DNA of 64,000 bases from Bacteroidota bacterium (lineage in GTDB: Bacteria > Bacteroidota > Bacteroidia > Flavobacteriales_D > Crocinitomicaceae). The stretch covers positions 1-64,000 of the forward strand of contig JACPUU010000008.1 in the NCBI GenBank assembly GCA_016192075.1. The letters run 5' to 3'. Positions 1-64,000 of this stretch are shown here, piece after piece; position 1 is the first letter of the stretch; each line of letters opens with the position of its first letter. The notes under the pieces are model-generated. The model saw only the letters and a list, made by a program, of their open reading frames with translations, made no database searches and had not been told where the DNA came from. The position numbers and the translations under genes are program-made.

Positions 1-180
1 ACGATTTTGTTCGGGTACGCTCGGCCACCTTTGATTCTCACTTCAGAAGAACAATTTTGTTCGGGTACGCTCGGCCACCTTTGATTCTCACTTCAGAAGA
101 ACAATTTTGTTCGGGTACGCTCGGCCACCTTTGTTTCTCACTTTGGAAGAAAGATTTTGCTCGGGTACGCCCAGTCACCT
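1..180. repeat. 50-bp tandem repeat, about 3.6 copies
   Basis: Units begin at 1, 51, 101 and 151. The first three are almost identical and the fourth is partial and diverged. Each unit contains TTCGGGTACGCTCGGCCACC followed by a TTTGATTCTCACTTC-type stretch. There are no unique spacers, so this is a direct tandem array and not a CRISPR. It may continue left of the window. Positions 181-306 show no gene. Confidence 0.9.
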
Positions 181-306
181 GAGAAATTATGACCTGTTAC
201 TGAATAGTTGCTACCTGGATGTGCTTTGTTCCCTGCATCGTTTCTTCGTCCAATATTTAAGTACACGGGCTTATCAATTAATTTCTAACTGCCAATAGCT
301 GATTAC

Positions 307-331
307 AAAACCGGCGTCTGGGCGGAGCCGG
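307..331 (-). terminator. Intrinsic terminator of the glycosyltransferase gene
   Basis: Read on the minus strand, a CCGGC/GCCGG stem with an 11-nt loop is followed by TTTTG. It sits just downstream of the stop codon of the GT2 gene. The short stem makes it a moderate candidate. Confidence 0.45.
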
Positions 332-340
332 GGACAAAGG

Positions 341-1051
341 TTACTTCCTAAGTCCGTATTTCAAAATACACCACACGGCTCTGAAACCATCTTTCCAGCC
401 AATTTTTTTTCCCTGTTCATTGGTTCGGGCGTTATAGGTAATCGGAACTTCAGCCCATTTCAACTGCTTGTGTTTAGCCAGTTTGGCAGTGATCTCAGGT
501 TCAAAACCAAAACGCTGTTCAACCAGTTTGAGTGATTTAAATACCGGAGTCGGAACCAGTTTATAACAGGTTTCCATATCGGTAATCCGGATTCCGAAAA
601 TGGTATTTGATAACCAGGTAAGAAACGCATTGGCACGACGGCTCATCCAGGAACCACCCTGAATTTCTTTATTCAAAAACCGGGAACCGTAAACAATGTC
701 TGCCTTTTTATCAAGCACTACCTGCAACAGGTGATTTATTTCACCAGGTTCAAGCTCCAGGTCGGCATCCTGAATAATGGTGTAATCACCTGAAGCTTCT
801 TTAATTCCTGTTTGAATGGCTCCGCCTTTTCCCTTGTTAATGGCATGTTCACACAACTTAAAATGGAGCGCATTTAACCCTGAAACTGCCTTCTTTATTT
901 CTTCAGCAGAGGTATCTTTTGAACAATCATTCACCACAATAATTTCCTTTTCAATACCCTGTATCAGTTGAAGATTGCTGACGACATGCAACACTTCGGC
1001 AATAGTTTCAGCCTCGTTGTAAACGGGAATAATGATGGAGAGTTTTTTCAT
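341..1051 (-). CDS. Family 2 glycosyltransferase (dolichol-phosphate-mannose-synthase-like)
   Basis: The 236-residue protein starts MKKLSIIIPVYNEAETI, the classic GT2 N-terminus. It continues with VVNDCSKDTS and an IIQDADLELEPGE segment containing the DxD-type metal and nucleotide-sugar site, then a YGSRF motif typical of the DPM1/undecaprenyl-phosphate glycosyltransferase branch. No membrane helix follows, so it is probably a peripheral cytoplasmic enzyme that loads a sugar onto a lipid carrier. The in-frame ATG 60 bases upstream adds 20 residues unlike the family, so the MKKL start is preferred. It is divergent from rsgA, with about 43 bp between the start codons. The sugar donor cannot be told from sequence. 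Confidence 0.88.
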   Translation of the reverse strand: MKKLSIIIPVYNEAETIAEVLHVVSNLQLIQGIEKEIIVVNDCSKDTSAEEIKKAVSGLNALHFKLCEHAINKGKGGAIQTGIKEASGDYTIIQDADLELEPGEINHLLQVVLDKKADIVYGSRFLNKEIQGGSWMSRRANAFLTWLSNTIFGIRITDMETCYKLVPTPVFKSLKLVEQRFGFEPEITAKLAKHKQLKWAEVPITYNARTNEQGKKIGWKDGFRAVWCILKYGLRK

Positions 1052-1094
1052 TTCAATCTGCCAAATATACAAGAAATCACAGAATTGCAGGAGA

Positions 1095-2063
1095 ATGCCT
1101 AATTTTGGCAAAATTCATTTTTTGAAACGCGGAACTGTCATAAAATCAACCGGAAGCTGGTACCGGGTACTGGATACAAATCACCAAACCTGGGAATGTC
1201 GCATCAAAGGTAAATTGCGCATGGCCGGCATTGATTCTACCAATCCCGTTTCAGTAGGTGATGAAATTGAGTTTGAAGATGAAGGTGAAAGCAAAGGTGT
1301 AATCAAAATCATTTTACCGCGCAAAAATTACATTATCCGAAAATCAATCAACCTCAGCAAACGTTCACACATTCTGGCTGCCAACATTGACCGTGTATAC
1401 CTGATGGTAACACTGGTAGCACCACAGACACAACCGGGTTTCATTGATCGTTTTTTAGTGACCGCCGAAGCCTATCACATTCCTGTTACCATTTTGTTTA
1501 ATAAGATAGATTTGTATGAACCCGAAGACCTTGAAGTGGTCGAAAATTTTATAGCCATTTATGAAAAGGCAGGTTATGACTGCCGCAAAATTTCAGCAAC
1601 AGATTCTGCCAGCATTGCATTTCTGCGCAATGAAATAAAAGGACACAAAGTAATGTTTGGCGGACATAGCGGTGTTGGCAAATCAACCCTGATCAATACG
1701 CTTGACCCTGCGCTGAGTCTTAAAACCGGCGAAATTTCAATACAACACCTGGCCGGGCAGCATACTACTACGTTTGCTGAAATGTTTGAACTTCAATCAG
1801 GTGGTTTTGTGATTGACACTCCCGGAATTCGCGCATTTGGTTTAATTGATTTTGACAAGTCAGATCTTTCGCATTATTTTCCTGAAATGAGAGCCGTGCT
1901 TGAAAATTGCAAATTCAACAATTGCCAGCATTTGAATGAACCCAACTGCGCCGTTAAAAAAGCGGTTGAAGAAGGTTTGATCCATGAAAGCCGCTATGCA
2001 TCATATGTAAGCATGATGAATTCTGATGAAGAGGAAACTTTCCGTAAAGACATTTACAAATAA
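1095..2063 (+). CDS. rsgA: Ribosome small-subunit-dependent GTPase A
   Basis: RsgA/YjeQ is a late 30S-subunit assembly factor. The 322-residue protein has an N-terminal OB-fold region (TGSWYRVLD, VGDEIEFEDE), then a circularly permuted GTPase domain in the order G4 NKIDL (about residue 136), G1 GHSGVGKST (about 190) and G3 DTPG (about 241). A C-terminal zinc knuckle follows with C-x4-C-x-H-x5-C spacing (CKFNNCQHLNEPNC). The start is uncertain: ATG at 1095 fits family length, while an upstream ATG at 1032 would run into the divergent glycosyltransferase gene. Its stop TAA shares one base with the ATG of dtd, which indicates co-transcription. Confidence 0.96.
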   Translation: MPNFGKIHFLKRGTVIKSTGSWYRVLDTNHQTWECRIKGKLRMAGIDSTNPVSVGDEIEFEDEGESKGVIKIILPRKNYIIRKSINLSKRSHILAANIDRVYLMVTLVAPQTQPGFIDRFLVTAEAYHIPVTILFNKIDLYEPEDLEVVENFIAIYEKAGYDCRKISATDSASIAFLRNEIKGHKVMFGGHSGVGKSTLINTLDPALSLKTGEISIQHLAGQHTTTFAEMFELQSGGFVIDTPGIRAFGLIDFDKSDLSHYFPEMRAVLENCKFNNCQHLNEPNCAVKKAVEEGLIHESRYASYVSMMNSDEEETFRKDIYK

Positions 2064-2515
2064 TGAAAACAGTTATTCAACGAGTTTCAGAAGCGTCTGT
2101 TACCATTGAAGAAAAAATTCAGGGTGCTATTGCGCAGGGACTTTTGGTACTGGTCGGAATTGAAGATTCAGACACCGATGAAGACATACAGTGGCTGGCA
2201 TCCAAACTGGTAAATCTCCGCATTTTTTCAGATACTGACGGGTTGATGAATTTGTCTGTTAAAGAAACCGGCGGAGACATTTTACTGATCAGCCAGTTTA
2301 CCCTGCACGCCAAAACTAAAAAAGGAAACCGCCCGTCTTTCATTCAGGCCGCACGGCCCGAATTTGCAATTCCGCTTTATGAAAAATTCAAATCAGCACT
2401 GGAATATGAACTTGGCAAAAGCATTCAAACCGGTAAATTTGGTGCAAACATGGCCGTATGTTTAATTAATGACGGCCCCGTTACCCTGGTGATTGATACC
2501 AAAAACAAAGCGTAA
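2063..2515 (+). CDS. dtd: D-aminoacyl-tRNA deacylase
   Basis: DTD hydrolyses D-aminoacyl-tRNAs (and Gly-tRNA-Ala) to protect translation. The 150-residue protein is full length. It carries both family signatures that form the cross-subunit active site of the homodimer: SQFTL at residues 77-81 and NDGPVT at 136-141 (the Gly-cisPro type motif). The start codon overlaps the rsgA stop by one base, so the two form a translation-quality pair. Confidence 0.97.
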   Translation: MKTVIQRVSEASVTIEEKIQGAIAQGLLVLVGIEDSDTDEDIQWLASKLVNLRIFSDTDGLMNLSVKETGGDILLISQFTLHAKTKKGNRPSFIQAARPEFAIPLYEKFKSALEYELGKSIQTGKFGANMAVCLINDGPVTLVIDTKNKA

Positions 2516-2561
2516 CAAGTCCTTTCAAATTGTTAGATTTGCCCTTATCTAATTCAGGTAC

Positions 2562-4064
2562 ATGCTTTTTGACTCGGTTCAATTTTTACTTTTTTTGCCC
2601 GCTGTCATTGCTTTGTATTTTATACTCCCCCACCGGCTGCGCTGGATTTTTTTACTGGTTTCATCCTACTATTTCTACGGTTGCTGGAAAGCTGAATTTT
2701 TAGTACTGCTGCTTTATTCAACGTTTAACGCCTACTTCATTTCACTGCGGATAGAACAGGCCGCTTCTTTGTTCACACGCCGGGCATGGCTGATTACGGG
2801 ACTGGTTTCCAATTTCAGTGTTTTGTTTTTTTTCAAATACTTCAACTTTTTTATTGGCAGCCGTGATTATTTTAAAACTTTTGCCGGACAGCATCCAAAA
2901 GTTGAGTGGGTTACCCAGGTGCTGGAATATGGCATTCCGGTTGGCATTTCATTCTTCACCTTTCAGGCGGTTGGCTATACGCTTGATATTTATTTCCGCC
3001 AGGCAAAAGCTGAAAAAAACTTTTTCAAATTTGCTTTGTTTGTCAGCTATTTTCCGCAACTGGTAGCCGGCCCCATTGAGCGTTTTACCCATTTGCACCA
3101 ACAACTTTTTGCCAAACACAAACTGGTTTACGAAAATCTGTCAAACGGATTCCGGCTGATTTTATATGGCCTCTTTATTAAAATGGTTATTGCAGATAAC
3201 CTGGCACCGCTGGCTGATCCGGTTTTTACTAATCCGCTGGCTTACTCACAAACCGACACTATTCTGGCGCTGCTTTTTTTCAGTCTGCAGATTTATGCTG
3301 ATTTTCACGGATACTCATTAATTGCAATCGGCGTTGCGGGAATCATGGGCATAAAACTCATGGATAATTTCAAAACCCCTTACCTGGCTGTCTCTGTGAA
3401 AGAGTTCTGGGCACGCTGGCACATTTCCCTGTCTACCTGGTTTCGTGATTACCTCTACGTTCCGCTTGGCGGCAACAAAGTATCTTATTTCCGGTGGATG
3501 GTAAATATCATGATCATATTTCTGGTCAGCGGTATCTGGCATGGTGCCAATTATACGTTTATTGTCTGGGGTGCACTGCACGGATTTATGTACCTGGCAG
3601 AACAGGTATTTGTACGCGCCGGATGGCTTCAAACCAAAAACCGCTTTTTCACCGGCATCGGATTTGTCAAAACCTTCCTGGTCATTAACATTGCCTGGCT
3701 GTTTTTCAGGTCCGATACGCTGGCTAAAGCTTACCTGTCACTGGCAAAAATTTTTGGGTCTGAACCAACGGCTGATTTATATTACCGCATTCAGCATTTT
3801 GAACACGGCAAAGCCAACCAGGCCGTTGACGACGCATTTCTGAACGGCAAACTGGTACCAGCCGAACTCACACTGCACAATTCGCTTTTTATAGGTTTAG
3901 CCATTTTGATTGTGACTGAATTGTGGATTCAGAAATCACGTTTTGACCAACGGATCAGCACCTGGAATTTTGGGTTCAGGTGGTTGGTTTATGCCGTATT
4001 GATTTATTGCGTAATGGCCTTATCAGGGCCTGATTTTTATCAATTCATTTACTTTCAGTTTTAG
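2562..4064 (+). CDS. MBOAT-family O-acyltransferase (AlgI/DltB-like)
   Basis: This 500-residue polytopic membrane protein (about 10-12 hydrophobic segments) has the MBOAT core with YFPQLVAGPI, FWARWHISLSTWFRDYLYVP and the catalytic-histidine segment SGIWHGANYTFIVWGALHG. Relatives transfer acyl groups, often acetyl, across the inner membrane to exported polysaccharides or teichoic acids. The next gene starts 4 bp later and encodes a single-TM protein with SGNH-like motifs, the usual periplasmic partner that completes transfer (compare AlgI with AlgJ/AlgX). The polymer acylated is not known. The neighbouring GT9 gene points to a surface glycan. Confidence 0.93.
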   Translation: MLFDSVQFLLFLPAVIALYFILPHRLRWIFLLVSSYYFYGCWKAEFLVLLLYSTFNAYFISLRIEQAASLFTRRAWLITGLVSNFSVLFFFKYFNFFIGSRDYFKTFAGQHPKVEWVTQVLEYGIPVGISFFTFQAVGYTLDIYFRQAKAEKNFFKFALFVSYFPQLVAGPIERFTHLHQQLFAKHKLVYENLSNGFRLILYGLFIKMVIADNLAPLADPVFTNPLAYSQTDTILALLFFSLQIYADFHGYSLIAIGVAGIMGIKLMDNFKTPYLAVSVKEFWARWHISLSTWFRDYLYVPLGGNKVSYFRWMVNIMIIFLVSGIWHGANYTFIVWGALHGFMYLAEQVFVRAGWLQTKNRFFTGIGFVKTFLVINIAWLFFRSDTLAKAYLSLAKIFGSEPTADLYYRIQHFEHGKANQAVDDAFLNGKLVPAELTLHNSLFIGLAILIVTELWIQKSRFDQRISTWNFGFRWLVYAVLIYCVMALSGPDFYQFIYFQF

Positions 4065-4067
4065 TGT

Positions 4068-5057
4068 ATGGAAATGATTAAAAAAATAGCCCTTCGCATT
4101 TTGCTGCTCATAGCCATTGTTGCTGTTTCAAATGTCATTTACAGGCACACAACCTATCACGCCGATTTGCGGGCAGAGAGCAATGTACTTTTGAAATTTG
4201 AACGGGCGGTTGAAACGGCTGATGCCCTGTATTTTTCTGCATCACCCAACGCGGCTGTGTTTAAAGACGATACCGATAAACGCACCATTGCACAAATGAT
4301 GGATGACCTTTTGCCTGATCTGAAACTGGAAGCGGTGGATACAGGTGGTATACATGCCGGCGTCTTCAAAAAACTCATTGCACTGATTCCGGAAGATTCA
4401 GATGTCAGGTATGTGGTGGTCAATATGAATTACCGCAGTTTTGGAATAGGCTGGATTGAATCAGTCCTGGAAAATCCGATTCAGAAACAACTGGTTTTTT
4501 ATAACAACCGGCCGCCAATCATCAACCGTTTTTTACAGGGATTAAATTTTTATGACACCCGCAGTGCCAAAGAGCGGGAAGAACTGATTCAATGGCACTG
4601 GAAAAACGATTCACTGCCCTTTGCCGCACCGCGCAACAATGTAACCGACTGGTGTGCCCTCGAAAAATGGGGTGACTGGACCAATCCAAAAAGGCAACTG
4701 GCTGATTCTTACATCAAAAACTTTGCTTTTCCGATTACGGAAGAGAACCCCCGCCTGAAAGATTTTGATGAAATTGTGAGTATCTGCCATCAAAAGGGCC
4801 TAAAATTAATTTTTGTGATTTTGCCAGAGAATCTGCAAGAGGCAGAAAAGCTGGTTGGACCCGAACTTACCAGCCTGATGATTTCAAACAAAAACAAACT
4901 GGTAAATCGATATAAAACAAACGAAGTGACGGTAATTGACTGCTTTGGTGCGGTACCCGATTCCTGTTTTACAGAAAGGATTTTTCCATCTGAACATTAT
5001 ACCCAAACCGGACGAATGACAGTAGCCCGGGCCGTTACTGATTGCATAAATAGGTAG
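4068..5057 (+). CDS. Membrane-anchored SGNH-like partner of the MBOAT acyltransferase
   Basis: The 329-residue protein has one N-terminal membrane helix (about residues 5-22) and a periplasmic domain. FSASPNAAVF near residue 57 occupies the place of SGNH block I, and SEHYTQTGR near the C-terminus resembles the block V histidine region. The canonical GDS is not present, so catalytic assignment is tentative. Position 4 bp after the MBOAT gene, plus this architecture, suggests a periplasmic acyl acceptor or transferase working with it. It could also be an inactive structural subunit. Confidence 0.6.
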   Translation: MEMIKKIALRILLLIAIVAVSNVIYRHTTYHADLRAESNVLLKFERAVETADALYFSASPNAAVFKDDTDKRTIAQMMDDLLPDLKLEAVDTGGIHAGVFKKLIALIPEDSDVRYVVVNMNYRSFGIGWIESVLENPIQKQLVFYNNRPPIINRFLQGLNFYDTRSAKEREELIQWHWKNDSLPFAAPRNNVTDWCALEKWGDWTNPKRQLADSYIKNFAFPITEENPRLKDFDEIVSICHQKGLKLIFVILPENLQEAEKLVGPELTSLMISNKNKLVNRYKTNEVTVIDCFGAVPDSCFTERIFPSEHYTQTGRMTVARAVTDCINR

Positions 5058-5076
5058 ATGTTATTAACTTTGGTAC

Positions 5077-6048
5077 GTGCCCAAGTACCTTGTTATACGC
5101 TTTAGTTCTATTGGAGACATTGTTTTAACAACTCCGGTTTTGCGTTGTCTGAAAAAACAGAAACCGGATTCGGTGATTCATTATGTCACCAAAAAAAAGT
5201 TCAAATCCATACTGGAGAATAATCCAAACGTTGACAAAGTTTTTACCATTGAAAAAGACATTGATGAAGTTGTTGACGAACTTCGCCATGAGGCGTATGA
5301 TTTTATTATAGACCTGCATCACAATTTGCGATCAACCTTATTAAAGCAAAAACTGAAAAAACCTTCCGGCACTTTTCCAAAGCTGAACATCAAAAAATTT
5401 TTACTGACACAATTTAAAATTGACCGGCTGCCGGATTTGCATATCGTAGACCGGTATTTTAATGCAGTCAAATCACTGGGTGTACAGCCTGATCTGTTGG
5501 TTTGTGACTATTACATTCCTGCAGCAGATGAAGTATGCCTGGCTGATTTTAAGATCCCTGAAAAGTTCATTGCATTTGCCATTGGTGCGCAACTGAGCAC
5601 AAAAAAAATGCCCAATGATAAATTGATTTCCATTATTCAGAAAGTGAACCTGCCGGTAGTTTTGCTGGGGGGTGAAACAGACCGCAACAATGCCACTGCA
5701 ATTGTAAATGCCTGCCCGGGAATTATTGATCTTTGCGGAAAACTGAATTTAAATCAATCTGCATCTGTTGTAAAACAATGTCAAAAACTGGTTACACATG
5801 ACACCGGAATGATGCACATTGCCAGTTGCTTCAAAAAACAAATTATATCTGTTTGGGGCAACACCGTACCGTCGTTTGGTATGTTTCCATACATCCCCAT
5901 GAATCCATCATTGTACAGCATTCATGAAGTGAAGAGCCTCAAATGCAGACCCTGTTCTAAAATCGGATATGCCGAATGCCCGAAGAAACATTTTAACTGC
6001 ATGAACCTGCAAAATGCAGAGGCTATTGTGAAAGATGTGAATTCGTAA
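5077..6048 (+). CDS. Family 9 glycosyltransferase (heptosyltransferase-like)
   Basis: The 323-residue protein begins IRFSSIGDIVLTTPVLRCLK, the typical start of ADP-heptose:LPS heptosyltransferases. It has a C-terminal nucleotide-sugar region with THDTGMMHIASCF and ISVWGNTVP. A GTG codon at 5077 is the start; the family N-terminus leaves no room for another. It follows the acyltransferase pair by 19 bp, so the three genes probably act together on LPS core or another surface glycan. Four cysteines near the C-terminus (CRPCSKIGYAECPKKHFNC) are common in this family. Confidence 0.92.
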   Translation: MPKYLVIRFSSIGDIVLTTPVLRCLKKQKPDSVIHYVTKKKFKSILENNPNVDKVFTIEKDIDEVVDELRHEAYDFIIDLHHNLRSTLLKQKLKKPSGTFPKLNIKKFLLTQFKIDRLPDLHIVDRYFNAVKSLGVQPDLLVCDYYIPAADEVCLADFKIPEKFIAFAIGAQLSTKKMPNDKLISIIQKVNLPVVLLGGETDRNNATAIVNACPGIIDLCGKLNLNQSASVVKQCQKLVTHDTGMMHIASCFKKQIISVWGNTVPSFGMFPYIPMNPSLYSIHEVKSLKCRPCSKIGYAECPKKHFNCMNLQNAEAIVKDVNS

Positions 6049-6052
6049 CGGT

Positions 6053-6565
6053 TCAACGTTCAAATAACGACTTTAACTCGGTAGCCTCAGACGGTTTCAT
6101 TTTACCGGCAAGAATCAGGCTTAGCTGACGGCGGCGCAGCGCAGCATCATACCGTCTTTTTTCCTCATCTGTTTCAGGAATAATTTCAGGCACATTGACT
6201 GTATCACCCTGCTTGTTTACTGCCACAAACGTATAAATGGCCTGGTTACTCATTCGCCGGATGCCGGTAATGCGATCTTCAATTGAAACGTCAATAATGA
6301 CTTCCATTGACGACCGGAAAGCGCGGGATACTTTCGCCTCAAGCGTAACAATATCACCCAGGTCAATGGGCACATTAAACGATACATTGTTTACTGAAGC
6401 AGTAACAGCCACTTCTTTGCAGTGACGGTGAGCAGATACTGCGGCAATTTCATCCATCCAGGCAAGCAGGGCGCCTCCGAATAATTTACCCAATGTATTG
6501 GTTTCATGCGGCAGAACTACTTTGGTGGTAACTGCAATGGATTCACGTGGTGATTTTGCGTTCAT
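6053..6565 (-). CDS. Acyl-CoA thioesterase, hotdog fold (YciA/BACH-like)
   Basis: The 170-residue protein contains the hotdog acyl-CoA hydrolase signature: HETNTLGKLFGGALLAWMDE places the conserved Asn/Gly and catalytic Asp, followed by VNNVSFNVPIDLGDIVTLEAKV. It likely hydrolyses medium- or long-chain acyl-CoA in the cytoplasm. The start MNAKSPRES is chosen because upstream in-frame codons extend into the region before moaE. It converges with the GT9 gene (5 bp between stops) and is divergent from moaE. Confidence 0.92.
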   Translation of the reverse strand: MNAKSPRESIAVTTKVVLPHETNTLGKLFGGALLAWMDEIAAVSAHRHCKEVAVTASVNNVSFNVPIDLGDIVTLEAKVSRAFRSSMEVIIDVSIEDRITGIRRMSNQAIYTFVAVNKQGDTVNVPEIIPETDEEKRRYDAALRRRQLSLILAGKMKPSEATELKSLFER

Positions 6566-6636
6566 ACAAAATTGATCAGATGAAGGCAAAGGTACGCGTA
6601 TTATTGCATACATTTGAAGTAACCGAATTTAATCCA

Positions 6637-7065
6637 ATGAAAAAATCCATTTTTCAAGGCCCCGTTACCCCACAGAAAATTGCAGATTCGATTGCACACC
6701 ACCAGGTAAAAACCAACATTGGTGCGCATGACATTTTCCTGGGCCAGGTGCGTGCTGATGAAAAGGATAGCAAAAAAGTAGCTGCAATTGAATATTCGTG
6801 TTATGAAGAAATGGCAGAAAAAGTTTTTCATGAAATACGCGAAGCAGCCTTTGAAAAATTTGACTTAACCTGCCTGCATATTTATCACAGCATAGGTTTG
6901 GTTAAGGCCGGTGAAATATGCCTGTTTGTTTTTACCTCATCACGGCACCGTAAAATGGCTATGGATGCCTGCCGGTTTATTGTGGAAGAAATCAAATTGA
7001 AAGTACCCGTTTTTGGAAAAGAAATTTTTGAAGACAATACACATCAGTGGAAAATAAATAACTAA
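6637..7065 (+). CDS. moaE: Molybdopterin synthase catalytic subunit
   Basis: MoaE, with MoaD, inserts sulfur into precursor Z to make molybdopterin. The 142-residue protein has GAHDIFLGQVRAD, YSCYEEMAEK, the IYHSIGLVKAGEICLFVFTSSRHR core and a C-terminal KLKVPVFGKE segment holding the catalytic lysines. ATG at 6637 gives family length; upstream ATGs at 6547 and 6580 would add 20-30 unrelated residues. moaCB follows after a 162-bp gap that contains a palindromic repeat. Confidence 0.95.
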   Translation: MKKSIFQGPVTPQKIADSIAHHQVKTNIGAHDIFLGQVRADEKDSKKVAAIEYSCYEEMAEKVFHEIREAAFEKFDLTCLHIYHSIGLVKAGEICLFVFTSSRHRKMAMDACRFIVEEIKLKVPVFGKEIFEDNTHQWKINN

Positions 7066-7079
7066 AGAAAAACACTCCC

Positions 7080-7200
7080 GTAACAGTCATTCCGTGCATC
7101 GGGAGAAATCTGCCAAACATAACGTACGATGCAAAATTCATCGAACGTAAACATTTAACCGATTTCTCACTCCATTTCATTCTGCTCGAAATGACTGTTA
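7080..7200. repeat. REP-like long inverted repeat
   Basis: AACAGTCATT (7081-7090) is mirrored by AATGACTGTT (7190-7199). Inside, GGGAGAAATC is mirrored by GATTTCTCACTCC. The TTCTGCTCGAAATGAC edge resembles a second element at 21968-22076. It fills the gap between moaE and moaCB. Confidence 0.75.
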
Positions 7201-7227
7201 AAAAGAGGGTTCTCAATACCTAAAACT

Positions 7228-8145
7228 ATGGTTGATATTACATCCAAAACATTTACACTACGCAAAGCAATTGCAACAGCCATTGTCACTGTTTCAAAAC
7301 AGGAAACCATTGATGCCGTTCAAAACAAAACAGTGCCCAAGGGAGATGTTTTTGAAATGGCCAAAGCCGCCGGACTTTTAGGTGTAAAAAAAACACCGGA
7401 TCTGTTGCCCGATTGTCATCCGTTACCCATTGAATTTACAGCGGTACGGTATGCCATTGAAAAACTGCAGATCCATATTGAAGTAGAAGTACACACCATT
7501 TATAAAACGGGAGTTGAAGTAGAAGCCATGCACGGCGCAAGTGTGGTGGCATTAACCATGTATGACATGCTCAAACCCATTGACAAGGGTATTGAAATTT
7601 CATCCATTAAACTGCTTGAAAAAAAGGGTGGAAAATCTGATTTTGCGAATAAATTTCTGAACCGGAAAGATTTAAAAGCTGCTGTAATCGTTTGCTCAGA
7701 TACAATTTCTGCCGGGCAAAAAGAGGACTATGCCGGAAAAGCCATTATCGAAAAATTAAAAACAGCCGGGGTTGAAATCAGCGTCTATGAAATCATACCG
7801 GATGAAAAAGAAATCATTCAGAAAAAACTGCACGACGCATACACTCAAAAATTCAACCTGCTTATTTATACCGGTGGCACCGGTTTGTCTGCCAGAGACG
7901 TGACACCTGAATCCATCATTCCGTTACTAGACCGGCGTGTGCCCGGAATTGAAGAAGCCATTCGCAGCTACGGTCAGAACAGAACACCTTATTCCATGTT
8001 ATCACGCAGTGTAGCCGGTGTCAAAGGTGACATGCTGGTACTTGCCCTGCCTGGTTCAACCAACGGTGCCAAAGAAAGTATGGATGCTGTTTTTCCACAG
8101 GTACTGCACATCTTTGGTATCCTGAAAGGAAACCGGCACGAATAA
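7228..8145 (+). CDS. moaCB: Bifunctional molybdenum cofactor protein, MoaC-MoaB fusion
   Basis: The 305-residue protein joins two enzymes. Residues 1-150 are MoaC (PDLLPDCHPLPI, VEAMHGASVVALTMYDMLK), which makes cyclic pyranopterin phosphate. Residues 155-300 are MoaB/MogA (AVIVCSDTISAG, IYTGGTGLSARDVTPESI, LALPGSTNGAKESMD), which adenylylates molybdopterin. This fusion is well known in Bacteroidota. With moaE it shows the strain makes Mo cofactor; no molybdoenzyme is seen in this window. Confidence 0.95.
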   Translation: MVDITSKTFTLRKAIATAIVTVSKQETIDAVQNKTVPKGDVFEMAKAAGLLGVKKTPDLLPDCHPLPIEFTAVRYAIEKLQIHIEVEVHTIYKTGVEVEAMHGASVVALTMYDMLKPIDKGIEISSIKLLEKKGGKSDFANKFLNRKDLKAAVIVCSDTISAGQKEDYAGKAIIEKLKTAGVEISVYEIIPDEKEIIQKKLHDAYTQKFNLLIYTGGTGLSARDVTPESIIPLLDRRVPGIEEAIRSYGQNRTPYSMLSRSVAGVKGDMLVLALPGSTNGAKESMDAVFPQVLHIFGILKGNRHE

Positions 8146-8161
8146 AAAGTAACCGGTTTTT
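8130..8161 (+). terminator. Intrinsic terminator of moaCB
   Basis: AAACCGG (8130-8136) and CCGGTTT (8153-8159) form a 7-bp stem spanning the stop codon, ending in TTTTT. Confidence 0.5.
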
Positions 8162-8169
8162 GAGTGAAA

Positions 8170-8511
8170 TCAGTTGGTCATAAAAAACAATGACATTGCC
8201 AATCCGGCAACGGCAAAAGCCACTGCAATGGCTACCAATACCATCATACGGGCCTTTGCCTGATCAGCTTCAGGTCTGCCGGAATCAGGATTATTTTGCT
8301 GCTTTTTCATGCTTCCACCTGAATCAGAATAGCTGTTTGAACCTTCACTCATCTGAAGTAAAAAACGCAGATCACGGTTTTGTGAAACCAGTTGCCAGGG
8401 GCCTCCCTCTTCTTTAACCTGTGTATCTGCATTGATGCGCTGGTATTTCAAATCATCCAGCATGTATGGACCGCTTTCACGTGTTCCGTTTTTTAAAAAA
8501 TAATTTTTCAT
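8170..8511 (-). CDS. GYF_2-domain (DUF4339-like) protein with C-terminal membrane anchor
   Basis: The 113-residue protein starts MKNYFLKNGTRESGPYMLDDLK, the pattern of the bacterial GYF_2 domain (xGxxxGPxxxxEL). A low-complexity Ser/Gln-rich linker follows and then one C-terminal TM helix (VLVAIAVAFAVAGLAMSLFF). GYF_2 domains are thought to bind short peptides and often sit beside membrane proteins. The partner is unknown. It converges with moaCB. Confidence 0.7.
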   Translation of the reverse strand: MKNYFLKNGTRESGPYMLDDLKYQRINADTQVKEEGGPWQLVSQNRDLRFLLQMSEGSNSYSDSGGSMKKQQNNPDSGRPEADQAKARMMVLVAIAVAFAVAGLAMSLFFMTN

Positions 8512-8530
8512 ACTACTTTTTTTAGCGGTG

Positions 8531-8558
8531 AAAAAAAATAGCCGATAAAAACCGGCTA
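8531..8558 (-). terminator. Intrinsic terminator of the S8 protease gene
   Basis: On the minus strand TAGCCG pairs with CGGCTA across an 8-nt loop and is followed by eight T. It lies 24 bp past the protease stop codon. Confidence 0.8.
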
Positions 8559-8582
8559 CTTCTTTTTGTTTTTTTGTTTCAG

Positions 8583-10682
8583 TTATTCAATCACCAACCT
8601 GCCGGTTGAAATCAAACCTGACTGACTGGTGATGGTGTACAGGTATAATCCTTTTGCAAGCCCTGAAACCCCAATGGTTGTTGTTTTAGCCGCGGTCTGT
8701 GTCAATACAATATTGCCCAGTGCATTATGCAATTGAATGGTAACCGTTTCACTGCCTGGCAGCACCAGTGTAAATTCTTTCTGCGCCGGATTCGGATAAA
8801 TGCTGTATTCAAGTGTTTGTTCATTTACCCCCACAAATGACATAATGGTAATGTTTGAAATAACAAATTCGCACCCGTTTGCATCAGTAATGGTAACTTC
8901 ATAAACACCGCCTGCAAGGCCTGAAATATCTTCTGTTGTAGCGGCAAATCCTCCGGGACCGGTCCAACTGAAACTATACGGAGCTGTGCCGCCTGAAACT
9001 GAAAGATTCACTGCTCCGTCATTTCCAAAATACTCGTGCGTTAATGCTGTGCCGCCACCCATTGGTGAGGGGCTGTTAACAGTTACGTTGACCGTTTCAT
9101 TGCAAAGGGCGCCATCATTGATCACAATGGAGTAGCTGCCATCACACAAGCCTGTAAAAGTTCCGCTGGGCTGGGGGCCGGCACCTATGTCAAAGGTATA
9201 CGAACCTGAACCGCCGGTTGGGGTCACGGTAATTTCTCCGTCACACACACTGTTGCATGAAGCATCCGTAGCGGATGAATTTAATACCATGTCACAGGTT
9301 GGAATGCCGCAGCCGGTTAAAATCAATTGAACGCTGTTGTTTGCATTCAGCCTTCCGCCTGTAACGGTTTCAGTGGTTAAATTTGAAACCGGATCAACCC
9401 CGTCAAGCAACGCGGTACGAATCTGGTCAGCCGCTCCCTGCGGATCAGACATGGCTAAATCTGCCAGGTTCTGGCAGGGAACTGAATACAATAGTGCAAT
9501 AACACCAGCGGTTAAGGGAGAGGCAAATGAAGTACCTGACGTACTGCCGCTACCACCGCCGGCAGATGTTGTAACAACGGATGCACCGGGTGAACCCAGG
9601 TCAATGGTGGTTTGTCCATAACCTGAAAAGGTGCGCACGTCAGAACTGTTTGTTGCGGTAACTGAAATCATATAAGGACTTGAACACGCCGTTGGCATAT
9701 CACCCACCACATCAATGTTAACATTGTTATTCGCCGTTGCGCCACAGTTCAGAATACCGGCCTGGCCCAGTGTATTGTAGAAATCACACCACAACGGATA
9801 GTCTGCCGGGTTAGCGTTGTCAATACCCCATGAGGCATTGGTTGCTACTACAAAAGCACCTTGCGTACCACCACTGCTGGTGTATAATTCACGCATGGTC
9901 AGCGGGTAGGTATAAGCCGCTATTACATTGGCCTCTGACAATGTTCCGGACATATCAACCTGCATGATTTTAACATTCCAGTTAGCACCTACTACATTAT
10001 TTGCATTATCGCCTACAGCGCCAATCATACCGGTTACCTGGGTGCCGTGTGAGCCTGTTGCAATATTATCGGTATTGTTACCTGAATTCCATCCGTCGTA
10101 ATCATCTACATAGCCGTTGCCATCATCATCAATGCTGTTATTTGCAATTTCAGCGGTGTTTACCCAATGGTTGGCTGCCAGATCAGGATGTGCCCAATCA
10201 GCCCCGCCGCCTTCAATAACGCACACCACAATTTCATCTCCGTTCTGCGTGGTACCGCCTGTTGTTACATCCCAGGCAAGGTCTGAGTCAATGTCATTAT
10301 CTGAGCCATCTACATGGTGCCACTGGCTTCCAAAAGACGGATCGTTGGGTGTAAGACGCTCTTGCACGTAATGATTATTCTGTGCAACCAGCACATGCTT
10401 GTTTGAATACAAGGCACTGATCATCTGGTCATGCGAAATGGCATTTTCATCAAACACCAGCAGCCAGATATTAACCGGTGCAGATACTACTTTTGAAACG
10501 CGCAGGCCGGTATACTGATTGTTCACCAGCTGCATACCGGTCTCAATTTCAGCAAGTGACGCAGGGTCATCGACTTTGATCAGAATTTCGCCCGGGACAT
10601 AAGCGCCCGGAACCTGGCTTTGCTGTCCGAATGAAATCTGAAATCCAAGCAGCATTAAACTTAAGTAAAGTATTTTTTTCAT
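8583..10682 (-). CDS. Secreted S8 (subtilisin-like) peptidase with T9SS sorting domain
   Basis: The 699-residue protein has a signal peptide (MKKILYLSLMLLGFQISFG), a propeptide-like region, a subtilase domain (about 125-450), a SprB-repeat-like domain (about 465-615, TDANGCEF) and a C-terminal type A sorting domain starting SIYPNPAQKEF. The subtilase His (SHGTQVTGM), oxyanion Asn region (ASWGIDN) and Ser (GTSFASPLTAG) motifs are clear. In the Asp motif, where relatives have VAVIDTGV, this protein has VCVIEGGGADWAHPDL: the aligned Asp is Glu with an insertion, so the Asp of GAD two residues on may serve, or activity may be altered. It should be exported by Sec then T9SS. Confidence 0.93.
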   Translation of the reverse strand: MKKILYLSLMLLGFQISFGQQSQVPGAYVPGEILIKVDDPASLAEIETGMQLVNNQYTGLRVSKVVSAPVNIWLLVFDENAISHDQMISALYSNKHVLVAQNNHYVQERLTPNDPSFGSQWHHVDGSDNDIDSDLAWDVTTGGTTQNGDEIVVCVIEGGGADWAHPDLAANHWVNTAEIANNSIDDDGNGYVDDYDGWNSGNNTDNIATGSHGTQVTGMIGAVGDNANNVVGANWNVKIMQVDMSGTLSEANVIAAYTYPLTMRELYTSSGGTQGAFVVATNASWGIDNANPADYPLWCDFYNTLGQAGILNCGATANNNVNIDVVGDMPTACSSPYMISVTATNSSDVRTFSGYGQTTIDLGSPGASVVTTSAGGGSGSTSGTSFASPLTAGVIALLYSVPCQNLADLAMSDPQGAADQIRTALLDGVDPVSNLTTETVTGGRLNANNSVQLILTGCGIPTCDMVLNSSATDASCNSVCDGEITVTPTGGSGSYTFDIGAGPQPSGTFTGLCDGSYSIVINDGALCNETVNVTVNSPSPMGGGTALTHEYFGNDGAVNLSVSGGTAPYSFSWTGPGGFAATTEDISGLAGGVYEVTITDANGCEFVISNITIMSFVGVNEQTLEYSIYPNPAQKEFTLVLPGSETVTIQLHNALGNIVLTQTAAKTTTIGVSGLAKGLYLYTITSQSGLISTGRLVIE

Positions 10683-10915
10683 GGCAAACTAGTTTAAGAG
10701 TCCTCTAAAGTTAGGAAGATTTTTGGAAGCATCTGATACTTGCCAAAATACGACCCCCTGTATGCATCAAACGTATAAGCCCGGGAAAGGGCGTTTTTTA
10801 CCCTCACTTGTTTCCCAACGCGTTAGCAAAAACTTACCTTTTTTTTAACGTTAGATAGCAACCGATGTATTAATTTTAACGTCTAAATCGATGTACGGAA
10901 TTTAAAACAGAAGTC

Positions 10916-11053
10916 ATGTCCAGGGTAGTAGTATATGTTTTTGACAGTTTATTTGAGCGGAAAGAGACAGTTTCTTATCGTGAAAAAAGTGCCGTTGTAG
11001 TTGCTTTTTGTCTTTTGATTATTGTAACCACCATTACATTAATTCTGATCTGA
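10916..11053 (+). CDS. Possible 45-residue single-TM small protein
   Basis: The ATG at 10916 opens a 45-codon frame with a charged N-terminal half (FDSLFERKETVSYREKS) and a hydrophobic C-terminal helix (AVVVAFCLLIIVTTITLILI). Its 3' end overlaps the last 15 bases of the convergent GH3 gene. The amphipathic-then-TM layout is protein-like, but no homologue is known to me. The 230 bp between the S8 gene and this ORF hold nothing else recognised. Confidence 0.4.
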   Translation: MSRVVVYVFDSLFERKETVSYREKSAVVVAFCLLIIVTTITLILI

Positions 11054-12577
11054 CAGCAGGCTATTCTCATACTCAGAATTCAGCAGCGTCTCCATCAATA
11101 AGCGGTCATTATTCAGCCGGGGTATTTTATGCTGCCCTCCCAGTTTATTAATTGATTTCAGGTATTTTTCAAAAGTGCCAGCCCGCGCAACTTTCAATTG
11201 CGGCATTCCCAATGACAGATTTCCCGTGCGTTTGGCTTCGTAATCAGAATTCAGGTTTTTAAGTTCACCATCCAGAATGTGGGTAAAAACAACCAGGTCT
11301 TCCGGTAATTTGTCAAACTCTATCAACCATTGGTGTGCACCACCTGTATTCTGAGACATATATACCGGTGCAACCGTATATTCCCGCACCTCAGCGTTTG
11401 TTCTGCGGCAGGTTTCAGCCATTGCCTTTTCAGCATTTTCCACCACCAGCTCTTCACCAAAGGCATTGATAAAACTTTTTGTACGGCCGGTTATTTTAAA
11501 GCGATACGGAAAGGTTGACGTAAACCGGATGGTATCTCCTATGATGTATCTCCACAAACCGGCATTGGTAGAAATAACCAATGCATAATTTTCATTCAGT
11601 TTCACCTCACCCAAAGGCAAAACGGTTTTGGAATTGACGCCATCAAAGGCAGCCATGGGTATAAATTCAAAATAAACACCATAATCAAGCATCAGCAAAA
11701 GGGCATCGGTATTTAAGTCATCCTGGATACCAAAAAAGCCTTCTGATGCATTGTACGTTTCAACATAATGCATGTCGTTAAACGGAATGAGTTTATGAAA
11801 TTGTTCACGATAGGGTTCAAAATTTACGCCGCCGTGCATAAACAACTCCAGGTTGGGCCACACTTCACGCAGGTGTTTTTTTTGCGTTATCTGCAGTACC
11901 CGTTTACACAAAACCAGTGTCCAGCTGGGCACACCGGCCAGAATGTAAATATCTTCATGAATGGTTGAATGCGCCAGTTTCTCAATTTTCTCTTCCCACT
12001 CACTCATCAATGCAATTTCTTTAGAGGGGGTGCGGCGCAGTTCAGCCCACCAGGGCATGTTTTTAAGAATGATTGCTGACAAATCTCCAAAATACGAGTC
12101 GTGATTCAGGTAATTAATTTCAGCACTGCCGCCCAAAATAAGATGTTTGCCTTTGTAAAGTTTACGGTCAGGTAACTGATTGTAATAAAGACTTAGCAGA
12201 TCTTTACCTCCTTTGTAATGACAATCTTCGAGTGACTCACGTGAAACCGGTAAAAATTTACTCTTGCCGGTTGTTGTGCCGGACGATTTGGCAAACCATT
12301 TTATTTCAGAATTCCAGGTAAGGTTTTGTTCATTTTTCAAAAGCCGGTCTACATACTTTGAAAAATCAGCATATTCAGTAAGCGGAACACGGGTTTTGAA
12401 ATCATGGTCGGATTTAATGGAAGCGTAATCGTATTTTTTACCCCATTCAGTCTGAGATGCACGTTCAAGCAACGCCATCAAAACATCATTCTGAACTTCA
12501 ATGGGATATTTTTTAAATAACTCAATCTGGTGAATTCTCTTTTTGATAATCCACGAAAAAATTGAATTAAAAGGCAT
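11039..12577 (-). CDS. GH3-family (auxin-responsive promoter family) adenylate-forming protein
   Basis: The 512-residue protein follows the GH3 acyl-acid-amido synthetase layout: ATP motif 1 FAKSSGTTTGKSKFLPVS (about residue 92), motif 2 YNASEGFFG (about 275) and motif 3 WRYIIGDTIRFTS (about 340). Plant GH3 enzymes join amino acids to acyl acids. Bacteroidota homologues are common but their substrates are unknown. A 53-residue gene lies just upstream on the same strand, 53 bp away. Confidence 0.9.
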   Translation of the reverse strand: MPFNSIFSWIIKKRIHQIELFKKYPIEVQNDVLMALLERASQTEWGKKYDYASIKSDHDFKTRVPLTEYADFSKYVDRLLKNEQNLTWNSEIKWFAKSSGTTTGKSKFLPVSRESLEDCHYKGGKDLLSLYYNQLPDRKLYKGKHLILGGSAEINYLNHDSYFGDLSAIILKNMPWWAELRRTPSKEIALMSEWEEKIEKLAHSTIHEDIYILAGVPSWTLVLCKRVLQITQKKHLREVWPNLELFMHGGVNFEPYREQFHKLIPFNDMHYVETYNASEGFFGIQDDLNTDALLLMLDYGVYFEFIPMAAFDGVNSKTVLPLGEVKLNENYALVISTNAGLWRYIIGDTIRFTSTFPYRFKITGRTKSFINAFGEELVVENAEKAMAETCRRTNAEVREYTVAPVYMSQNTGGAHQWLIEFDKLPEDLVVFTHILDGELKNLNSDYEAKRTGNLSLGMPQLKVARAGTFEKYLKSINKLGGQHKIPRLNNDRLLMETLLNSEYENSLLSDQN

Positions 12578-12630
12578 ACGAAGAATGTTACAGGAAAACT
12601 GAAATTCCTGTCAGACAGAAAACGGAATTT

Positions 12631-12792
12631 TTATCCGAAAAATAACACTCCAAAAATAATGACCAGCATGATGATGACATAAACCGGCGTAAGAATGCTG
12701 GTTGAGTCATCAAAATAAGCGCGCTCTGATCCGTGCTGACCATGATCGTCGTGTGCATGACTGTCATGTGAGTGGTCGTGATGATCTGACAT
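12631..12792 (-). CDS. 53-residue His-rich small membrane protein
   Basis: The protein starts MSDHHDHSHDSHAHDDHGQH, with seven His and six Asp in the first twenty residues. A C-terminal helix (PVYVIIMLVIIFGVLFFG) ends it. Such a layout suggests a tiny metal-binding inner-membrane peptide. I do not recognise a family. It is upstream of GH3 on the same strand and may share its transcript. The His/Asp codon pattern on a clean frame supports a real gene. Confidence 0.65.
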   Translation of the reverse strand: MSDHHDHSHDSHAHDDHGQHGSERAYFDDSTSILTPVYVIIMLVIIFGVLFFG

Positions 12793-13063
12793 AGTTTTCA
12801 AGTTTTTTGTAAATATAGTAAGAATCTTAAAAATTGAACCACTACTGCCTTTTTTTGAAAAGAATCTGCAAAACCACCAGCCTTTGGTAATAGGCAGATT
12901 ATGACCTTACCGCTGTTGATTCAGAATCAGCCAAAAAGGGGTAACAGCGCCCGGTGATTTGCAAAACGCACTGAAAATAAGCCATCTGACACCATTGATT
13001 AAACGGTACCGGCTGCCGTATTATTTTTCGTTATCTTTAGATTCTCAATAAACTACGCTTACC

Positions 13064-15433
13064 ATGAAAAAAATCTACCTAGCACTTTTAGTGTGCCTTT
13101 TGCTGCCTGCATTTTCAATTGCCCAGGAAAACTATTCCCGCGTTAAAATTTACGGCACCGATGCTGAACTGAATGAGGCCGCCCAATTGGGTGTGCCACT
13201 TGACCACGGCCAGCACAAACACAACATGTGGTTTATAACCGATCTTTCTGAAAGCGATATTCAGATTCTGGAAACACAGGGTTTCACTTACGAAATACTG
13301 ATTCAGGATGTGAGCGCCTATTATGTAGCCAACAGTACATCTACCGCTGCTGAGCATATTGATGGCGAACGCATCACCTGCCCTACTGCAACAAGCGGCA
13401 GCAGTTTTGACGTCACAACCCCGTCTAACTGGCAATTGGGGAGCATGGCTGGTTACTATACCTACCAGGAATTTTTAGACGAGCTGGATTCGATGGCATC
13501 CAAATACCCAAATCTGATTTCAGCCAAATCACCCATTTCAAGTTATACATCCATTGAAGGACGACCAATCTACTGGGTGCGCCTTTCAGACAACCCCAAT
13601 GCAGATGAAACTGAAGAGGAAGTATTGTACACCGCCATTCATCATGCGCGTGAACCGGCCAGTTTGTCTCAGCTTATTTTTTACATGTGGTGGATTCTCG
13701 AAAACTACGGAGTGAATGATGAAGTTACCTACCTGGTTGATGAAACCGAAATGTATTTTGTGCCCATGATTAACCCTGACGGTTATGCTTATAATGAATC
13801 AACCAATCCCGGCGGCGGCGGCATGCACCGCAAAAACCGGCGCAACGTGGGAACATCCAATAAAGGTGTTGATTTGAACCGTAATTACAGTTATAACTGG
13901 GGAACAACGGGTATTTCTACCAACCCCAACAACGATACCTATTGCGGTACAGCTGCTTTTTCTGAACCTGAAACACAAGCCATCAGATGGTTTTGTGAAA
14001 ACCGTGATTTTCAGTTTGCCTTTAATGCGCATACCTATGGTAATTTATTGTTATTCCCTATCGGGTGGTCAGATACCGAGTTTGCACCCGACCATGATTA
14101 CATGCAGGCCTTTACCAACCACATGGTTATTTTCAACGGCTACACAGCTGAAAAAAGTTCAACGCTCTATCCCGCATCCGGTGATTCAGATGACTGGATG
14201 TACACCGATGACCTGGTGAACAAACCCAAAGTTTTTGCCATGACACCCGAATGTTCAAACGAAGGCAGCGCCAACGATTTCTGGCCACCCCAGGCTGCTA
14301 TTCTGGATATTTGTTCAGCCAATATCTGGATGAATAAAACACTGGCACACATGCCTCATATTTATGGTGTAACAACGGACCAGGACCCCAGCCAGATTGC
14401 TGACATGACCGGTTATTTTCACTATGAAATTGAACGCCTTGGGCTTGAAGATGGTGACATTACCGTGAGCATGACAGCCCTTACCGGTATTCAATCACTG
14501 GGTGCTGCCAATGTACACACCATGAACCTGATGGACATTGACCTGGACTCTATCAATTATGTGCTGGACCCCGCCATTTCTTTTGGTGATGAAATCAAAT
14601 ACCTGCTGCTGACTGATAATGGATTGTGGACCCGTACAGATACCATTGTAAAAACCTATGGCGCAGGAACCGCTGTTTTTACAGACAACTGCGATAACCT
14701 GACCAACTGGACCGGAACCTGGAATTTCACATCAGAAGATTTTGTTTCTGCCTCAAACAGTATCACTGATTCTCCGTTTGCTGATTACAGTAACGATGAA
14801 AGTTCACCACTTGAACTGAACCAAAGTTTTTCATTTGAAAATGCCACCTATGCATACGTTCAGTTCAATGCCAAATGGGCCATTGAAAACGATTGGGATT
14901 ATGTTGAATTTATGGCTTCTACCGATGGAGGAAGTACCTGGGCTCCGCTCTGTGGAAAATACACCACCCCCGGTAATGCTGACCAGGATCTGGACAACCC
15001 GCTTTATGACAATTTTCAGCCAACCTGGGTACTTGAAGAAATAGATTTGTCAGCTTATGTAGGTATGACCGATGTGCGTTTCAGATTCTACCTGTTTTCT
15101 GACGGAGGTGTAACCGAAGATGGTTTTTATTTTGATGATTTTACAGTTTATACAGATCATATTGACGATGCCGGACTGGATGAAACTGCACCAACCCTGG
15201 TTCAGGTATTTCCAAATCCTGCAAGTCAGCAACTCACTGTTCAGTATTCAAATTCCAACGCTGTACAATCAGTCGTTGTTTGTAATGAACTGGGGGCTGA
15301 AATTGCAACATTTCAACCAACTTCAAACCTGTTGCAGATCAATGTGCAAACCTGGGAAACCGGGGTTTATTACCTGAAAACCTATACACATACAGGTGAC
15401 GTAACTGTTAACCGGTTTGTGGTGGTGCGCTAA
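13064..15433 (+). CDS. Secreted M14 zinc carboxypeptidase with T9SS sorting domain
   Basis: The 789-residue protein has a signal peptide (cleavage near SIAQ), a propeptide region, and a peptidase M14 domain (about 140-445). Zinc ligands are in HHAREPAS (H-x-x-E) and FNAHTYG; the substrate Arg is in VDLNRNYSYNWG; the catalytic Glu is in MTPECSNEG. A beta-sandwich region with DDFTVYTD (about 560-700) follows. The C-terminus has the type A sorting motif VFPNPASQQLTV. It is probably a surface or secreted digestive peptidase. A TATCTTTAG box lies about 30 bp before the start. Confidence 0.95.
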   Translation: MKKIYLALLVCLLLPAFSIAQENYSRVKIYGTDAELNEAAQLGVPLDHGQHKHNMWFITDLSESDIQILETQGFTYEILIQDVSAYYVANSTSTAAEHIDGERITCPTATSGSSFDVTTPSNWQLGSMAGYYTYQEFLDELDSMASKYPNLISAKSPISSYTSIEGRPIYWVRLSDNPNADETEEEVLYTAIHHAREPASLSQLIFYMWWILENYGVNDEVTYLVDETEMYFVPMINPDGYAYNESTNPGGGGMHRKNRRNVGTSNKGVDLNRNYSYNWGTTGISTNPNNDTYCGTAAFSEPETQAIRWFCENRDFQFAFNAHTYGNLLLFPIGWSDTEFAPDHDYMQAFTNHMVIFNGYTAEKSSTLYPASGDSDDWMYTDDLVNKPKVFAMTPECSNEGSANDFWPPQAAILDICSANIWMNKTLAHMPHIYGVTTDQDPSQIADMTGYFHYEIERLGLEDGDITVSMTALTGIQSLGAANVHTMNLMDIDLDSINYVLDPAISFGDEIKYLLLTDNGLWTRTDTIVKTYGAGTAVFTDNCDNLTNWTGTWNFTSEDFVSASNSITDSPFADYSNDESSPLELNQSFSFENATYAYVQFNAKWAIENDWDYVEFMASTDGGSTWAPLCGKYTTPGNADQDLDNPLYDNFQPTWVLEEIDLSAYVGMTDVRFRFYLFSDGGVTEDGFYFDDFTVYTDHIDDAGLDETAPTLVQVFPNPASQQLTVQYSNSNAVQSVVVCNELGAEIATFQPTSNLLQINVQTWETGVYYLKTYTHTGDVTVNRFVVVR

Positions 15434-15457
15434 GTGATTTGAACCTACTAAAAAACA

Positions 15458-15488
15458 AAAGCGGAGTTTTCAAATTCCGCTTTTTTTG
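15458..15488 (+). terminator. Intrinsic terminator of the M14 gene
   Basis: AGCGGA (15460-15465) pairs with TCCGCT (15476-15481), preceded by A-rich sequence and followed by a run of T. Confidence 0.85.
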
Positions 15489-15587
15489 TCTCTGTAAGAA
15501 TTAGGATTTTTTAAGGCCTGCGATTGATACGCTCATTGTATTTTTGCACTGCAGTATCGTGTTGATGCTGTCTAAAAACCAAAACTT

Positions 15588-16454
15588 ATGAAATCAAAAA
15601 TTGAACTGGCGGCTATTGCTGCTGCTTTGCTATTGGGTGCATGCAGCCCTGATCCTGAACCAATCAGCGGAATATTGAACTGTAACCTGGACGGTGATTA
15701 TTGGGAATCAACCGCCGCATCTGCCGTAATCAGCAACGGCGTTACCAACATTACCGGTCAAATCACCAGCTCAGGCCAAACGATTACCATGACACTTCAG
15801 GGGACAACTGCTACCACCTATACACTTACCGCAGGCGGTACCCATGCCGCAGCTTATGTACCCGATCAAAGCGGATCAGCCGCATATACCTCCAATGCTA
15901 CCGGAGGCAGTGGAAACGTAACCATTACTGAAATCAATACCTCTAGTCATACCATGAGTGGTATTTTCGATTTTGTAGGGGCGCGTCCAAGTGATGGAAC
16001 TGAGATCGAAATCACAGACGGAATTTTCACAGACATACCTTATACAGAAGAAGTAACACAAACCTTTAACAATACATTTACGGCAAAGGTAGACGGTGCA
16101 ACCTTCAACCCAACCATTATTTACGGACAGCTTTACTCCGGCAAAATCTCTATCACCGGTTCTGAGAACGGAAGTTTCCCTTCCATTGGTCTTTCAGTTC
16201 CCTCTTCGGTGACACCAGGCACTTATTCATTGAGTCCTTATGGATCATACAACGGCCTGTACAATGTAGCAAACAATGCTAACTCCATGTATTCAGCAGC
16301 CAGTGGCAGCGGGGGCACTGTAACTATTACCGCACATAACACCACCGATGATACCATTGAAGGAACCTTTCAATTCACTGCATCACCAAACATTGGTTCA
16401 ACGGCTACCAACTCGTACGCTATTACAGAGGGTACTTTTGCAGTAGAATACTAA
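15588..16454 (+). CDS. Lipoprotein of unknown function
   Basis: The 288-residue protein has a type II signal peptide with lipobox LLGAC at residues 15-19, followed by SPDPEP. The rest is rich in Thr, Ser, Gly and Asn with alternating beta-strand patterns. It looks like two related halves (FNCNLDGDYWEST-like and FTAKVDGATFNPT). No enzyme motif is visible. A TATTTTTG box at 15539-15546 could be its -7 element, though no good -33 is seen. A strong terminator follows, so it is probably a single-gene unit. Confidence 0.75.
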   Translation: MKSKIELAAIAAALLLGACSPDPEPISGILNCNLDGDYWESTAASAVISNGVTNITGQITSSGQTITMTLQGTTATTYTLTAGGTHAAAYVPDQSGSAAYTSNATGGSGNVTITEINTSSHTMSGIFDFVGARPSDGTEIEITDGIFTDIPYTEEVTQTFNNTFTAKVDGATFNPTIIYGQLYSGKISITGSENGSFPSIGLSVPSSVTPGTYSLSPYGSYNGLYNVANNANSMYSAASGSGGTVTITAHNTTDDTIEGTFQFTASPNIGSTATNSYAITEGTFAVEY

Positions 16455-16478
16455 ACAGTGATTTCTAAAAAAACGAAA

Positions 16479-16506
16479 GAGCGCGATAAAAATCGCGCTC
16501 TTTTTT
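16479..16506 (+). terminator. Intrinsic terminator, possibly bidirectional
   Basis: GAGCGCGA (16479-16486) and TCGCGCTC (16493-16500) form a perfect 8-bp stem with a T run on the plus side and an A run upstream, between convergent genes. Confidence 0.9.
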
Positions 16507-16563
16507 AGTTTAAGACCTTGAATTCTTTTTTTTCTATTTGCAGCTTTTCAATGCCAACTGCAA

Positions 16564-17025
16564 TTACTTGTTTTGATCTTTAATTACATAGGTTTTTGTA
16601 AGACTGTCATGCCAGCCAATGCCTTTTTCACCCAGGAATGAAAATGCTTCAAACGGAATAAGCCGTGCAAAAGCGCGACCGACAATTTGTCCCAGGGTGG
16701 GTTTTTGTCCCTTATGATTTACAACATGCGTACCGGTCATCATTTTACCAACCGTTTTGCCTGTAGTATGTTCCATCACTACAAAATAAATGATAAATAT
16801 ACCATAATTGAGTAATGTCGAAAAAACATACAAATCCATATGTCTCAACATTTCCCGGGATTCTACTATCCAATCACCGTATACCAGGTAATTTGCCAGA
16901 AAGCTGATCGGGATCCCGACCAGGAAAGCATCTGCCAGTAAATTACCAAACCGCAGTCCTTTGGATGCTGCCAGTTTTTCATAATCTCTTTCTTCTTCGT
17001 TAACATCCAATACCTGATCTTCCAT
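16564..17025 (-). CDS. RDD-family membrane protein
   Basis: The 153-residue protein has two or three membrane helices and the RDD family C-terminal pattern HTTGKTVGKMMTGTHVV, GRAFARLIPFEAFSF and WHDSLTKTYVI. RDD proteins are small inner-membrane proteins; some are linked to Na+/H+ transport, but no function can be given here. It stands alone between the lipoprotein and mscS. Confidence 0.85.
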   Translation of the reverse strand: MEDQVLDVNEEERDYEKLAASKGLRFGNLLADAFLVGIPISFLANYLVYGDWIVESREMLRHMDLYVFSTLLNYGIFIIYFVVMEHTTGKTVGKMMTGTHVVNHKGQKPTLGQIVGRAFARLIPFEAFSFLGEKGIGWHDSLTKTYVIKDQNK

Positions 17026-17205
17026 TTTCTATAAATTTTAAGGTTATAGAACTAAAGATAATTGAATCACCGGATAATAAAAACGGCAGTGCTAATTGTT
17101 TTTAAAATGCTGTTCTAAAACTGGTACCAAGTGATTGTAACGAAAGCAGATAGTATTTCAAAAATCACTTCTCTGTTATTGATTTTTTTTCAGCGGTACC
17201 GGAAT

Positions 17206-18324
17206 TCAGGCACCCGGTTCGCTTTTGGTTTGATGAATTTCTACCTGTTTGAACGGAATAATAATATCATACTTTTTGAACTCACGCTCAATGGCAAAAC
17301 GAATATCACTTTTGTGAATTTCAATGTAGAAATTTTGTGTGGCCCAAAAAACCACATCCAGTTCAAGTCCGTTATTTCCAAAATTCAGAAACCGGACAAA
17401 TACCTCACGCTGGTCTGAAACACTGGGATGCGCTGCTGCACAGCGAATCAGAATTTCTTTTACCAGTTCCAGATCAGTACCGTATTTCACCGTTACGGGA
17501 ATGGTAAAACGCGTCAGCTGGCTGCCATAAGTCCAGTTATTGACGCTTTCATGGGTGAGCTTATTATTAGGCACAACCAGTATCATACCATCACGCGTTT
17601 CAATTTTGGACGTACGCAAATTGATCTCAATAATTTTGGCAACAATGTCTTTTCCGTTAAGCGGAATTTCAATGATGTCACCCACTTTCAATGAACCCTC
17701 AATCAGCAGCAGCAGTCCTGAAAAATACATACTGAATACGTGCTGAAGCCCAACACCAACACCCACCAGCAAAAAGGCAGTTGCTCCCAGAAAAAGTGTC
17801 ATGTTCATACCCAGGCTGCGGAGTATGATAATGGTTGCAAATGTGTAAACAAGATACTTGGCCAGCTGAATGTAAATGTACTGCGTTCCCTGGTCTACAT
17901 TCTGATTACGGTTCACCGTGCGCAACAACCACACCTTCAGAAAACTGAGTACAATGCGTGCAATAAAAATAACTGCCAGTATTACAAAAATGTGGTATAC
18001 GGCTATGTGAAATGTTTCAAACCTGAAAAATTCGAACTTGAGAATGTGTGTGATGTTTAACTGGCTGTTGTTAAGCCTGAGACTCAAAAAACCAATGTAA
18101 ATAATCACCAGCCAGATTACCTGCTTAACGAGTTTCCACAAGGCTATTTCGCGGCCTTCAAACCGGAGTTGTTTGTCAGTGAGCTGGCGTTCATTAAAGT
18201 ATTTTTTGATAAACCGGATAAACAGTTTACCACACAGAAACAAGACTGCAAAAACCACCAGGTTAAAAATGGTCAGTGCAAATTCACCCTGCCGGATAAT
18301 CGGAAAACTGAGTATGTTGTTCAT
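17206..18324 (-). CDS. Mechanosensitive ion channel, MscS family
   Basis: The 372-residue protein has four predicted membrane helices followed by the MscS pore-lining helix (GATAFLLVGVGVGLQHVFSMYF) and the beta domain with EGSLKVGDIIEI, TRDGMILVVPNNKL and an FRIPVTVKYGTD-like stretch. It would release osmolytes under hypo-osmotic shock. Three bases separate it from the upstream dnaG stop, so the two are probably co-transcribed. Confidence 0.93.
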   Translation of the reverse strand: MNNILSFPIIRQGEFALTIFNLVVFAVLFLCGKLFIRFIKKYFNERQLTDKQLRFEGREIALWKLVKQVIWLVIIYIGFLSLRLNNSQLNITHILKFEFFRFETFHIAVYHIFVILAVIFIARIVLSFLKVWLLRTVNRNQNVDQGTQYIYIQLAKYLVYTFATIIILRSLGMNMTLFLGATAFLLVGVGVGLQHVFSMYFSGLLLLIEGSLKVGDIIEIPLNGKDIVAKIIEINLRTSKIETRDGMILVVPNNKLTHESVNNWTYGSQLTRFTIPVTVKYGTDLELVKEILIRCAAAHPSVSDQREVFVRFLNFGNNGLELDVVFWATQNFYIEIHKSDIRFAIEREFKKYDIIIPFKQVEIHQTKSEPGA

Positions 18325-18327
18325 GCT

Positions 18328-20298
18328 TTAAATAATTATGCGCCCGAGTTTGGAAGCAAAAATAATTTTGACCTGTTCTAATTGTTTTTGTTTAGCCAAC
18401 AGCATCATTACCTCTTCAAATTGCGCATCTGCATCCAGGTGCTCTATCTCATCCTGAATTTTTTTCATCTCCAGGATAATTTTTGTGTTTTTATACGAAT
18501 AAATACAACTCATTACCGCCTGACTCAATTTATCTACTTCTTTATTAATACGTACATTTTGTTCAGACCAGTTTGGGCTTATTTCATGCTTGTCTGATAA
18601 AATATCAGCCGCTACTCTTGCAATATCAGGGTTTGAATGTCTCAGAAAATAACTGTCTTCATGCAGCACACCATTCTCAACGCCGTTGCGCATTTCTTCA
18701 TAAATCAGTTTAAAAACCGGGTGTTCCAGTTCCAGCTCATCACTTTCAATTTCTGACACAATCAGCTGCACTACCGGAATGTCTACTTCCACCACCTGTT
18801 CATTGCCCTCTTCATCTTCTTCAACGGTTTCTGAAGGTACATAAAGCAAGCCATAATTGAGCAGAATCCGAATCACATCATACTCCTGGTGATACAGCAG
18901 ATCTATCTCCTGTTTGGTAACGGGCAGGGTTGCATATTCAGGCGGAATTTCCATTTCCGGATTATCTGCCGGAACCCTTGAATCTGTATTGGTTTTATTT
19001 CTGCGAAGTTTGGTAATTTCAGTAATCAATACCTGCTCTTCCATGCCAAACATGGCAGCACATTCACGCAAATACACCTGGCGCTTAATCGCATCGGGAA
19101 TGACGGAAATAGAAGTGATAATATCCCGGATCAATCCGGCTTTTTTTACAGGATCACCCCCGGCATCTTTTAACAGAATATCTGATTTGAAAACAACAAA
19201 GTCTTTCGAACTTTTTTCAATGTATGATTCAATCTCAGAATAGGAATGTTTTTTGGCAAACGAATCAGGGTCATCACCGTCAGGAAACAAAACTACTTTT
19301 ACGTTCAGCCCTTCTTCCAGAATCATGTCAATTCCGCGGAAAGAGGCACGGATACCTGCCGCATCACCGTCGTAGAGAATGGTAATATTCTCGGTATACC
19401 GTTTAATGAGTTTAATCTGGTCGTGCGTCAGCGCTGTACCTGATGATGCCACTACGTTTTCAAGACCTGACTGGTGCAATGAAATGACATCGGTATAACC
19501 TTCAACCAGGAAACAGCGATCGTGTTTAATAATGCTGTTTTTGGCAAAAAATAACCCGTAGAGAATTTTACTCTTGTTGTAAAGTTCCGTTTCAGGCGAG
19601 TTAAAATATTTGGCAACAGATTTTTCGGTTTTCAGTGTACGGCCGCCAAAACCCAATACTTTACCGGCAACGCTGTGAATGGGAAACATGACCCGTCCGC
19701 GAAAAAAATCAAAATGACGGTTGTCTTTTACCTTGGTCAGACCCGCTTTTTCAAGGTAATCCAGCTTATAGCCCTTTTCAAGTGCTTTTTTGGTAAAGCC
19801 GTCTGATTCATCCAGGCAATATCCCAGCTGAAATTTGTTGATGATATCTTCCCTGAAACCACGCTCCCTGAAATAGGAAAGTCCAATGGCGCGGCCCTGG
19901 TCATGCTGATGCAGGTTTTCAACAAAATGTGTGCGCGCAAATTCATTGATAACAGAAAGATTTTCACGGATGGAAATCTGCTGCAATTCTTCGGGTGTCT
20001 GCTCACGCTCTTCCTTAATCGGAATCTGGTACTTGTTAGCCAGCCAGCGCAGTGCTTCTACATAACTGAAATGTTCATGCTCCATTAAAAAGGAAACCAC
20101 ATTGCCTCCCTTGCCGGAACTGAAACATTTCCAGATTTGTTTGGCCGGAGAAATCATGAATGACGGTGTTTTTTCATCCACAAAGGGGCTCTTGGCCTTG
20201 TAGTTTGATCCTGACTTTTTCATGGTCACAAACTCACCGATCACCTCCTCTACCCGGGCGGCGTGAAAAATTTCATCAATGGTTTGTTTGGGGATCAT
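18328..20298 (-). CDS. dnaG: DNA primase
   Basis: The 656-residue protein makes RNA primers for replication. It has an N-terminal zinc-ribbon region (about 35-62), the catalytic core, the TOPRIM motifs FLVEGYTDV (about 264) and ILYDGDAAG (about 307), and a C-terminal helicase-interaction region. In the zinc ribbon the usual CHCC ligands are almost gone: SPFVDEKTPSF replaces CPFHxEKTPSF and CFSSGKGG replaces CFGCGxGG, so one Cys remains. I believe loss of these ligands is seen in other Bacteroidota primases, so this is probably a lineage trait and not decay. Confidence 0.97.
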   Translation of the reverse strand: MIPKQTIDEIFHAARVEEVIGEFVTMKKSGSNYKAKSPFVDEKTPSFMISPAKQIWKCFSSGKGGNVVSFLMEHEHFSYVEALRWLANKYQIPIKEEREQTPEELQQISIRENLSVINEFARTHFVENLHQHDQGRAIGLSYFRERGFREDIINKFQLGYCLDESDGFTKKALEKGYKLDYLEKAGLTKVKDNRHFDFFRGRVMFPIHSVAGKVLGFGGRTLKTEKSVAKYFNSPETELYNKSKILYGLFFAKNSIIKHDRCFLVEGYTDVISLHQSGLENVVASSGTALTHDQIKLIKRYTENITILYDGDAAGIRASFRGIDMILEEGLNVKVVLFPDGDDPDSFAKKHSYSEIESYIEKSSKDFVVFKSDILLKDAGGDPVKKAGLIRDIITSISVIPDAIKRQVYLRECAAMFGMEEQVLITEITKLRRNKTNTDSRVPADNPEMEIPPEYATLPVTKQEIDLLYHQEYDVIRILLNYGLLYVPSETVEEDEEGNEQVVEVDIPVVQLIVSEIESDELELEHPVFKLIYEEMRNGVENGVLHEDSYFLRHSNPDIARVAADILSDKHEISPNWSEQNVRINKEVDKLSQAVMSCIYSYKNTKIILEMKKIQDEIEHLDADAQFEEVMMLLAKQKQLEQVKIIFASKLGRIII

Positions 20299-20325
20299 AT
20301 TTCAAAAATACAAAAAATGGGGGGC

Positions 20326-20363
20326 ATTCCCTAGCCCCGGAATTAATTCCGGGGCTAGGGAAT
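20326..20363. terminator. Perfect 38-bp palindrome over the lipoprotein stop codon
   Basis: Positions 20326-20344 are the exact reverse complement of 20345-20363 (ATTCCCTAGCCCCGGAATT half-site). The stop codon of the minus-strand lipoprotein gene (20355-20357) lies inside it. On the minus strand it is followed by a short C run and TTTTTT, so it may terminate that transcript before dnaG. Confidence 0.8.
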
Positions 20364-20858
20364 AATTTCACCGGTTTCAATCACATTGCTTTCATGCAAT
20401 GCCCGGTCAATGAGTTTAATGCTGAATTTAATGGTATCAGACTGGGTTGAAAACGGATTTTGAAAATCACTCAGCGCCACATCAATCGTACCCTTCATTC
20501 CGCGTTGTTTGCCTTTTACCTCAATACGTTCAATGCGGTATTTAAAGGAGATGGGATCACCGGCCAGGTCAAGTCCCTGCTGCCAGCCATTGGCATCGTC
20601 TTTTTCGTAATAATCAAGGTAGAGGTTGTAATAATAATAGGAGCTGCTGTCAAACGGCGGATCCATTTCAGCATCGTTGAGTCCGATATCGCCATCACCG
20701 TCTGTAAATGAAAACGTAACCACGGCGCTGTCGGTCATGTTGACAAACTGCGCATCACTGATAACCGGCTCAATGGGATATTGCTCTTTCTTAAAGCACG
20801 AGCTTAACAGGAGAAGCAAAAGTGCCGGAAGAAAAATATGCCCTGTTTTTATTGTCAT
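20355..20858 (-). CDS. Lipoprotein of unknown function
   Basis: The 167-residue protein has a type II signal peptide with lipobox LLSSC at residues 17-21 and a mature part rich in Asp, Tyr and Ser (FTDGDGDIGLND, SSYYYYNLYLDYYEKDD). It appears beta-rich and has no catalytic motif that I recognise. Its last codons and stop are inside a perfect palindrome. It is upstream of dnaG on the same strand (57 bp) and divergent from the LuxE-like gene. Confidence 0.7.
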   Translation of the reverse strand: MTIKTGHIFLPALLLLLLSSCFKKEQYPIEPVISDAQFVNMTDSAVVTFSFTDGDGDIGLNDAEMDPPFDSSSYYYYNLYLDYYEKDDANGWQQGLDLAGDPISFKYRIERIEVKGKQRGMKGTIDVALSDFQNPFSTQSDTIKFSIKLIDRALHESNVIETGEIIP

Positions 20859-20923
20859 GTTGAATGTACCCGAATACCGTTAGAACGGCTAAATTTACAA
20901 AGAATTACAATCAAAGACAATTC

Positions 20924-21922
20924 ATGCGCGGAAGTCCGGTTGCATACGACACCCTTTTTTCAATCAAATCAGATACTGATTTTAATGACACGGCATTGGC
21001 CGTTTTCAGGTATCAGCATGCTCAAAACAAGACCTACCGTGAGTTTTGTGATCTGCTTCACGTTAAAACCGATACCATTCATCACTTTACCCAGATTCCA
21101 TTTTTACCCATTCAGTTTTTTAAAACACACCGGGTTGTAACGGGTACAAATGCTACCGAAACCACCTTTTACAGCAGCGGAACCACCCAATCAAACCTGA
21201 GTGAGCACCACGTGACTGATCTGGCGCTGTATGACCAATCACTACTGAATGGGTTTGAACTGGCATTCGGCCCGGTTTCTGACTACGCCATTTTTGCCCT
21301 GCTGCCATCGTACCACACCAATAAAAATGCGTCGTTGTTGTACATGGTCGATAAACTCATTGCTGCTTCGGGCAACCGGGGTGGGTTTTTCCTGGAAAAT
21401 CATGCTGAACTGCTTGCAGAACTGGCCATTGCAAAAATTTCCAAAAAAGTAATTCTGATTGGTGTTTCGTATGCACTGCTTGACCTGGCTGATACCCTGC
21501 AGCCTGACCTCAGAGATATTATTATACTGGAAACCGGCGGTATGAAAGGCCGGCGGAAGGAAATGATTAAAACAGAGCTGCACGCATACCTGAAGGCGCG
21601 ATTCCAGGTGGCCTCCATTGGTTCAGAATATGGAATGACCGAATTATTGTCACAAGCCTGGTCGCGCGCAAACGGTGTTTTCCATTGCCCGCCCTGGATG
21701 AAAATTCTAACCCGGGAATACAATGACCCCTTTTCATTCACCAATCACAAAACCGGCGGAATCAATGTCATTGACCTGGCCAACCTGCACTCCTGCTCCT
21801 TCATTGCCACGCAAGACCTTGGTATTGTAACCGGCTCTTCGGCCCCACTCAGTGACCAGTTTGAAATTGCCGGGCGTTTTGACAATGCTGACCTGCGCGG
21901 GTGTAATTTGTTGGTTGGTTGA
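20924..21922 (+). CDS. LuxE-like acyl-protein synthetase / acyltransferase family
   Basis: The 332-residue protein has the adenylate-forming P-loop TTFYSSGTTQSNLSEHH (about residue 80), GGMKGRRKEM and SEYGMTELLSQAW (AMP-binding, about 225). It matches the LuxE family, which activates fatty acids and passes them to a cysteine. No luxCD partners are present, and Bacteroidota members probably act in another acyl-activation step. ATG at 20924 is preferred to 20864 because the longer form would invade the divergent promoter region. Confidence 0.8.
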   Translation: MRGSPVAYDTLFSIKSDTDFNDTALAVFRYQHAQNKTYREFCDLLHVKTDTIHHFTQIPFLPIQFFKTHRVVTGTNATETTFYSSGTTQSNLSEHHVTDLALYDQSLLNGFELAFGPVSDYAIFALLPSYHTNKNASLLYMVDKLIAASGNRGGFFLENHAELLAELAIAKISKKVILIGVSYALLDLADTLQPDLRDIIILETGGMKGRRKEMIKTELHAYLKARFQVASIGSEYGMTELLSQAWSRANGVFHCPPWMKILTREYNDPFSFTNHKTGGINVIDLANLHSCSFIATQDLGIVTGSSAPLSDQFEIAGRFDNADLRGCNLLVG

Positions 21923-21967
21923 GATTGAGGGAAAAGCCAAGAGGAATGGGAAAAAGAGCGCTCCCTT

Positions 21968-22076
21968 AGCGTAACGGTCATCTCGAGCGGAGCGAGAGAT
22001 CTGCTTCGGTTAACGCTCAATGCCTTATGCAAAGGATTGGCAGATCTCTCCATACTGTCGAGATGACCATTACGCT
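21968..22076. repeat. REP-like long inverted repeat
   Basis: AGCGTAACGGTCATCTCGA at the left edge is mirrored at 22058-22076 with one mismatch. GAGAGATCTGC is mirrored by GCAGATCTCTC inside. The GTCAT-TCGAG core resembles the element at 7080-7200, so this is a dispersed family. Confidence 0.8.
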
Positions 22077-22158
22077 GCAGTTATAGGGCAAACTCCGTTA
22101 TTGATACCTCAGGGCCTTTTCCCTCCCCTGATTTTACATTTTTTTAACATCTGATTTC

Positions 22159-22188
22159 TTGGCGAACCGGATTTTTGATATACCTTTG
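22159..22188 (+). promoter_or_regulatory. ppk1 promoter (Bacteroidota -33/-7 type)
   Basis: TTG at 22159-22161 is followed after 19 bp by TACCTTTG at 22181-22188, a full match to TAnnTTTG. Transcription would start near 22195, about 110 bp before ppk1. Confidence 0.75.
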
Positions 22189-22225
22189 GCCCATGTTTTT
22201 TCATGGAACATAGTTTTTTGAGATG

Positions 22226-22263
22226 AAAATACCTGCTAGTTGAACATTAGCAGGTATTTTTAT
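22226..22263 (+). terminator. Leader terminator / possible attenuator before ppk1
   Basis: AAAATACCTGCTA (22226-22238) and TAGCAGGTATTTT (22248-22260) form a perfect 13-bp stem ending in a T-rich tract. It lies between the ppk1 promoter and its start codon. A six-codon frame (ATG at 22223, MKIPAS) runs through the 5' arm. No gene lies upstream that needs this terminator. Confidence 0.65.
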
Positions 22264-22307
22264 TTTCAGCCGGTTCTTAAATTTGTCACATATCCTCAAA
22301 TCACTGC

Positions 22308-24359
22308 ATGGAACTTTTTAACCGGGAACTCAGCTGGCTTTCTTTTAACGAACGTGTTTTACAGGAGTCGCTGGACCCTTCCAATCCGCTTATTGAGCGT
22401 ATGCGCTTTTTGGGTATCTATTCCAATAACATGGATGAGTTTTTCAGGGTACGTGTTGCATCCGTAATCCGCCTGGTAGAACTCAAACAAAAAAAGGTAG
22501 AAGGCTTCAGCGGCGGACCATCTGCCTTACTTAAAGAAGTGCGTAAACGGGTGCTGGAACAGCAGCAGCAGTTTGAAATATCGTACCAGAAACTGCTGGT
22601 GGAATTAAGGGCCAATAATATTCTGATTGCACGTGAAGAAGATCTTAATAACAGTGAAAAAGAATACCTGGCCAATTATTTCAGAGATGTTATACGGCCG
22701 GCCATTGTACCCATTATGCTGTCTACCAAACGGCCCATGCCGCAGCTGCAGGACCGCGATATTTACCTGGCTGTGAAAATGATTTCATTTGACAAATCCA
22801 AAGTCAAATATGCACTCATTGCAATTCCAAAAACATCACCGCGTTTTGTAACCATACCTACTACCAAAAATGATCAGAAAAAAATGATCATTATTGACGA
22901 CATTATCCGGTTACACTTACCTGAAATTTTTACCATTTTTTTCTTTGACGATATCTGCGCATACACCTGCAAAATTACACGTGATGCCGAGCTGGATGTA
23001 GACGATGACATTTCTAAAAGTTTTATTGAAAAAATGCGCGACTCGGTGGCTATGCGCAAGTTGGGTGAAACGGTTCGGTTTGTTTACGATTCGTCGATGC
23101 CCATTGACATGCTGCGTTACCTGATGAACGCCATGAAACTGGAGGCGGGTGAAAACATCATTCCGGGCGGGCGTTATCATAACTTCAAGGATTTTATGAA
23201 TTTCCCTGATTTCGGGTTGAAGAATTTTGTCTTTGAAAAACAAAAACCGGTTCCGCACCCGGCCTTTTCAGGTAAAGAACCTTCGCTGTTGAAAACCATT
23301 CTGAAACAAGACATTTTGCTGAATTTTCCGTTTCAGACGTTTCAGCACGTGATTGATATTTTGCGCGAAGCCGCTATTGACCCCAAAGTGCTGTCTATAA
23401 AAATGAACCTGTACCGGGTGGCGCCCGATTCGCAGATTATAAACACGCTGATATCAGCTGCGCAAAACGGAAAAAAAGTGACCGTTATTATTGAGTTAAA
23501 GGCGCGGTTTGATGAGGTCAACAACATCCGCTGGTCAAACTTTCTGGAAGAAAACGGGGTAATTGTGATGTTTGGCGTACCAAACCTGAAAGTGCATTCC
23601 AAACTTTTTATCATCAAACGAAAAAACGGCGATAAAACAGAAGTTATAGCACACATTGGTTCAGGAAACTTTCATGAAAAAACGGCCCGTGTTTATACCG
23701 ATTGTTCTTTGCTTACGGCCAATCCGGTAATCACCAAAGAGGTTGACAAAATTTTCAAAATTCTGAAAAACAACCTGGACCGCAGTATTTTCAGAGAGCT
23801 TTTTGTATCTCCGTTCAACATGCGCCGCAAAATAAATTCGCTCATTGATACCGAGATTGAAAATGCACAGGCTGGTAAAAAAGCCTACATCCACATCAAA
23901 TTAAATAACCTGATTGATTCAGCCATCATCAAAAAACTTTACGAAGCTTCACAGGCCGGTGTACAAATTGATTGTGTGATACGGGGTATCTGCGGGTTGA
24001 TTCCGGGAATGAAAGGTGTGAGCGAAAATATACGCGTGCGCAGCATCATTGGCCGTTACCTGGAGCATTCACGCATTCTTATTTTTGCCAACGGCGGGCA
24101 CGAAAAATATTTTATTTCATCAGCCGATTGGATGGAGCGGAATATTGACCGGCGCATTGAAGTTACCACACCGGTGCTGGATAAAGAAATTCAGAAAGAG
24201 CTGCGTTTTATTTTTGATTGCTGCATGAAAGACAATCAGAAAGCACGGATTGTAGATGCACAACAGAAGAATAAAAAAATAAAGGCAGACGAAGAAAAAG
24301 CATTTAATTCACAAAACGAATTATATGCGTACTTTTGCGAAAAAGCTAAAAACAGATGA
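22308..24359 (+). CDS. ppk1: Polyphosphate kinase 1
   Basis: PPK1 makes polyphosphate from ATP and reverses the reaction. The 683-residue protein starts MELFNRELSWLSFNERVLQE, as the family does. It has both catalytic histidine regions: AHIGSGNFHEKTARVYTD (about residue 449, phospho-His) and YLEHSRILIF (about 586). The ppx start ATGA overlaps its stop, so synthesis and breakdown are translationally coupled. Confidence 0.97.
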   Translation: MELFNRELSWLSFNERVLQESLDPSNPLIERMRFLGIYSNNMDEFFRVRVASVIRLVELKQKKVEGFSGGPSALLKEVRKRVLEQQQQFEISYQKLLVELRANNILIAREEDLNNSEKEYLANYFRDVIRPAIVPIMLSTKRPMPQLQDRDIYLAVKMISFDKSKVKYALIAIPKTSPRFVTIPTTKNDQKKMIIIDDIIRLHLPEIFTIFFFDDICAYTCKITRDAELDVDDDISKSFIEKMRDSVAMRKLGETVRFVYDSSMPIDMLRYLMNAMKLEAGENIIPGGRYHNFKDFMNFPDFGLKNFVFEKQKPVPHPAFSGKEPSLLKTILKQDILLNFPFQTFQHVIDILREAAIDPKVLSIKMNLYRVAPDSQIINTLISAAQNGKKVTVIIELKARFDEVNNIRWSNFLEENGVIVMFGVPNLKVHSKLFIIKRKNGDKTEVIAHIGSGNFHEKTARVYTDCSLLTANPVITKEVDKIFKILKNNLDRSIFRELFVSPFNMRRKINSLIDTEIENAQAGKKAYIHIKLNNLIDSAIIKKLYEASQAGVQIDCVIRGICGLIPGMKGVSENIRVRSIIGRYLEHSRILIFANGGHEKYFISSADWMERNIDRRIEVTTPVLDKEIQKELRFIFDCCMKDNQKARIVDAQQKNKKIKADEEKAFNSQNELYAYFCEKAKNR

Positions 24360-25246
24360 TTTACGGCGCCATTGATATTGGTACAAATGCAGCCCGCCTG
24401 CTGATTGGTGAAATTGCTGAAAACGACGGGCATGAATACGTAAAAAAAATCTCCTATATCCGTGTACCGCTGAGACTGGGGATGGATGTTTTTGAAACCG
24501 GAAAAATATCTGCCCACAAAATTGAAGAGTTCAAAAAATCCATGAAAGCATTTAAACTGATTTCAGAAGTTTTTGAAGTCAGCCAGCTGCGAGCCTGTGC
24601 CACCTCAGCCATGCGCGAAGCCTCTAACGGGAAAGAAGTGCGCGACCTGATTGAGCGGGAAACCGGTGTCACGATTGAAATCATCAAAGGACAGGAAGAA
24701 GCGGAGCTCATTTTTTCAACCTTTCTTTTGCTGGAGCATGACCTGAAAGATCCGTTCATTGTAATTGATGTGGGTGGCGGAAGCACTGAAATTTCTATTT
24801 TTTCCAAAGGTGAAAAACCGGTATCACGCTCCTTTCGCCTGGGAACTATCCGGTTACTGAAAAACAAAGCAGAAAAAGCCGAGTGGACAGAGATGGAAAA
24901 CTGGATTGATGACAACCTGAAGAAAAGTTCAAAATACAAGGTTTTTGGAACAGGTGGTAACATCAACAAAATTCACAAATTTGTAGGTAAAAAAGAAAAA
25001 GACGCCATCTCACTGAAAGAAATTGATGACGTACACGAGAAGCTTGAAAAATACAATGTGGAAGACCGTATTGCCAAATTTAATATGAAGCCCGACCGGG
25101 CAGATGTTATTGTACCAGCCTGCGAAATTTACATTTTTGCCATGAAAAAACTCAAAGTAAAAGAGTTGTTTGTTCCTAAAATAGGGCTGGCAGATGGCAT
25201 GATTCACAACCTGCATCAGAAAAGCGCTGTGATTGCGAACAGTTAG
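24356..25246 (+). CDS. ppx: Exopolyphosphatase / GppA-family phosphatase
   Basis: The 296-residue protein has the ASKHA fold: phosphate-1 loop YGAIDIGTNAARLLI at residues 3-17, CATSAMREASN near 80, and IDVGGGSTEISIF near 140. It would release phosphate from polyphosphate or remove the gamma phosphate of pppGpp. It is shorter than the two-domain E. coli Ppx and lacks the C-terminal HD-like part. It overlaps ppk1 by 4 bp and converges with the Kir gene by 4 bp. Confidence 0.93.
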   Translation: MIYGAIDIGTNAARLLIGEIAENDGHEYVKKISYIRVPLRLGMDVFETGKISAHKIEEFKKSMKAFKLISEVFEVSQLRACATSAMREASNGKEVRDLIERETGVTIEIIKGQEEAELIFSTFLLLEHDLKDPFIVIDVGGGSTEISIFSKGEKPVSRSFRLGTIRLLKNKAEKAEWTEMENWIDDNLKKSSKYKVFGTGGNINKIHKFVGKKEKDAISLKEIDDVHEKLEKYNVEDRIAKFNMKPDRADVIVPACEIYIFAMKKLKVKELFVPKIGLADGMIHNLHQKSAVIANS

Positions 25247-26199
25247 AGTTTATCATACTCCCCTACACGGGTGAGATCAAGCACTGTTTTTCCCTTTTCA
25301 TTGACAAAAAATGGGCGGCGGAAACGGGCGCCCCAAATCAACTGATCCATTGTATATGAATGCCGGCTGTAAATGGTCTGTGAAAAAACATCGTCAAATC
25401 CTTTCAGTAAAATAAATATTTCTGCCTCCAGTGCTTTGAGTTCATCCGGGGTTTTACCAAAAAATGCACTTTCTTCATCAATGGGGTGATTGATTACCCA
25501 GCTTGTAGGGAACATGGCAATTTTATCAATCTCCAGTTTTACCTGTTGAAACCGGCGAACCGGCCTGCCGGATGCATCCACATCACTCCAGCTGATGTTG
25601 ACACGCGCCTCCATTTCAACCAGTGATGACTGCAGTTCATTTGCCACCATAAACATTAAGCCGTGGCCTTCTTTATAGGGTGCTATTAAAATTTCAGGGC
25701 TGTATTTAATGCGTGAAACAGGTTTTGAAAAACGACCGTACAAAGTACCTGTTGCAATGGCAAAGGTCATCAACCCAATGAAGGCTTCAGTAACAGCAAT
25801 AAAGTTTGCGGTTTCACCAACGGGGTGAATGCCACCATACCCAACGGTTGTATAGGATTGCGCTGAAAAGAAAAAACAATACATCCATTGGGTAAACCAG
25901 TTTCCTTCATGAATTCCGTTCAGTTGTTCAACACCAACCAGAAAATAAATGGTTGCAAAAATCACGTTCATACCGGCATAAAAAAGCAGTACCACCAACC
26001 AGTAATTTTTCCAGGACGTGGTAATCAGCCAATGATACAGGTAAAAATTGCCGAACAACCTGCCGGTTTTGCGTTCTATGTTGTAACTGCCGTCGCGGTT
26101 AATGGTGCGCTGCCGCCCCTTTTCAGCATTGCGGTCAAGCCCGAGATCCTCACCTTTGCGTGTTTGATCCGGAACATTTTTTATTTTGCTCATATCCAA
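25243..26199 (-). CDS. Inward-rectifier-type potassium channel (KirBac family)
   Basis: The 318-residue protein has two membrane helices (about 67-90 and 130-155) around a pore loop with selectivity filter TTVGYGGIHP. A C-terminal immunoglobulin-like cytoplasmic domain (EARVNISWSDVDASGRPVRR, WVINHPIDEESAFF) follows, as in KirBac channels. It would allow gated K+ flux. It is encoded alone, convergent with ppx. Confidence 0.93.
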   Translation of the reverse strand: MDMSKIKNVPDQTRKGEDLGLDRNAEKGRQRTINRDGSYNIERKTGRLFGNFYLYHWLITTSWKNYWLVVLLFYAGMNVIFATIYFLVGVEQLNGIHEGNWFTQWMYCFFFSAQSYTTVGYGGIHPVGETANFIAVTEAFIGLMTFAIATGTLYGRFSKPVSRIKYSPEILIAPYKEGHGLMFMVANELQSSLVEMEARVNISWSDVDASGRPVRRFQQVKLEIDKIAMFPTSWVINHPIDEESAFFGKTPDELKALEAEIFILLKGFDDVFSQTIYSRHSYTMDQLIWGARFRRPFFVNEKGKTVLDLTRVGEYDKL

Positions 26200-26267
26200 T
26201 TGTCAATCCATATCAAAAATACTGAAAATGCGTCATACCTGTTTGCTGTTGCCTTATTTGAAAACGC

Positions 26268-26299
26268 AAAAGACCGGATCAATGCTGATCCGGTCTTTT
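26268..26299 (-). terminator. Intrinsic terminator of hsp20
   Basis: AAAAGACCGGATCA (26268-26281) and TGATCCGGTCTTTT (26286-26299) form a perfect 14-bp stem with a 4-nt loop, 27 bp past the hsp20 stop. Confidence 0.9.
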
Positions 26300-26325
26300 A
26301 ACCGTTTGTAAGCAATCACTGCTTA

Positions 26326-26772
26326 TTAATTTACTGCAATTTGCTTTGCTGCTTTAGGTGCCTCTACCGCTTTTTTAGCAAGCGTAACGTGCAAAATACC
26401 GTCTTTGTAAGTGGCATCTGCTTTATCTTCTGCAACCGTTTCAGGAACGGTGAAAGAACGCATGAACGACTGATAATTAAATTCACGGCGGGTATAATTT
26501 CCTTTTTTATCTTTCTCTGATTTTTCTTCTTTCTTTTCAGATGAAATGGTGAGAATGCCATTTTTCAGTTCAATTTTAAAATCGTCTTTTTTTAAACCGG
26601 GTACGGCCATTTCAATATCAAATCCTTTTTCCGTTTCTTTCAGATTTACGGAGGGAAGTGTGTCACCAATTGCTGAAAAATTTTTATCAGACCAGTCAAA
26701 GAAATCCTTGCTGAAAAAATCATCCAATAAGGTAGATGGGAAGAACGGGCTGCGTTTAATTAAATTGCTCAT
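26326..26772 (-). CDS. Small heat shock protein, Hsp20/alpha-crystallin family
   Basis: The 148-residue protein is an ATP-independent holdase chaperone. It has an alpha-crystallin domain at about 38-135 (FDIEMAVPGLKKDDFKIELK, LTISSEKKEE, FTVPETVAEDKADATYKDGILHV motifs), including the GILxVxxxK end, and a C-terminal Lys/Ala tail with an IAV motif that resembles IXI. A well-matched promoter lies upstream and a strong terminator downstream, so it is monocistronic. Confidence 0.96.
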   Translation of the reverse strand: MSNLIKRSPFFPSTLLDDFFSKDFFDWSDKNFSAIGDTLPSVNLKETEKGFDIEMAVPGLKKDDFKIELKNGILTISSEKKEEKSEKDKKGNYTRREFNYQSFMRSFTVPETVAEDKADATYKDGILHVTLAKKAVEAPKAAKQIAVN

Positions 26773-26808
26773 ATCCTATAAATTTTAGTTTAACATTTTT
26801 TATCGGAC

Positions 26809-26837
26809 CAAAAGTAGAACAGTGGCAAGCATTACAA
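26809..26837 (-). promoter_or_regulatory. hsp20 promoter (-33/-7 type)
   Basis: On the minus strand TTG (complement at 26835-26837) and TACTTTTG (complement at 26809-26816) are 18 bp apart, about 37 bp before the hsp20 start. Both boxes match the Bacteroidota housekeeping consensus. Confidence 0.7.
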
Positions 26838-26992
26838 AATGACGGTTATCAACCGCCTGATTCATTTTTATCAACGCAACGCGTGACATGGTATAGTCTC
26901 ATGAAATCAACAGATCAGAAATACCAGCAGTAAATCAATTTAGCTTATCATAAGACAGGCAAAGACAAAAAAAATGTATGACAGGAAAAGAA

Positions 26993-28018
26993 TCAATCCG
27001 CTAAAAGTGCATCCCGGTATGAGCATAATTCAACCGGGTGAAAGCCCTTGTGACATTCTTCAAGCAGCGTTTTTACCTTATACAATTTCCACACATTGTA
27101 TTCAGCAACACGGCGCGGCATGGCGTAAGTTAAATCAAGCTGCTGATTTCCGGCTGACGAGGCAATGTGGGTGTACAATTCACTTACGTATGATTTTATT
27201 TTATGCTCTTTTTTGAGGCAGATACTATTATACTCCTGCTGCAGGCGATCCATTTCTTTAATAATCCACACCAGGCAATTGTGGCTGGGTTGCCCATACC
27301 ACTGTTCAGAGCAATTCACGGGTGTCCGGTGATTTTTTTCCCGCATTTTAGTCCGCTGACCAGTGAGAAATTTAGTGTCTGCCGCATTGTTCAGCACCCA
27401 TTTGGTTGAGTCTTCCTGCGCTTCCTGAAACGTTATAAAACTGTCCTTAAAAACGGGCATTGTTTCATACCAGTCTTTGTATTTCCGCGGGTCGGGTTCC
27501 TGCCCGGGTGAACGCCATTGAACGGGACTTCTGAACGGAATTTCTTCAGGTACTGCTTCCAGAATAGCATCGGTAAAACGCGCATCAAAAAAATGAAGGT
27601 TGTGATGACTGCTTATGGAATCAATATTTGTATATCCGTCCACAAAATCGGCCAGTGCATCTAACTGGGCCCTGCATTCAGCCTTCAGGTCATCATTGGC
27701 AACCTGGTCACAATCGATGGTTTTAATGGAGTAAAACTGGTTGCCGTTTTGCTGCTGATCTACAAGCGTAGAGCCTGCATTGCTGCCCAGGGCTGCCCCC
27801 TGGGTGGTGTTAAAGTGCAAACCAATGCCACAGCGTTTGCCAAATTTAATGGCTGCCTGATCAATGGCTATTTTCAGTTTAATCATCTCATTTTTGGTCA
27901 CCATGTTTACCAGCACCTGTACCGATGTAACAGCACCCGCTTTAATGCAATCACGAATGCCATCGTTTGCTGCTTCACACAAACCATAATCATCTGCGGT
28001 TATAATCAATTTAGCCAT
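26993..28018 (-). CDS. YdjC/ChbG-family carbohydrate deacetylase
   Basis: The 341-residue protein begins MAKLIITADDYGLCEAANDG, the metal-binding Asp-Asp region of the YdjC family. It continues with CGIGLHFNTTQG and ISSHHNLHFFD, which supply His ligands. Family members remove N-acetyl groups from chitobiose or similar oligosaccharides. This one is longer than usual (about 250-300) with an extra C-terminal part of unknown role. The start at 28018 is chosen from the family N-terminus; an ATG 42 bp upstream is less likely. Confidence 0.88.
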   Translation of the reverse strand: MAKLIITADDYGLCEAANDGIRDCIKAGAVTSVQVLVNMVTKNEMIKLKIAIDQAAIKFGKRCGIGLHFNTTQGAALGSNAGSTLVDQQQNGNQFYSIKTIDCDQVANDDLKAECRAQLDALADFVDGYTNIDSISSHHNLHFFDARFTDAILEAVPEEIPFRSPVQWRSPGQEPDPRKYKDWYETMPVFKDSFITFQEAQEDSTKWVLNNAADTKFLTGQRTKMREKNHRTPVNCSEQWYGQPSHNCLVWIIKEMDRLQQEYNSICLKKEHKIKSYVSELYTHIASSAGNQQLDLTYAMPRRVAEYNVWKLYKVKTLLEECHKGFHPVELCSYRDALLAD

Positions 28019-28101
28019 GATACCTGCATTTTTATACAAGATAGAGAATTTCTTATTCACGGAATCTTCTTATATTTAATCAGTTGCTAAAAAATTTCGC
28101 C

Positions 28102-29055
28102 ATGGCTTCAAAAGACTATACGTTTAGTAAAAATGCGCCGGAGGGTGACGGATTTGAGTCCAACAAAAAAGCATTTCTGGAACGGCTGGGCATTAATCCG
28201 GCTAAACTAAGCGGGCGCGAACAGGAATTGATTCACCGGTTTTGTTCTGAAAACCTGCATAACATCAACTGGTACACCAAACGCATTAAAAAAGAAACCA
28301 TCAACCGCAATATTTTATTTGCAATTACCATTTTATTGCTGGTTGGCATTCCAACCCTGCTCTTTTTTACCTCCAATAATACAGACGATGTACCCCGTTC
28401 TATAACGGTGTTACTCTCTTCCATTCTGGCCATTCATAAGTTTATCAGTGACCTGATGGCCAGGCGGCGGCTGCGCAGTTTATTCAATGAAACAGCTGTT
28501 AATCTCAAACAAATTTTATATGCGCTTCACCAGGATTTTAATGACCGTGCCACCGTGGAATCAGGCAGCAGCATGGGCTACCTGGGAGGCTATCTGACAG
28601 TTGATTTTGTAGAAGCAATCAGTACTGCCACGTTTGCATCACGAAAAATTGTAGACGCTGAAACGCAGGCTTTCTTTGATATGGAAGCAAGCCCGTCATA
28701 CGACATTGCCGGGTTATTGCGCAGCGGATCAGACATGGCTAAAAGTATTCTGGAAGGATACCGCGGCAAATTAAAAGTACCTGAAACGGTCACCGGCGGT
28801 GAATGCCGGGCAGGCTCTTATTCTGAAAATATCAGCCGGGTAAAAGAACACATGAAAACATTACGGGCATTGGGTGACGAGGAAGAGAAGCTGGTTACCC
28901 AAATTAATAGTATAACAGCAGCTGATAAAGAACATCCCGGTGTTGAAATGGAAAAATCAGCCGGTACCAATCTCAGTGAGCTGCAGGAAAAACTGAAACT
29001 GGTGCGTCAGAAAATAAGCGCTGCTGAAAATGAAATGACAAAATTTCGGGAGTAA
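28102..29055 (+). CDS. Two-TM membrane protein with C-terminal coiled coil, unknown function
   Basis: The 317-residue protein has a basic N-terminal segment (WYTKRIKKETINRN), two adjacent membrane helices (about 84-103 and 112-128), a helical middle with EAISTATFASRKIVDAETQAFFD, and a C-terminal coiled coil (about 245-317). The layout is reminiscent of SLATT-type 2TM proteins found in effector systems, but the family cannot be assigned by eye. It is divergent from the YdjC gene. ATG at 28102 is used; a TTG 18 bp upstream is in frame. Confidence 0.6.
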   Translation: MASKDYTFSKNAPEGDGFESNKKAFLERLGINPAKLSGREQELIHRFCSENLHNINWYTKRIKKETINRNILFAITILLLVGIPTLLFFTSNNTDDVPRSITVLLSSILAIHKFISDLMARRRLRSLFNETAVNLKQILYALHQDFNDRATVESGSSMGYLGGYLTVDFVEAISTATFASRKIVDAETQAFFDMEASPSYDIAGLLRSGSDMAKSILEGYRGKLKVPETVTGGECRAGSYSENISRVKEHMKTLRALGDEEEKLVTQINSITAADKEHPGVEMEKSAGTNLSELQEKLKLVRQKISAAENEMTKFRE

Positions 29056-29122
29056 TTACCTCAACATGTCCGGCGCATTAATGACGGTGGAACATTACGA
29101 TTGGGGTGTTGGGATATTTGAA

Positions 29123-29572
29123 TCATTCCGAAACATTAGATTTGGAAACCTCCCGATACGTATACGAATGAAAAATATGACGGCGTGCAAAACGGGGTAA
29201 GGTGGCGGCACTGCCCATTTTATTAAAGATGCTTTTCGGAACTCCAAAATATTCATACACCGCACCGTTCTGGAAAATGATTTTCAAAACCTGGTTTTTA
29301 TAATCGTAATCTTCAATGGGTGCTGCTGATGTAAGCTGCGTATATTCTGCTGCATTGGCAGCATGCGTCTCCGGCGAAATACTTACCAGAAAATGGTATG
29401 CCTCAATAATACTTTTACTCACCGCTTCAGCTTCTGCAAGTTTTTCATCGCTCTCCCGGAATTTATCCGGATGCCATTCTTTCATCAGGTTACGATACGT
29501 GGTTTTTAATTCACTCAACTGAACGGATGATGTGGCGTTGAATATTTTTCTGGATGCAGCAATGCGTTTCAT
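29123..29572 (-). CDS. J-domain / KTSC-domain fusion protein
   Basis: The 149-residue protein has a J domain at about 8-65 with the HPD tripeptide (MKEWHPDKF) that stimulates DnaK ATPase. A KTSC domain follows (about 85-145: DYDYKNQVLKIIFQNGAVYEYFGVP, split here by position), ending FHSYTYREV. KTSC alone is known near lysyl-tRNA synthetase C-termini and in phage and accessory proteins. No DnaK is nearby. It is read alone on the minus strand. Confidence 0.85.
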   Translation of the reverse strand: MKRIAASRKIFNATSSVQLSELKTTYRNLMKEWHPDKFRESDEKLAEAEAVSKSIIEAYHFLVSISPETHAANAAEYTQLTSAAPIEDYDYKNQVLKIIFQNGAVYEYFGVPKSIFNKMGSAATLPRFARRHIFHSYTYREVSKSNVSE

Positions 29573-30006
29573 AAAAGCAGATCCGCACTTTTTGCGGGGT
29601 GCAAAGATAGGGATAAAACCGGAATGAGCTTTCTTCAGACCTGGTCAGAACGTTATCCTATTCTTTAATTTCTTTGAATATAATATGCGTAAACAAGATT
29701 GATGTCAACCAGAATTCATTTTCGCTTACCCGTGTTTACAACGTAATATCCGGATGCCAGACTTTTACGCAATAAGGCGCATTGAAAATAAAGAATCCCG
29801 CAGCAAGGCGTTTTCAGAAGGTGTCCGTTCTGAATGTATCACCTTCTGAATCCGACGCTTTTCTAACTCGATACCAACCAATTACCATTTAATCGCGTTT
29901 AGCTACACATGAGTCATTCATTGCCGGGATCAGGAGAAAGCGTAAGGCTAACGGATGATTTAAATGTACCTTGAAATTCACTACTTAATCTCAAAACTGA
30001 TTCGTT
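29573..30006. other. 434-bp intergenic region with one hairpin
   Basis: No convincing ORF is seen. CAGAAGGTG (29815-29823) pairs with CACCTTCTG (29840-29848) across a 16-nt loop; there is no T run. The string GCAGCAAGGCG here recurs at about 31985, possibly a worn dispersed repeat. The promoter of the lipoprotein gene at 30007 must lie here but no good -7 box stands out. Confidence 0.5.
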
Positions 30007-31824
30007 ATGAAAAAAAAGCAATTCTTGTTGTTAATGCCCTTCCTGTTGCTTGGGCAATTATGCTTCATCTCCTGTAAAAAAGATCCCCCGGTTGACCCCA
30101 ATAATGGCCAACCCAATGAGGTGGCGATTGGCACCCTGGATCTGGGGACCAATGTGACTGCTGATTTTCAGGGCAGGGTTGTGGATGAAATGAACAATCC
30201 CATTGCCAATGTTACAATCACAGCGGGAAACAAAACTGCGCAGACCGATGCAAACGGAATGTTTGTGATTATAGATGCAACAGTAAAAGAAAAACTCGCC
30301 TATGTTGAGGCTGAAAAGCCAGGTTATTTTTCAGGATCAAGATCGGTTATTCCAACACAAGATGCATCTAATTTTATCCGCATTCAATTACTTACCCTGA
30401 CTATCGCCGAAACAATTTCTTCAGAGACTGTAGCAACTGTAACCCTCAACGGTGGCGCTTCCATTGATTTTTATGGAGCCTACGTAGATGGAAATGGAAA
30501 TGCATACCACGGAGAAGTAGCTGTTGCAGCAACCTATTTATCACCCTCATCAGCTGAAACGTGGGACCAGATGCCTGGTATGCTCTATGCCCAGAATGAT
30601 GCCGGACAGGCGGGATCACTGGTAACTTACGGAATGATTGTGGTTGAACTTTTTGGTGAGGCCGGCCAGTCACTTAACCTTGCCCAGGGAACTACCGCAA
30701 AACTTCACTTGCCGGTTGATCCTGATCAGGCAGGCACTGCTCCGCCAACCATTCCACTTTGGTTTTTTGATGAAGTAGCGGGGTATTGGATTGAAGAAGG
30801 TTCTGCCACTTTAACAGACGGAGAATATGTTGGCGAGGTAGCTCATTTTACGTTTTGGAATTGCGACGTTTTTTATGAAAGCTGCATGTTGAATGGATCT
30901 GTTACAGATAACGCTGGTAATCCACTCGGAAATGCAACTATCGAAATTAACTCAGGAGGAATGAATTCAATCGGATTTACAAATTCTGACGGGTCATTCT
31001 ATACCTACCTTGCCGCTAACCAAACCTCGACGTTTGACGTTTCATACGGCTGCGGAGCAACTCCCGTTTCCTATACTGTAGGGCCCTATGCAACCGGATC
31101 AGTCAACAGCCAGACATTTGTTGCAGGCATGGGCTCTTCTTATGCCAACATCACGGGTACCCTGGTGAATTGTGATAATCTTCCGGTTACAAACGGAGAT
31201 ATTTACCTGAGTGACGGGGTCAATTATGTTTACGAACAGATTACTGACGGAACCATTGATCTCATTGTCCCATATTGTGGTGGCACAACAACAGATATTT
31301 ATTACTCCATTGTAGATTACGATCAGCCTTACTCCTACGTCAGCTCAGGTACAGTTGCATTCAGTTACCCGACTGTTGACCTGGGAACCATGATGATTTG
31401 CGATTCGATTTCAACACCGGGTACTGACTCATTATACAATTGTGATCCCCTTGAATATTTACAAATCATCGTCGATGGCGTTATGGTACAAAGTGATTCA
31501 TGCGTGTATTTTTCATACGCTGACGGCGCCGTTCCGGAGGGATTTTTGATTTGGGGAACCTCTGACAACAGCCGTGGATTGTATTCTCAGAACGTCACCT
31601 CTACCGGCACGTTTGTCGGAACAACCATGGTACCAACTCCGGGTGAAGTGATTTTTTACACCAATTATGACATGGATACATCCTGTCCACTAAACTTCAC
31701 AACAACCATTTCCAGCTTTGGAGGAATCGGAGGCTATGTCACCATGGAATTGAATGGAACCTACACGGACGTTTTTGGAACCTCTCACACGGTCTCAGTC
31801 CAGGTGTCGGCATACAATCCATAA
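30007..31824 (+). CDS. Large lipoprotein with carboxypeptidase-regulatory-like domains
   Basis: The 605-residue protein has a type II signal peptide ending at the lipobox-like FISC near residue 23, followed by KKDPPVDPN. Two CarboxypepD_reg-like modules are visible: GRVVDEMNNPIANVTITAGN (about 56-75) and GSVTDNAGNPLGNATIEINS (about 297-316), each followed by a TDANG or NSDGS turn. Between them is a region with WFFDEVAGYWIEEGSA, typical of Bacteroidota surface lipoproteins. It is probably an outer-membrane-anchored adhesion or carbohydrate-related protein; function unknown. Confidence 0.8.
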   Translation: MKKKQFLLLMPFLLLGQLCFISCKKDPPVDPNNGQPNEVAIGTLDLGTNVTADFQGRVVDEMNNPIANVTITAGNKTAQTDANGMFVIIDATVKEKLAYVEAEKPGYFSGSRSVIPTQDASNFIRIQLLTLTIAETISSETVATVTLNGGASIDFYGAYVDGNGNAYHGEVAVAATYLSPSSAETWDQMPGMLYAQNDAGQAGSLVTYGMIVVELFGEAGQSLNLAQGTTAKLHLPVDPDQAGTAPPTIPLWFFDEVAGYWIEEGSATLTDGEYVGEVAHFTFWNCDVFYESCMLNGSVTDNAGNPLGNATIEINSGGMNSIGFTNSDGSFYTYLAANQTSTFDVSYGCGATPVSYTVGPYATGSVNSQTFVAGMGSSYANITGTLVNCDNLPVTNGDIYLSDGVNYVYEQITDGTIDLIVPYCGGTTTDIYYSIVDYDQPYSYVSSGTVAFSYPTVDLGTMMICDSISTPGTDSLYNCDPLEYLQIIVDGVMVQSDSCVYFSYADGAVPEGFLIWGTSDNSRGLYSQNVTSTGTFVGTTMVPTPGEVIFYTNYDMDTSCPLNFTTTISSFGGIGGYVTMELNGTYTDVFGTSHTVSVQVSAYNP

Positions 31825-31851
31825 AAAATCAGATCGTTGTTTAAATTAAAG

Positions 31852-31888
31852 TCCCGGTGCAGCTGAAAATGACACCGGGATTTTTTTT
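31852..31888 (+). terminator. Intrinsic terminator of the large lipoprotein gene
   Basis: TCCCGGTG (31852-31859) and CACCGGGA (31873-31880) form an 8-bp stem followed by eight T. Confidence 0.9.
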
Positions 31889-32058
31889 GCTTATTCAGAT
31901 TGTCATTCTTTCATTAGTTCAGACGCTTGGATCTCAATTCATTCAACTGTATGAATGGTGTTTCGCGGACTATTTTTCTGGATGCAGCAAGGCGCAATAA
32001 AAGATATTATACCCACTGATCTGCCGGATATTTATTCAAAATCTTTAGTTTTGACAGT

Positions 32059-32646
32059 ATGCGCTACAGATTAACTAAAAAAGGAGAAGCACAGATTGAC
32101 GAAAACTCCCTGCTCTACAAAGCAATTCAGAAGTTTGAACGTTATGAACTTTATATTCTGCTGCTTCTGGTACTGCTGATTTTGGTATTTGCCGCCGGGC
32201 TGACTGGTGTTGAAATGCTTATCACCGGACTGCTGAGTACCATTTCTGTGTTTTATTTTTTCACCGCATTTTTGATCCTTCCGGATATGCCGGATAAGGA
32301 AAAAGTCATGTTTATGTTTAAACTGGCCGGTGTTGGTTCTGCAGTTGCAGTTGTTGGTCTTCAGTTCGCATTGTTAAGCTGGCCGGGTTCAAGACCAATG
32401 TTAATTGGTGGATCGTTGTCATTACTCGTTTGCTTTTTGTTTAGTCTTTTTACCAAAATCCAGGAGGAGAGCATTCAAAAGCGAATTCTGTTTATCCGGG
32501 TTCGTGCCTTGTTTCTGGCCATCGTATGCGCCGTTTATATTTTCACTCCCCGGGAAATTCTGATCGAAAACGGATTAAAAAAACTAAATCCAACGGAACA
32601 ACTCCCGGCTCAAGAACCCGGCTCAAACCCAACTCCACATCCCTGA
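32059..32646 (+). CDS. Polytopic membrane protein of unknown function
   Basis: The 195-residue protein has about six hydrophobic segments (for example YILLLLVLLILVFAAGLTGV and GGSLSLLVCFLFSLF) after a charged N-terminus (RYRLTKKGEAQIDENS). The C-terminal tail is Pro-rich. Proteins of this shape (GldL-less, paired-helix Bacteroidota proteins) are common but unnamed. No motif gives a function. It converges with the beta-barrel gene. Confidence 0.7.
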   Translation: MRYRLTKKGEAQIDENSLLYKAIQKFERYELYILLLLVLLILVFAAGLTGVEMLITGLLSTISVFYFFTAFLILPDMPDKEKVMFMFKLAGVGSAVAVVGLQFALLSWPGSRPMLIGGSLSLLVCFLFSLFTKIQEESIQKRILFIRVRALFLAIVCAVYIFTPREILIENGLKKLNPTEQLPAQEPGSNPTPHP

Positions 32647-32698
32647 AAAAAAGGCAAGAGCGGCTTTGCCCCAGACGCATTTTTCAAGACGAATATCC

Positions 32699-33391
32699 TC
32701 ACTCCCCAAACCGATACCCTACCGAAAATTCAAAACTCCGGTTCCTGATTTGGTAATCATCCGTTAAACCCCCATCAGATAAATTTGCAAGGCCGTAACT
32801 AAAGGATGCAGAAAATGAAATACCTGAGTGTTCTATACCCACAGTACCCAATACTCCATAATCCAGCAGCTGTATATCGTCATTATAACGCAGACTGCCT
32901 TCACCACTAAGTGGGGTTCCGGGGAAATGTTCGGCAGGAAAACTGAATTTATTTTCATACCACGACAACGATCGCGCAACAAGACTTAATCCACCATACG
33001 GACCCAGGGCGCTATAAAGTTTGAAGTCTCCCAAATTAAAAGTCAGCTTTGCCTGAAACGGAATTTCCAGGTTGAGGATATTCAGTTTATAATAATAGAT
33101 TGCGTAAGACGGAGACGGTGTAAAAACATTAAATTCTTGCTGCCTTTCACCTTTTGCACCCTTTGTGGTAAAACCAATTCCGGTTATCAGCGAAAAATGA
33201 TCTGACCGGGCAAATTCCAGCGTGCCTCCCACATTAAATCCGGGCACAAATTTACTCTCCTTCCACAAAATGCTATCACCTGTATTCACCCGGATGTGTG
33301 AATGGGTATAACCGGCTTTCAAACCAACTGTCTGCGCTGCTGCAGATAGCGTCAGAAATAACGCAAACAAGGCCATCAATTTCTTTTTCAT
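32699..33391 (-). CDS. Outer-membrane beta-barrel protein (porin-family/PorT-like)
   Basis: The 230-residue protein has a signal peptide (MKKKLMALFALFLTLSAAAQ), then alternating hydrophobic strands and a C-terminal aromatic end SFEFSVGYRFGE typical of outer-membrane barrels. The GLKAGYTHSH start and LITGIGFTTKGAKGE strands match the Bacteroidota outer-membrane protein beta-barrel family of about eight strands. Its ligand is unknown. Confidence 0.85.
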   Translation of the reverse strand: MKKKLMALFALFLTLSAAAQTVGLKAGYTHSHIRVNTGDSILWKESKFVPGFNVGGTLEFARSDHFSLITGIGFTTKGAKGERQQEFNVFTPSPSYAIYYYKLNILNLEIPFQAKLTFNLGDFKLYSALGPYGGLSLVARSLSWYENKFSFPAEHFPGTPLSGEGSLRYNDDIQLLDYGVLGTVGIEHSGISFSASFSYGLANLSDGGLTDDYQIRNRSFEFSVGYRFGE

Positions 33392-33523
33392 AGCATCCTT
33401 TTCTGAATTGTGAATGTCCGGTGAATGGATAAAGTAACCTTCACGGATAAAATCCGGCTAAAACAAACCGGAGAAAAAAAACTTCGTTATTCTGCAAGAG
33501 TGAAGAAAAAAAAGGAGGTCTCT

Positions 33524-34000
33524 TTATTTTTTATAAACCGGTAACCCACTCATTTTCCCCAGCGTATCTGCCAGCTGCTCTCCCTCTTTACTAAACGCCC
33601 ACACATAAAGTGACGTGATTGCATGATCTTTCCGGATTGCATTGATCTGCTGCAAACACAATTTTTTGGTTTCACCTTTGCTCCGTTTTTCAGGCAAAGT
33701 GGAGACAGAACATAAGTAAATGCAATCGTATTTTTCACCAGGACGCGTTTGTTCCAGAAGTTGGTTTTCAGCAATTTCACCGGCGAGGAATTTTTGCATG
33801 ACAGCCGCCGTAGTGGGAATCATGAGCGACCAGATCAGCGGACCGTTTTCGTCCGCTACCTCACCCATTGTTGCCGGGTGAATGGCAGCCAGTTTTTGCA
33901 TGACCGTTTCGTCTACCTGCAGCTGATCCGGGTCGTTGCGCATGTCAAAGACTTCGTCAATGATAGCGAACATGCGGTAATGGTTGGCGAGAAAATCCAT
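33524..34000 (-). CDS. Unknown protein with a GNAT-like C-terminal half
   Basis: The 158-residue cytoplasmic protein is not recognised. In its second half, YLCSVSTLPEKRSKGETKKL (about 95-115) resembles motif A of GNAT N-acetyltransferases, where the CoA-binding R/Q-x-x-G-x-G/A would be; the glycines are only partly kept (RSKGETK). TSLYVWAFSKEGEQLADTLG then resembles a GNAT C-terminal helix-strand. It may be a divergent or inactive acetyltransferase. Confidence 0.5.
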   Translation of the reverse strand: MDFLANHYRMFAIIDEVFDMRNDPDQLQVDETVMQKLAAIHPATMGEVADENGPLIWSLMIPTTAAVMQKFLAGEIAENQLLEQTRPGEKYDCIYLCSVSTLPEKRSKGETKKLCLQQINAIRKDHAITSLYVWAFSKEGEQLADTLGKMSGLPVYKK

Positions 34001-34163
34001 GGATCAAAAGTATGGAAAATAGTGAGCCCCTGTATTTTTGATTCAGGCGGCAATTGGTGTTGATGTGCCTGGATTTTTTTATAACAGGAGTTACTTTTTC
34101 TTGTTTTGAAACAGGAAAAAGTAACTCAACCAAACGGTTTTTTTTGCTCTTTTGCAGCAGTAA

Positions 34164-34712
34164 TCAATTTGAACCGGTTGGCCCAAACGTGAGATTAACC
34201 GCTGTAAAATCAGGAGCACACCAGGTTTGAAACGGTTCGCCCAGGGCGGCCTGATAGGTAACACACAATACTTTTTGAATGCCTGGTGCAATGTCTACAT
34301 CACAATACCGTGTGAGAAAGGAAGCAGATCCAACTGTGAAGGCGCCATTCTGATCTGATTCCTTTAATGCAAGCTGCATTTTTTCAGTCAGATCAACAAA
34401 AATCTCAGAGGTGCCATAAGTTGCCTGAGTGATTGTAATAGCAGCATTTGGATCAGAGGCATAAATTTTCCAGGAGGCGCCATCTGCACCGGATTTTGTA
34501 ATCAGGGTTGCATCAGGTGCACTGCTGTATGAATAAGTCATCGAAAAATAACGGGTCTTGGCAGGCAGACCGCTAAGTCCGAAGATTTGTGGACTGATTG
34601 TGAAAATTGTCGTTTTTTGAGGGCTCCCAAACAGGCTTGTTACAGCAGCTGTAACGTCCATTGCTTTTTCATCGGCAGCACCATACCAGGCACTTTTAAT
34701 GTAAATACTCAT
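34164..34712 (-). CDS. Small beta-rich protein with a YG...DVT module, unknown function
   Basis: The 182-residue protein starts SIYIKSAWYGAADEKAMDVT and continues with TTIFTISPQIFGLSGLPAKT and YFSMTYSY. The A-x-YG-x6-DVT pattern followed by an F/IG-x-P strand resembles a DUF3395-type module known from bacterial and DnaJC11-like proteins. There is no signal peptide and no catalytic motif. It is flanked by unrelated genes. Confidence 0.55.
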   Translation of the reverse strand: MSIYIKSAWYGAADEKAMDVTAAVTSLFGSPQKTTIFTISPQIFGLSGLPAKTRYFSMTYSYSSAPDATLITKSGADGASWKIYASDPNAAITITQATYGTSEIFVDLTEKMQLALKESDQNGAFTVGSASFLTRYCDVDIAPGIQKVLCVTYQAALGEPFQTWCAPDFTAVNLTFGPTGSN

Positions 34713-34900
34713 GTTGAATTTTGGTTTTAAGTTTAAAATTGGAATTTTTTACTGAGGCAATAATACACTTTTTCAGTGTAAGCAGGTTCTGCTGCAACGT
34801 AACAATTTTACGCCATTAATCTCGTTTGTTTTTCAATATGCCAACCTACACCGGCTGTTTGGTTTTTTTTTCTATTTTTAGACCGCCAAACCATTTTGTT

Positions 34901-35566
34901 GTGACTAAAAATCTAACTGCTCAGGAAAAAGCAGAAAAGAAAAAGGCCCGGAAAGCCGGCATCATAGCTATTTGCTGCGTGGTGGTTATGGCGCCTGTCA
35001 TCTGGTTTGCCATGGAATATTTCGCTGAAGAATCAATGATAGATTACCGCACAACAGAAATAAACGGGGATACGCTTTCTGTTATTCTTTCTGAGAAAAC
35101 AAATTCGCCAGATCGCAACCGGGGAGGCGCAAATGATCATCACGACATTGAAACAAGAGACCGTCATTACGGCTATTTTTTAGAATTGTACGATAGTGCA
35201 GCAAACAAATCACTCGATAAAATTGAATTTGATTCGCCGGTTTGGAATATTCAGCAAACGCCTGAGTTACGCATTTTCCCAAACGGTGTGATCTGGATTG
35301 TTTCCACAAGCCAGGACCTGGTCAATGATGAACCCGGTTTCATACTGAAATTTGAAATTCAGAACAACAAAATTATTCAGACTGATTTTACACTTGACGA
35401 AAAATACCGCATCCGCGATATGAAAGACAATTGGGTTATTATCACCAATGGAAATACCTCTGATGGAATTAATTACGATCCGGTTTTCGGATGCACCTAT
35501 TTCGATCTTGAGACAGAAAAAATTGTTGTGATGGAGCCGTATGGCAGTGAGAGCGATGAGCCGTAA
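34901..35566 (+). CDS. Single-TM protein of unknown function
   Basis: With a GTG start at 34901 the protein has 221 residues: a basic helix (AQEKAEKKKARKAG), one membrane segment (IIAICCVVVMAPVIWFAMEYF) and an extracytoplasmic domain with beta-propeller-like strands (NGVIWIVSTSQDLV, NWVIITNGNT). An upstream ATG at 34826 is possible but would place a second hydrophobic segment before the basic helix. No family is recognised. Confidence 0.6.
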   Translation: MTKNLTAQEKAEKKKARKAGIIAICCVVVMAPVIWFAMEYFAEESMIDYRTTEINGDTLSVILSEKTNSPDRNRGGANDHHDIETRDRHYGYFLELYDSAANKSLDKIEFDSPVWNIQQTPELRIFPNGVIWIVSTSQDLVNDEPGFILKFEIQNNKIIQTDFTLDEKYRIRDMKDNWVIITNGNTSDGINYDPVFGCTYFDLETEKIVVMEPYGSESDEP

Positions 35567-35766
35567 ACGGGGATGATTATTTGCCTTAGCGTTTCTTTAC
35601 CCGCTGATGAAGGAGCGCAGCGTAATATCCCTTTCAAAGAGAATTGATCAATGCATCACACCCGTGTTTATTAATAAATCATCCTGCGGCACGTTGTCTT
35701 CACAAAACCGCTTTGGCAGAGCAAGGAGCAGCGGAGAATGAAACCCAACAAAAACCAGAAGAAACA

Positions 35767-37905
35767 CTATTCTTTTAATTCCTTTATTCCCATATTATAC
35801 AACATGAATGCAATCATGTCTGCATTTTCCTCAATGGTCATGGAAACCGGTTTGCCGGCACCGTGTCCGGCATTTACTTCAATGCGGATAATTACCGGGT
35901 TGTTACCTTTTTGTTTGTCTTGCAGTTCTGCTGCAAATTTGAAGGAGTGTGCCGGCACAACACGGTCATCATGATCTCCGGTTGTTACCATCGTTGCGGG
36001 ATACGCTACACCTTCTTTCACATTGTGTACCGGTGAATAGGCTTTTAAGTATTCAAACATTTCTTTGGAATCGTCAGCGGTTCCGTAATCATACGCCCAA
36101 CCCGCGCCGGCTGTAAAGGTATGATACCGCAGCATGTCCAATACACCAACCGCCGGCAAAGCCACACGCATCAGATCAGGACGTTGGGTCATCACCGCAC
36201 CAACCAGCAAACCACCGTTTGATCCGCCTGAAACAGCCAGGTAATCAGACGACGTATATTTTTCAGCAATCAGGTATTCAGCCGCTGCAATAAAATCATC
36301 AAATACATTTTGTTTTTTCAATTGCGTTCCGGCATCGTGCCAGGCTTTACCGTACTCTCCTCCTCCACGGATATTAGGTACCGCATACACGCCCCCCTGC
36401 TCTAACCACAAAGCCCGCGAGATGCTGAACGACGGCGTTAAGCTGACATTGAATCCACCATAACCATACAACCAGGTTGGATTTTTTCCATCCATTTTTA
36501 ATCCCTTTTTATGGGTGATGATCATTGGAACTTTGGTGCCGTCTTTTGACGTATAAAACACTTGTTTCGATTCATAATCATCACTGTTAAAATCCACTTT
36601 TGGTTTTTGATACACGGTTGATTTTCCGTCAGCCGGATTGTAACTGTAAATAGTTCCCGGTGAAATGTAATTGGTAAACGCATAATACAAAACCGTCTCT
36701 TCTTTTTTGCCGGAAATTTCAGTTGCCGTTCCAATACCCGGCAATTCTACTTCACGAATCAGTTTACCTGAATAATCATATTGTTTCACCACTGAAATGG
36801 CATCTTCCATGTAGTTGGCATAAAATGATCCGCCACCCACTGAAGGGGTTAAAACATGTTCTGTTTCCGGAATAAAGTCAACCCATGCTGAAGGGGCCGG
36901 ATTGGCAGCATCAGTTGTCACCACACGCATGTTGGGCGCATTCAGGTTTGTTACAATAAACAATTTGGTGCCTTCATTTTCAATCACGTACTGATCGCTG
37001 TCAAAATTAGTCACTATTGGTTTGATCGGATTTTTTGGGTTGCTGAGATCTTTAATATAAAGCTCATTTCCCGATGTTGAATTGGCGGCAGATATATACA
37101 GGTACTTGTTGTCTTCTGAAACGTAGCCTGAAACATACCTTCTTTTTTGCGAACCTCCGAAAATAAGTTCGTCTGACTTTTGCGGTGTGCCTAACTTATG
37201 ATAGTAGAGTTTGTGCTGATCGGTTTTGGCAGACAATTCGCTGCCGGTTGGTTTGTCATAACTGGAGTAGAAAAAACCTTCGTTTCCTTTCCAGGATATG
37301 CCTGAAAATTTTACATCCTGCAAGGTATCTTCCAGTTGTGTTTTGGTTTTGGCATCCATGATAATAACCTTGCGCCAGTCACTGCCTCCTTCTGAAACGG
37401 AATAGGCCACCAGGCTTCCGTCTTCTGAAAAATCAATTCCGCCCAGCGAAGTGGTACCATCTGCTGAAAAGGTATTGGGATCTAAAAACAGTTCGTCTTT
37501 TCCACTCGCATCTTTGCGATACAAAACAGACTGATTCTGCAAGCCGTCGTTTTTATAGTAATAGGAATAATCACCTTCTTTAAACGGGGCTGAAATGCGT
37601 TCATAATTCCATTTTTTGGTAAGCCGGTCAATGAGTTCCTGCCGGTACGGAATTTTTTTCAGGTACCCGAAACTGGTTTCATTCTGCGCTTTTACCCAGG
37701 CTTCTGTTTCGGCTGACGTATCATTTTCAAGCCAGCGATAGGGGTCTGCAACATCAACCCCAAAATAGGTATCTACAGTGTCTACTTTTTTTGTTTCGGG
37801 ATAGGTTAAAGGTTCCTGATTCATGGTTTGTTCTGATTCATTGGTGCTGCCGCCGCAAGCTGAAAGCCCTGCTGCTGCAATTATAAAATACGATGGGGTT
37901 TTCAT
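35767..37905 (-). CDS. Prolyl oligopeptidase family S9A, lipoprotein
   Basis: The 712-residue protein has a lipobox (LSAC, residues 14-17), so it is probably membrane-anchored outside the cytoplasm. A beta-propeller domain (about 40-430) is followed by an alpha/beta hydrolase domain. The triad is visible: Ser in [12 protein letters not shown], Asp in [13 protein letters not shown], His in [10 protein letters not shown]. It cleaves short proline-containing peptides. It is encoded alone. Confidence 0.96.
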
Positions 37906-38046
37906 ACCGGTTAGTGAAATGGGTTCTATTCAAAGATAGGCAAATCTGTTTTTGCAAATTAATGAAGTGGATAAGAGGAATCACCGGCGGACTGATGGAT
38001 TAAACGACTTCAACAGCGGTTGCCGGAAAGGGATGAATGGGTACGG

Positions 38047-38700
38047 CTAATTGTCTTTCTCAAAATAGGTACAGACAATGCCTGCATCACACAATTCCAG
38101 CGAGCCAAGCCGGCCCTTGTACACAACAATGGAAAAGGTTGTGTTTTCAGTCATCACCAGCGGAAACTGCATGGTGTGATTAGACGCTATGGAACTGTAT
38201 ACCTGTGGGCCGTATTGGTTTTTAGAAATGTCTGTCAGCGTTACATTATTGATTGATTTCAGAAACACGTGAATTTCTTTCCCCACCATATTACCCAAAC
38301 TGTCTTTGGCCAGGTCAACCATGTAATCACCTATAAATTGGTTGATCACCCAATGCTTGCCTGCCGGAATGGTCCATGAGGCACGGGTATTATTCATGGT
38401 TATTTTTTTTGCCGTGCCGGATTTGTTGTAATTACGCAGCATCACCAGCTCTGAATTTTTCTGGCGGATTTTTCCGTTCAGGGTTTCTACTTCAGTCACA
38501 CCCTTGGCAATATCTTCTTTCAGAATCATGATGCTTCGGTCACGATTCTCAATAATGTTGGCCTGGTTGTCTACAATGGCTTTCAGGCTGTCAATACTTT
38601 TGGTTTGCCGGTCTATCTGCATCTGCATTTCAGTTTTTGTCTGGGCGAAAGAAACACCGCCCAAAAACGCAAAAGCCAAGATTAAAATGAACTGCCTCAT
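38047..38700 (-). CDS. Secreted coiled-coil protein, paralogue of the upstream gene
   Basis: The 217-residue protein (start at MRQFILILAFAFLGG) has a signal peptide, a coiled coil (about 22-95, IDSLKAIVDNQANIIENRD) and a C-terminal domain (about 105-217). That domain contains IPAGKHWVINQFIG, IHVFLKSINNVTLTD, YGPQVYSS and STFSIVVYKG-like strands. The same strand order occurs in the gene just upstream (38711-39169), so they are tandem paralogues. The function is unknown; a self-associating envelope protein is plausible. Confidence 0.7.
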   Translation of the reverse strand: MRQFILILAFAFLGGVSFAQTKTEMQMQIDRQTKSIDSLKAIVDNQANIIENRDRSIMILKEDIAKGVTEVETLNGKIRQKNSELVMLRNYNKSGTAKKITMNNTRASWTIPAGKHWVINQFIGDYMVDLAKDSLGNMVGKEIHVFLKSINNVTLTDISKNQYGPQVYSSIASNHTMQFPLVMTENTTFSIVVYKGRLGSLELCDAGIVCTYFEKDN

Positions 38701-38710
38701 GGTTGTAAAA

Positions 38711-39169
38711 TTACGGTTGAACATCATTGGTTACTTCATAATACGACATGTAGCCCGTGCCGTCAAACATGGAACATTTGCCCGGGTCACCTTTGAGGAT
38801 AACCAGGCTGAAAGTAGTTTTTTCAGGCAATACAATCGGATACGAAATGGTTGCCGCGGTGTTGTCTGACTGAAAAACCTGCGGACCAAAACGCATGCCT
38901 TCAAAATCTGTTTTGATGTCACCGTTCAGTGTTTTGATAAAAATACGAACCGGTACCGGGCTGGTTGTTCCGTCAACATTGGTTTTTATTTCCGCCGTAA
39001 AACTTGAAAAAATCTGGTTGATGACCCAGGTTTTACCAGCTGGCACTTCAAAGCTTGCACTGAAATTATTGAACTGCACAAACTGGGGTGTCTTTTGCTG
39101 AGATATTGTACTCGTCAACAACAACACTACCGCAAACGCAATAGCAGAAAACAGTAACCGGTATTTCAT
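38711..39169 (-). CDS. Small secreted protein, paralogue of the downstream gene
   Basis: The 152-residue protein has a signal peptide (MKYRLLFSAIAFAVVLLLTS) and one domain with VPAGKTWVINQIFSS, VRIFIKTLNGDIKTD, FGPQVFQSDN and TTFSLVILKGDPG. These align position by position with the C-terminal domain of the next gene, which adds a coiled coil. The 10-bp gap shows they are one operon. No known family. Confidence 0.7.
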   Translation of the reverse strand: MKYRLLFSAIAFAVVLLLTSTISQQKTPQFVQFNNFSASFEVPAGKTWVINQIFSSFTAEIKTNVDGTTSPVPVRIFIKTLNGDIKTDFEGMRFGPQVFQSDNTAATISYPIVLPEKTTFSLVILKGDPGKCSMFDGTGYMSYYEVTNDVQP

Positions 39170-39291
39170 AAACTCCTTTTTAATTCTTCAAAAATACGGC
39201 AGATGATGGCTGATTCCATTGGGCCCACCGCTAAGTTATGAGGAATGAAATGTGGATGAACGAGGGGATGAGGGATGGGGGAAAAATCCGT

Positions 39292-40140
39292 TTATGCTTT
39301 GCGCACGTAGGCCAGCCAGTACACACCAGCTACCAGTACCGTTCCGCCAACCAGGTTTCCGGCAGTAGATGCAGCCAGGTTTTGCATGCTGCCGCTGATT
39401 GAGAGGGAGTGTTCCGGATTTGTCAAAAATCCGTACGGCAGAAAAAACCAGTTGGCAATGGAATGTTCAAAACCCATGGTCACAAAAGCCGTAATGGGAA
39501 AAATTACCGCCAGTATTTTATCGGTCACACTGTGTCCGCCCATAACCAGCCATACTGCAATACACACCAGCGCATTGCATAAAATACCCCGCGCAAAAGC
39601 CTGTAAAAAGGTCAGTGAAACTTTGGCCTCTGCAATACCAACCGCGGTTTTGCCAATAGCACCGTCATTCAACTTATCAATACCTGCATACCAGACTAAA
39701 CCAACCGTAATTAAACACCCAATCACATTGCCGACATATGACAGCAACCAATTGCGCAGCAAATCACGCATGGTAATTTTACGGTCGGCCCAGGCCATGG
39801 CAACCAGGTTATTGCCGGTAAAAAGTTCCGCGCCGGCTATAACTACCAGTATCAAACCCAGGCTGAATGCAATACCACCAATCAGCCGTGTCATTCCAAA
39901 ACTCAGTGTAGATTCTGATGTAACCACAATAAAAAACAAAGACCCCATGGAAATAAATGCGCCAGCCAGCAGGGCCAGCAGCAATAATCGCAGGGTACTG
40001 AGCCGTGCTTTGGTTACGCCCATTTTTTCGATCCGCTCAGCAATTTCTGCCGGGGTAAACGCGTCATCTGAATTCAGGGGTTGATTAGCCACAATCTCTC
40101 TTTTACTTTCTTCTACGCAAGTGGTGCGGAAACGATACAT
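39292..40140 (-). CDS. Formate/nitrite transporter family channel
   Basis: The 282-residue protein has six membrane helices and FNT signatures: GAELFTGNNLVAMAWADRK, NWLLSYVGNVIGC and ARGILCNALVCIAVWL, and a GFEHSIANWFFLPYG segment with the conserved His. It would pass small monovalent anions such as formate or nitrite across the inner membrane. The start is uncertain; the first 25 residues are not typical. Confidence 0.93.
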   Translation of the reverse strand: MYRFRTTCVEESKREIVANQPLNSDDAFTPAEIAERIEKMGVTKARLSTLRLLLLALLAGAFISMGSLFFIVVTSESTLSFGMTRLIGGIAFSLGLILVVIAGAELFTGNNLVAMAWADRKITMRDLLRNWLLSYVGNVIGCLITVGLVWYAGIDKLNDGAIGKTAVGIAEAKVSLTFLQAFARGILCNALVCIAVWLVMGGHSVTDKILAVIFPITAFVTMGFEHSIANWFFLPYGFLTNPEHSLSISGSMQNLAASTAGNLVGGTVLVAGVYWLAYVRKA

Positions 40141-40344
40141 TTTATTTTACACTAAACAAACCGAAACGATTCATGAATGCGCCACAAACGCACTCATTTC
40201 AGAATGTTTTTACCCATAACTAACCATTCATTGTGAACAAGTTGATGCTTCAAAAAAGCGGAGGCTGCTTCAATATTTCCTACCTTCCTCCTGAGTTGAG
40301 GGCCAAATGCGGCGCCGGGAATCAAAAATTTCTAAATTCCGCCT

Positions 40345-40593
40345 ATGCAAAATCAATCAAAAATTGAGCGTCCCTATGGCATTGATGTTATTTGCCCGAT
40401 AGGCACCGGATTGCGGATCACGCTGCAAAACTATACCAAAGAAGAAAGTGAGGCGTTTATGCAAAAACTGCATTCAGACCGACAGCGGTTTCACATTCTT
40501 GTACTGATTGAAATGGCCCTGCGTGATTACATCATCTACCCTTCAGATAAGGTAGAAGAAATTACAGAAGGACGCTGGTTTGGTGTGAACTGA
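40345..40593 (+). CDS. Small protein of unknown function
   Basis: The 82-residue cytoplasmic protein (YGIDVICPIGTGLRITLQNY, then a helical, charged C-terminus) has no recognised domain. Its codon usage and the absence of a competing frame support a real gene. It converges with the thioredoxin-like gene. Confidence 0.55.
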   Translation: MQNQSKIERPYGIDVICPIGTGLRITLQNYTKEESEAFMQKLHSDRQRFHILVLIEMALRDYIIYPSDKVEEITEGRWFGVN

Positions 40594-40626
40594 CAGCTGC
40601 GTTTTTTTCTGAAAATTTTTGCCCGT

Positions 40627-42135
40627 CTATTCTACCGGAAACAATTTTTCATCAGCTGCATGTCCGGTAAGTTCATCCAGCACCTGCTCTACCTGGGCAA
40701 CGCTTAGTTGTTTGTACAAAATCTTTTTATCCTTGTCCAGAATAAAAATTTTAGGCGTTGAGTACACATCGTATTCATTCGGATAATCCAGGCTTTGCGG
40801 CGTGGTGTATTGCATCAGCGGCGCAGGATCTTTCATGGCCTGGTTGTAAATGGTTTTGGTTAATCCCACATTGATAAACGTAAGGTTGTTATCCCGGATA
40901 TAACGTTTCCAATCTTCAAAATCAGAACCCGTTGCATGTGCAACCGCATAAACGGCAATATTGCGTGATTTTAATTTTTGATCATACAGGGTTTGCAGTT
41001 TTGGTGTTTCTTCAATGCAATGGCTGCAGTTGGGATCCCAAAAATATACCACCGTATAATCTGCCTGAATGTCATACAAACTTATCCAGTTGGTTTCCGT
41101 TGAGTCAGTCAGAATAAGCGGTATGGCACTGTTCCCGATCAGTACTTTGTCAATCCGGTTAACCCGATCACAGACCTGCACCAGGTTTTCAGGGGTTACC
41201 CACCAGGCCTTGGTATTCGGCGGGCAATAATAATTCCGGCCCAGGTACCAGAGTATCCGGTCCATATTCATCACCGGTACGTTTTGATATTTTTGGGCAA
41301 TATAACCAAGCGAGTACTGAAATACATAATTGGTGCGGTCTTTCTGATCCATTTGCTCCAGCAGCAGTACTGAGTATTTAATGATGGTATCGGGAATCTG
41401 CACCAGTCCGTTATTTGAAAAATAAGCACTCAGCCGGTTGTGAAAAACAGGAGTGTAAACAATACCCGGATTTTTAAGATCAATGCCATCCCAATAATGG
41501 CTGATGTAATAATTGTAGACATAATTGGAATCGGTAATAACTCCCTTTTTATCACGCGGCGCCTCAGGTAAATCCACATCCATGGTCAGGCGGATAAACT
41601 GTGACACAAACAGCGAATCATTTTCAACTGCCAGTTTTTTGCGGATCGCATTCAGCTTTTTGGTCTGAGCCCTGATCTTTTTGGTTATTGCAGCTTCTTT
41701 TTTGGGATTGCCGGCAGCAGCTTTGTACTTTTCATTTAATGCATTTGTTTTTTGCACGTAGTCACCCAGGCAGGCCACGTATTCAAAAAAAACTTTGTTA
41801 TTCTGCGACTCCTGCACTGAAATGGAACCAATATGGTCACTCGTATCTGAAACCGTCATAACCACCGGTTCATTTTCATGAATCACTTCAAAATACCGGG
41901 TACCTGGTAATACAACGGCAAACAAACCAACCGGATGTTTGTCTCCATTAAACACCACTACCCCGTTTTCAAGGCGTGCTGTATCGCAATAATACAGTTC
42001 AGATCCATAATACCGGGCCAGGTAAATAGTCGTGTCTGGCATTTGCGGAATCCGGAATTCCATGCGTTGCGCCTTAGCAGGATTAGCCAAAAAGCCGGCC
42101 GTGAACAGAACAAAAAGAAGCAATCTACAATTCAT
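40627..42135 (-). CDS. Secreted thioredoxin-like (TlpA/DUF5106-type) protein
   Basis: The 502-residue protein has a signal peptide (cleavage near PAKA), an N-terminal DUF4369-like beta domain (PDTTIYLARYYGSELYYCDT), a helical middle (about 110-350) and a C-terminal thioredoxin fold. The redox motif CSHC is in FWDPNCSHCIEETPKL (about 375), and the cis-Pro region is in VYSTPKIFILDKD. Such periplasmic proteins reduce or isomerise thiols in Bacteroidota. Substrate unknown. Confidence 0.88.
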   Translation of the reverse strand: MNCRLLLFVLFTAGFLANPAKAQRMEFRIPQMPDTTIYLARYYGSELYYCDTARLENGVVVFNGDKHPVGLFAVVLPGTRYFEVIHENEPVVMTVSDTSDHIGSISVQESQNNKVFFEYVACLGDYVQKTNALNEKYKAAAGNPKKEAAITKKIRAQTKKLNAIRKKLAVENDSLFVSQFIRLTMDVDLPEAPRDKKGVITDSNYVYNYYISHYWDGIDLKNPGIVYTPVFHNRLSAYFSNNGLVQIPDTIIKYSVLLLEQMDQKDRTNYVFQYSLGYIAQKYQNVPVMNMDRILWYLGRNYYCPPNTKAWWVTPENLVQVCDRVNRIDKVLIGNSAIPLILTDSTETNWISLYDIQADYTVVYFWDPNCSHCIEETPKLQTLYDQKLKSRNIAVYAVAHATGSDFEDWKRYIRDNNLTFINVGLTKTIYNQAMKDPAPLMQYTTPQSLDYPNEYDVYSTPKIFILDKDKKILYKQLSVAQVEQVLDELTGHAADEKLFPVE

Positions 42136-42293
42136 AAACCAGGGTTTTGGTAAAGACGCAGCAAAAAAAAGTGTGTCGTAACTTTAACAGATATTTAACG
42201 AATAAGTCGTACATTCTACTGAAAATAAGCCATTCGGCGTATTTTGTGTTTTAGGGTCATTCAGATTATTGACAATAAATTTCATCATAATTT

Positions 42294-42322
42294 TTGTTTT
42301 TTATCAGAAGTCCTTATATTTG
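42294..42322 (+). promoter_or_regulatory. tRNA promoter (-33/-7 type)
   Basis: TTG (42294-42296), 18-bp spacer, TATATTTG (42315-42322). The full consensus -7 lies about 165 bp before tRNA-Gly and would serve the tRNA-Gly/tRNA-Leu transcript. Confidence 0.7.
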
Positions 42323-42328
42323 TAGCCC

Positions 42329-42365
42329 GTTTTAGCCTAATCTGGTAACGATCAGATGCTAAAAC
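42329..42365 (+). repeat. Leader hairpin before the tRNA genes
   Basis: GTTTTAGC (42329-42336) pairs with GCTAAAAC (42358-42365), with ATCTG/CAGAT nested inside. It falls at the 5' end of the predicted tRNA precursor and may be a processing or stability element. Confidence 0.55.
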
Positions 42366-42458
42366 CAGAATGAATCATTAGATTTCCGATATGCTGAAGG
42401 TTTGAGTACCATGTGCTCCATCGCTGAATCAAAGTTAGATTTGGCGCGAATGGACGAT

Positions 42459-42486
42459 GTGCTCCTTCGCTGAAGCTACGGAGTAC
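42459..42486 (+). repeat. Inverted repeat 3 bp before tRNA-Gly
   Basis: GTGCTCC-TTCGCTGAAGCTAC-GGAGTAC. A variant of the same element precedes tRNA-Leu(TAA) at 42653-42703, and a worn half copy (GTGCTCCATCGCTGAA) lies at about 42413. Confidence 0.7.
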
Positions 42487-42489
42487 GAT

Positions 42490-42562
42490 GCGAGAATAGC
42501 TCAGTTGGTAGAGCGCGACCTTGCCAAGGTCGAGGTCGCGGGTTCGAGCCCCGTTTCCCGCT
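42490..42562 (+). tRNA. tRNA-Gly (GCC)
   Basis: The 73-nt cloverleaf has anticodon loop TTGCCAA, T-loop TTCGAGC and discriminator T; CCA is not encoded. Acceptor arms GCGAGAA and TTCCCGC pair except position 4: A4 faces C69, where G would be expected. The other stems are intact, so it is probably functional. Confidence 0.95.
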
Positions 42563-42652
42563 CAAAAAAATGGATGAGTTCAACACTTGTCCATTTTTTA
42601 TTTATTGAAGTTGCATGTTTGATCTACCACATGTGATTTTTTAAAAATTTGC

Positions 42653-42703
42653 CCTCCTTCGCTAACCGCGTGCCGACTAAAGCGGTGGCGCAAGCTACGG
42701 AGG
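42653..42703 (+). repeat. Inverted repeat before tRNA-Leu(TAA), with a nested hairpin
   Basis: CCTCC-TTCGCT ... AAGCTAC-GGAGG matches the element before tRNA-Gly but contains an extra ~28 nt, including ACCGC/GCGGT arms around GTGCCGACTAAA. It ends 5 bp before the tRNA. Confidence 0.7.
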
Positions 42704-42708
42704 ACAAT

Positions 42709-42792
42709 GCCCGGGTGGTGGAATTGGTAGACACGCAGGACTTAAAATCCTGTGGCTTCACGGCTGTACGGGTTCAAGTCCCGTCTCGGGTA
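42709..42792 (+). tRNA. tRNA-Leu (TAA)
   Basis: The 84-nt class II tRNA has acceptor GCCCGGG/CTCGGGT, anticodon loop CTTAAAA, a normal long variable arm and discriminator A. It is the second gene of the predicted tRNA-Gly transcript. Confidence 0.96.
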
Positions 42793-42798
42793 CAAAAA

Positions 42799-42875
42799 TC
42801 AGAGCGAGAAACAAAGCGAGAGCGACGTTTCGAGTTCTGATTTTTTCTTCGCTCTCATTTTGTTTCTCACTCTGA
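42799..42875 (+). repeat. Long hairpin spacer after tRNA-Leu, copy 1
   Basis: TCAGAGCGAGAAACAAAGCG... pairs with ...CGCTCTCATTTTGTTTCTCACTCTGA, about 26 bp imperfect. A 70-bp part (42810-42879) recurs exactly at 42961-43030. Similar hairpins lie between the minus-strand tRNAs at 59335 and 59490. Confidence 0.85.
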
Positions 42876-42957
42876 GAACCGGAGGAAGAAGTGAAAACCG
42901 TATTTCTTAGGTAACTCCTTTACCAAAAACGAACAATTTAAATTTTGATTTGAAAAC

Positions 42958-43030
42958 CAGAACAAAGCGAGAGCGACGTTTCGAGTTCTGATTTTTTCTT
43001 CGCTCTCATTTTGTTTCTCACTCTGAGAAC
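42958..43030 (+). repeat. Long hairpin spacer, copy 2 (70-bp exact direct repeat)
   Basis: Positions 42961-43030 are identical to 42810-42879. Both copies are followed by a diverged tail ending CCAAAAACGAACA, so the duplication unit is about 151 bp. Confidence 0.9.
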
Positions 43031-43109
43031 TACGTGTGGGCGTAAAACGCAATTTATCAGGCAGAATCCTGCCAAAAACGAACAGTATTAACTTTTTAAT
43101 TAATTTATT

Positions 43110-43454
43110 ATGTTCGATTTCCAAAAATTGGAGGTTTACAAAAAATCTAAACTTTTCCATTCTTCCTGCAAAAAGCTGATTCGGGAAAACAACTTTGACA
43201 ATTTTGTGAAAGACCAGTTAGGCCGGGCATCTTTTAGCATTCCATTAAATATTGCTGAAGGCTCGGGCAAATTCTCAAAAGCAGATCGCAGGAATTATTT
43301 TACCATTGCACGGGCATCCGTTTTTGAATGTATTGCTGTCCTTGACATTTTATGTGATGAAGGAAAATTAACCCAAACGGAATTCGAAAATTCTGGAAAG
43401 AATGCAGATGAATTGTCGAGGATTCTTTATGCAATGATTAGAAATCTGAGTTAA
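43110..43454 (+). CDS. Four-helix-bundle protein, S23/rRNA intervening-sequence type
   Basis: The 114-residue protein (DFQKLEVYKKSKLF, FSIPLNIAEGSGKFSKADRR, YFTIARASVFECIAVLDIL) matches the four-helix-bundle family first found encoded inside 23S rRNA intervening sequences. The molecular role is unknown; the family forms pentamers with a basic groove. Its position next to tRNA genes with hairpin-rich spacers is notable. Confidence 0.9.
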   Translation: MFDFQKLEVYKKSKLFHSSCKKLIRENNFDNFVKDQLGRASFSIPLNIAEGSGKFSKADRRNYFTIARASVFECIAVLDILCDEGKLTQTEFENSGKNADELSRILYAMIRNLS

Positions 43455-43688
43455 GGTTCAGGTCCCGAAACTTTTTGGTTCAATAAACTAAGGTTTGACC
43501 CAAACTTATCTGAGTTTTACAATCTCCAACCGTTTTTATTCGATAATATTTGTAACCAAAGCTAAAGCCGGAAATGAAAAACTCCGAATCAAAAAAAGAA
43601 AAAAACAGAATCTATCTAGACGCATTACTATGCGAAATTTATTTAATTCGCACATAATAAATTGAAAATCAATCATTTAATTTTGTTA

Positions 43689-43703
43689 GTGTAAAAAATA
43701 CAC
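43689..43703 (+). promoter_or_regulatory. Predicted NrtR operator, upstream site
   Basis: GTGTAAAAAATACAC is a near-perfect inverted repeat (GTGTA-N5-TACAC). It lies 8 bp upstream of the predicted -33 TTTG. A matching site is at 43742-43756, centres 53 bp apart. Confidence 0.65.
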
Positions 43704-43710
43704 AAATAAA

Positions 43711-43742
43711 TTTGGAAGAACTTATTTTATTTCTAATCTTTG
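43711..43742 (+). promoter_or_regulatory. Operon promoter between the two operators
   Basis: TTTG at 43711-43714 and TAATCTTTG at 43734-43742 with 19-bp spacing. The -7 has one extra base compared with TAnnTTTG. Transcription would begin near the start codon, within or beside the second operator. Confidence 0.55.
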
Positions 43743-43756
43743 TGTCATTATTACAC
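43742..43756 (+). promoter_or_regulatory. Predicted NrtR operator, downstream site
   Basis: GTGTCATTATTACAC repeats the half-sites of the upstream site (4 of 5 left, 5 of 5 right). It overlaps the end of the -7 box and ends 4 bp before the nrtR-like ATG, a good place for repression. Confidence 0.65.
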
Positions 43757-43760
43757 TAAG

Positions 43761-44462
43761 ATGAACCAAAACAAAAAATACGCATACAAATTTCAACGAC
43801 CTGCACTTGCAACCGACTGTGTGATTTTTGGGTTTGACGGAGGGACACTGAAGCTTCTTCTTATCAAGCGGGACAATGAACCTTTTAAAAACAAATGGGC
43901 GTTACCGGGCGGATTTGTATTTATAGATGAAACAACTGAACAATGTGCCAAGCGCATTTTGCTTGAAAAGGCCGGACTCAAAAATGTATTTATTGAACAG
44001 CTTTATACCTTTAGTTCACTAAAAAGAGATCCGCGTGAACGAATCGTTTCAGTAGCTTATTTTGCGCTTGTCAATAAATTCCAGTTTGAATTGATCGCCG
44101 GGCGAGATACAATTAAAGCTGAATGGTTCGAACTGTCCGATTTACCCAAACTAGGCTTTGATCACGCTGAAATAGTAGCTATGGCAATTCAGCGTCTAAA
44201 GGGAAAGGTCAAATATCAGCCGATTGGATTTGAGTTATTATCTGAAAAATTTACGCTAACTCAACTTCAGGTAGTCTATGAATCCATACTTGGATCATCC
44301 ATTGATAAAAGAAATTTCAGAAAAAAAATATTGGGGACCGGATTGCTGCTTCAGTTGGATGAGAAAGAAAAAAATGTCGCACACAAGGCTGCCCACTACT
44401 TTAAGTTTGATAAAAAAGCTTACGCGGAATTAACCCGAAATGGGTTTCACTTTGAAATATAG
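43761..44462 (+). CDS. nrtR: NrtR-like Nudix transcriptional regulator
   Basis: The 233-residue protein has an N-terminal Nudix domain (about 15-145) and a C-terminal winged helix (about 155-233: FTLTQLQVVYESILGSSIDKR, FRKKILGTGLLLQ). In the Nudix box (GGFVFIDETTEQCAKRILLE) the REx2EE core is lost, as expected for NrtR proteins that bind ADP-ribose-type ligands and do not hydrolyse them. NrtR represses NAD biosynthesis genes and lets go when it binds ADP-ribose or a related nucleotide. It heads the operon, and two matching operators flank the promoter, so autoregulation is likely. ATG at 43761 is chosen. Confidence 0.88.
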   Translation: MNQNKKYAYKFQRPALATDCVIFGFDGGTLKLLLIKRDNEPFKNKWALPGGFVFIDETTEQCAKRILLEKAGLKNVFIEQLYTFSSLKRDPRERIVSVAYFALVNKFQFELIAGRDTIKAEWFELSDLPKLGFDHAEIVAMAIQRLKGKVKYQPIGFELLSEKFTLTQLQVVYESILGSSIDKRNFRKKILGTGLLLQLDEKEKNVAHKAAHYFKFDKKAYAELTRNGFHFEI

Positions 44463-44473
44463 AACTGAACAAT

Positions 44474-45295
44474 ATGACTGAAATAGATCTCTTTGCCTCA
44501 AACGACCTGGTGGAACTAAAAAAATTCGCGGGCGGTGAATGCCATTTAAAATTTCTTACTCCATTTATCGTTACCGATAAAATCAAGATCAATACCCGGC
44601 TTAATTCATCAGACGATTTAATGAACCTATGCCTGGCGGTTGACGCGTTGCGAAATATGGGAGTGAATTATATCGAAGCATTTATTCCCTACATTCCTTA
44701 TGCCAGGCAAGACCGGGTAATGGTTCCTGGTGAACCTCTTTCTATCAAAGTTTTTGCAAAACTGATCAATAGTCTTTCGCTGAACAAGGTAACTGTATTT
44801 GATGCGCATAGCGATGTCTCAGTGGCATTGATTGACAACTGCAGAAACATTGCGAATTACGAAATGGTAAAACATTTCCTTCAGATTTTGAAACTGAAAG
44901 ATTACACCTTGGTATCACCTGATTTGGGAGCATACAAAAAAATAGACAAGCTGGCTGCACAAATTGGGTACAAAGGCAATATTGCAACAGGTCTCAAAAT
45001 TCGCGATCTCTCGACTGGACAGATAATCAAAAGTGACGTAAACACCGGTGATCTGAAAAACAGACCTTGCATTGTAATAGATGACATCTGTGATGGAGGA
45101 AGAACATTTATCGAACTTGCCGCGGCGTTGAAGGAAAAAAATGCCGGCGATCTGTACTTCATTGCTTCTCATGGAATATTCAGTCACAACGCGTTGGAAC
45201 GTTTAAAAGAATCTGGCTATAAAAACGTATGCAGCTCAAATTCTATTTCTGACATAGAAGAAACTGAATTTTACAAACCCTACAAACTCTTTTAG
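44474..45295 (+). CDS. PRPP-synthetase-like kinase (possible ADP-ribose pyrophosphokinase)
   Basis: The 273-residue protein is short for Prs (about 310). It keeps the two-lobed PRTase layout: PYIPYARQDRV (ATP loop), FDAHSDVSVAL (His of the catalytic site) and CIVIDDICDGGRTFIELA (PRPP-binding loop). Housekeeping Prs has more ATP-site sequence, so this is an accessory copy. In phage NAD+ reconstitution (NARR1) a Prs homologue converts ADP-ribose to ADP-ribose pyrophosphate, which a NAMPT homologue then joins to nicotinamide. The NAMPT-like gene in this operon makes that role possible; ordinary PRPP supply for NAMPT is the alternative. Confidence 0.85.
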   Translation: MTEIDLFASNDLVELKKFAGGECHLKFLTPFIVTDKIKINTRLNSSDDLMNLCLAVDALRNMGVNYIEAFIPYIPYARQDRVMVPGEPLSIKVFAKLINSLSLNKVTVFDAHSDVSVALIDNCRNIANYEMVKHFLQILKLKDYTLVSPDLGAYKKIDKLAAQIGYKGNIATGLKIRDLSTGQIIKSDVNTGDLKNRPCIVIDDICDGGRTFIELAAALKEKNAGDLYFIASHGIFSHNALERLKESGYKNVCSSNSISDIEETEFYKPYKLF

Positions 45296-45296
45296 T

Positions 45297-45833
45297 ATGA
45301 ATTACTCAATAGATTGGTTAAAACAACAGACAAATCTGGAGTTCCTGTTCTTCTGGGGACATCAGCCTTCAAGAGATGGATCAATTATCAAAACCTGTAT
45401 GAGCCAGTGGTGGCCATCTGCTTTCAATGACGGTGAAAATAACTATCTAACCGCTGAACATTATATGATGGCCCAAAAAGCAAAGCTCTTCGGTGACGAA
45501 GAAATTTTCAGCCGCATATTAACTAAAAGTTCTCCAAAAGATGTCAAAGATCTGGGAAGACAAATTAGAAATTTTGATGCTAAAAAATGGGATGCGAACA
45601 AATATGCAATTGTAAAAAGAGGGAATTATTTGAAATTTTCTCAAGACGAACAGTTGCTAAATTTTTTGAAGCAGACTAAAAATAAAATACTCGTTGAAGC
45701 AAGCCCGGTTGATCCAGTATGGGGAATTGGACTGGCTGAAGATGATCCGAAAAGTCTGAATCCATTAGAATGGCAAGGATTAAACTTATTGGGTTTTGCA
45801 TTGATGGAAGTGAGGGATGAGTTAAACAAATAA
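45297..45833 (+). CDS. NADAR-family (YbiA/DUF1768) protein
   Basis: The 178-residue protein has FFWGHQPSRDG, the NYLTAEHYMMAQKAKLFGD helix and VEASPVDPVWGIGL, all NADAR hallmarks. Some NADAR proteins remove ADP-ribose from guanine in DNA and act as antitoxins to DarT-type toxins; YbiA acts on riboflavin-pathway intermediates. In an ADP-ribose operon a de-ADP-ribosylase role is favoured. It starts one base after the prs-like stop. Confidence 0.92.
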   Translation: MNYSIDWLKQQTNLEFLFFWGHQPSRDGSIIKTCMSQWWPSAFNDGENNYLTAEHYMMAQKAKLFGDEEIFSRILTKSSPKDVKDLGRQIRNFDAKKWDANKYAIVKRGNYLKFSQDEQLLNFLKQTKNKILVEASPVDPVWGIGLAEDDPKSLNPLEWQGLNLLGFALMEVRDELNK

Positions 45834-45872
45834 ATTCAATAGAAATTATGACCATTGACAATAAAAGAATAA

Positions 45873-46415
45873 ATGAAAGATATTAAAGAAATAAGTAAGT
45901 TTTTGAGTCTTGTACTCCGGCATCAGCCTGAAAAAATAGGCATTACAATGGATGCCAACGGTTGGGTTAATGTGGATGAACTGATTCAGAAATGCGCTCG
46001 AAGAAAGCAGTTTTTCGATTTTGAAAAACTGGAAGAAGTTGTGGCTACAAATGATAAGCAGCGTTTTGCATTTAATGAGGATTATACCAAAATCAGGGCA
46101 AATCAGGGACACAGTGTTAAAATAGATTTGCTGCTTCAACCAACAGAACCATTGGAATACCTCTATCATGGAACGGTTGATAAATTCATGGCCGCAATCA
46201 AAGTGGAAGGTTTGCAGAAAATGAGTCGCACCCATGTCCACTTGAGCAAAGACCTGGAAACAGCTATTAAAGTAGGCAGTCGTCGCGGTAAACCAATTAT
46301 TCTGACAATTCGCGCTGGTGAAATGCACCGCAACGGTCACCTGTTCTATTTATCCGGAAATGGAGTTTGGTTGTGCGATAACGTTCCGGCACAGTATATA
46401 GAATTCAAGTCATGA
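45873..46415 (+). CDS. kptA: RNA 2'-phosphotransferase
   Basis: KptA/Tpt1 moves the 2'-phosphate of a splice or repair junction onto NAD+, giving ADP-ribose 1'',2''-cyclic phosphate and nicotinamide. The 180-residue protein starts with SKFLSLVLRHQPEKIGI (catalytic Arg-His), then LYHGTVDKF, THVHLSKDLETA and VGSRRGKPIIL (NAD-binding Arg). All four catalytic positions are kept. It links the operon's NAD+ and RNA-repair halves. Its stop overlaps the next gene by 4 bp. Confidence 0.95.
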   Translation: MKDIKEISKFLSLVLRHQPEKIGITMDANGWVNVDELIQKCARRKQFFDFEKLEEVVATNDKQRFAFNEDYTKIRANQGHSVKIDLLLQPTEPLEYLYHGTVDKFMAAIKVEGLQKMSRTHVHLSKDLETAIKVGSRRGKPIILTIRAGEMHRNGHLFYLSGNGVWLCDNVPAQYIEFKS

Positions 46416-46960
46416 ACTTAAGGCAAATAGATACGAACATTTTTACGATTGAGAATTTTCTCAGCCACTCTACCTGTGAAGAGTACATACTTTATAGCGA
46501 GCAAAGAGGTTTTGAAGAGGCGAAAGTTTCGATTGACGGTGAACAACGCATGATGAAAAGTATACGAAATAATTCGCGCATACTGTTTACAGATTCCGGA
46601 TTAGCTGATAAGCTTTGGAATACGGTAAACCCATTTGTTGTCAAAAAATACGGTAATTCGGTCGCTGTTGGACTGAATGAAATGTTCCGGTTTTATAAAT
46701 ATGAACCCGGTCAACGCTTTAAACGGCACCGTGACGGCAACTATATCCGGAATGAACGGGAGGCCAGCTTCTTTACATTGATGATTTATCTGAATAGCAA
46801 TTTTAAGGGCGGTTCAACACGATTCGAAAATGCAGCTATCAAGCCTGAAACAGGTATGGCGCTGATTTTTGAGCATAGCCTTATGCATGAAGGTACTCCA
46901 GTTGAAGAAGGGGTGAAATACGTACTAAGAACAGATATTATGTATAGAATGCCGTTATGA
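46412..46960 (+). CDS. 2-oxoglutarate/Fe(II)-dependent oxygenase (prolyl-4-hydroxylase-like)
   Basis: The 182-residue protein has the double-stranded beta-helix metal triad: H-x-D in FKRHRDGNYI, and the distal His in FEHSLMHEGTPV. The 2OG-binding Arg is in YVLRTDIMYR. Family members hydroxylate proteins or demethylate nucleic acids (AlkB-like). The operon context favours a nucleic-acid or ADP-ribosylation-linked target, but this is inference. It overlaps both neighbours by 4 bp. Confidence 0.9.
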   Translation: MNLRQIDTNIFTIENFLSHSTCEEYILYSEQRGFEEAKVSIDGEQRMMKSIRNNSRILFTDSGLADKLWNTVNPFVVKKYGNSVAVGLNEMFRFYKYEPGQRFKRHRDGNYIRNEREASFFTLMIYLNSNFKGGSTRFENAAIKPETGMALIFEHSLMHEGTPVEEGVKYVLRTDIMYRMPL

Positions 46961-47688
46961 AAAGAACATTGGTAATAGGAGATATTCATGGAGGATACAA
47001 GGCGCTTGTACAATTATTGGAACGTTGCGTCGTAGCGGAAAATGACACTTTAATTTTCCTCGGAGACTATGTTGATGGCTGGAGCGAGTCAGCAAAAGTA
47101 ATTGACTATTTAATGGAGCTGGATAAAAAGTACGCGTGCATTTTCATCAAAGGAAATCACGACCAGTGGTGTGAAGATTGGCTTCGAAACAACAGGGTTG
47201 ATTCAACCTGGTATTTTCACGGTGGGCAGTCTACCATAAATAGCTACAAACAATATTCGCCGGAAAACCAGTTGCAACATCTTACATTCATAGAGCGGAT
47301 GAGAAGTTATTATATAGATGAGCATAAAAATCTGTTTATTCACGCGGGCTTTTCATCCATGCACGGACCTGCTCATGAAACTTACGAATCTAATTATAGC
47401 TGGGACAGAACACTATGGGAGATGGCACTTTGCCTGGATAAAACCCTGGATAAAAATTCACCATTTTTTCCAAAAAGACTGAAACTCTTCAATGAAATTT
47501 TTATTGGTCATACACCAACAACCAATTATAACATTGATACGCCAATTAATGCCATGAATCTTTGGAATGTTGACACGGGCATGGCTTTTACCGGTAAATT
47601 AACTGCTCTTGACCTCGAAACAAAAGTGTTTTGGCAAAGTGACAAGGCCACGGATTTATATCCTGGGGAGAAGGGAAGAAATCCATAA
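46957..47688 (+). CDS. PPP-type metallophosphatase
   Basis: The 243-residue protein has the calcineurin-like motif series GDIHGGYKAL, FLGDYVDGWSES and IKGNHDQWCEDWL, then FIHAGF and IGHTPTTN near the C-terminus. This is the PPP family (PrpE/ApaH/phage-lambda phosphatase type). Likely substrates include phosphoproteins or Np4N and ADP-ribose-phosphate-like compounds. It could clear the cyclic phosphate product of KptA. Translation is coupled to the oxygenase gene. Confidence 0.9.
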   Translation: MKRTLVIGDIHGGYKALVQLLERCVVAENDTLIFLGDYVDGWSESAKVIDYLMELDKKYACIFIKGNHDQWCEDWLRNNRVDSTWYFHGGQSTINSYKQYSPENQLQHLTFIERMRSYYIDEHKNLFIHAGFSSMHGPAHETYESNYSWDRTLWEMALCLDKTLDKNSPFFPKRLKLFNEIFIGHTPTTNYNIDTPINAMNLWNVDTGMAFTGKLTALDLETKVFWQSDKATDLYPGEKGRNP

Positions 47689-47720
47689 GGTTATTTTACC
47701 ATAAAAACAAAAAATTAAAA

Positions 47721-48353
47721 ATGAAATTAGAAAGATATACTGAACAAGTAAAAAGACTTCCAAAGGAAGGAAAACAAATCATAGGGCAAATACAGGAAGG
47801 GAATATTATTGTATACCAGGCATTCAATCCGCTCATTGCAGAATATGCTGTTGAAAATCAAAAATTTGGCGGACCCAATTATAGCTTCAACCGGATGTCA
47901 TGGATCAAACCTGGCTTTCTGTGGATGATGTACAGGGCTGGCTGGGCAAGTAAAGAGCATCAACAAAAAATACTGGCAATAACATTGCCATTGACGCATT
48001 TTAAAACCATTCTCAGCCAGGCAACCATTTCTTCTTACACGGATGAAATTTATGACACGCAGGAGACCTGGAAACAGGAGCTTGAAAAAACAGAAGTACG
48101 GCTGCAGTGGGATCCGGATCACGATCCAAAAGGTGTGAAACAAGTAAGAAAAGCAATTCAACTTGGAATGAAAGGTGAAATCCTTAAAAAATTCTGCACA
48201 GAGTGGATCGTCAAGATTGAAGACATCACACCGTTTGTAAAAAATGAATTTGAAAAAGTACAGGCAAACCGTTTAGATGATCTCCATATTCCCTATGAAG
48301 AATTGATACTGATTGAAGAACAAAAAATTAATCAAAGACTTGGAATACGTTAA
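47721..48353 (+). CDS. DUF4291 family protein
   Basis: The 210-residue protein has VYQAFNPLIAEYAVENQKFG, the signature SFNRMSWIKPGFLWMMYRAGW and ITLPLTHF, and VRLQWDPDHDPKG, all typical of DUF4291. I recall suggestions that this family has an ADP-ribosyltransferase-like fold, but I cannot confirm that here. No activity is established. It keeps company with NAD/ADP-ribose genes in this operon. Confidence 0.85.
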   Translation: MKLERYTEQVKRLPKEGKQIIGQIQEGNIIVYQAFNPLIAEYAVENQKFGGPNYSFNRMSWIKPGFLWMMYRAGWASKEHQQKILAITLPLTHFKTILSQATISSYTDEIYDTQETWKQELEKTEVRLQWDPDHDPKGVKQVRKAIQLGMKGEILKKFCTEWIVKIEDITPFVKNEFEKVQANRLDDLHIPYEELILIEEQKINQRLGIR

Positions 48354-48370
48354 AACTAAAAGCAAAAACT

Positions 48371-49867
48371 ATGAGAATTAACCCGTTAATGCTGATCGAC
48401 TTTTATAAAGCAGATCATCGCCGCCAATATCCTGAAGGAACTGAAATGGTTTACTCCAATTTCACACCACGTAAATCACGCCAGGCGGGAAATGAAAACC
48501 TGGTGTTTTTTGGTCTTCAGTATTTCGTGAAAGAATACCTTGTTAAACAATGGAACGAAGGCTTTTTTAACCGGCCTAAGACAGAAGTACTTTCTGAATA
48601 CAAACGCAGAATGGACAATGCCCTTGGCAAAGACAGCATTCCCATAGAACATATTGGAGAACTGCATGATCTTGGCTATCTTCCATTGATCGTTAAAGGT
48701 TTGCCTGAAGGAACGATCGTATCACCCAAAATTCCTGTTGTTACTGTTTACAATACACAACCGAAATTTTTCTGGCTCACAAACTACCTCGAGTCACTGA
48801 TGTCAGCTATTTTGTGGAAACCTTCAACAAGCGCTACCACCGCATTCCAGTATCGCAAAGTGTTTAACGCTTATGCACGGGAAACGGTAAGTGACAGTAA
48901 CATAGATTTTGTTTTCTGGCAAGGTCATGATTTCAGTTTCCGGGGCATGAGCGGAATTGAAGATGCATGCATCAGTGCAGCCGGACATTTGCTCTCTTTT
49001 TATGGAACGGACACTGTGCCTGCTATCGATTTTCACGAAATATATTACGGCGGAAATTCTGACAAGGAACTCATTGGCGGAAGTGTCCCTGCAACGGAAC
49101 ACTCTGTTATGTGTATGGGAACCAAGGATAATGAGATTGGTACATTTGAACGGTTGATCAGTGAACTTTATCCTTCAGGAATTGTTTCGATTGTATCAGA
49201 TACCTGGGATTTTTGGCAGGTGATTACTGAATATTTACCGGCATTAAAATCAAAAATTCTTGCCCGAAATGGTAAAGTAGTAATCCGGCCTGACAGCGGT
49301 GATCCGGTGAAAATCATTGTTGGAGACAAAGATGCTGAACCGGGTAGTCCTGAATATAAAGGAGCCATTGAATGCATGTGGGAAGTCTTTGGAGGAACAA
49401 CAACTGACAAAGGATACAAACTCCTTGATGCCCACGTTGGTTTAATTTATGGAGACAGCATTACACTTCAACGTCAAACCGCAATTTTAGAAGGTCTTAA
49501 AGAAAAAGGCTTTGCTTCATTTAATGTGGTGCTTGGAATTGGTTCCTATACTTACGAATATGTTACACGCGATACGTACGGTTTTGCAATGAAAGCAACC
49601 TACGGGGAAGTAAGCGGCGAAGGCCGCAATATATTTAAGGATCCAAAAACAGATGACGGAACCAAAAAATCTGCAAAAGGACTACTTGCAGTACACGATG
49701 TAAGCGGTAACCTGAAACTAAAAGATGAATGCACCTGGGAAGAAGAACGACAAGGGCTTTTACAAACTGTCTTCGAAAACGGAAAAATTGTTAACGAACA
49801 ATCCTTGTCAGAAATCAGAAGCAGAATAAATAAACAACTTGAAGTAGCAACCCTGGTCAATGAATAA
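48371..49867 (+). CDS. Nicotinamide phosphoribosyltransferase-like protein
   Basis: The 498-residue, full-length NAMPT homologue has FYKADHRRQYPEGTEMVYSN at the start, FRGMSGIEDACISAAGHLL and YGTDTVPAIDF, the catalytic-His region VPATEHSVMCMG, and RPDSGDPVKI plus LGIGSYTYEYVTRDT near the PRPP-binding part. NAMPT makes NMN from nicotinamide and PRPP. Phage Namat proteins of the same family use ADP-ribose pyrophosphate and make NAD+ directly. A prs-like gene in the same operon leaves both options open. It overlaps the macrodomain gene by 8 bp. Confidence 0.93.
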   Translation: MRINPLMLIDFYKADHRRQYPEGTEMVYSNFTPRKSRQAGNENLVFFGLQYFVKEYLVKQWNEGFFNRPKTEVLSEYKRRMDNALGKDSIPIEHIGELHDLGYLPLIVKGLPEGTIVSPKIPVVTVYNTQPKFFWLTNYLESLMSAILWKPSTSATTAFQYRKVFNAYARETVSDSNIDFVFWQGHDFSFRGMSGIEDACISAAGHLLSFYGTDTVPAIDFHEIYYGGNSDKELIGGSVPATEHSVMCMGTKDNEIGTFERLISELYPSGIVSIVSDTWDFWQVITEYLPALKSKILARNGKVVIRPDSGDPVKIIVGDKDAEPGSPEYKGAIECMWEVFGGTTTDKGYKLLDAHVGLIYGDSITLQRQTAILEGLKEKGFASFNVVLGIGSYTYEYVTRDTYGFAMKATYGEVSGEGRNIFKDPKTDDGTKKSAKGLLAVHDVSGNLKLKDECTWEEERQGLLQTVFENGKIVNEQSLSEIRSRINKQLEVATLVNE

Positions 49868-50381
49868 AATTGAAGTCATACAAGCCGATATTACGCAGCT
49901 CAATGTTGACGCAATTGTCAATGCTGCTAACAAATCTTTAACAGGCGGTGGCGGTGTTGATGGTGCCATTCATAGGGCAGCAGGTATTGAATTGCTTGAT
50001 GCATGCATAAATTTACGGGGTTGCGAAACCGGTCAGTCAAAAATCACCTCCGGATATCAGTTACCTGCTAAATTTATTATTCACACAGTCGGGCCTGTCT
50101 GGTATGGCGGCACAAAAAATGAAGAGGTACTTTTGAGATCGTGTTATTGGACAGCTTTGGAGTTGGCAATAGAGAACGAAATAAAGACCATTGCATTTCC
50201 GGCAATCAGTACCGGAGCGTATCGTTTTCCATTTGACAAAGCAGCAATGATTGCCTTTCAGACAGTCAATGAGTTTCTACAAAAGCATGACGCTATTCAA
50301 AAAGTATTCCTCGTATTTTACAGTAGCACTGACCTGGATAAATTCAAACGTGTCATTCAAAAACAAAATCCAATCTCATAA
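49860..50381 (+). CDS. Macrodomain protein (ADP-ribose/O-acetyl-ADP-ribose hydrolase type)
   Basis: The 173-residue protein starts IEVIQADITQLNVDAIVNAANKSLTGGGGVDGAIHRAAG (shown in parts: ADITQL, NAANKSLTGGGGVDG, AIHRAAG). It ends with FPAISTGAYRFPFDKAA, so it is of the YmdB/MacroD class, with the catalytic Asn and GGGVDGAI loop. These enzymes remove mono-ADP-ribose from proteins or hydrolyse O-acetyl-ADP-ribose, feeding free ADP-ribose back. It is coupled to the NAMPT-like gene. Confidence 0.96.
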   Translation: MNKIEVIQADITQLNVDAIVNAANKSLTGGGGVDGAIHRAAGIELLDACINLRGCETGQSKITSGYQLPAKFIIHTVGPVWYGGTKNEEVLLRSCYWTALELAIENEIKTIAFPAISTGAYRFPFDKAAMIAFQTVNEFLQKHDAIQKVFLVFYSSTDLDKFKRVIQKQNPIS

Positions 50382-50771
50382 ATGCAAACAGTAAAATTAT
50401 ATCGGCCGGTAGGTCAAATTGAATTTGACCTTATAAAAGCATCCGGCAATAAAAAATTCCCTCCCAGGCTTTCATGGCAGCCCATATTCTATCCGGTTCT
50501 GGACTATGAGTATGCCTGTTCTATCGCAAGAGATTGGAATACAAATGACGATGCAAACGGAAGCGTTGGATATGTTACCATGTTTGAAATTCCCATGGAG
50601 TATTTTAATTCATTTGAAGTGCAAAATGTAGGTGCACGAGATCATAATGAACTGTGGGTGCCTGCTGATGAATTAGAAAAATTCAATGAAATGATCATCG
50701 GCGAAATAACAGTTGTTGCTGCATTTTATGGAGATAACTATACAGGAGAAAAGTTACTAATCAAAAACTAA
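50382..50771 (+). CDS. Small ADP-ribosylation-type (ART-like) protein, uncertain
   Basis: The 129-residue protein reads VKLYRPVGQIEFDLIKASG, FPPRLSWQPIFYPVLDYEYA, ARDWNT and HNELWVPADELEKFNEMIIG. The R/H-Y-x-E order of these segments resembles compact ADP-ribosyltransferase folds, and similar proteins are often labelled ADP-ribosylation/crystallin J1 in annotations. The ELW-PA-E-L segment could hold the catalytic Glu. I cannot say whether it is a transferase, a hydrolase or a binding module. It begins directly after the macrodomain stop. Confidence 0.6.
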   Translation: MQTVKLYRPVGQIEFDLIKASGNKKFPPRLSWQPIFYPVLDYEYACSIARDWNTNDDANGSVGYVTMFEIPMEYFNSFEVQNVGARDHNELWVPADELEKFNEMIIGEITVVAAFYGDNYTGEKLLIKN

Positions 50772-50776
50772 AAACT

Positions 50777-51787
50777 ATGTTCGGAATAAATTACATCAAA
50801 TTTGATTCAATGACACATGTCATTCATTTCAAAAATGGCCAGATCCAAAAGGAAGGTCGGGGGCTATCCTTTTTTTACTTTGCACCCACAAGTTCGATTG
50901 CTGCAATTCCAATGGGAAGTAACGATTTACCTTTCATCTTTAACGAAACAACCAGTGATTACCAGAGCATTTCCATTCAAGGACAGGTTACTTATAAAAT
51001 TGGAAATCCAAAACAACTGGCTGAATTGCTTGACTTTACTGTAAACGCCAATGGTGTCAACAAAAAGAATGAAAGTGAAAAATTAAATCAGCGGATCATA
51101 AATGAAGCACAAACCTCTACTTCGTCATTCATTCACAAACTTGGTTTAAAAGAAGCAATACGCTCTGCAAAGCAAATTGAAGAAAAAATAACGGAAGGAT
51201 TAAAATCTTCGCCTGCTTTAGCGATTTTGGGGATTGATATTTTAAGTATCAGTGTTTTGGCGATTAAAGCAAGCCCTGAAATGACGAGAGCCTTAGAGAC
51301 AGAGACAAGAGAAAAGCTTCAACAGGATGCTGACCAGGCTATTTACGAACGCAGAAATTTTGCGGTGGAACAGGAGCGAAAAATTAAAGAAACAGAATTG
51401 AATACAGAGATTGCCATAGAAGAAAAGAAAAAGCAAATTGATGAGAAACGCATGGAGACTGAAATTCAACAAGCGGACAATGATCAAAAGCTTCGGGAGA
51501 TGAAAGTGAAGGCTGATATTTCTGTTGAAAATCAGCGTAAACTCTTGATTGATCAGAAAACCGCTAACGACCGGAAAGAGGCAGAAACACAAGGATTTGT
51601 TGTAGAGACAACGTTAAAACCATATAAAGATATTGATTGGAAAACGCTGACGGCCTTAAATAATAACCCTGATCCAAGATTCAATATTGCCCTTGCTTTC
51701 CGTGAACTTGCTGAAAATGCAGATAAAATTGGTAATTTGAATATCAGTCCTGAATTGTTGGATTCGTTGTTGTCAGAAAAGAAATAA
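50777..51787 (+). CDS. SPFH/band-7 domain protein
   Basis: The 336-residue protein has an SPFH domain (about 20-175, ISIQGQVTYKIGNPKQL, GIDILSISVLAIKASPEM) and a long charged coiled coil (about 178-270, EQERKIKETELNTEIAIEEK). There is no membrane helix, so it is probably a cytosolic or peripheral scaffold. It is translationally joined (1-bp overlap) to the NAD-kinase-like gene, suggesting a physical complex. Confidence 0.88.
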   Translation: MFGINYIKFDSMTHVIHFKNGQIQKEGRGLSFFYFAPTSSIAAIPMGSNDLPFIFNETTSDYQSISIQGQVTYKIGNPKQLAELLDFTVNANGVNKKNESEKLNQRIINEAQTSTSSFIHKLGLKEAIRSAKQIEEKITEGLKSSPALAILGIDILSISVLAIKASPEMTRALETETREKLQQDADQAIYERRNFAVEQERKIKETELNTEIAIEEKKKQIDEKRMETEIQQADNDQKLREMKVKADISVENQRKLLIDQKTANDRKEAETQGFVVETTLKPYKDIDWKTLTALNNNPDPRFNIALAFRELAENADKIGNLNISPELLDSLLSEKK

Positions 51788-52713
51788 TGGAATTTGAATA
51801 CGCCATAATTGTCAAAAACAAAACCAGGCTCGAAACCCTGGTTGAGCGCTTCAATACTGCTAACCAGGCCCGGTTTTATATTGAACGCTCAGGAGGTAAT
51901 TGGATGGATTATGAGATTGAACACAACAATTTTCATGAATCGCTAACAGCAGTTCAACGGCAACTTTCTACGGTTATCAAGAATAAATTAATTGACCGGA
52001 GTTTTTTGCCTTCTTTTCTTTTTAATAAAAAACAATTGGTCATTGTTATTGGCCAGGACGGGTTAGTTGCAAATACCGCAAAGTATGTGGACGAAATTCC
52101 AATGGTCGCAGTTAATCCTGACGTAGCCCGCTATGACGGGGTTCTTTTGCCGTTTAATCCGGAAAATTTTATCCATGGAGTAAAACAGGTCTTAAAAAAC
52201 GAGTATCATTTTTCAATGGCGACGTTGGCCGAAGCCAAATTGAATGATGGTCAACGAATCCTGGCGTTCAACGAATTGTTTATTGGCGCGTCTTCACACG
52301 TTTCTGCGCGGTACAAAATCAATCACGGAAAAAAATCAGAGGAACATTCTTCGTCCGGTATTATTGTATCTACAAAATCCGGCTCATCGGGTTGGCTAAG
52401 TTCAATATTCAATATGACCTGCGGAATGAATCGTTTTCTAAAAGGAGGAACAGCTGATTCAAGTGATTTTTCAATAAATGATAATCAATTGATGTTTGTT
52501 GTGAGAGAACCCTTTCTAAGTAAAAAAACGCAATCGGGTATAGTGACCGGACTAATTGATTCAAAATCAACGCTAGAGATTGAATCTTTAATGCCGGTAA
52601 ACGGTGTCATATTCTCAGATGGAATTGAAAGCGATTTTCTGAACTTCAATTCGGGTTCAATTGTTACTATTGGAACTGCTCAGGAAAAAGCTAAAATTGT
52701 TTTACCGCGCTGA
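51787..52713 (+). CDS. NAD-kinase-like protein
   Basis: The 308-residue protein looks like a NAD/diacylglycerol-kinase fold: IVIGQDGLVANTAKYV stands where NAD kinases have GGDGT, FNELFIGASS matches the NE region, and IVSTKSGSSGWLSS matches the STPTGSTAY loop. The first Gly of the GGDG motif is changed to Gln, so activity or substrate may differ. It could phosphorylate NAD+, ADP-ribose or a sphingosine-like lipid, or only bind nucleotides. It is the last gene of the operon. Confidence 0.78.
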   Translation: MEFEYAIIVKNKTRLETLVERFNTANQARFYIERSGGNWMDYEIEHNNFHESLTAVQRQLSTVIKNKLIDRSFLPSFLFNKKQLVIVIGQDGLVANTAKYVDEIPMVAVNPDVARYDGVLLPFNPENFIHGVKQVLKNEYHFSMATLAEAKLNDGQRILAFNELFIGASSHVSARYKINHGKKSEEHSSSGIIVSTKSGSSGWLSSIFNMTCGMNRFLKGGTADSSDFSINDNQLMFVVREPFLSKKTQSGIVTGLIDSKSTLEIESLMPVNGVIFSDGIESDFLNFNSGSIVTIGTAQEKAKIVLPR

Positions 52714-52899
52714 GCGGGTTGCCAGAAAGCAAATGGATCACAATATAAAACCGCTAATTTTGACCATTACCAAATATTCTTTGCAGACAATATAAATGCA
52801 CCGGTATCCATAGAATTACACAGTAAAATCCACTATTTTCAATCACATTTCCCCTGAACCTTTCTCACCGCTGGTTGTATTAAACAGCAAAACAGAATC

Positions 52900-53391
52900 A
52901 TGTCCACGTTCCTTTTACTCCTGCTTTTTGCTGCAAATACGGTAAATACCCCGGCAGCGGATTTATGTCCTGAAAAAATGTTCCATATCTCCGGCACACT
53001 TTATTCCACTTCTGTTTACCAGGGTGGCATGTACCGGGGTGATGAAGACATGCCGCCTCAAATTCCGCTGGCTAATTTTACGCTATTGGCTGTCAGGTGG
53101 ATTGATGAAAAAACAATTCCAGAGGTAGCAGCAACGTTTACATCTGATGCAAACGGAAATTTTAAAGTAGCACTGCCAGCCGGAAAATATGGATTTGTAA
53201 CACAGGCTGAAAAAGAAAAACTCGCCCGCGGTCAGTGGCTGCCGCAGACAATTACTACCGATAACCTGGCCGAATCATACCATTGCTGGTGGGAACTTTC
53301 AACCAACGCACCAGTTGATCTGACCAATGATTCAGTAAATGGTATTACACTGATCAGGCATGAAAGTACCGTGTGCGGACTTTGTCCGTGA
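52900..53391 (+). CDS. Secreted small protein with carboxypeptidase-regulatory-like domain
   Basis: The 163-residue protein has a short signal peptide (MSTFLLLLLFAANTVNTPA) and then HISGTLYSTSVYQGG, AATFTSDANGNFKVALPAGKYG, a pattern of CarboxypepD_reg-like beta folds, and a Cys pair at the very end (CGLCP). No function is known. It is separated from the operon by 186 bp. Confidence 0.65.
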   Translation: MSTFLLLLLFAANTVNTPAADLCPEKMFHISGTLYSTSVYQGGMYRGDEDMPPQIPLANFTLLAVRWIDEKTIPEVAATFTSDANGNFKVALPAGKYGFVTQAEKEKLARGQWLPQTITTDNLAESYHCWWELSTNAPVDLTNDSVNGITLIRHESTVCGLCP

Positions 53392-53464
53392 GGGCAAAAG
53401 ATCTGTCAGGTTAATAAAAGCAGGTAGTTTTTTCATTGCTCAACTCTTGTTCACCCTGTATAAT

Positions 53465-53504
53465 GGGAGTGACCCGAACTCTCAAAATTCTGATCCTAAG
53501 TCAG
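53465..53504 (-). repeat. 3'-half fragment of tRNA-Leu(TAG)
   Basis: Forty bases match 59263-59302 with three mismatches. They cover the anticodon arm, short variable loop and T-arm of the intact tRNA-Leu(TAG) and end within the 3' acceptor. The D-arm and 5' acceptor are absent. It may be an attachment-site remnant or a relic of the tRNA array. Confidence 0.8.
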
Positions 53505-53614
53505 AGACGATGAAGCAGAAGTCTGTCGCTGCAAAAAATCCGAATTTATTTCCTAACTGAAACCGGCTGTGTAATAGTTCTTGATTTTTTTCGGGTATTG
53601 TTTTTACATTCAGA

Positions 53615-54682
53615 TTAAGCTTCACCATAAAGTGTTCCACGGATTTCTACCAGAATTTCCTCAATACCGGAAATGTTTGGAAAGTCAGGCAGCTTAGATG
53701 TTTCATAACATGCATCAATGCGACTAATCTGTTCATTTGCCCGCTCCACCAGCTCTTCGTACGAAAAAAGCCCCGAACGTATTTTCAAAAGGTAATCACG
53801 ATCAGGGCGACGAACAATTATTTTGCCTTCCCGTGCAATTTCTTCAGCCATATTCAAAAGTCTGAATGTATGCATCATGTTTTTTGCATCATAGTTCTTA
53901 CCATGATCCAGGGTATTCTCGTAACGAATCTCATTTCGTTTTTCTACCCAATCCCAATACTCCTTATAGTCTTTACAATAGCTGGAATAGCCATCCTTGT
54001 TATAACTCAAAACGGCGAGTGGCTGTATTCCCTTTTCTACCGAACTAAGTGAAATATCATTTGCCTCTGTCCCGGAACAAATTCCTCTCAAAAAGCCCTC
54101 TTTCAACTGGCTCTTATGATAGACTGCGTAAACATCCCGCATGTGATTTATTTTTACAAGTCCACACTCCTGCTGATGGTAATTCATCATCTCAAGCCAA
54201 CTTGCCAAAGGAATAGACCCCTGCCCATAAACCACCGAACAAAAATCCAAAACCGATTTTCGTTCTTTATCAATTGGATTTACAATTTTTTTGTTCAACC
54301 CTTTTGCCTTTTTAATTTGTGTTTGTGCGTATCCTGCAAATGCCTGCTTACAGAGTTTAGACAGGAATAATTCCGGTTTTAATAAATCCATTACCGGGTG
54401 ACGGTAAATCACGCAATCAGAAGGTGTGTTCAGCAACTCCAGAATATTGGGATTGTTTTTTGCCAACAGGTCAACAAAGCGTTTGAGTTCATAATAGACC
54501 TCATCGTTTGTTGCATTGTTTACCTGGTCAACATAATTCAGTCCGTAATACTGCCTTTTCGGAAGCAGAAAAACACCTTTCAGATCAGTGTCTGACTGCG
54601 GAGTATCCAGCCCATAAGCCTTGCTCCCGCTGATACAATCCAGCAGGAGCAGTTTGTTGGTTCTCAGAAATGGAATATCCAT
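53615..54682 (-). CDS. Pol-beta-superfamily nucleotidyltransferase
   Basis: The 355-residue protein has the MNT active site GSKAYGLDTPQSDTDLKGVFL (Gly-Ser followed by D-x-D) near residue 19, then a long helical region. It matches the predicted nucleotidyltransferase group found with RNA-repair genes. Substrate unknown; tRNA or a repair intermediate is possible. It follows the next nucleotidyltransferase by 3 bp, so the two are one operon. Confidence 0.82.
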   Translation of the reverse strand: MDIPFLRTNKLLLLDCISGSKAYGLDTPQSDTDLKGVFLLPKRQYYGLNYVDQVNNATNDEVYYELKRFVDLLAKNNPNILELLNTPSDCVIYRHPVMDLLKPELFLSKLCKQAFAGYAQTQIKKAKGLNKKIVNPIDKERKSVLDFCSVVYGQGSIPLASWLEMMNYHQQECGLVKINHMRDVYAVYHKSQLKEGFLRGICSGTEANDISLSSVEKGIQPLAVLSYNKDGYSSYCKDYKEYWDWVEKRNEIRYENTLDHGKNYDAKNMMHTFRLLNMAEEIAREGKIIVRRPDRDYLLKIRSGLFSYEELVERANEQISRIDACYETSKLPDFPNISGIEEILVEIRGTLYGEA

Positions 54683-54685
54683 GTT

Positions 54686-55459
54686 TTAATAACCTTTTAC
54701 TATTTGTATAAATAATGCGTCCAAATCCACTTCTTTCTCTTTTCGCCCGCGCAACGATTCAAAAACTTCTGCAGCCCTGGTCAATTCAGTCAAAATAAAT
54801 TCATTCAATGCCGTTTCAGCAAGGTGAATATAACTTTCTGTTTTGCCCGATTTTAAAACGACCAGTTCTTTTATACGTGCCTTCAGATTGGTATCAAAAT
54901 CAAGTTCGTTGACCATTGTTTCAAAAACAATGGGAGGAACAGCGTCTTTTTCCACAATCCATTTACAGGCAAGGCTTGCACGAAGAGCATAAAAAAGTTT
55001 TTTTAACTTAATTTCTTCCTTTCCATCCACATCAGCAAATGTATTTTTAGCCATTCCCAGGTAATGATTCATTGCCGCAATGGGCGCAAAACATTTTTCT
55101 GAATATTCTTTCAAAAGAGCAGCAATTCCCTTTTCTTCCCGGTAAACCACCGGGGATTGAACACGTTCCAGCAAAGCACCGTTTGATTTCCACATCAGCT
55201 TCAGGCATTTTTTGATATCCCAGCCGGTTATATCAAGCTCACCATCTTCAGACATAAATTCAATAGTATCCTTTTTTTCATTCAAACTCAAATACCAATC
55301 CGGATCATGACGATAAATCATCCGTACATCATAATCACTGTCTGGTGAAGGAAATCCCCAGGCACGTGACCCTGTTTCACACGCATAAAGAATCTTTACA
55401 CCAAAGGTATTTTCTATTTCACTGAGTTTATCTTGTATTCTCTTTTCCATTTTGTTCAT
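54686..55459 (-). CDS. YcgL-type Pol-beta-superfamily nucleotidyltransferase
   Basis: The 257-residue protein (MNKMEKRIQDKL start; MEKR at 55450 is also possible) has GSRAWGFPSPDSDYDVRMIY, the G-S-x9-D-x-D catalytic set, then LDITGWDIKKCLKLMWKSNG. It is of the same broad family as the next gene but from a different subfamily. A longer ORF to 55645 would add a hydrophobic stretch unlike the family. Neighbouring tRNA genes make an RNA substrate attractive, though unproven. Confidence 0.82.
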   Translation of the reverse strand: MNKMEKRIQDKLSEIENTFGVKILYACETGSRAWGFPSPDSDYDVRMIYRHDPDWYLSLNEKKDTIEFMSEDGELDITGWDIKKCLKLMWKSNGALLERVQSPVVYREEKGIAALLKEYSEKCFAPIAAMNHYLGMAKNTFADVDGKEEIKLKKLFYALRASLACKWIVEKDAVPPIVFETMVNELDFDTNLKARIKELVVLKSGKTESYIHLAETALNEFILTELTRAAEVFESLRGRKEKEVDLDALFIQIVKGY

Positions 55460-55558
55460 TCTTAATCTGACAAGTATCCAAGATACCATTTTATCAAATA
55501 GCCTGATTTGTTTCATCTTCTTTTTTACATGTGTAAGAAAGAACAACAGCCCGGGAAA

Positions 55559-55588
55559 GAGCAACAAAATCTTCACTTGTTGTTGCTC
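55559..55588 (-). repeat. tRNA-spacer hairpin, type T, copy 1
   Basis: AGCAACAA/TTGTTGCT stem followed by CTCCGGACTCTTGC. The same hairpin plus tail (CTCCATACTCTTGC) recurs at 59677-59705 between tRNA-Pro and tRNA-Ser. A second perfect hairpin, ATCTGTTC-TTTT-GAACAGAT, lies at about 55614. Confidence 0.75.
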
Positions 55589-55682
55589 CGGACTCTTGCA
55601 ATAATCCGGCACTGATCTGTTCTTTTGAACAGATAAACACATCAAGAGACAGTTGCGTGCTTCAGTGAATACTGCAGTGCCC

Positions 55683-55823
55683 TGGTGGAAGTGACAGGAT
55701 TCGAATGCCGACGCTAAACGGTCGGCATCCTGATTGCAGCTCTTTGCAGCACATCAGGACCTATAAGCTCCCTAAGGAGACCTGATCTACAGTCAGGCGA
55801 GCCACCAGTTGCTCAACACTTCC
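55683..55823 (-). tRNA. tRNA-Tyr (GTA) interrupted in the T-loop
   Basis: Read on the minus strand: acceptor GGAAGTG/CACTTCC is perfect and CCA is encoded; the D-arm has GAGC/GCTC; anticodon arm CCTGA-CTGTAGA-TCAGG gives GTA; the variable arm is long, as for tRNA-Tyr. The T-stem is ATAGG/CCTGT, but the T-loop T-TCGAAT is split by 54 nt (55705-55758). Without the insert the gene is 87 nt including CCA. Confidence 0.85.
55705..55758 (-). repeat. 54-nt double-hairpin insertion in tRNA-Tyr
   Basis: On the minus strand the insert is a CCTGAT...ATCAGG hairpin (with CTGC inner pairing) followed by a perfect ATGCCGAC/GTCGGCAT hairpin with an 8-nt loop. It leaves both T-stem halves intact. Confidence 0.85.
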
Positions 55824-55994
55824 AATTATTGCACAATGAGTGGGCGAAGTGTCTAACCAACTAACTGATTATCTGTGCAAATACAAGTATTTAACAGCAT
55901 TAAATAGCAAGAACGAACTACTTTGAAATTTTGATCCAAAATCGATCATTCTTTTGGTAAAAAATGGCAAATGATTATTATGGTTAAGCCGAAT

Positions 55995-56345
55995 TTATCT
56001 CTTTTTTGCCTTCTTTTTACTTGCTTTTGCCTTGGAATTGAATTCCAAACATAACCCAACCCAATAGTCAAAAGCCTTTTTGGTCTTCATTCCTTCCTTG
56101 CTAATGAAAACATAACCCTTCATTGGCTTTCCCGTAAAATCCATTTGCCGACAACCGACTTTCTCAAGTACGATTTCATCCATCAGCGGATCGATCCGAC
56201 ACATCATCTCATCCTTCACAACGCCAATACACATTTTTCCATTTAGCATGAAGCAAACTCCACCAAACATATTTTTCTCCTCTACTTTTGAAAGATCTGA
56301 GAGTGATTCTCGTATTCTATCGACTAATTTTTCATCAAACGCCAT
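55995..56345 (-). CDS. TfoX N-terminal-domain protein
   Basis: The 116-residue protein has NMFGGVCFMLNGKMCIGVVKDEMMCRI (in parts: MFGGVCFMLNGKM, IGVVKDE), the TfoX/Sxy N-terminal fold, and GYVFISKEGM. The C-terminus is a Lys-rich tail. Stand-alone TfoX_N proteins are common in Bacteroidota and need not be competence factors. It lies at the end of a 4-gene minus-strand operon (VOC, two SRPBCC, TfoX). Confidence 0.88.
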   Translation of the reverse strand: MAFDEKLVDRIRESLSDLSKVEEKNMFGGVCFMLNGKMCIGVVKDEMMCRIDPLMDEIVLEKVGCRQMDFTGKPMKGYVFISKEGMKTKKAFDYWVGLCLEFNSKAKASKKKAKKR

Positions 56346-56353
56346 GAATAAAT

Positions 56354-56800
56354 TTATTTCTTTTCTGCAAATTGTTTCAGGCCTGTAAAGAATTTTTTTA
56401 TCCCGATATCAGATTTTTTGCGAATCATCAATGCATCCATCAATTTACCTAAAGCACCAAACTTTACCGCATATTCCATTACTTGTTTCACTTTTGTCTG
56501 AGCTCCCACTTTTTCAAATGAATAGGTATGTTTTAATCCTTTTATCGGAAAAGAGCAATCTGTTAATTGATAGCTAAGTATTTCCTTGGGCTTAAATTCG
56601 GTAATTTTTTCTTCAAACCAATTTTTTCCATCTAACATCTCAACTTTGCGCTTCGCACCAATTCCTGTTTTCTCAATCGAAATCAAGGTTGATTTTTTTA
56701 CTGTCGGATCATACTGATCCAACAAACCAGGAGTCACCAAAATCTCCCAAATCTTTTCAATGTCGGCATTGATCGTAATTTCGTTTAATATTTTTCCCAT
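56354..56800 (-). CDS. SRPBCC-family (START-like) protein
   Basis: The 148-residue protein has INADIEKIWEILVTPGLLDQYDP and KVKQVMEYAVKFGALGKLMD, the helix-grip fold used for small hydrophobic ligands. It overlaps in type with the next gene and is only 6 bp away, so the pair arose by duplication. Ligand unknown. Confidence 0.85.
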   Translation of the reverse strand: MGKILNEITINADIEKIWEILVTPGLLDQYDPTVKKSTLISIEKTGIGAKRKVEMLDGKNWFEEKITEFKPKEILSYQLTDCSFPIKGLKHTYSFEKVGAQTKVKQVMEYAVKFGALGKLMDALMIRKKSDIGIKKFFTGLKQFAEKK

Positions 56801-56806
56801 TCCTGA

Positions 56807-57265
56807 TTACTTTTCTGCCAAGGTTTTTATGTTGGAAAGAATTTTACCTTGAATCCTACCCATCATTTTTTTCATCATCAAAACATTCATTATTTTCGCT
56901 ACGAATGTTGCGGGTACATAGTACGATTCGTTAATTATTCTGGTTTTATCTTCATCGATTTTTTCAAGGTAGAAGCAAAAACGGGGGTCTTTAAGCATTT
57001 TTGCCATCCCCATTGTGTCGTTCTCAATAACCCAAACTGTTTTTTTCTCATGAACAAGCTCAACCAGTTTTTCAGTCATGGTTCCTTTTCTTCCTTTATT
57101 GTCCATTTCACAAGTTCTTGTTTCACCTTGCTTATCCATTCGTCCCGTTGCTCTTATAACACCGGGATTTATTTTGTGAAGTAGGTTTATATCAGTAATT
57201 ATTGTCCAAATGCCCCCGATAGGTGCATTAATGGTGATTTCGTTTCGTGCTTGTAATTTGCCCAT
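56807..57265 (-). CDS. SRPBCC-family (START-like) protein
   Basis: The 152-residue protein has ITINAPIGGIWTIITDINLLHKINP and INESYYVPATFVAKIMNVLM, again a helix-grip fold. It is related to the neighbour at 56354. It is in the operon facing the GlxA-type regulator, so its expression may respond to the same signal. Confidence 0.85.
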   Translation of the reverse strand: MGKLQARNEITINAPIGGIWTIITDINLLHKINPGVIRATGRMDKQGETRTCEMDNKGRKGTMTEKLVELVHEKKTVWVIENDTMGMAKMLKDPRFCFYLEKIDEDKTRIINESYYVPATFVAKIMNVLMMKKMMGRIQGKILSNIKTLAEK

Positions 57266-57274
57266 GGAATAATT

Positions 57275-57643
57275 TTATTTCATTGAGTGAAGCGCCACTT
57301 TGTTTCCTTCTGTGTCTTCAAAGTGCGCCATGAAACCATTTGGGCCGATTGCAGTTTTTGGCATCAGAATTTTTCCACCTGCCTTTTCAACTTTTGAAAG
57401 CGCATTACTCAAATCGTCACCTCCATTTAGATAAATTAAAGACCCCTTAGTTGAAGGATCATAACCCTTTGCCTCAGTAATACAACCTCCAATACCATTT
57501 TGAAGATCGGCAGGAAAGAAAGCCGATTTCATTCCAGGCATTTCCATCGGCTGCATTTTAGCACCTAAAATGGTCTCGTAAAAATTCTTTGCTCTATCCA
57601 AATTTTTTACCGGTATTTCAAACCAGTTGATTGCGTTTTTCAT
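57275..57643 (-). CDS. VOC-family (glyoxalase/bleomycin-resistance-like) protein
   Basis: The 122-residue protein has WFEIPVKNLDRAKNFYETIL at the start and GFMAHFEDTEGNKVALHSMK at the end, the typical VOC repeat with metal ligands expected at these ends. It would bind or transform a small molecule. First gene of the minus-strand operon, divergent from the GlxA-type gene. Confidence 0.92.
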   Translation of the reverse strand: MKNAINWFEIPVKNLDRAKNFYETILGAKMQPMEMPGMKSAFFPADLQNGIGGCITEAKGYDPSTKGSLIYLNGGDDLSNALSKVEKAGGKILMPKTAIGPNGFMAHFEDTEGNKVALHSMK

Positions 57644-57677
57644 TTCTCTTTTTTTTATGATTAATATAGTACAAAAA

Positions 57678-57720
57678 TATTGTCCAAATCAATAAATCAG
57701 GCAGGGGAAATTAGACAATA
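57678..57720. promoter_or_regulatory. Inverted repeat between VOC operon and regulator
   Basis: TATTGTC (57678-57684) is mirrored by GACAATA (57714-57720) in the divergent promoter region, a candidate operator for the AraC-type regulator. Confidence 0.4.
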
Positions 57721-57727
57721 TGAAGGG

Positions 57728-57758
57728 TTGATATGGACAGCTCTTTTTGTTATCTTTG
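57728..57758 (+). promoter_or_regulatory. Promoter of the GlxA-type regulator
   Basis: TTG (57728-57730), 20-bp spacer, TATCTTTG (57751-57758), a full match to TAnnTTTG, 13 bp before the start codon. Confidence 0.75.
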
Positions 57759-57771
57759 AAAAAAAATCACG

Positions 57772-58770
57772 ATGAATCATCTTACCATTCTTGTTCCTGA
57801 TGGCCAACCTAATCCAATTACCATCATCAGTACTTACATGGCATTTATGCAGGCTGAAAAGCATCTTGTAATGAGAGGAGGAAAGCCCGTTTTTGAAAAA
57901 ATTGTACTTGCCGGCATTTCGGAAAAAGTAGACGTGTATGGGGGCTTGTTTTCTGTTACGCCTATTGAGGATATATCAAATGTAAAAAATACGAATCTTG
58001 TCGTTATCCCGGCATTTTTACCACAAACCAATACTGAGCAAAACATAAAGCAAAATAAAAAAATTGTGCAATGGATTGAAGACCAATATAAAAATGGAGC
58101 AGAAGTGGCTAGCTTATGCACGGGCGCATTTATACTTGCATCTACAGGATTGGTCGACGGAAAAAAGTGTTCTATACATTGGAATGATGCGAATGCTTTT
58201 AGGCAAATGTTTCCTAAGGTCAATTTGGTCGCGGATCATGTGATTACGCATGAACACGGTTTATATACTAGCGGTGGAGCATTTTCATTCATGAATCTGG
58301 TTCTCTATTTGCTAGAGAAATATTACGGAAGAGAAATGGCAATTCTTTGCTCAAAGCTTTTTCAGGTTGATATTGATCGCAGCAGTCAATCTCCATACAT
58401 CGTTTTTAATGGACAAAAATCTCATGATGACGAAATCGTCTTAAAGGCTCAGGAGTTTCTCGAAAAAAGCTCAATGGATAAGTTTTCAGTAGAAAAACTT
58501 GCGAAAGAGCTTGCTGTCAGTAGGAGAAACCTTGACAGGCGTTTCTTTAAGGCAACCGGAAATACTCCGACTGAATATTTACAACGTGTAAAGGTTGAAT
58601 CTGCGAAAAAACAACTTGAAATCTCGCGTAAAACAGTCCAGGAAATAATGTATGAAACAGGATATTCTGATTTGAAAGCGTTCCGCGAAGTGTTCAAAAA
58701 AGTGACGGGACTTTCTCCTTTGGAGTATCGAAACAAATACAATAAAGAGGCTGTTACTGCAAGTTCATAG
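57772..58770 (+). CDS. GlxA-type regulator: DJ-1/PfpI domain plus AraC HTH
   Basis: The 332-residue protein has a DJ-1/PfpI amidase-like domain (about 1-185) with the nucleophile-elbow motif ASLCTGAFILASTGLVDGK, and a C-terminal AraC HTH pair (about 225-325: KFSVEKLAKELAVSRRNLDRRF, VQEIMYETGYSDLKAFREVF). Such regulators often control the neighbouring divergent operon, here VOC-SRPBCC-SRPBCC-TfoX. The Cys of the elbow is present. Confidence 0.92.
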   Translation: MNHLTILVPDGQPNPITIISTYMAFMQAEKHLVMRGGKPVFEKIVLAGISEKVDVYGGLFSVTPIEDISNVKNTNLVVIPAFLPQTNTEQNIKQNKKIVQWIEDQYKNGAEVASLCTGAFILASTGLVDGKKCSIHWNDANAFRQMFPKVNLVADHVITHEHGLYTSGGAFSFMNLVLYLLEKYYGREMAILCSKLFQVDIDRSSQSPYIVFNGQKSHDDEIVLKAQEFLEKSSMDKFSVEKLAKELAVSRRNLDRRFFKATGNTPTEYLQRVKVESAKKQLEISRKTVQEIMYETGYSDLKAFREVFKKVTGLSPLEYRNKYNKEAVTASS

Positions 58771-58832
58771 TAGTCGTCCCAACTAAATCCTTCACAATGG
58801 AATTTCCGATATTTCAAAGAACTCAGCCACTC

Positions 58833-59081
58833 TTATCTATGCATTCGATGCGACTTTGATGTCTTTCTAACACGCTGTTTTCTCCGTTTTGGTTTTTTAA
58901 TTCTTAATTCGGCTTCCGGGAAAGGATTTAAGCTTTGCTGTCGTGCAATGGTGATGTAAAAAAGTTTAGTTAGTTTTCGTACTGTCTTTGCAACAGTTTC
59001 AGCCATTTCATCGCTCATGTTTTCCCAACCGGGCATACTTTTTACTTTTTTCGCAGTAGTAATGTGCTCTTCTTCTATCAT
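58833..59081 (-). CDS. Small basic protein of unknown function
   Basis: The 82-residue protein starts MIEEEHITTAKKVKSMPGWENMSDE, is helical, and ends with a highly basic tail (KKPKRRKQRVRKTSKSHRMHR) suggesting nucleic-acid binding. No family is recognised. It lies just after tRNA-Leu(TAG) in the same direction. Confidence 0.5.
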   Translation of the reverse strand: MIEEEHITTAKKVKSMPGWENMSDEMAETVAKTVRKLTKLFYITIARQQSLNPFPEAELRIKKPKRRKQRVRKTSKSHRMHR

Positions 59082-59256
59082 AAGTGCAAATTATTTCAAA
59101 TTTTGCTTTCTTCCGCAATTATAAAAATCCATCACTTAATTGGAGAGAAGTCGAACCAAAAATCACCCCTTTAAACCAGCAAATACCGACATTTTCAAAC
59201 AAAAAATGGCAGAAGACATCGTCAACCGCCATTTAGTTCGAACTAAAGTTCGACAG

Positions 59257-59330
59257 TACAGCGGGAGAGACTCGAACTCTCAAAATCCTGATCCTAAGTC
59301 AGGCGCGTATGCCAATTCCGCCACCACTGC
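59257..59330 (-). tRNA. tRNA-Leu (TAG) with short variable loop
   Basis: The 74-nt cloverleaf pairs GCAGTGG with CCGCTGT, has a Leu-type D-arm (TGGCGGAATTGGCATACGC), anticodon arm CCTGA-CTTAGGA-TCAGG and T-arm GAGAG-TTCGAGT-CTCTC. The variable loop is only ATTTT, whereas bacterial tRNA-Leu normally has a long variable arm. Confidence 0.85.
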
Positions 59331-59334
59331 ATTT

Positions 59335-59408
59335 CAGAGCGAGAATCAGGGCGAAAGTGAGGAGTTTGTTTTCTCCGCTCTCACACAGTTTCTCATTCTG
59401 ACCTTTCT
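59335..59408 (-). repeat. tRNA-spacer hairpin, type S, copy 3
   Basis: CAGAGCGAGAATCAGGGCGAAAGTG... pairs with ...CGCTCTCACACAGTTTCTCATTCTG. It is related to the two hairpins after tRNA-Leu(TAA) at 42.8-43.0 kb and fills the gap between tRNA-Cys and tRNA-Leu. Confidence 0.8.
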
Positions 59409-59409
59409 G

Positions 59410-59482
59410 AGACAAGGATGAGATTCGAACTCATACAAAACGGGTTTGCAATCCGTTGCCTTCGCCATTCAGCCACCTTGTC
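59410..59482 (-). tRNA. tRNA-Cys (GCA)
   Basis: The 73-nt gene has perfect acceptor GACAAGG/CCTTGTC, anticodon loop TTGCAAA, T-arm ATGAG-TTCGAAT-CTCAT and discriminator T. The closing pair of the anticodon stem (A31-C39) is mismatched. Confidence 0.93.
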
Positions 59483-59489
59483 AAACACA

Positions 59490-59547
59490 GAGCGAGAAAG
59501 AGAACGAGAGCGCAATCTCTTCGCTCTGATTCTCTTTCTCATTCCGA
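59490..59547 (-). repeat. tRNA-spacer hairpin, type S, copy 4
   Basis: CAGAGCGAGAAAGAGAACGAGAGCG pairs with CGCTCTGATTCTCTTTCTCATTCCG. It lies between tRNA-Pro and tRNA-Cys. Confidence 0.8.
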
Positions 59548-59553
59548 CCTTTG

Positions 59554-59653
59554 TCTGAGAGACAGGACTCCCTGTCTGCCTGTTGCAGACAGGCAGGGAA
59601 CCTGCAACCTCCTGCTCCCAAAGCAGGAAAACGACCAATCGTTATGCTCCCAG
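59554..59653 (-). tRNA. tRNA-Pro (TGG) interrupted in the T-loop
   Basis: Acceptor CTGGGAG/CTCTCAG pairs fully (one G-T), the D-stem is AACG/CGTT, and anticodon arm CCTGC-TTTGGGA-GCAGG gives TGG. T-stem GCAGG/CCTGT surrounds a loop TTC-GAGT that is split by 27 nt at 59571-59597. Without it the gene is 73 nt. Confidence 0.85.
59571..59597 (-). repeat. 27-nt hairpin insertion in tRNA-Pro
   Basis: On the minus strand it reads CCTG then CCTGTCTGC-AACAG-GCAGACAGG, a perfect 9-bp stem. It shares a CCTG start, a CTGCAA core and a CAGG end with the first hairpin inserted in tRNA-Tyr. Confidence 0.85.
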
Positions 59654-59676
59654 TTTTCAGCAACCGTTCGGGCAAC

Positions 59677-59705
59677 AGCAACAGAATCCTTCTCCTACTG
59701 TTGCT
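59677..59705 (-). repeat. tRNA-spacer hairpin, type T, copy 2
   Basis: AGCAACA/TGTTGCT stem followed by CCATACTCTTGC, homologous to 55559-55588. It ties tRNA-Tyr to the Ser-Pro-Cys-Leu array. Confidence 0.75.
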
Positions 59706-59727
59706 CCATACTCTTGCTGATTTTTTG

Positions 59728-59810
59728 CGGAAGGAGTGAGACTCGAACTCACAAATCCTTACAGATCGCCTGTTTTCAAGACAGGGTCCTCATCCAGCCG
59801 GTTTCCTTCC
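59728..59810 (-). tRNA. tRNA-Ser (TGA)
   Basis: The 83-nt class II gene has acceptor GGAAGGA/TCCTTCC, anticodon arm CCTGT-CTTGAAA-ACAGG, T-arm GTGAG-TTCGAGT-CTCAC and discriminator G. The D-stem is weak (about 2 bp). Confidence 0.93.
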
Positions 59811-59822
59811 TAATTTTTCGCG

Positions 59823-59854
59823 CACAAAAAAAGCACCTCGTTCGGGAGGTGCTT
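59823..59854 (-). terminator. Intrinsic terminator of mini-gene B
   Basis: AAGCACCTC/GAGGTGCTT stem with a T run on the minus strand, 23 bp past the stop of the 42-residue ORF and before the tRNA array. Confidence 0.85.
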
Positions 59855-59876
59855 CATACTAATTCTGTTTATGTAA

Positions 59877-60005
59877 TTATATAAGCTTATCAACCTCCCT
59901 GATTTTTATTTCGGGCGAATACAGATAACACGGCAGGGAAAGTCCGTTCAAAAGAGCGGTCTGCTTTTGTATTGTCATTACGCTATGTCTGTTTGTCTGT
60001 TTCAT
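59877..60005 (-). CDS. Mini-gene B: possible 42-residue peptide (or sRNA)
   Basis: ATG at 60005 opens a 42-codon frame containing LLNGLSLPCYLYSPEIKIRE. It has its own promoter (60024-60054) and a strong terminator, making a unit of about 190 nt. The peptide resembles mini-gene A (60303-60416): LNGLSLPCYLYSPEI against LQDLYPCSLLPQI. No known family; a non-coding RNA is the alternative. Confidence 0.45.
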   Translation of the reverse strand: MKQTNRHSVMTIQKQTALLNGLSLPCYLYSPEIKIREVDKLI

Positions 60006-60023
60006 AATTTAATCTAATCGGCA

Positions 60024-60054
60024 CAAAGGTGAAAACAGTTTTTGAATTACGCAA
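60024..60054 (-). promoter_or_regulatory. Promoter of mini-gene B
   Basis: On the minus strand TTG (complement 60052-60054), 20-bp spacer, CACCTTTG (complement 60024-60031), one mismatch to TAnnTTTG. Confidence 0.55.
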
Positions 60055-60237
60055 GCAAAAATTAAAATTATTTTTATGATTATCAAATAGTTAATTCGAT
60101 TTTTTAGGCAAAGAAATTCCTGTCCGCTTCATCGCGAATCTGTACATTCCGGCAACTGACTGTCTCCCAATTGGCTTTGTGTTTCAACACTCGTTTTCTA
60201 TTTTTTTACAATCCCGATTTTATCATTCAAATTTTTC

Positions 60238-60270
60238 AAAAAAAAAGCGTCCAACTTTCATTGGACGCTT
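60238..60270 (-). terminator. Intrinsic terminator after mini-gene A / RtcB
   Basis: AAGCGTCCAA/TTGGACGCTT 10-bp stem with a long T run on the minus strand. Confidence 0.9.
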
Positions 60271-60302
60271 TGCGATTCATCTATAATTACGTTTATTCTA
60301 TT

Positions 60303-60416
60303 CTATAACTGCAATTTTTTGAGCACACAACGTCCTGCTTCCGCATAAATTTGCGGGAGTAGCGAACAGGGATATAAATCCTGCAGAACGTTTATATGTT
60401 GTACTCTTTTTACCAT
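60303..60416 (-). CDS. Mini-gene A: possible 37-residue peptide
   Basis: ATG at 60416 opens a 37-codon frame (MVKRVQHINVLQDLYPCSLL, then PQIYAEAGRCVLKKLQL). It starts 42 bp after the RtcB-like stop, on the same strand, and is followed by a strong terminator. It resembles mini-gene B around a P-C-x-L core. Confidence is limited by size. Confidence 0.4.
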   Translation of the reverse strand: MVKRVQHINVLQDLYPCSLLPQIYAEAGRCVLKKLQL

Positions 60417-60457
60417 TTAAATTTAGTTTCGGAATTTTTCCTCTTTGCATCAGACGT

Positions 60458-61915
<1,458 letters not shown>

Positions 61916-62019
61916 TTAAGTGGTACTGCGCAGTGGAATTGCGTAGATGAAATTATTTTTTAAAAGGGCTAATTTTAGTGGGGTTCAGGCCCATCAAAAA
62001 AATAATTTTCAAAAAAAGC

Positions 62020-62051
62020 TTGCATGCTGTTTCTTTTATGCTTTACCTTTG
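62020..62051 (+). promoter_or_regulatory. Promoter of the second RtcB operon
   Basis: TTG (62020-62022), 21-bp spacer, TACCTTTG (62044-62051), a full match to TAnnTTTG, identical in -7 box to the ppk1 promoter. Confidence 0.7.
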
Positions 62052-62094
62052 GCCCCGGAATATTCTTCCCAAAATTAAGAAAAGGAGGATCACC

Positions 62095-62139
62095 ATGACA
62101 GAGCGCACTCTTATATCACCTATGCCACTCACTGCGTAA
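62095..62139 (+). CDS. Possible 14-residue leader peptide
   Basis: AAAGGAGG lies six bases before an ATG that opens MTERTLISPMPLTA. Such a strong Shine-Dalgarno is rare in Bacteroidota, where most genes here have none. AGAGCGC near its start can pair with GCGGCTCT just after its stop. It sits in the long leader of the rtcB-associated operon and could control it. Confidence 0.5.
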   Translation: MTERTLISPMPLTA

Positions 62140-62269
62140 AACGCGGCTCTGCATTTCTTTGTATTTCATTTACGATTTAACGAATTCAGACCGCGGAAGA
62201 TTTCACGTTTCGTGTTCTTGTTTACGCTTTGCCGGCAATCTCACTGATTTCTAACAAAACAAAATAACA

Positions 62270-63022
62270 ATGAACACAAACGATTGGGCGTATTACGCCC
62301 ATTGCAGTCGTTTGAAAACAAAACGAACCAAAAAACGATTGCAGAAAAAAGATCAGGAAAAACAACTGATCAGCATGGCCAAAGAACTCTTTGCTCTTTA
62401 CGAAAAGCAGCGGAATCGTGAATACGAAAAACTGGAGAACCCTTATCAAAAAGGATGGCTTCGGACCTTTGTTCTACGCGATGAAACCACGCTTTTACCA
62501 ACGGCTACTGTTTTTGAAAAAATACTGAATGTCATTAATACCATTCAGTACAGCGAACGGCGCGATTTTAAAATAAAACGCCGGCGTTTCAGAAAACGAG
62601 TCTATGTGAAAAAGCCACAGGAACTGACGGTTTTGAATGAATTGCAGCTTAACCGTTTGTTCAATGAAAAAGAACGGAACTATTTTGAACGGGTTGAGCA
62701 TTTTGATCAAAAAAGGCGCACCACCGTGGTGCGGTATCATTTTATGCAACCCTGGCGATTCAGGTTGAAAGTGAGTCCTTACATGATCACACATGTGCGG
62801 ATTGTAGACGCCGAATCAACACAAAAAATTTCAGAAATCCGTTCACGGTTGCTGGGTCAAAACCTGGAGGCACGCATGTGGAAAATGCTCTATGGCTATG
62901 CTGCAAACAAACGATGGAGGTGTGAACCACCTCCCAGGTACAAACATTTTATTAAATCAGAGCCCGTTCACAAACTAAAGCGGGACTATGAAACAGAAAA
63001 ATTATATGGGAATAAAAATTAA
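62270..63022 (+). CDS. Basic protein of unknown function, RtcB operon
   Basis: The 250-residue protein is strongly basic (RLKTKRTKKRLQKKDQEKQ, FKIKRRRFRKRVYVKK, KRRTTVVRYHF) and has no signal peptide or known motif. The charge suggests RNA binding. Its last 17 bases overlap the start of the downstream RtcB gene in another frame, so they are translationally coupled and may work as substrate adapter and ligase. Confidence 0.75.
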   Translation: MNTNDWAYYAHCSRLKTKRTKKRLQKKDQEKQLISMAKELFALYEKQRNREYEKLENPYQKGWLRTFVLRDETTLLPTATVFEKILNVINTIQYSERRDFKIKRRRFRKRVYVKKPQELTVLNELQLNRLFNEKERNYFERVEHFDQKRRTTVVRYHFMQPWRFRLKVSPYMITHVRIVDAESTQKISEIRSRLLGQNLEARMWKMLYGYAANKRWRCEPPPRYKHFIKSEPVHKLKRDYETEKLYGNKN

Positions 63023-64000
63023 AGGAAAAGAATTGTACAACATTGGTTATGACAATGACACGTCACGATCAATGGCCGTAGAAACGGCATCGCGCTTTTT
63101 CAAGCACGAAACCAGGGCAGACATTCTGAAACTATTTGAATCCGTTCGGCTTAATCCACACACTTACCTTGAGGATTACCGACTCTTTAAACTTGCCAAT
63201 ACGTTCATTGAAAAGGTGATTGAAAAACCCTTTACAGTATATGAGCTGCATGAAAAAGCCGAACACTTTAAAATTTACGGCCATGCTTTTATTGAAGAAG
63301 AGGCTAAAAAACAAATGGAAATGGCTATGCGTTTACCAGTGAGTAAAAAAGGGGCTCTGATGCCCGATGCACACAGTGGTTTCGGTTTACCAATTGGCGG
63401 TGTGCTGGCAACTGAAAATGCGGTTATACCCTATGGCGTTGGTGTAGACATCGGGTGCAGAATGGCCCTGTCCATTTATGATCTGCCTGAAAAATACATC
63501 CAGCGCAATGCATTTGAAATGAAACGCGTGCTGAAAGAATTTACACATTTTGGTATGGAAGGGAATTTAGATTTTAAGCAAGAGCATGATGTACTGGACC
63601 GCTCCGAATTTCAACTCACTGATTTGTTGCGCAAGTTACATGGCAAAGCAGCCAAACAATTAGGTTCATCAGGCAGTGGCAATCACTTTGTGGAATTTGG
63701 TGTGATTGATTTGTATGAACAGAATACGCTGACCATGCCTGCGGGAAAATACGTGGCGCTTTTATCCCATTCCGGATCACGGGGATTGGGAGCTAATGTT
63801 GCACAACATTACACCAATCTGGCCATGGAAATCTGCAAACTACCGCGTGAAGCCAAACACATGGCCTGGCTTGACCTGAATTCCGCCGAAGGGCAGGAAT
63901 ACTGGCTGAGTATGAACCTGGCCGGTGATTACGCCAGAGCCTGTCATGACCGCATTCATTTAAATCTCTCCAAAAATCTTGGAATAAAACCGGTTTGTAA
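63006..64000 (+). CDS. rtcB: RtcB-family RNA ligase, second copy, cut by window end
   Basis: ATG at 63006 opens a frame that runs off the window after about 331 codons. It has GALMPDAHSGFGLPIGGVLA, PYGVGVDIGCRMAL (first metal Cys), GSSGSGNHFVEFGVI and LLSHSGSRGLGANVAQHY, the canonical RtcB metal sites. The guanylation His would lie beyond the window. It differs clearly from the copy at 60458, so they are distinct paralogues, perhaps with different RNA targets. Confidence 0.95.
   Translation, partial: MGIKIKGKELYNIGYDNDTSRSMAVETASRFFKHETRADILKLFESVRLNPHTYLEDYRLFKLANTFIEKVIEKPFTVYELHEKAEHFKIYGHAFIEEEAKKQMEMAMRLPVSKKGALMPDAHSGFGLPIGGVLATENAVIPYGVGVDIGCRMALSIYDLPEKYIQRNAFEMKRVLKEFTHFGMEGNLDFKQEHDVLDRSEFQLTDLLRKLHGKAAKQLGSSGSGNHFVEFGVIDLYEQNTLTMPAGKYVALLSHSGSRGLGANVAQHYTNLAMEICKLPREAKHMAWLDLNSAEGQEYWLSMNLAGDYARACHDRIHLNLSKNLGIKPVC

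What the first reader, a model, noticed from the sequence alone, without database searches (positions are those of the whole stretch)
55683..55823. tRNA-Tyr(GTA) with a 54-nt double-hairpin insertion in the T-loop
All stems of the tRNA, including both sides of the T-stem and encoded CCA, are intact, yet the T-loop is split by two neat hairpins. Decay would normally hit stems too. It could be a removable intervening sequence, a tolerated extension or a very young pseudogene.
Basis: seen in the sequence. Interest (0 to 1): 0.8.

Follow-up and report, generated by a model that had tools for sequence, protein, structure and literature searches.

The report
Spare tyrosine tRNA split by palindromes
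A spare tyrosine tRNA gene in an RNA-repair region of a Bacteroidota bacterium has been split in its T-loop by a mobile-looking pair of DNA palindromes, a repeat that also lies against tRNA loops in other Bacteroidota, so it is most likely a recently broken copy and not a spliced tRNA.

Summary
In detail: window 55683-55823 (minus strand) is a complete tRNA-Tyr(GTA), all stems paired, with a 54-nt insert of two hairpins between positions 53 and 54. It is not the only tRNA-Tyr: an intact core gene lies 35 kb away. The interrupted gene belongs to an accessory tRNA set beside RNA-repair genes (RtcB, two RlaP, WYL; here also Ro60). In 7 of 7 relatives where this tRNA-Tyr was recovered it has no insert. 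The insert belongs to a REPIN-like family of paired palindromes, matched in 23 of 396 Bacteroidia genomes (own included). Of 35 other loci examined, 19 have it flush in a T-arm, 20 have a complete tRNA within 900 nt and 14 a small GIY-YIG gene nearby; the search model favoured T-loops. Leaving the pair out gave a complete tRNA in 0 of 24 testable loci, but did so here. Best reading: a young palindrome insertion that disabled, or made non-decoding, a dispensable tRNA. Splicing has no support; tolerated function is not excluded. The interest lies in the palindrome/tRNA/GIY-YIG association and in repair-linked accessory tRNAs that carry hairpin inserts.

The parts
55683..55823 (-). Accessory tRNA-Tyr(GTA) gene, complete body, interrupted in the T-loop
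   Evidence: Fold; ARAGORN calls tRNA-Tyr when the insert is left out in a script; aligned with 7 uninterrupted homologs
55706..55759 (-). 54-nt insert between tRNA positions 53 and 54: REPIN-like palindrome pair
   Evidence: CM R1 1.9e-17 and R2 7.4e-11, the window being a seed of both; same pair in independent genomes
55728..55759 (-). Hairpin 1 (TCCTGAT..ATCAGGA)
   Evidence: Arms covary across 21 members: 5 of 7 pairs with changes on both sides
55706..55727 (-). Hairpin 2 (TGCCGAC..GTCGGCA), flush with T54
   Evidence: 3 of 7 pairs with changes on both sides
55875..55885 (-). Promoter-like box TGTATTTGCAC, 51 nt upstream of the tRNA
   Evidence: Only exact match to TNTATTTGCAC in the window; with one mismatch 8 matches, 8.87 expected by chance. 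Weak evidence; the likeness to Bacteroidota promoter boxes is recalled
55608..55682 (-). Hairpin RNA candidate that follows the tRNA, with ACTGTCTCTTGA
   Evidence: ACTGTCTCT invariant in 8 of 8 aligned loci; hairpin read by eye
54686..55645 (-). RlaP nucleotidyltransferase ORF (true start probably inside)
   Evidence: PF10127, 263 bits, residues 66-314
53615..54682 (-). Second RlaP-like nucleotidyltransferase
   Evidence: PF10127, 80 bits
60458..61912 (-). RtcB RNA ligase
   Evidence: PF01139, 129 bits
59256..59330 (-). Accessory tRNA-Leu(TAG)
   Evidence: core Leu(TAG) elsewhere
59409..59482 (-). Accessory tRNA-Cys(GCA)
   Evidence: core Cys elsewhere
59729..59810 (-). Degenerate Ser(TGA)-like accessory tRNA
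   Evidence: Below-threshold tRNA-Sec hit, 31 bits; resembles the array Ser(TGA) genes by eye

Best explanation
A member of a Bacteroidota family of paired palindromes (REPIN-like) inserted, recently in evolutionary terms, directly 5' of TTCGAA in the T-loop of an accessory tRNA-Tyr gene. That gene belongs to a spare tRNA set linked to an RtcB/RlaP RNA-repair locus. Shown: the insert, its family, the uninterrupted site in relatives, the intact core tRNA-Tyr. Inferred: the pair is not removed; it separates T54 from the T-stem so that the D-loop/T-loop contacts cannot form normally; the product is therefore unstable or at best a tRNA-like RNA that does not decode; the cell lives on the core tRNA-Tyr. 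How the palindromes move (single-stranded hairpin transposition, help from GIY-YIG nucleases, or repair-coupled copying) is inferred only weakly.
For: Uninterrupted accessory tRNA-Tyr in 7 of 7 relatives, followed in all by the same motif RNA. Same pair in 6 of 8 pattern hits, all six Bacteroidota, and matches in 23 of 396 Bacteroidia genomes, own included (a few of the weak ones are probably chance). Pair covariation over 21 members: 97.3% of cells paired, 8 of 14 pairs changed on both sides against 2.7 in shuffles. The pair occurs dispersed outside tRNAs (G246: 89 matches at E <= 0.01, both strands counted; flanks). A complete tRNA lies within 900 nt in 20 of 35 loci; leaving the pair out gave a complete tRNA in 0 of 24 loci that have a T-loop motif. 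Core tRNA-Tyr intact in the same genome. Window copy has G37 where 7 of 7 homologs and the core gene have A37, and lacks one D-loop base. In G010 another accessory tRNA-like RNA carries a hairpin-2-like insert at 53/54, with an uninterrupted copy about 290 nt downstream (by eye).
Against: All stems are intact and a promoter-like box stands upstream, as expected of a gene still in use. No expression data. Only one strong copy of the pair in this genome, so no donor in the same genome was found. R1 includes the T-loop, so over-represents T-loop sites; with the T-loop-free model R2 only 11 of 26 places lie against copied tRNA sequence, and a phylum-wide R2 scan matched 9 of 394 genomes.
Confidence: 0.72

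Rival explanations
1. The accessory tRNAs of this RNA-repair locus are not decoding tRNAs but tRNA-like RNAs (decoys or sensors for tRNA-cutting nucleases, or Ro60/RtcB ligands). They need only a tRNA-like outside, so hairpins in the loops are tolerated or even useful.
For: Several accessory RNAs carry loop inserts: Phe at the anticodon loop in G000 and G022 but not in G046, Lys in G058, Phe D-loop palindrome in G058, T-arm inserts in G010, G059, G008, G054 and G022 (by eye). Linkage to RtcB, RlaP and WYL in the two genomes looked at, and to Ro60 and a weak YrlA match in the window genome. [quoted passage not shown]
Against: Ro60 found in only 1 of 10 genomes. The accessory tRNAs that ARAGORN calls mostly look canonical. 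Relaxed selection explains loop inserts as well.
Confidence: 0.15
2. Tolerated extension: the tRNA works with the two hairpins as an extra arm next to the T-stem.
For: All stems paired; promoter-like box.
Against: Insert parts T54 from the stem; G37 instead of A37; no other interrupted but complete tRNA among 24 loci tested with ARAGORN (L063 of G010 by eye has an uninterrupted sister copy).
Confidence: 0.07
3. Removable intervening sequence: the hairpins are cut out and RtcB, encoded about 5 kb away, joins the halves.
For: RtcB, RlaP and a KptA-family gene lie in the same window; the halves stay paired in the T-stem.
Against: No bulge-helix-bulge at the junctions in the fold; no catalytic intron among Rfam matches; the pair occurs dispersed outside tRNAs; a complete tRNA lies near the touched fragment in 20 of 35 loci. 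A splicing endonuclease gene was not sought.
Confidence: 0.05
4. Assembly artefact or chimaera.
For: One genome only, reads not available.
Against: Insert matches a real palindrome family and lies at the same tRNA site as other members; the tRNA and the RNA that follows it align with relatives on both sides of the insert.
Confidence: 0.01

Closest known systems
REP / REPIN palindromes, GTAG and CGTC superfamilies (PMC3733652, abstract and passages read)
   Same: Short palindromes, often paired in opposite orientation, dispersed; CGTC repeats reported from Bacteroidetes among others, without a dedicated transposase
   Different: CGTC is paired inside the stem here, not an unpaired tag; part of the copies abut tRNA loops or lie near GIY-YIG genes; only one strong copy in this genome
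Anabaena trn operon, a silent spare set of 26 tRNAs derepressed with rtcB under translational stress (PMC10272220, abstract and passages read)
   Same: A second tRNA set beside the housekeeping genes, tied to RtcB (there by a shared repressor)
   Different: Here tRNAs lie at the RtcB/RlaP/WYL locus itself; several carry loop inserts; regulation unknown
rsr-yrlBA-rtcBA RNA repair operon of Salmonella (PMC7790460, passages read)
   Same: RtcB with Ro60 and tRNA-like RNAs at one locus
   Different: A WYL regulator and no RtcR noticed among the ORFs read (no RtcR search made); tRNA-like genes with anticodons; only a weak YrlA match
Archaeal or eukaryotic tRNA introns, including unusual positions (PMC4090602, search listing and abstract start only)
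   Same: Insert within a tRNA gene
   Different: No bulge-helix-bulge; the insert's family also exists outside tRNAs

Membership tests
REPIN / REP palindromes | Two palindromes in inverted orientation | tested here: met
   hp1 GACG..GTC and hp2 GAC(C)..GCGTC in A3
REPIN / REP palindromes | Dispersed multicopy family within a genome | tested here: met
   G246 89, G479 31, G511 21 matches at E <= 0.01, both strands counted. In the window genome only one strong copy and weak single hairpins
REPIN / REP palindromes | Unpaired GTAG or CGTC tag | tested here: not met
   The GTC of CGTC pairs with GAC in the stem; definition from PMC3733652
REPIN / REP palindromes | RAYT transposase in the genome | not tested
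Functional bacterial tRNA-Tyr | Cloverleaf stems, GUA anticodon, long variable arm | tested here: met
Functional bacterial tRNA-Tyr | Uninterrupted T-loop and A37 | tested here: not met
   54-nt insert, G37
tRNA intron (bulge-helix-bulge) | Helix with two bulges across the exon-intron junctions | tested here: not met
   In the predicted fold the hairpins close at the insert's first and last bases
Group I or II intron | Catalytic core | tested here: not met
   54 nt; no such Rfam match up to E 1 in 54500-64000
YrlA (bacterial Y RNA) | Rfam RF02553 gathering score | tested here: not met
   No match at the finding; 32.9 bits against 69 at L012:1233-1298
Permuted tRNA | 3' half precedes 5' half | tested here: not met
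   Normal order

The most novel reading that the evidence does not exclude
The RtcB/RlaP/WYL locus encodes its own spare tRNA-like set used under tRNA damage as decoys or repair substrates. Hairpins inserted into their loops, here a palindrome pair in the T-loop of tRNA-Tyr, are kept because they make the RNA resistant to, or attractive for, tRNA-targeting nucleases; and the palindromes reach tRNA loops as a site-directed element that inserts before TTC with the help of linked GIY-YIG nucleases.
Probability: 0.1. Interest if true: 0.8.

Novelty: new variant of a known kind. Interest (0 to 1): 0.5.

Why it matters
It turns an apparent T-loop intron into a likely insertion and shows that uninterrupted sites in relatives and sister copies can decide such cases. 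The wider pattern is testable: a REPIN-like family in Bacteroidota, part of whose copies abut TTC in tRNA T-loops, duplicated tRNA ends, and GIY-YIG genes lying among them, for a kind of palindrome said in print to lack a dedicated transposase (CGTC repeats, PMC3733652). The accessory tRNA set beside RtcB and RlaP raises the question of whether bacteria keep spare tRNAs for RNA-damage stress.

Tried and rejected
Y RNA: only a weak YrlA match outside the window, none at the finding. Ro60 as a constant partner of the tRNA set: found in 1 of 10 genomes, rejected as a defining partner. Viral origin of the insert: two IMG/VR pattern scans gave 1 and 0 places, the one not in a tRNA. Plasmids: no match. 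Phages: two short matches to the 5' part only, one annotated tRNA-Tyr. Loose pattern in the family: 13 of 240 genomes matched, but by eye only the window and G079 are the pair. Two of 8 pattern hits in genome contigs (L039, L042) look like coding chance matches and were dropped. Encoded CCA as a sign of foreign origin: dropped. A scan of the phylum with the T-loop-free model R2 gave 9 of 394 genomes but scored only 14 candidates per genome, so I do not use it as a frequency. L064 and L068 look like chance hits in coding DNA; they stay in the denominator of 35, and the 23 of 396 is to that extent an upper figure. The 35 loci are not all independent: L048 and L069 lie in one tandem array, L053 and L072 in another.

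Literature: searches (T-loop insertions, GIY-YIG at tRNAs, REP/RAYT in Bacteroidetes; Y RNA, RtcB-linked tRNA sets) showed, in the 10 to 20 papers listed by each and as far as titles and abstract starts tell, none on this palindrome/tRNA/GIY-YIG association or on tRNA sets inside RtcB/RlaP loci in Bacteroidota. The library is open-access only, and Burroughs and Aravind 2016 was not held, so this is no proof of novelty.

Full report
Observation. On the minus strand, window 55823-55683 reads as a 141-nt tRNA-Tyr with anticodon GTA. The fold of the sequence as it stands contains every tRNA stem and, inside the T-loop, two hairpins (-56.3 kcal/mol, z -3.28, 1 of 200 shuffles as good). The insert is 54 nt, 55759-55706; by itself it folds far better than shuffled letters (0 of 500). 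ARAGORN and Rfam at gathering threshold list no tRNA here; when a script leaves the insert out, ARAGORN calls tRNA-Tyr(gta). The alignment with homologs puts the insert between G53 and T54.

Not the only tRNA-Tyr. A search of the genome (4.65 Mb, 22 contigs, 99.9% complete) found 42 tRNA matches, the finding not among them. A Thr-Tyr-Gly-Thr cluster, with Trp nearby, carries an intact tRNA-Tyr at C8:91137-91219. Core copies of the other isotypes seen near the finding (Leu-TAG, Cys, Phe, Ser-TGA) exist too. So the interrupted gene is an extra one.

What the gene belongs to. Searching 200 genomes of the same family with the 141 nt gave matches in 9, the own genome included. Seven relatives (L014-L020) carry a homologous tRNA-Tyr inside dense arrays of tRNAs, some of them unusual. 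The eighth match, G079, is different and is treated below. In all seven the T-loop is uninterrupted, and in all eight loci, the window included, the tRNA is followed by a stretch with an invariant ACTGTCTCT. In G058, a one-contig genome, the array lies on the same strand as, and next to, RtcB, two RlaP nucleotidyltransferases and a 747-aa protein with a sub-threshold RING match; a divergent WYL regulator follows. Neighbours of the other six arrays were not read. The window genome has the same gene kinds, spread over about 15 kb (C8:53.6-68.8 kb): RlaP x2, the finding, tRNA-Leu, tRNA-Cys, a degenerate Ser-like tRNA and RtcB in the window; just beyond it an RF-1-domain gene that resembles PrfH (name recalled), a tRNA-Phe with a roughly 50-nt anticodon-loop insert, a Ro60 (TROVE) gene and a WYL regulator. 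Ro60 was found in only 1 of 10 genomes. I therefore call the set accessory tRNAs of an RNA-repair locus; a role in stress is inferred from the neighbours and from the Anabaena trn operon (PMC10272220, abstract and passages).

What the insert is. The eighth match, G079, was the same double hairpin at the same T-loop site in a partial tRNA-Val copy, with a GIY-YIG gene between it and an intact tRNA-Val. A covariance model from the window and these six (R1) gave 57 matches in 23 of 396 Bacteroidia genomes, own included, a few places counted on both strands. R1 contains the T-loop and so favours such sites. I examined 35 loci besides the window: the 6 plus the 29 for which one search gave DNA. In 19 of 35 a T-loop and a T-stem pairing 4-5 of 5 lie flush with the insert. 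In 20 of 35 a complete tRNA lies within 900 nt, 17 upstream and 3 downstream; by eye its letters match the fragment at the insert, weakly so in L061 and L074. A GIY-YIG match (tblastn, two queries from L038 and L048) lies within about 500 nt in 14 of 35. Leaving the insert out could be tried in the 24 loci with a T-loop motif (two of them cut off by a contig end) and gave a complete tRNA by ARAGORN in none of the 24, but did so in the window. By eye L063 (genome G010) is an exception that ARAGORN does not call: an accessory tRNA-like RNA with a hairpin-2-like insert at 53/54, with an uninterrupted copy about 290 nt downstream. In G479 four copies follow in tandem, the first three 404 bp apart and the fourth 593 bp on.

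The paired palindromes are held together by pairing more than by letters: over 21 members 97.3% of cells pair, 8 of 14 pairs show changes on both sides (2.7 in shuffles), and the covariation score is 0.277 against 0.097 (most members were found with a structure-aware model, so the counts lean that way). The pair is also dispersed: 89 matches in G246, 31 in G479 and 21 in G511 at E <= 0.01, both strands counted, and the flanks of several are plainly not tRNA. Of 26 places found with the T-loop-free model R2, 11 lie flush with a copied tRNA stretch of 10 nt or more, against 7 of 596 random places in the same loci; three of the 11 are one tandem array, and several of the 26 also seeded R2. The letters right of the pair are TTC in 13 of 26 and TT in 16 of 26; among the 11 at tRNA copies TTC in 9 (flanks). 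Sites at tRNAs include T-loop TTCGA, D-loop TTAGAATG of Asp and TTCAATGG of Arg. In G393 the pair appears, by eye, in the other orientation relative to the tRNA piece, again before TTCGAA. The window genome has one strong copy; weaker single hairpins of the same style, E 0.0025 and worse, lie among others behind 5S rRNA genes (that these are 5S genes is my reading of the sequence).

Most likely history and state. A palindrome pair inserted before TTCGAA in the T-loop of this accessory tRNA-Tyr after the split from the relatives seen here. Shown: uninterrupted site in relatives, family membership of the insert, redundancy of the gene. Inferred: no removal, loss of normal T-loop/D-loop docking, loss of decoding. 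Further signs of relaxed constraint are G37 where 7 of 7 homologs and the core gene have A37, and a one-base shorter D-loop. Against this stand the intact stems and a promoter-like box 51 nt upstream, the only exact match in the window, though matches with one mismatch are no more frequent than chance. These fit a young event, but they leave room for a functional, non-decoding RNA.

Rivals. Splicing: no bulge-helix-bulge, no catalytic intron, and the same pair sits in non-tRNA DNA and in tRNA fragments near complete copies. RtcB nearby is suggestive only. Tolerated extension: possible, little support. Decoy or sensor RNA: supported indirectly by other loop inserts in accessory RNAs. These are Phe anticodon loop in G000 and G022 but not G046; Lys anticodon arm in G058; a palindrome in the D-loop of Phe in G058; T-arm inserts in G008, G010, G022, G054 and G059 (by eye). 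Relaxed selection explains these as well.

Compared with the known. It works most like a REPIN insertion. It fails one defining mark of the tagged REP superfamilies, the unpaired GTAG or CGTC tag (PMC3733652, abstract and passages), and a transposase was not sought, so I do not file it as a CGTC REP. Novelty is judged as a new variant of a known kind.

Noticed in passing
L012:1503-1627 (C8, just outside the window): Accessory tRNA-Phe(GAA) with a roughly 50-nt insert in the anticodon loop after GAAA; G022 has a similar insert at the same place, G046 has none.
   Followed up: partly
L084, L086 (own genome, C19:76 kb): tRNA-Asn followed by tandem GIY-YIG genes, each running into a degraded tRNA-Asn copy with another palindrome (TCCCGC..GCGGGA); the first copy has one in the anticodon arm and one in the variable region.
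   Followed up: partly
L048/L069 (G479:C12:505695-507176): Tandem units of palindrome pair, tRNA-Asp 3' end and GIY-YIG gene, three at 404-bp spacing.
   Followed up: partly
L089:10660-11240 minus strand, L012:1000-1760 minus strand: Repeated motif like GGTCAA(N)CTTACTTC or GTCGTA(N)GTTACTTC between tRNA-like pieces, possibly an undescribed small RNA family of these loci.
   Followed up: no
window 43740-52713: Plus-strand run of NrtR-Nudix, Prs-like, NADAR, KptA/Tpt1, 2OG oxygenase-like, phosphatase-like, DUF4291, NAMPT-like, Macro, SPFH and NAD-kinase-like genes: an NAD/ADP-ribose and RNA-end processing cluster next to the RNA-repair locus (Prs, oxygenase, phosphatase and NAD kinase names are by eye).
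   Followed up: partly
own genome C2:330269-330440: Repeated 5S-rRNA-like tail plus terminator plus hairpin unit, 137 bp apart, in the style of hairpin 1.
   Followed up: no
window 55585-55823 minus strand: Among phage records the 5' part of the accessory tRNA-Tyr matches a Rhodococcus phage Grayson tRNA-Tyr (query 5-44, 92.7%) and an uncultured 462-kb phage (86%), which might hint at a phage source of the spare tRNA set.
   Followed up: no
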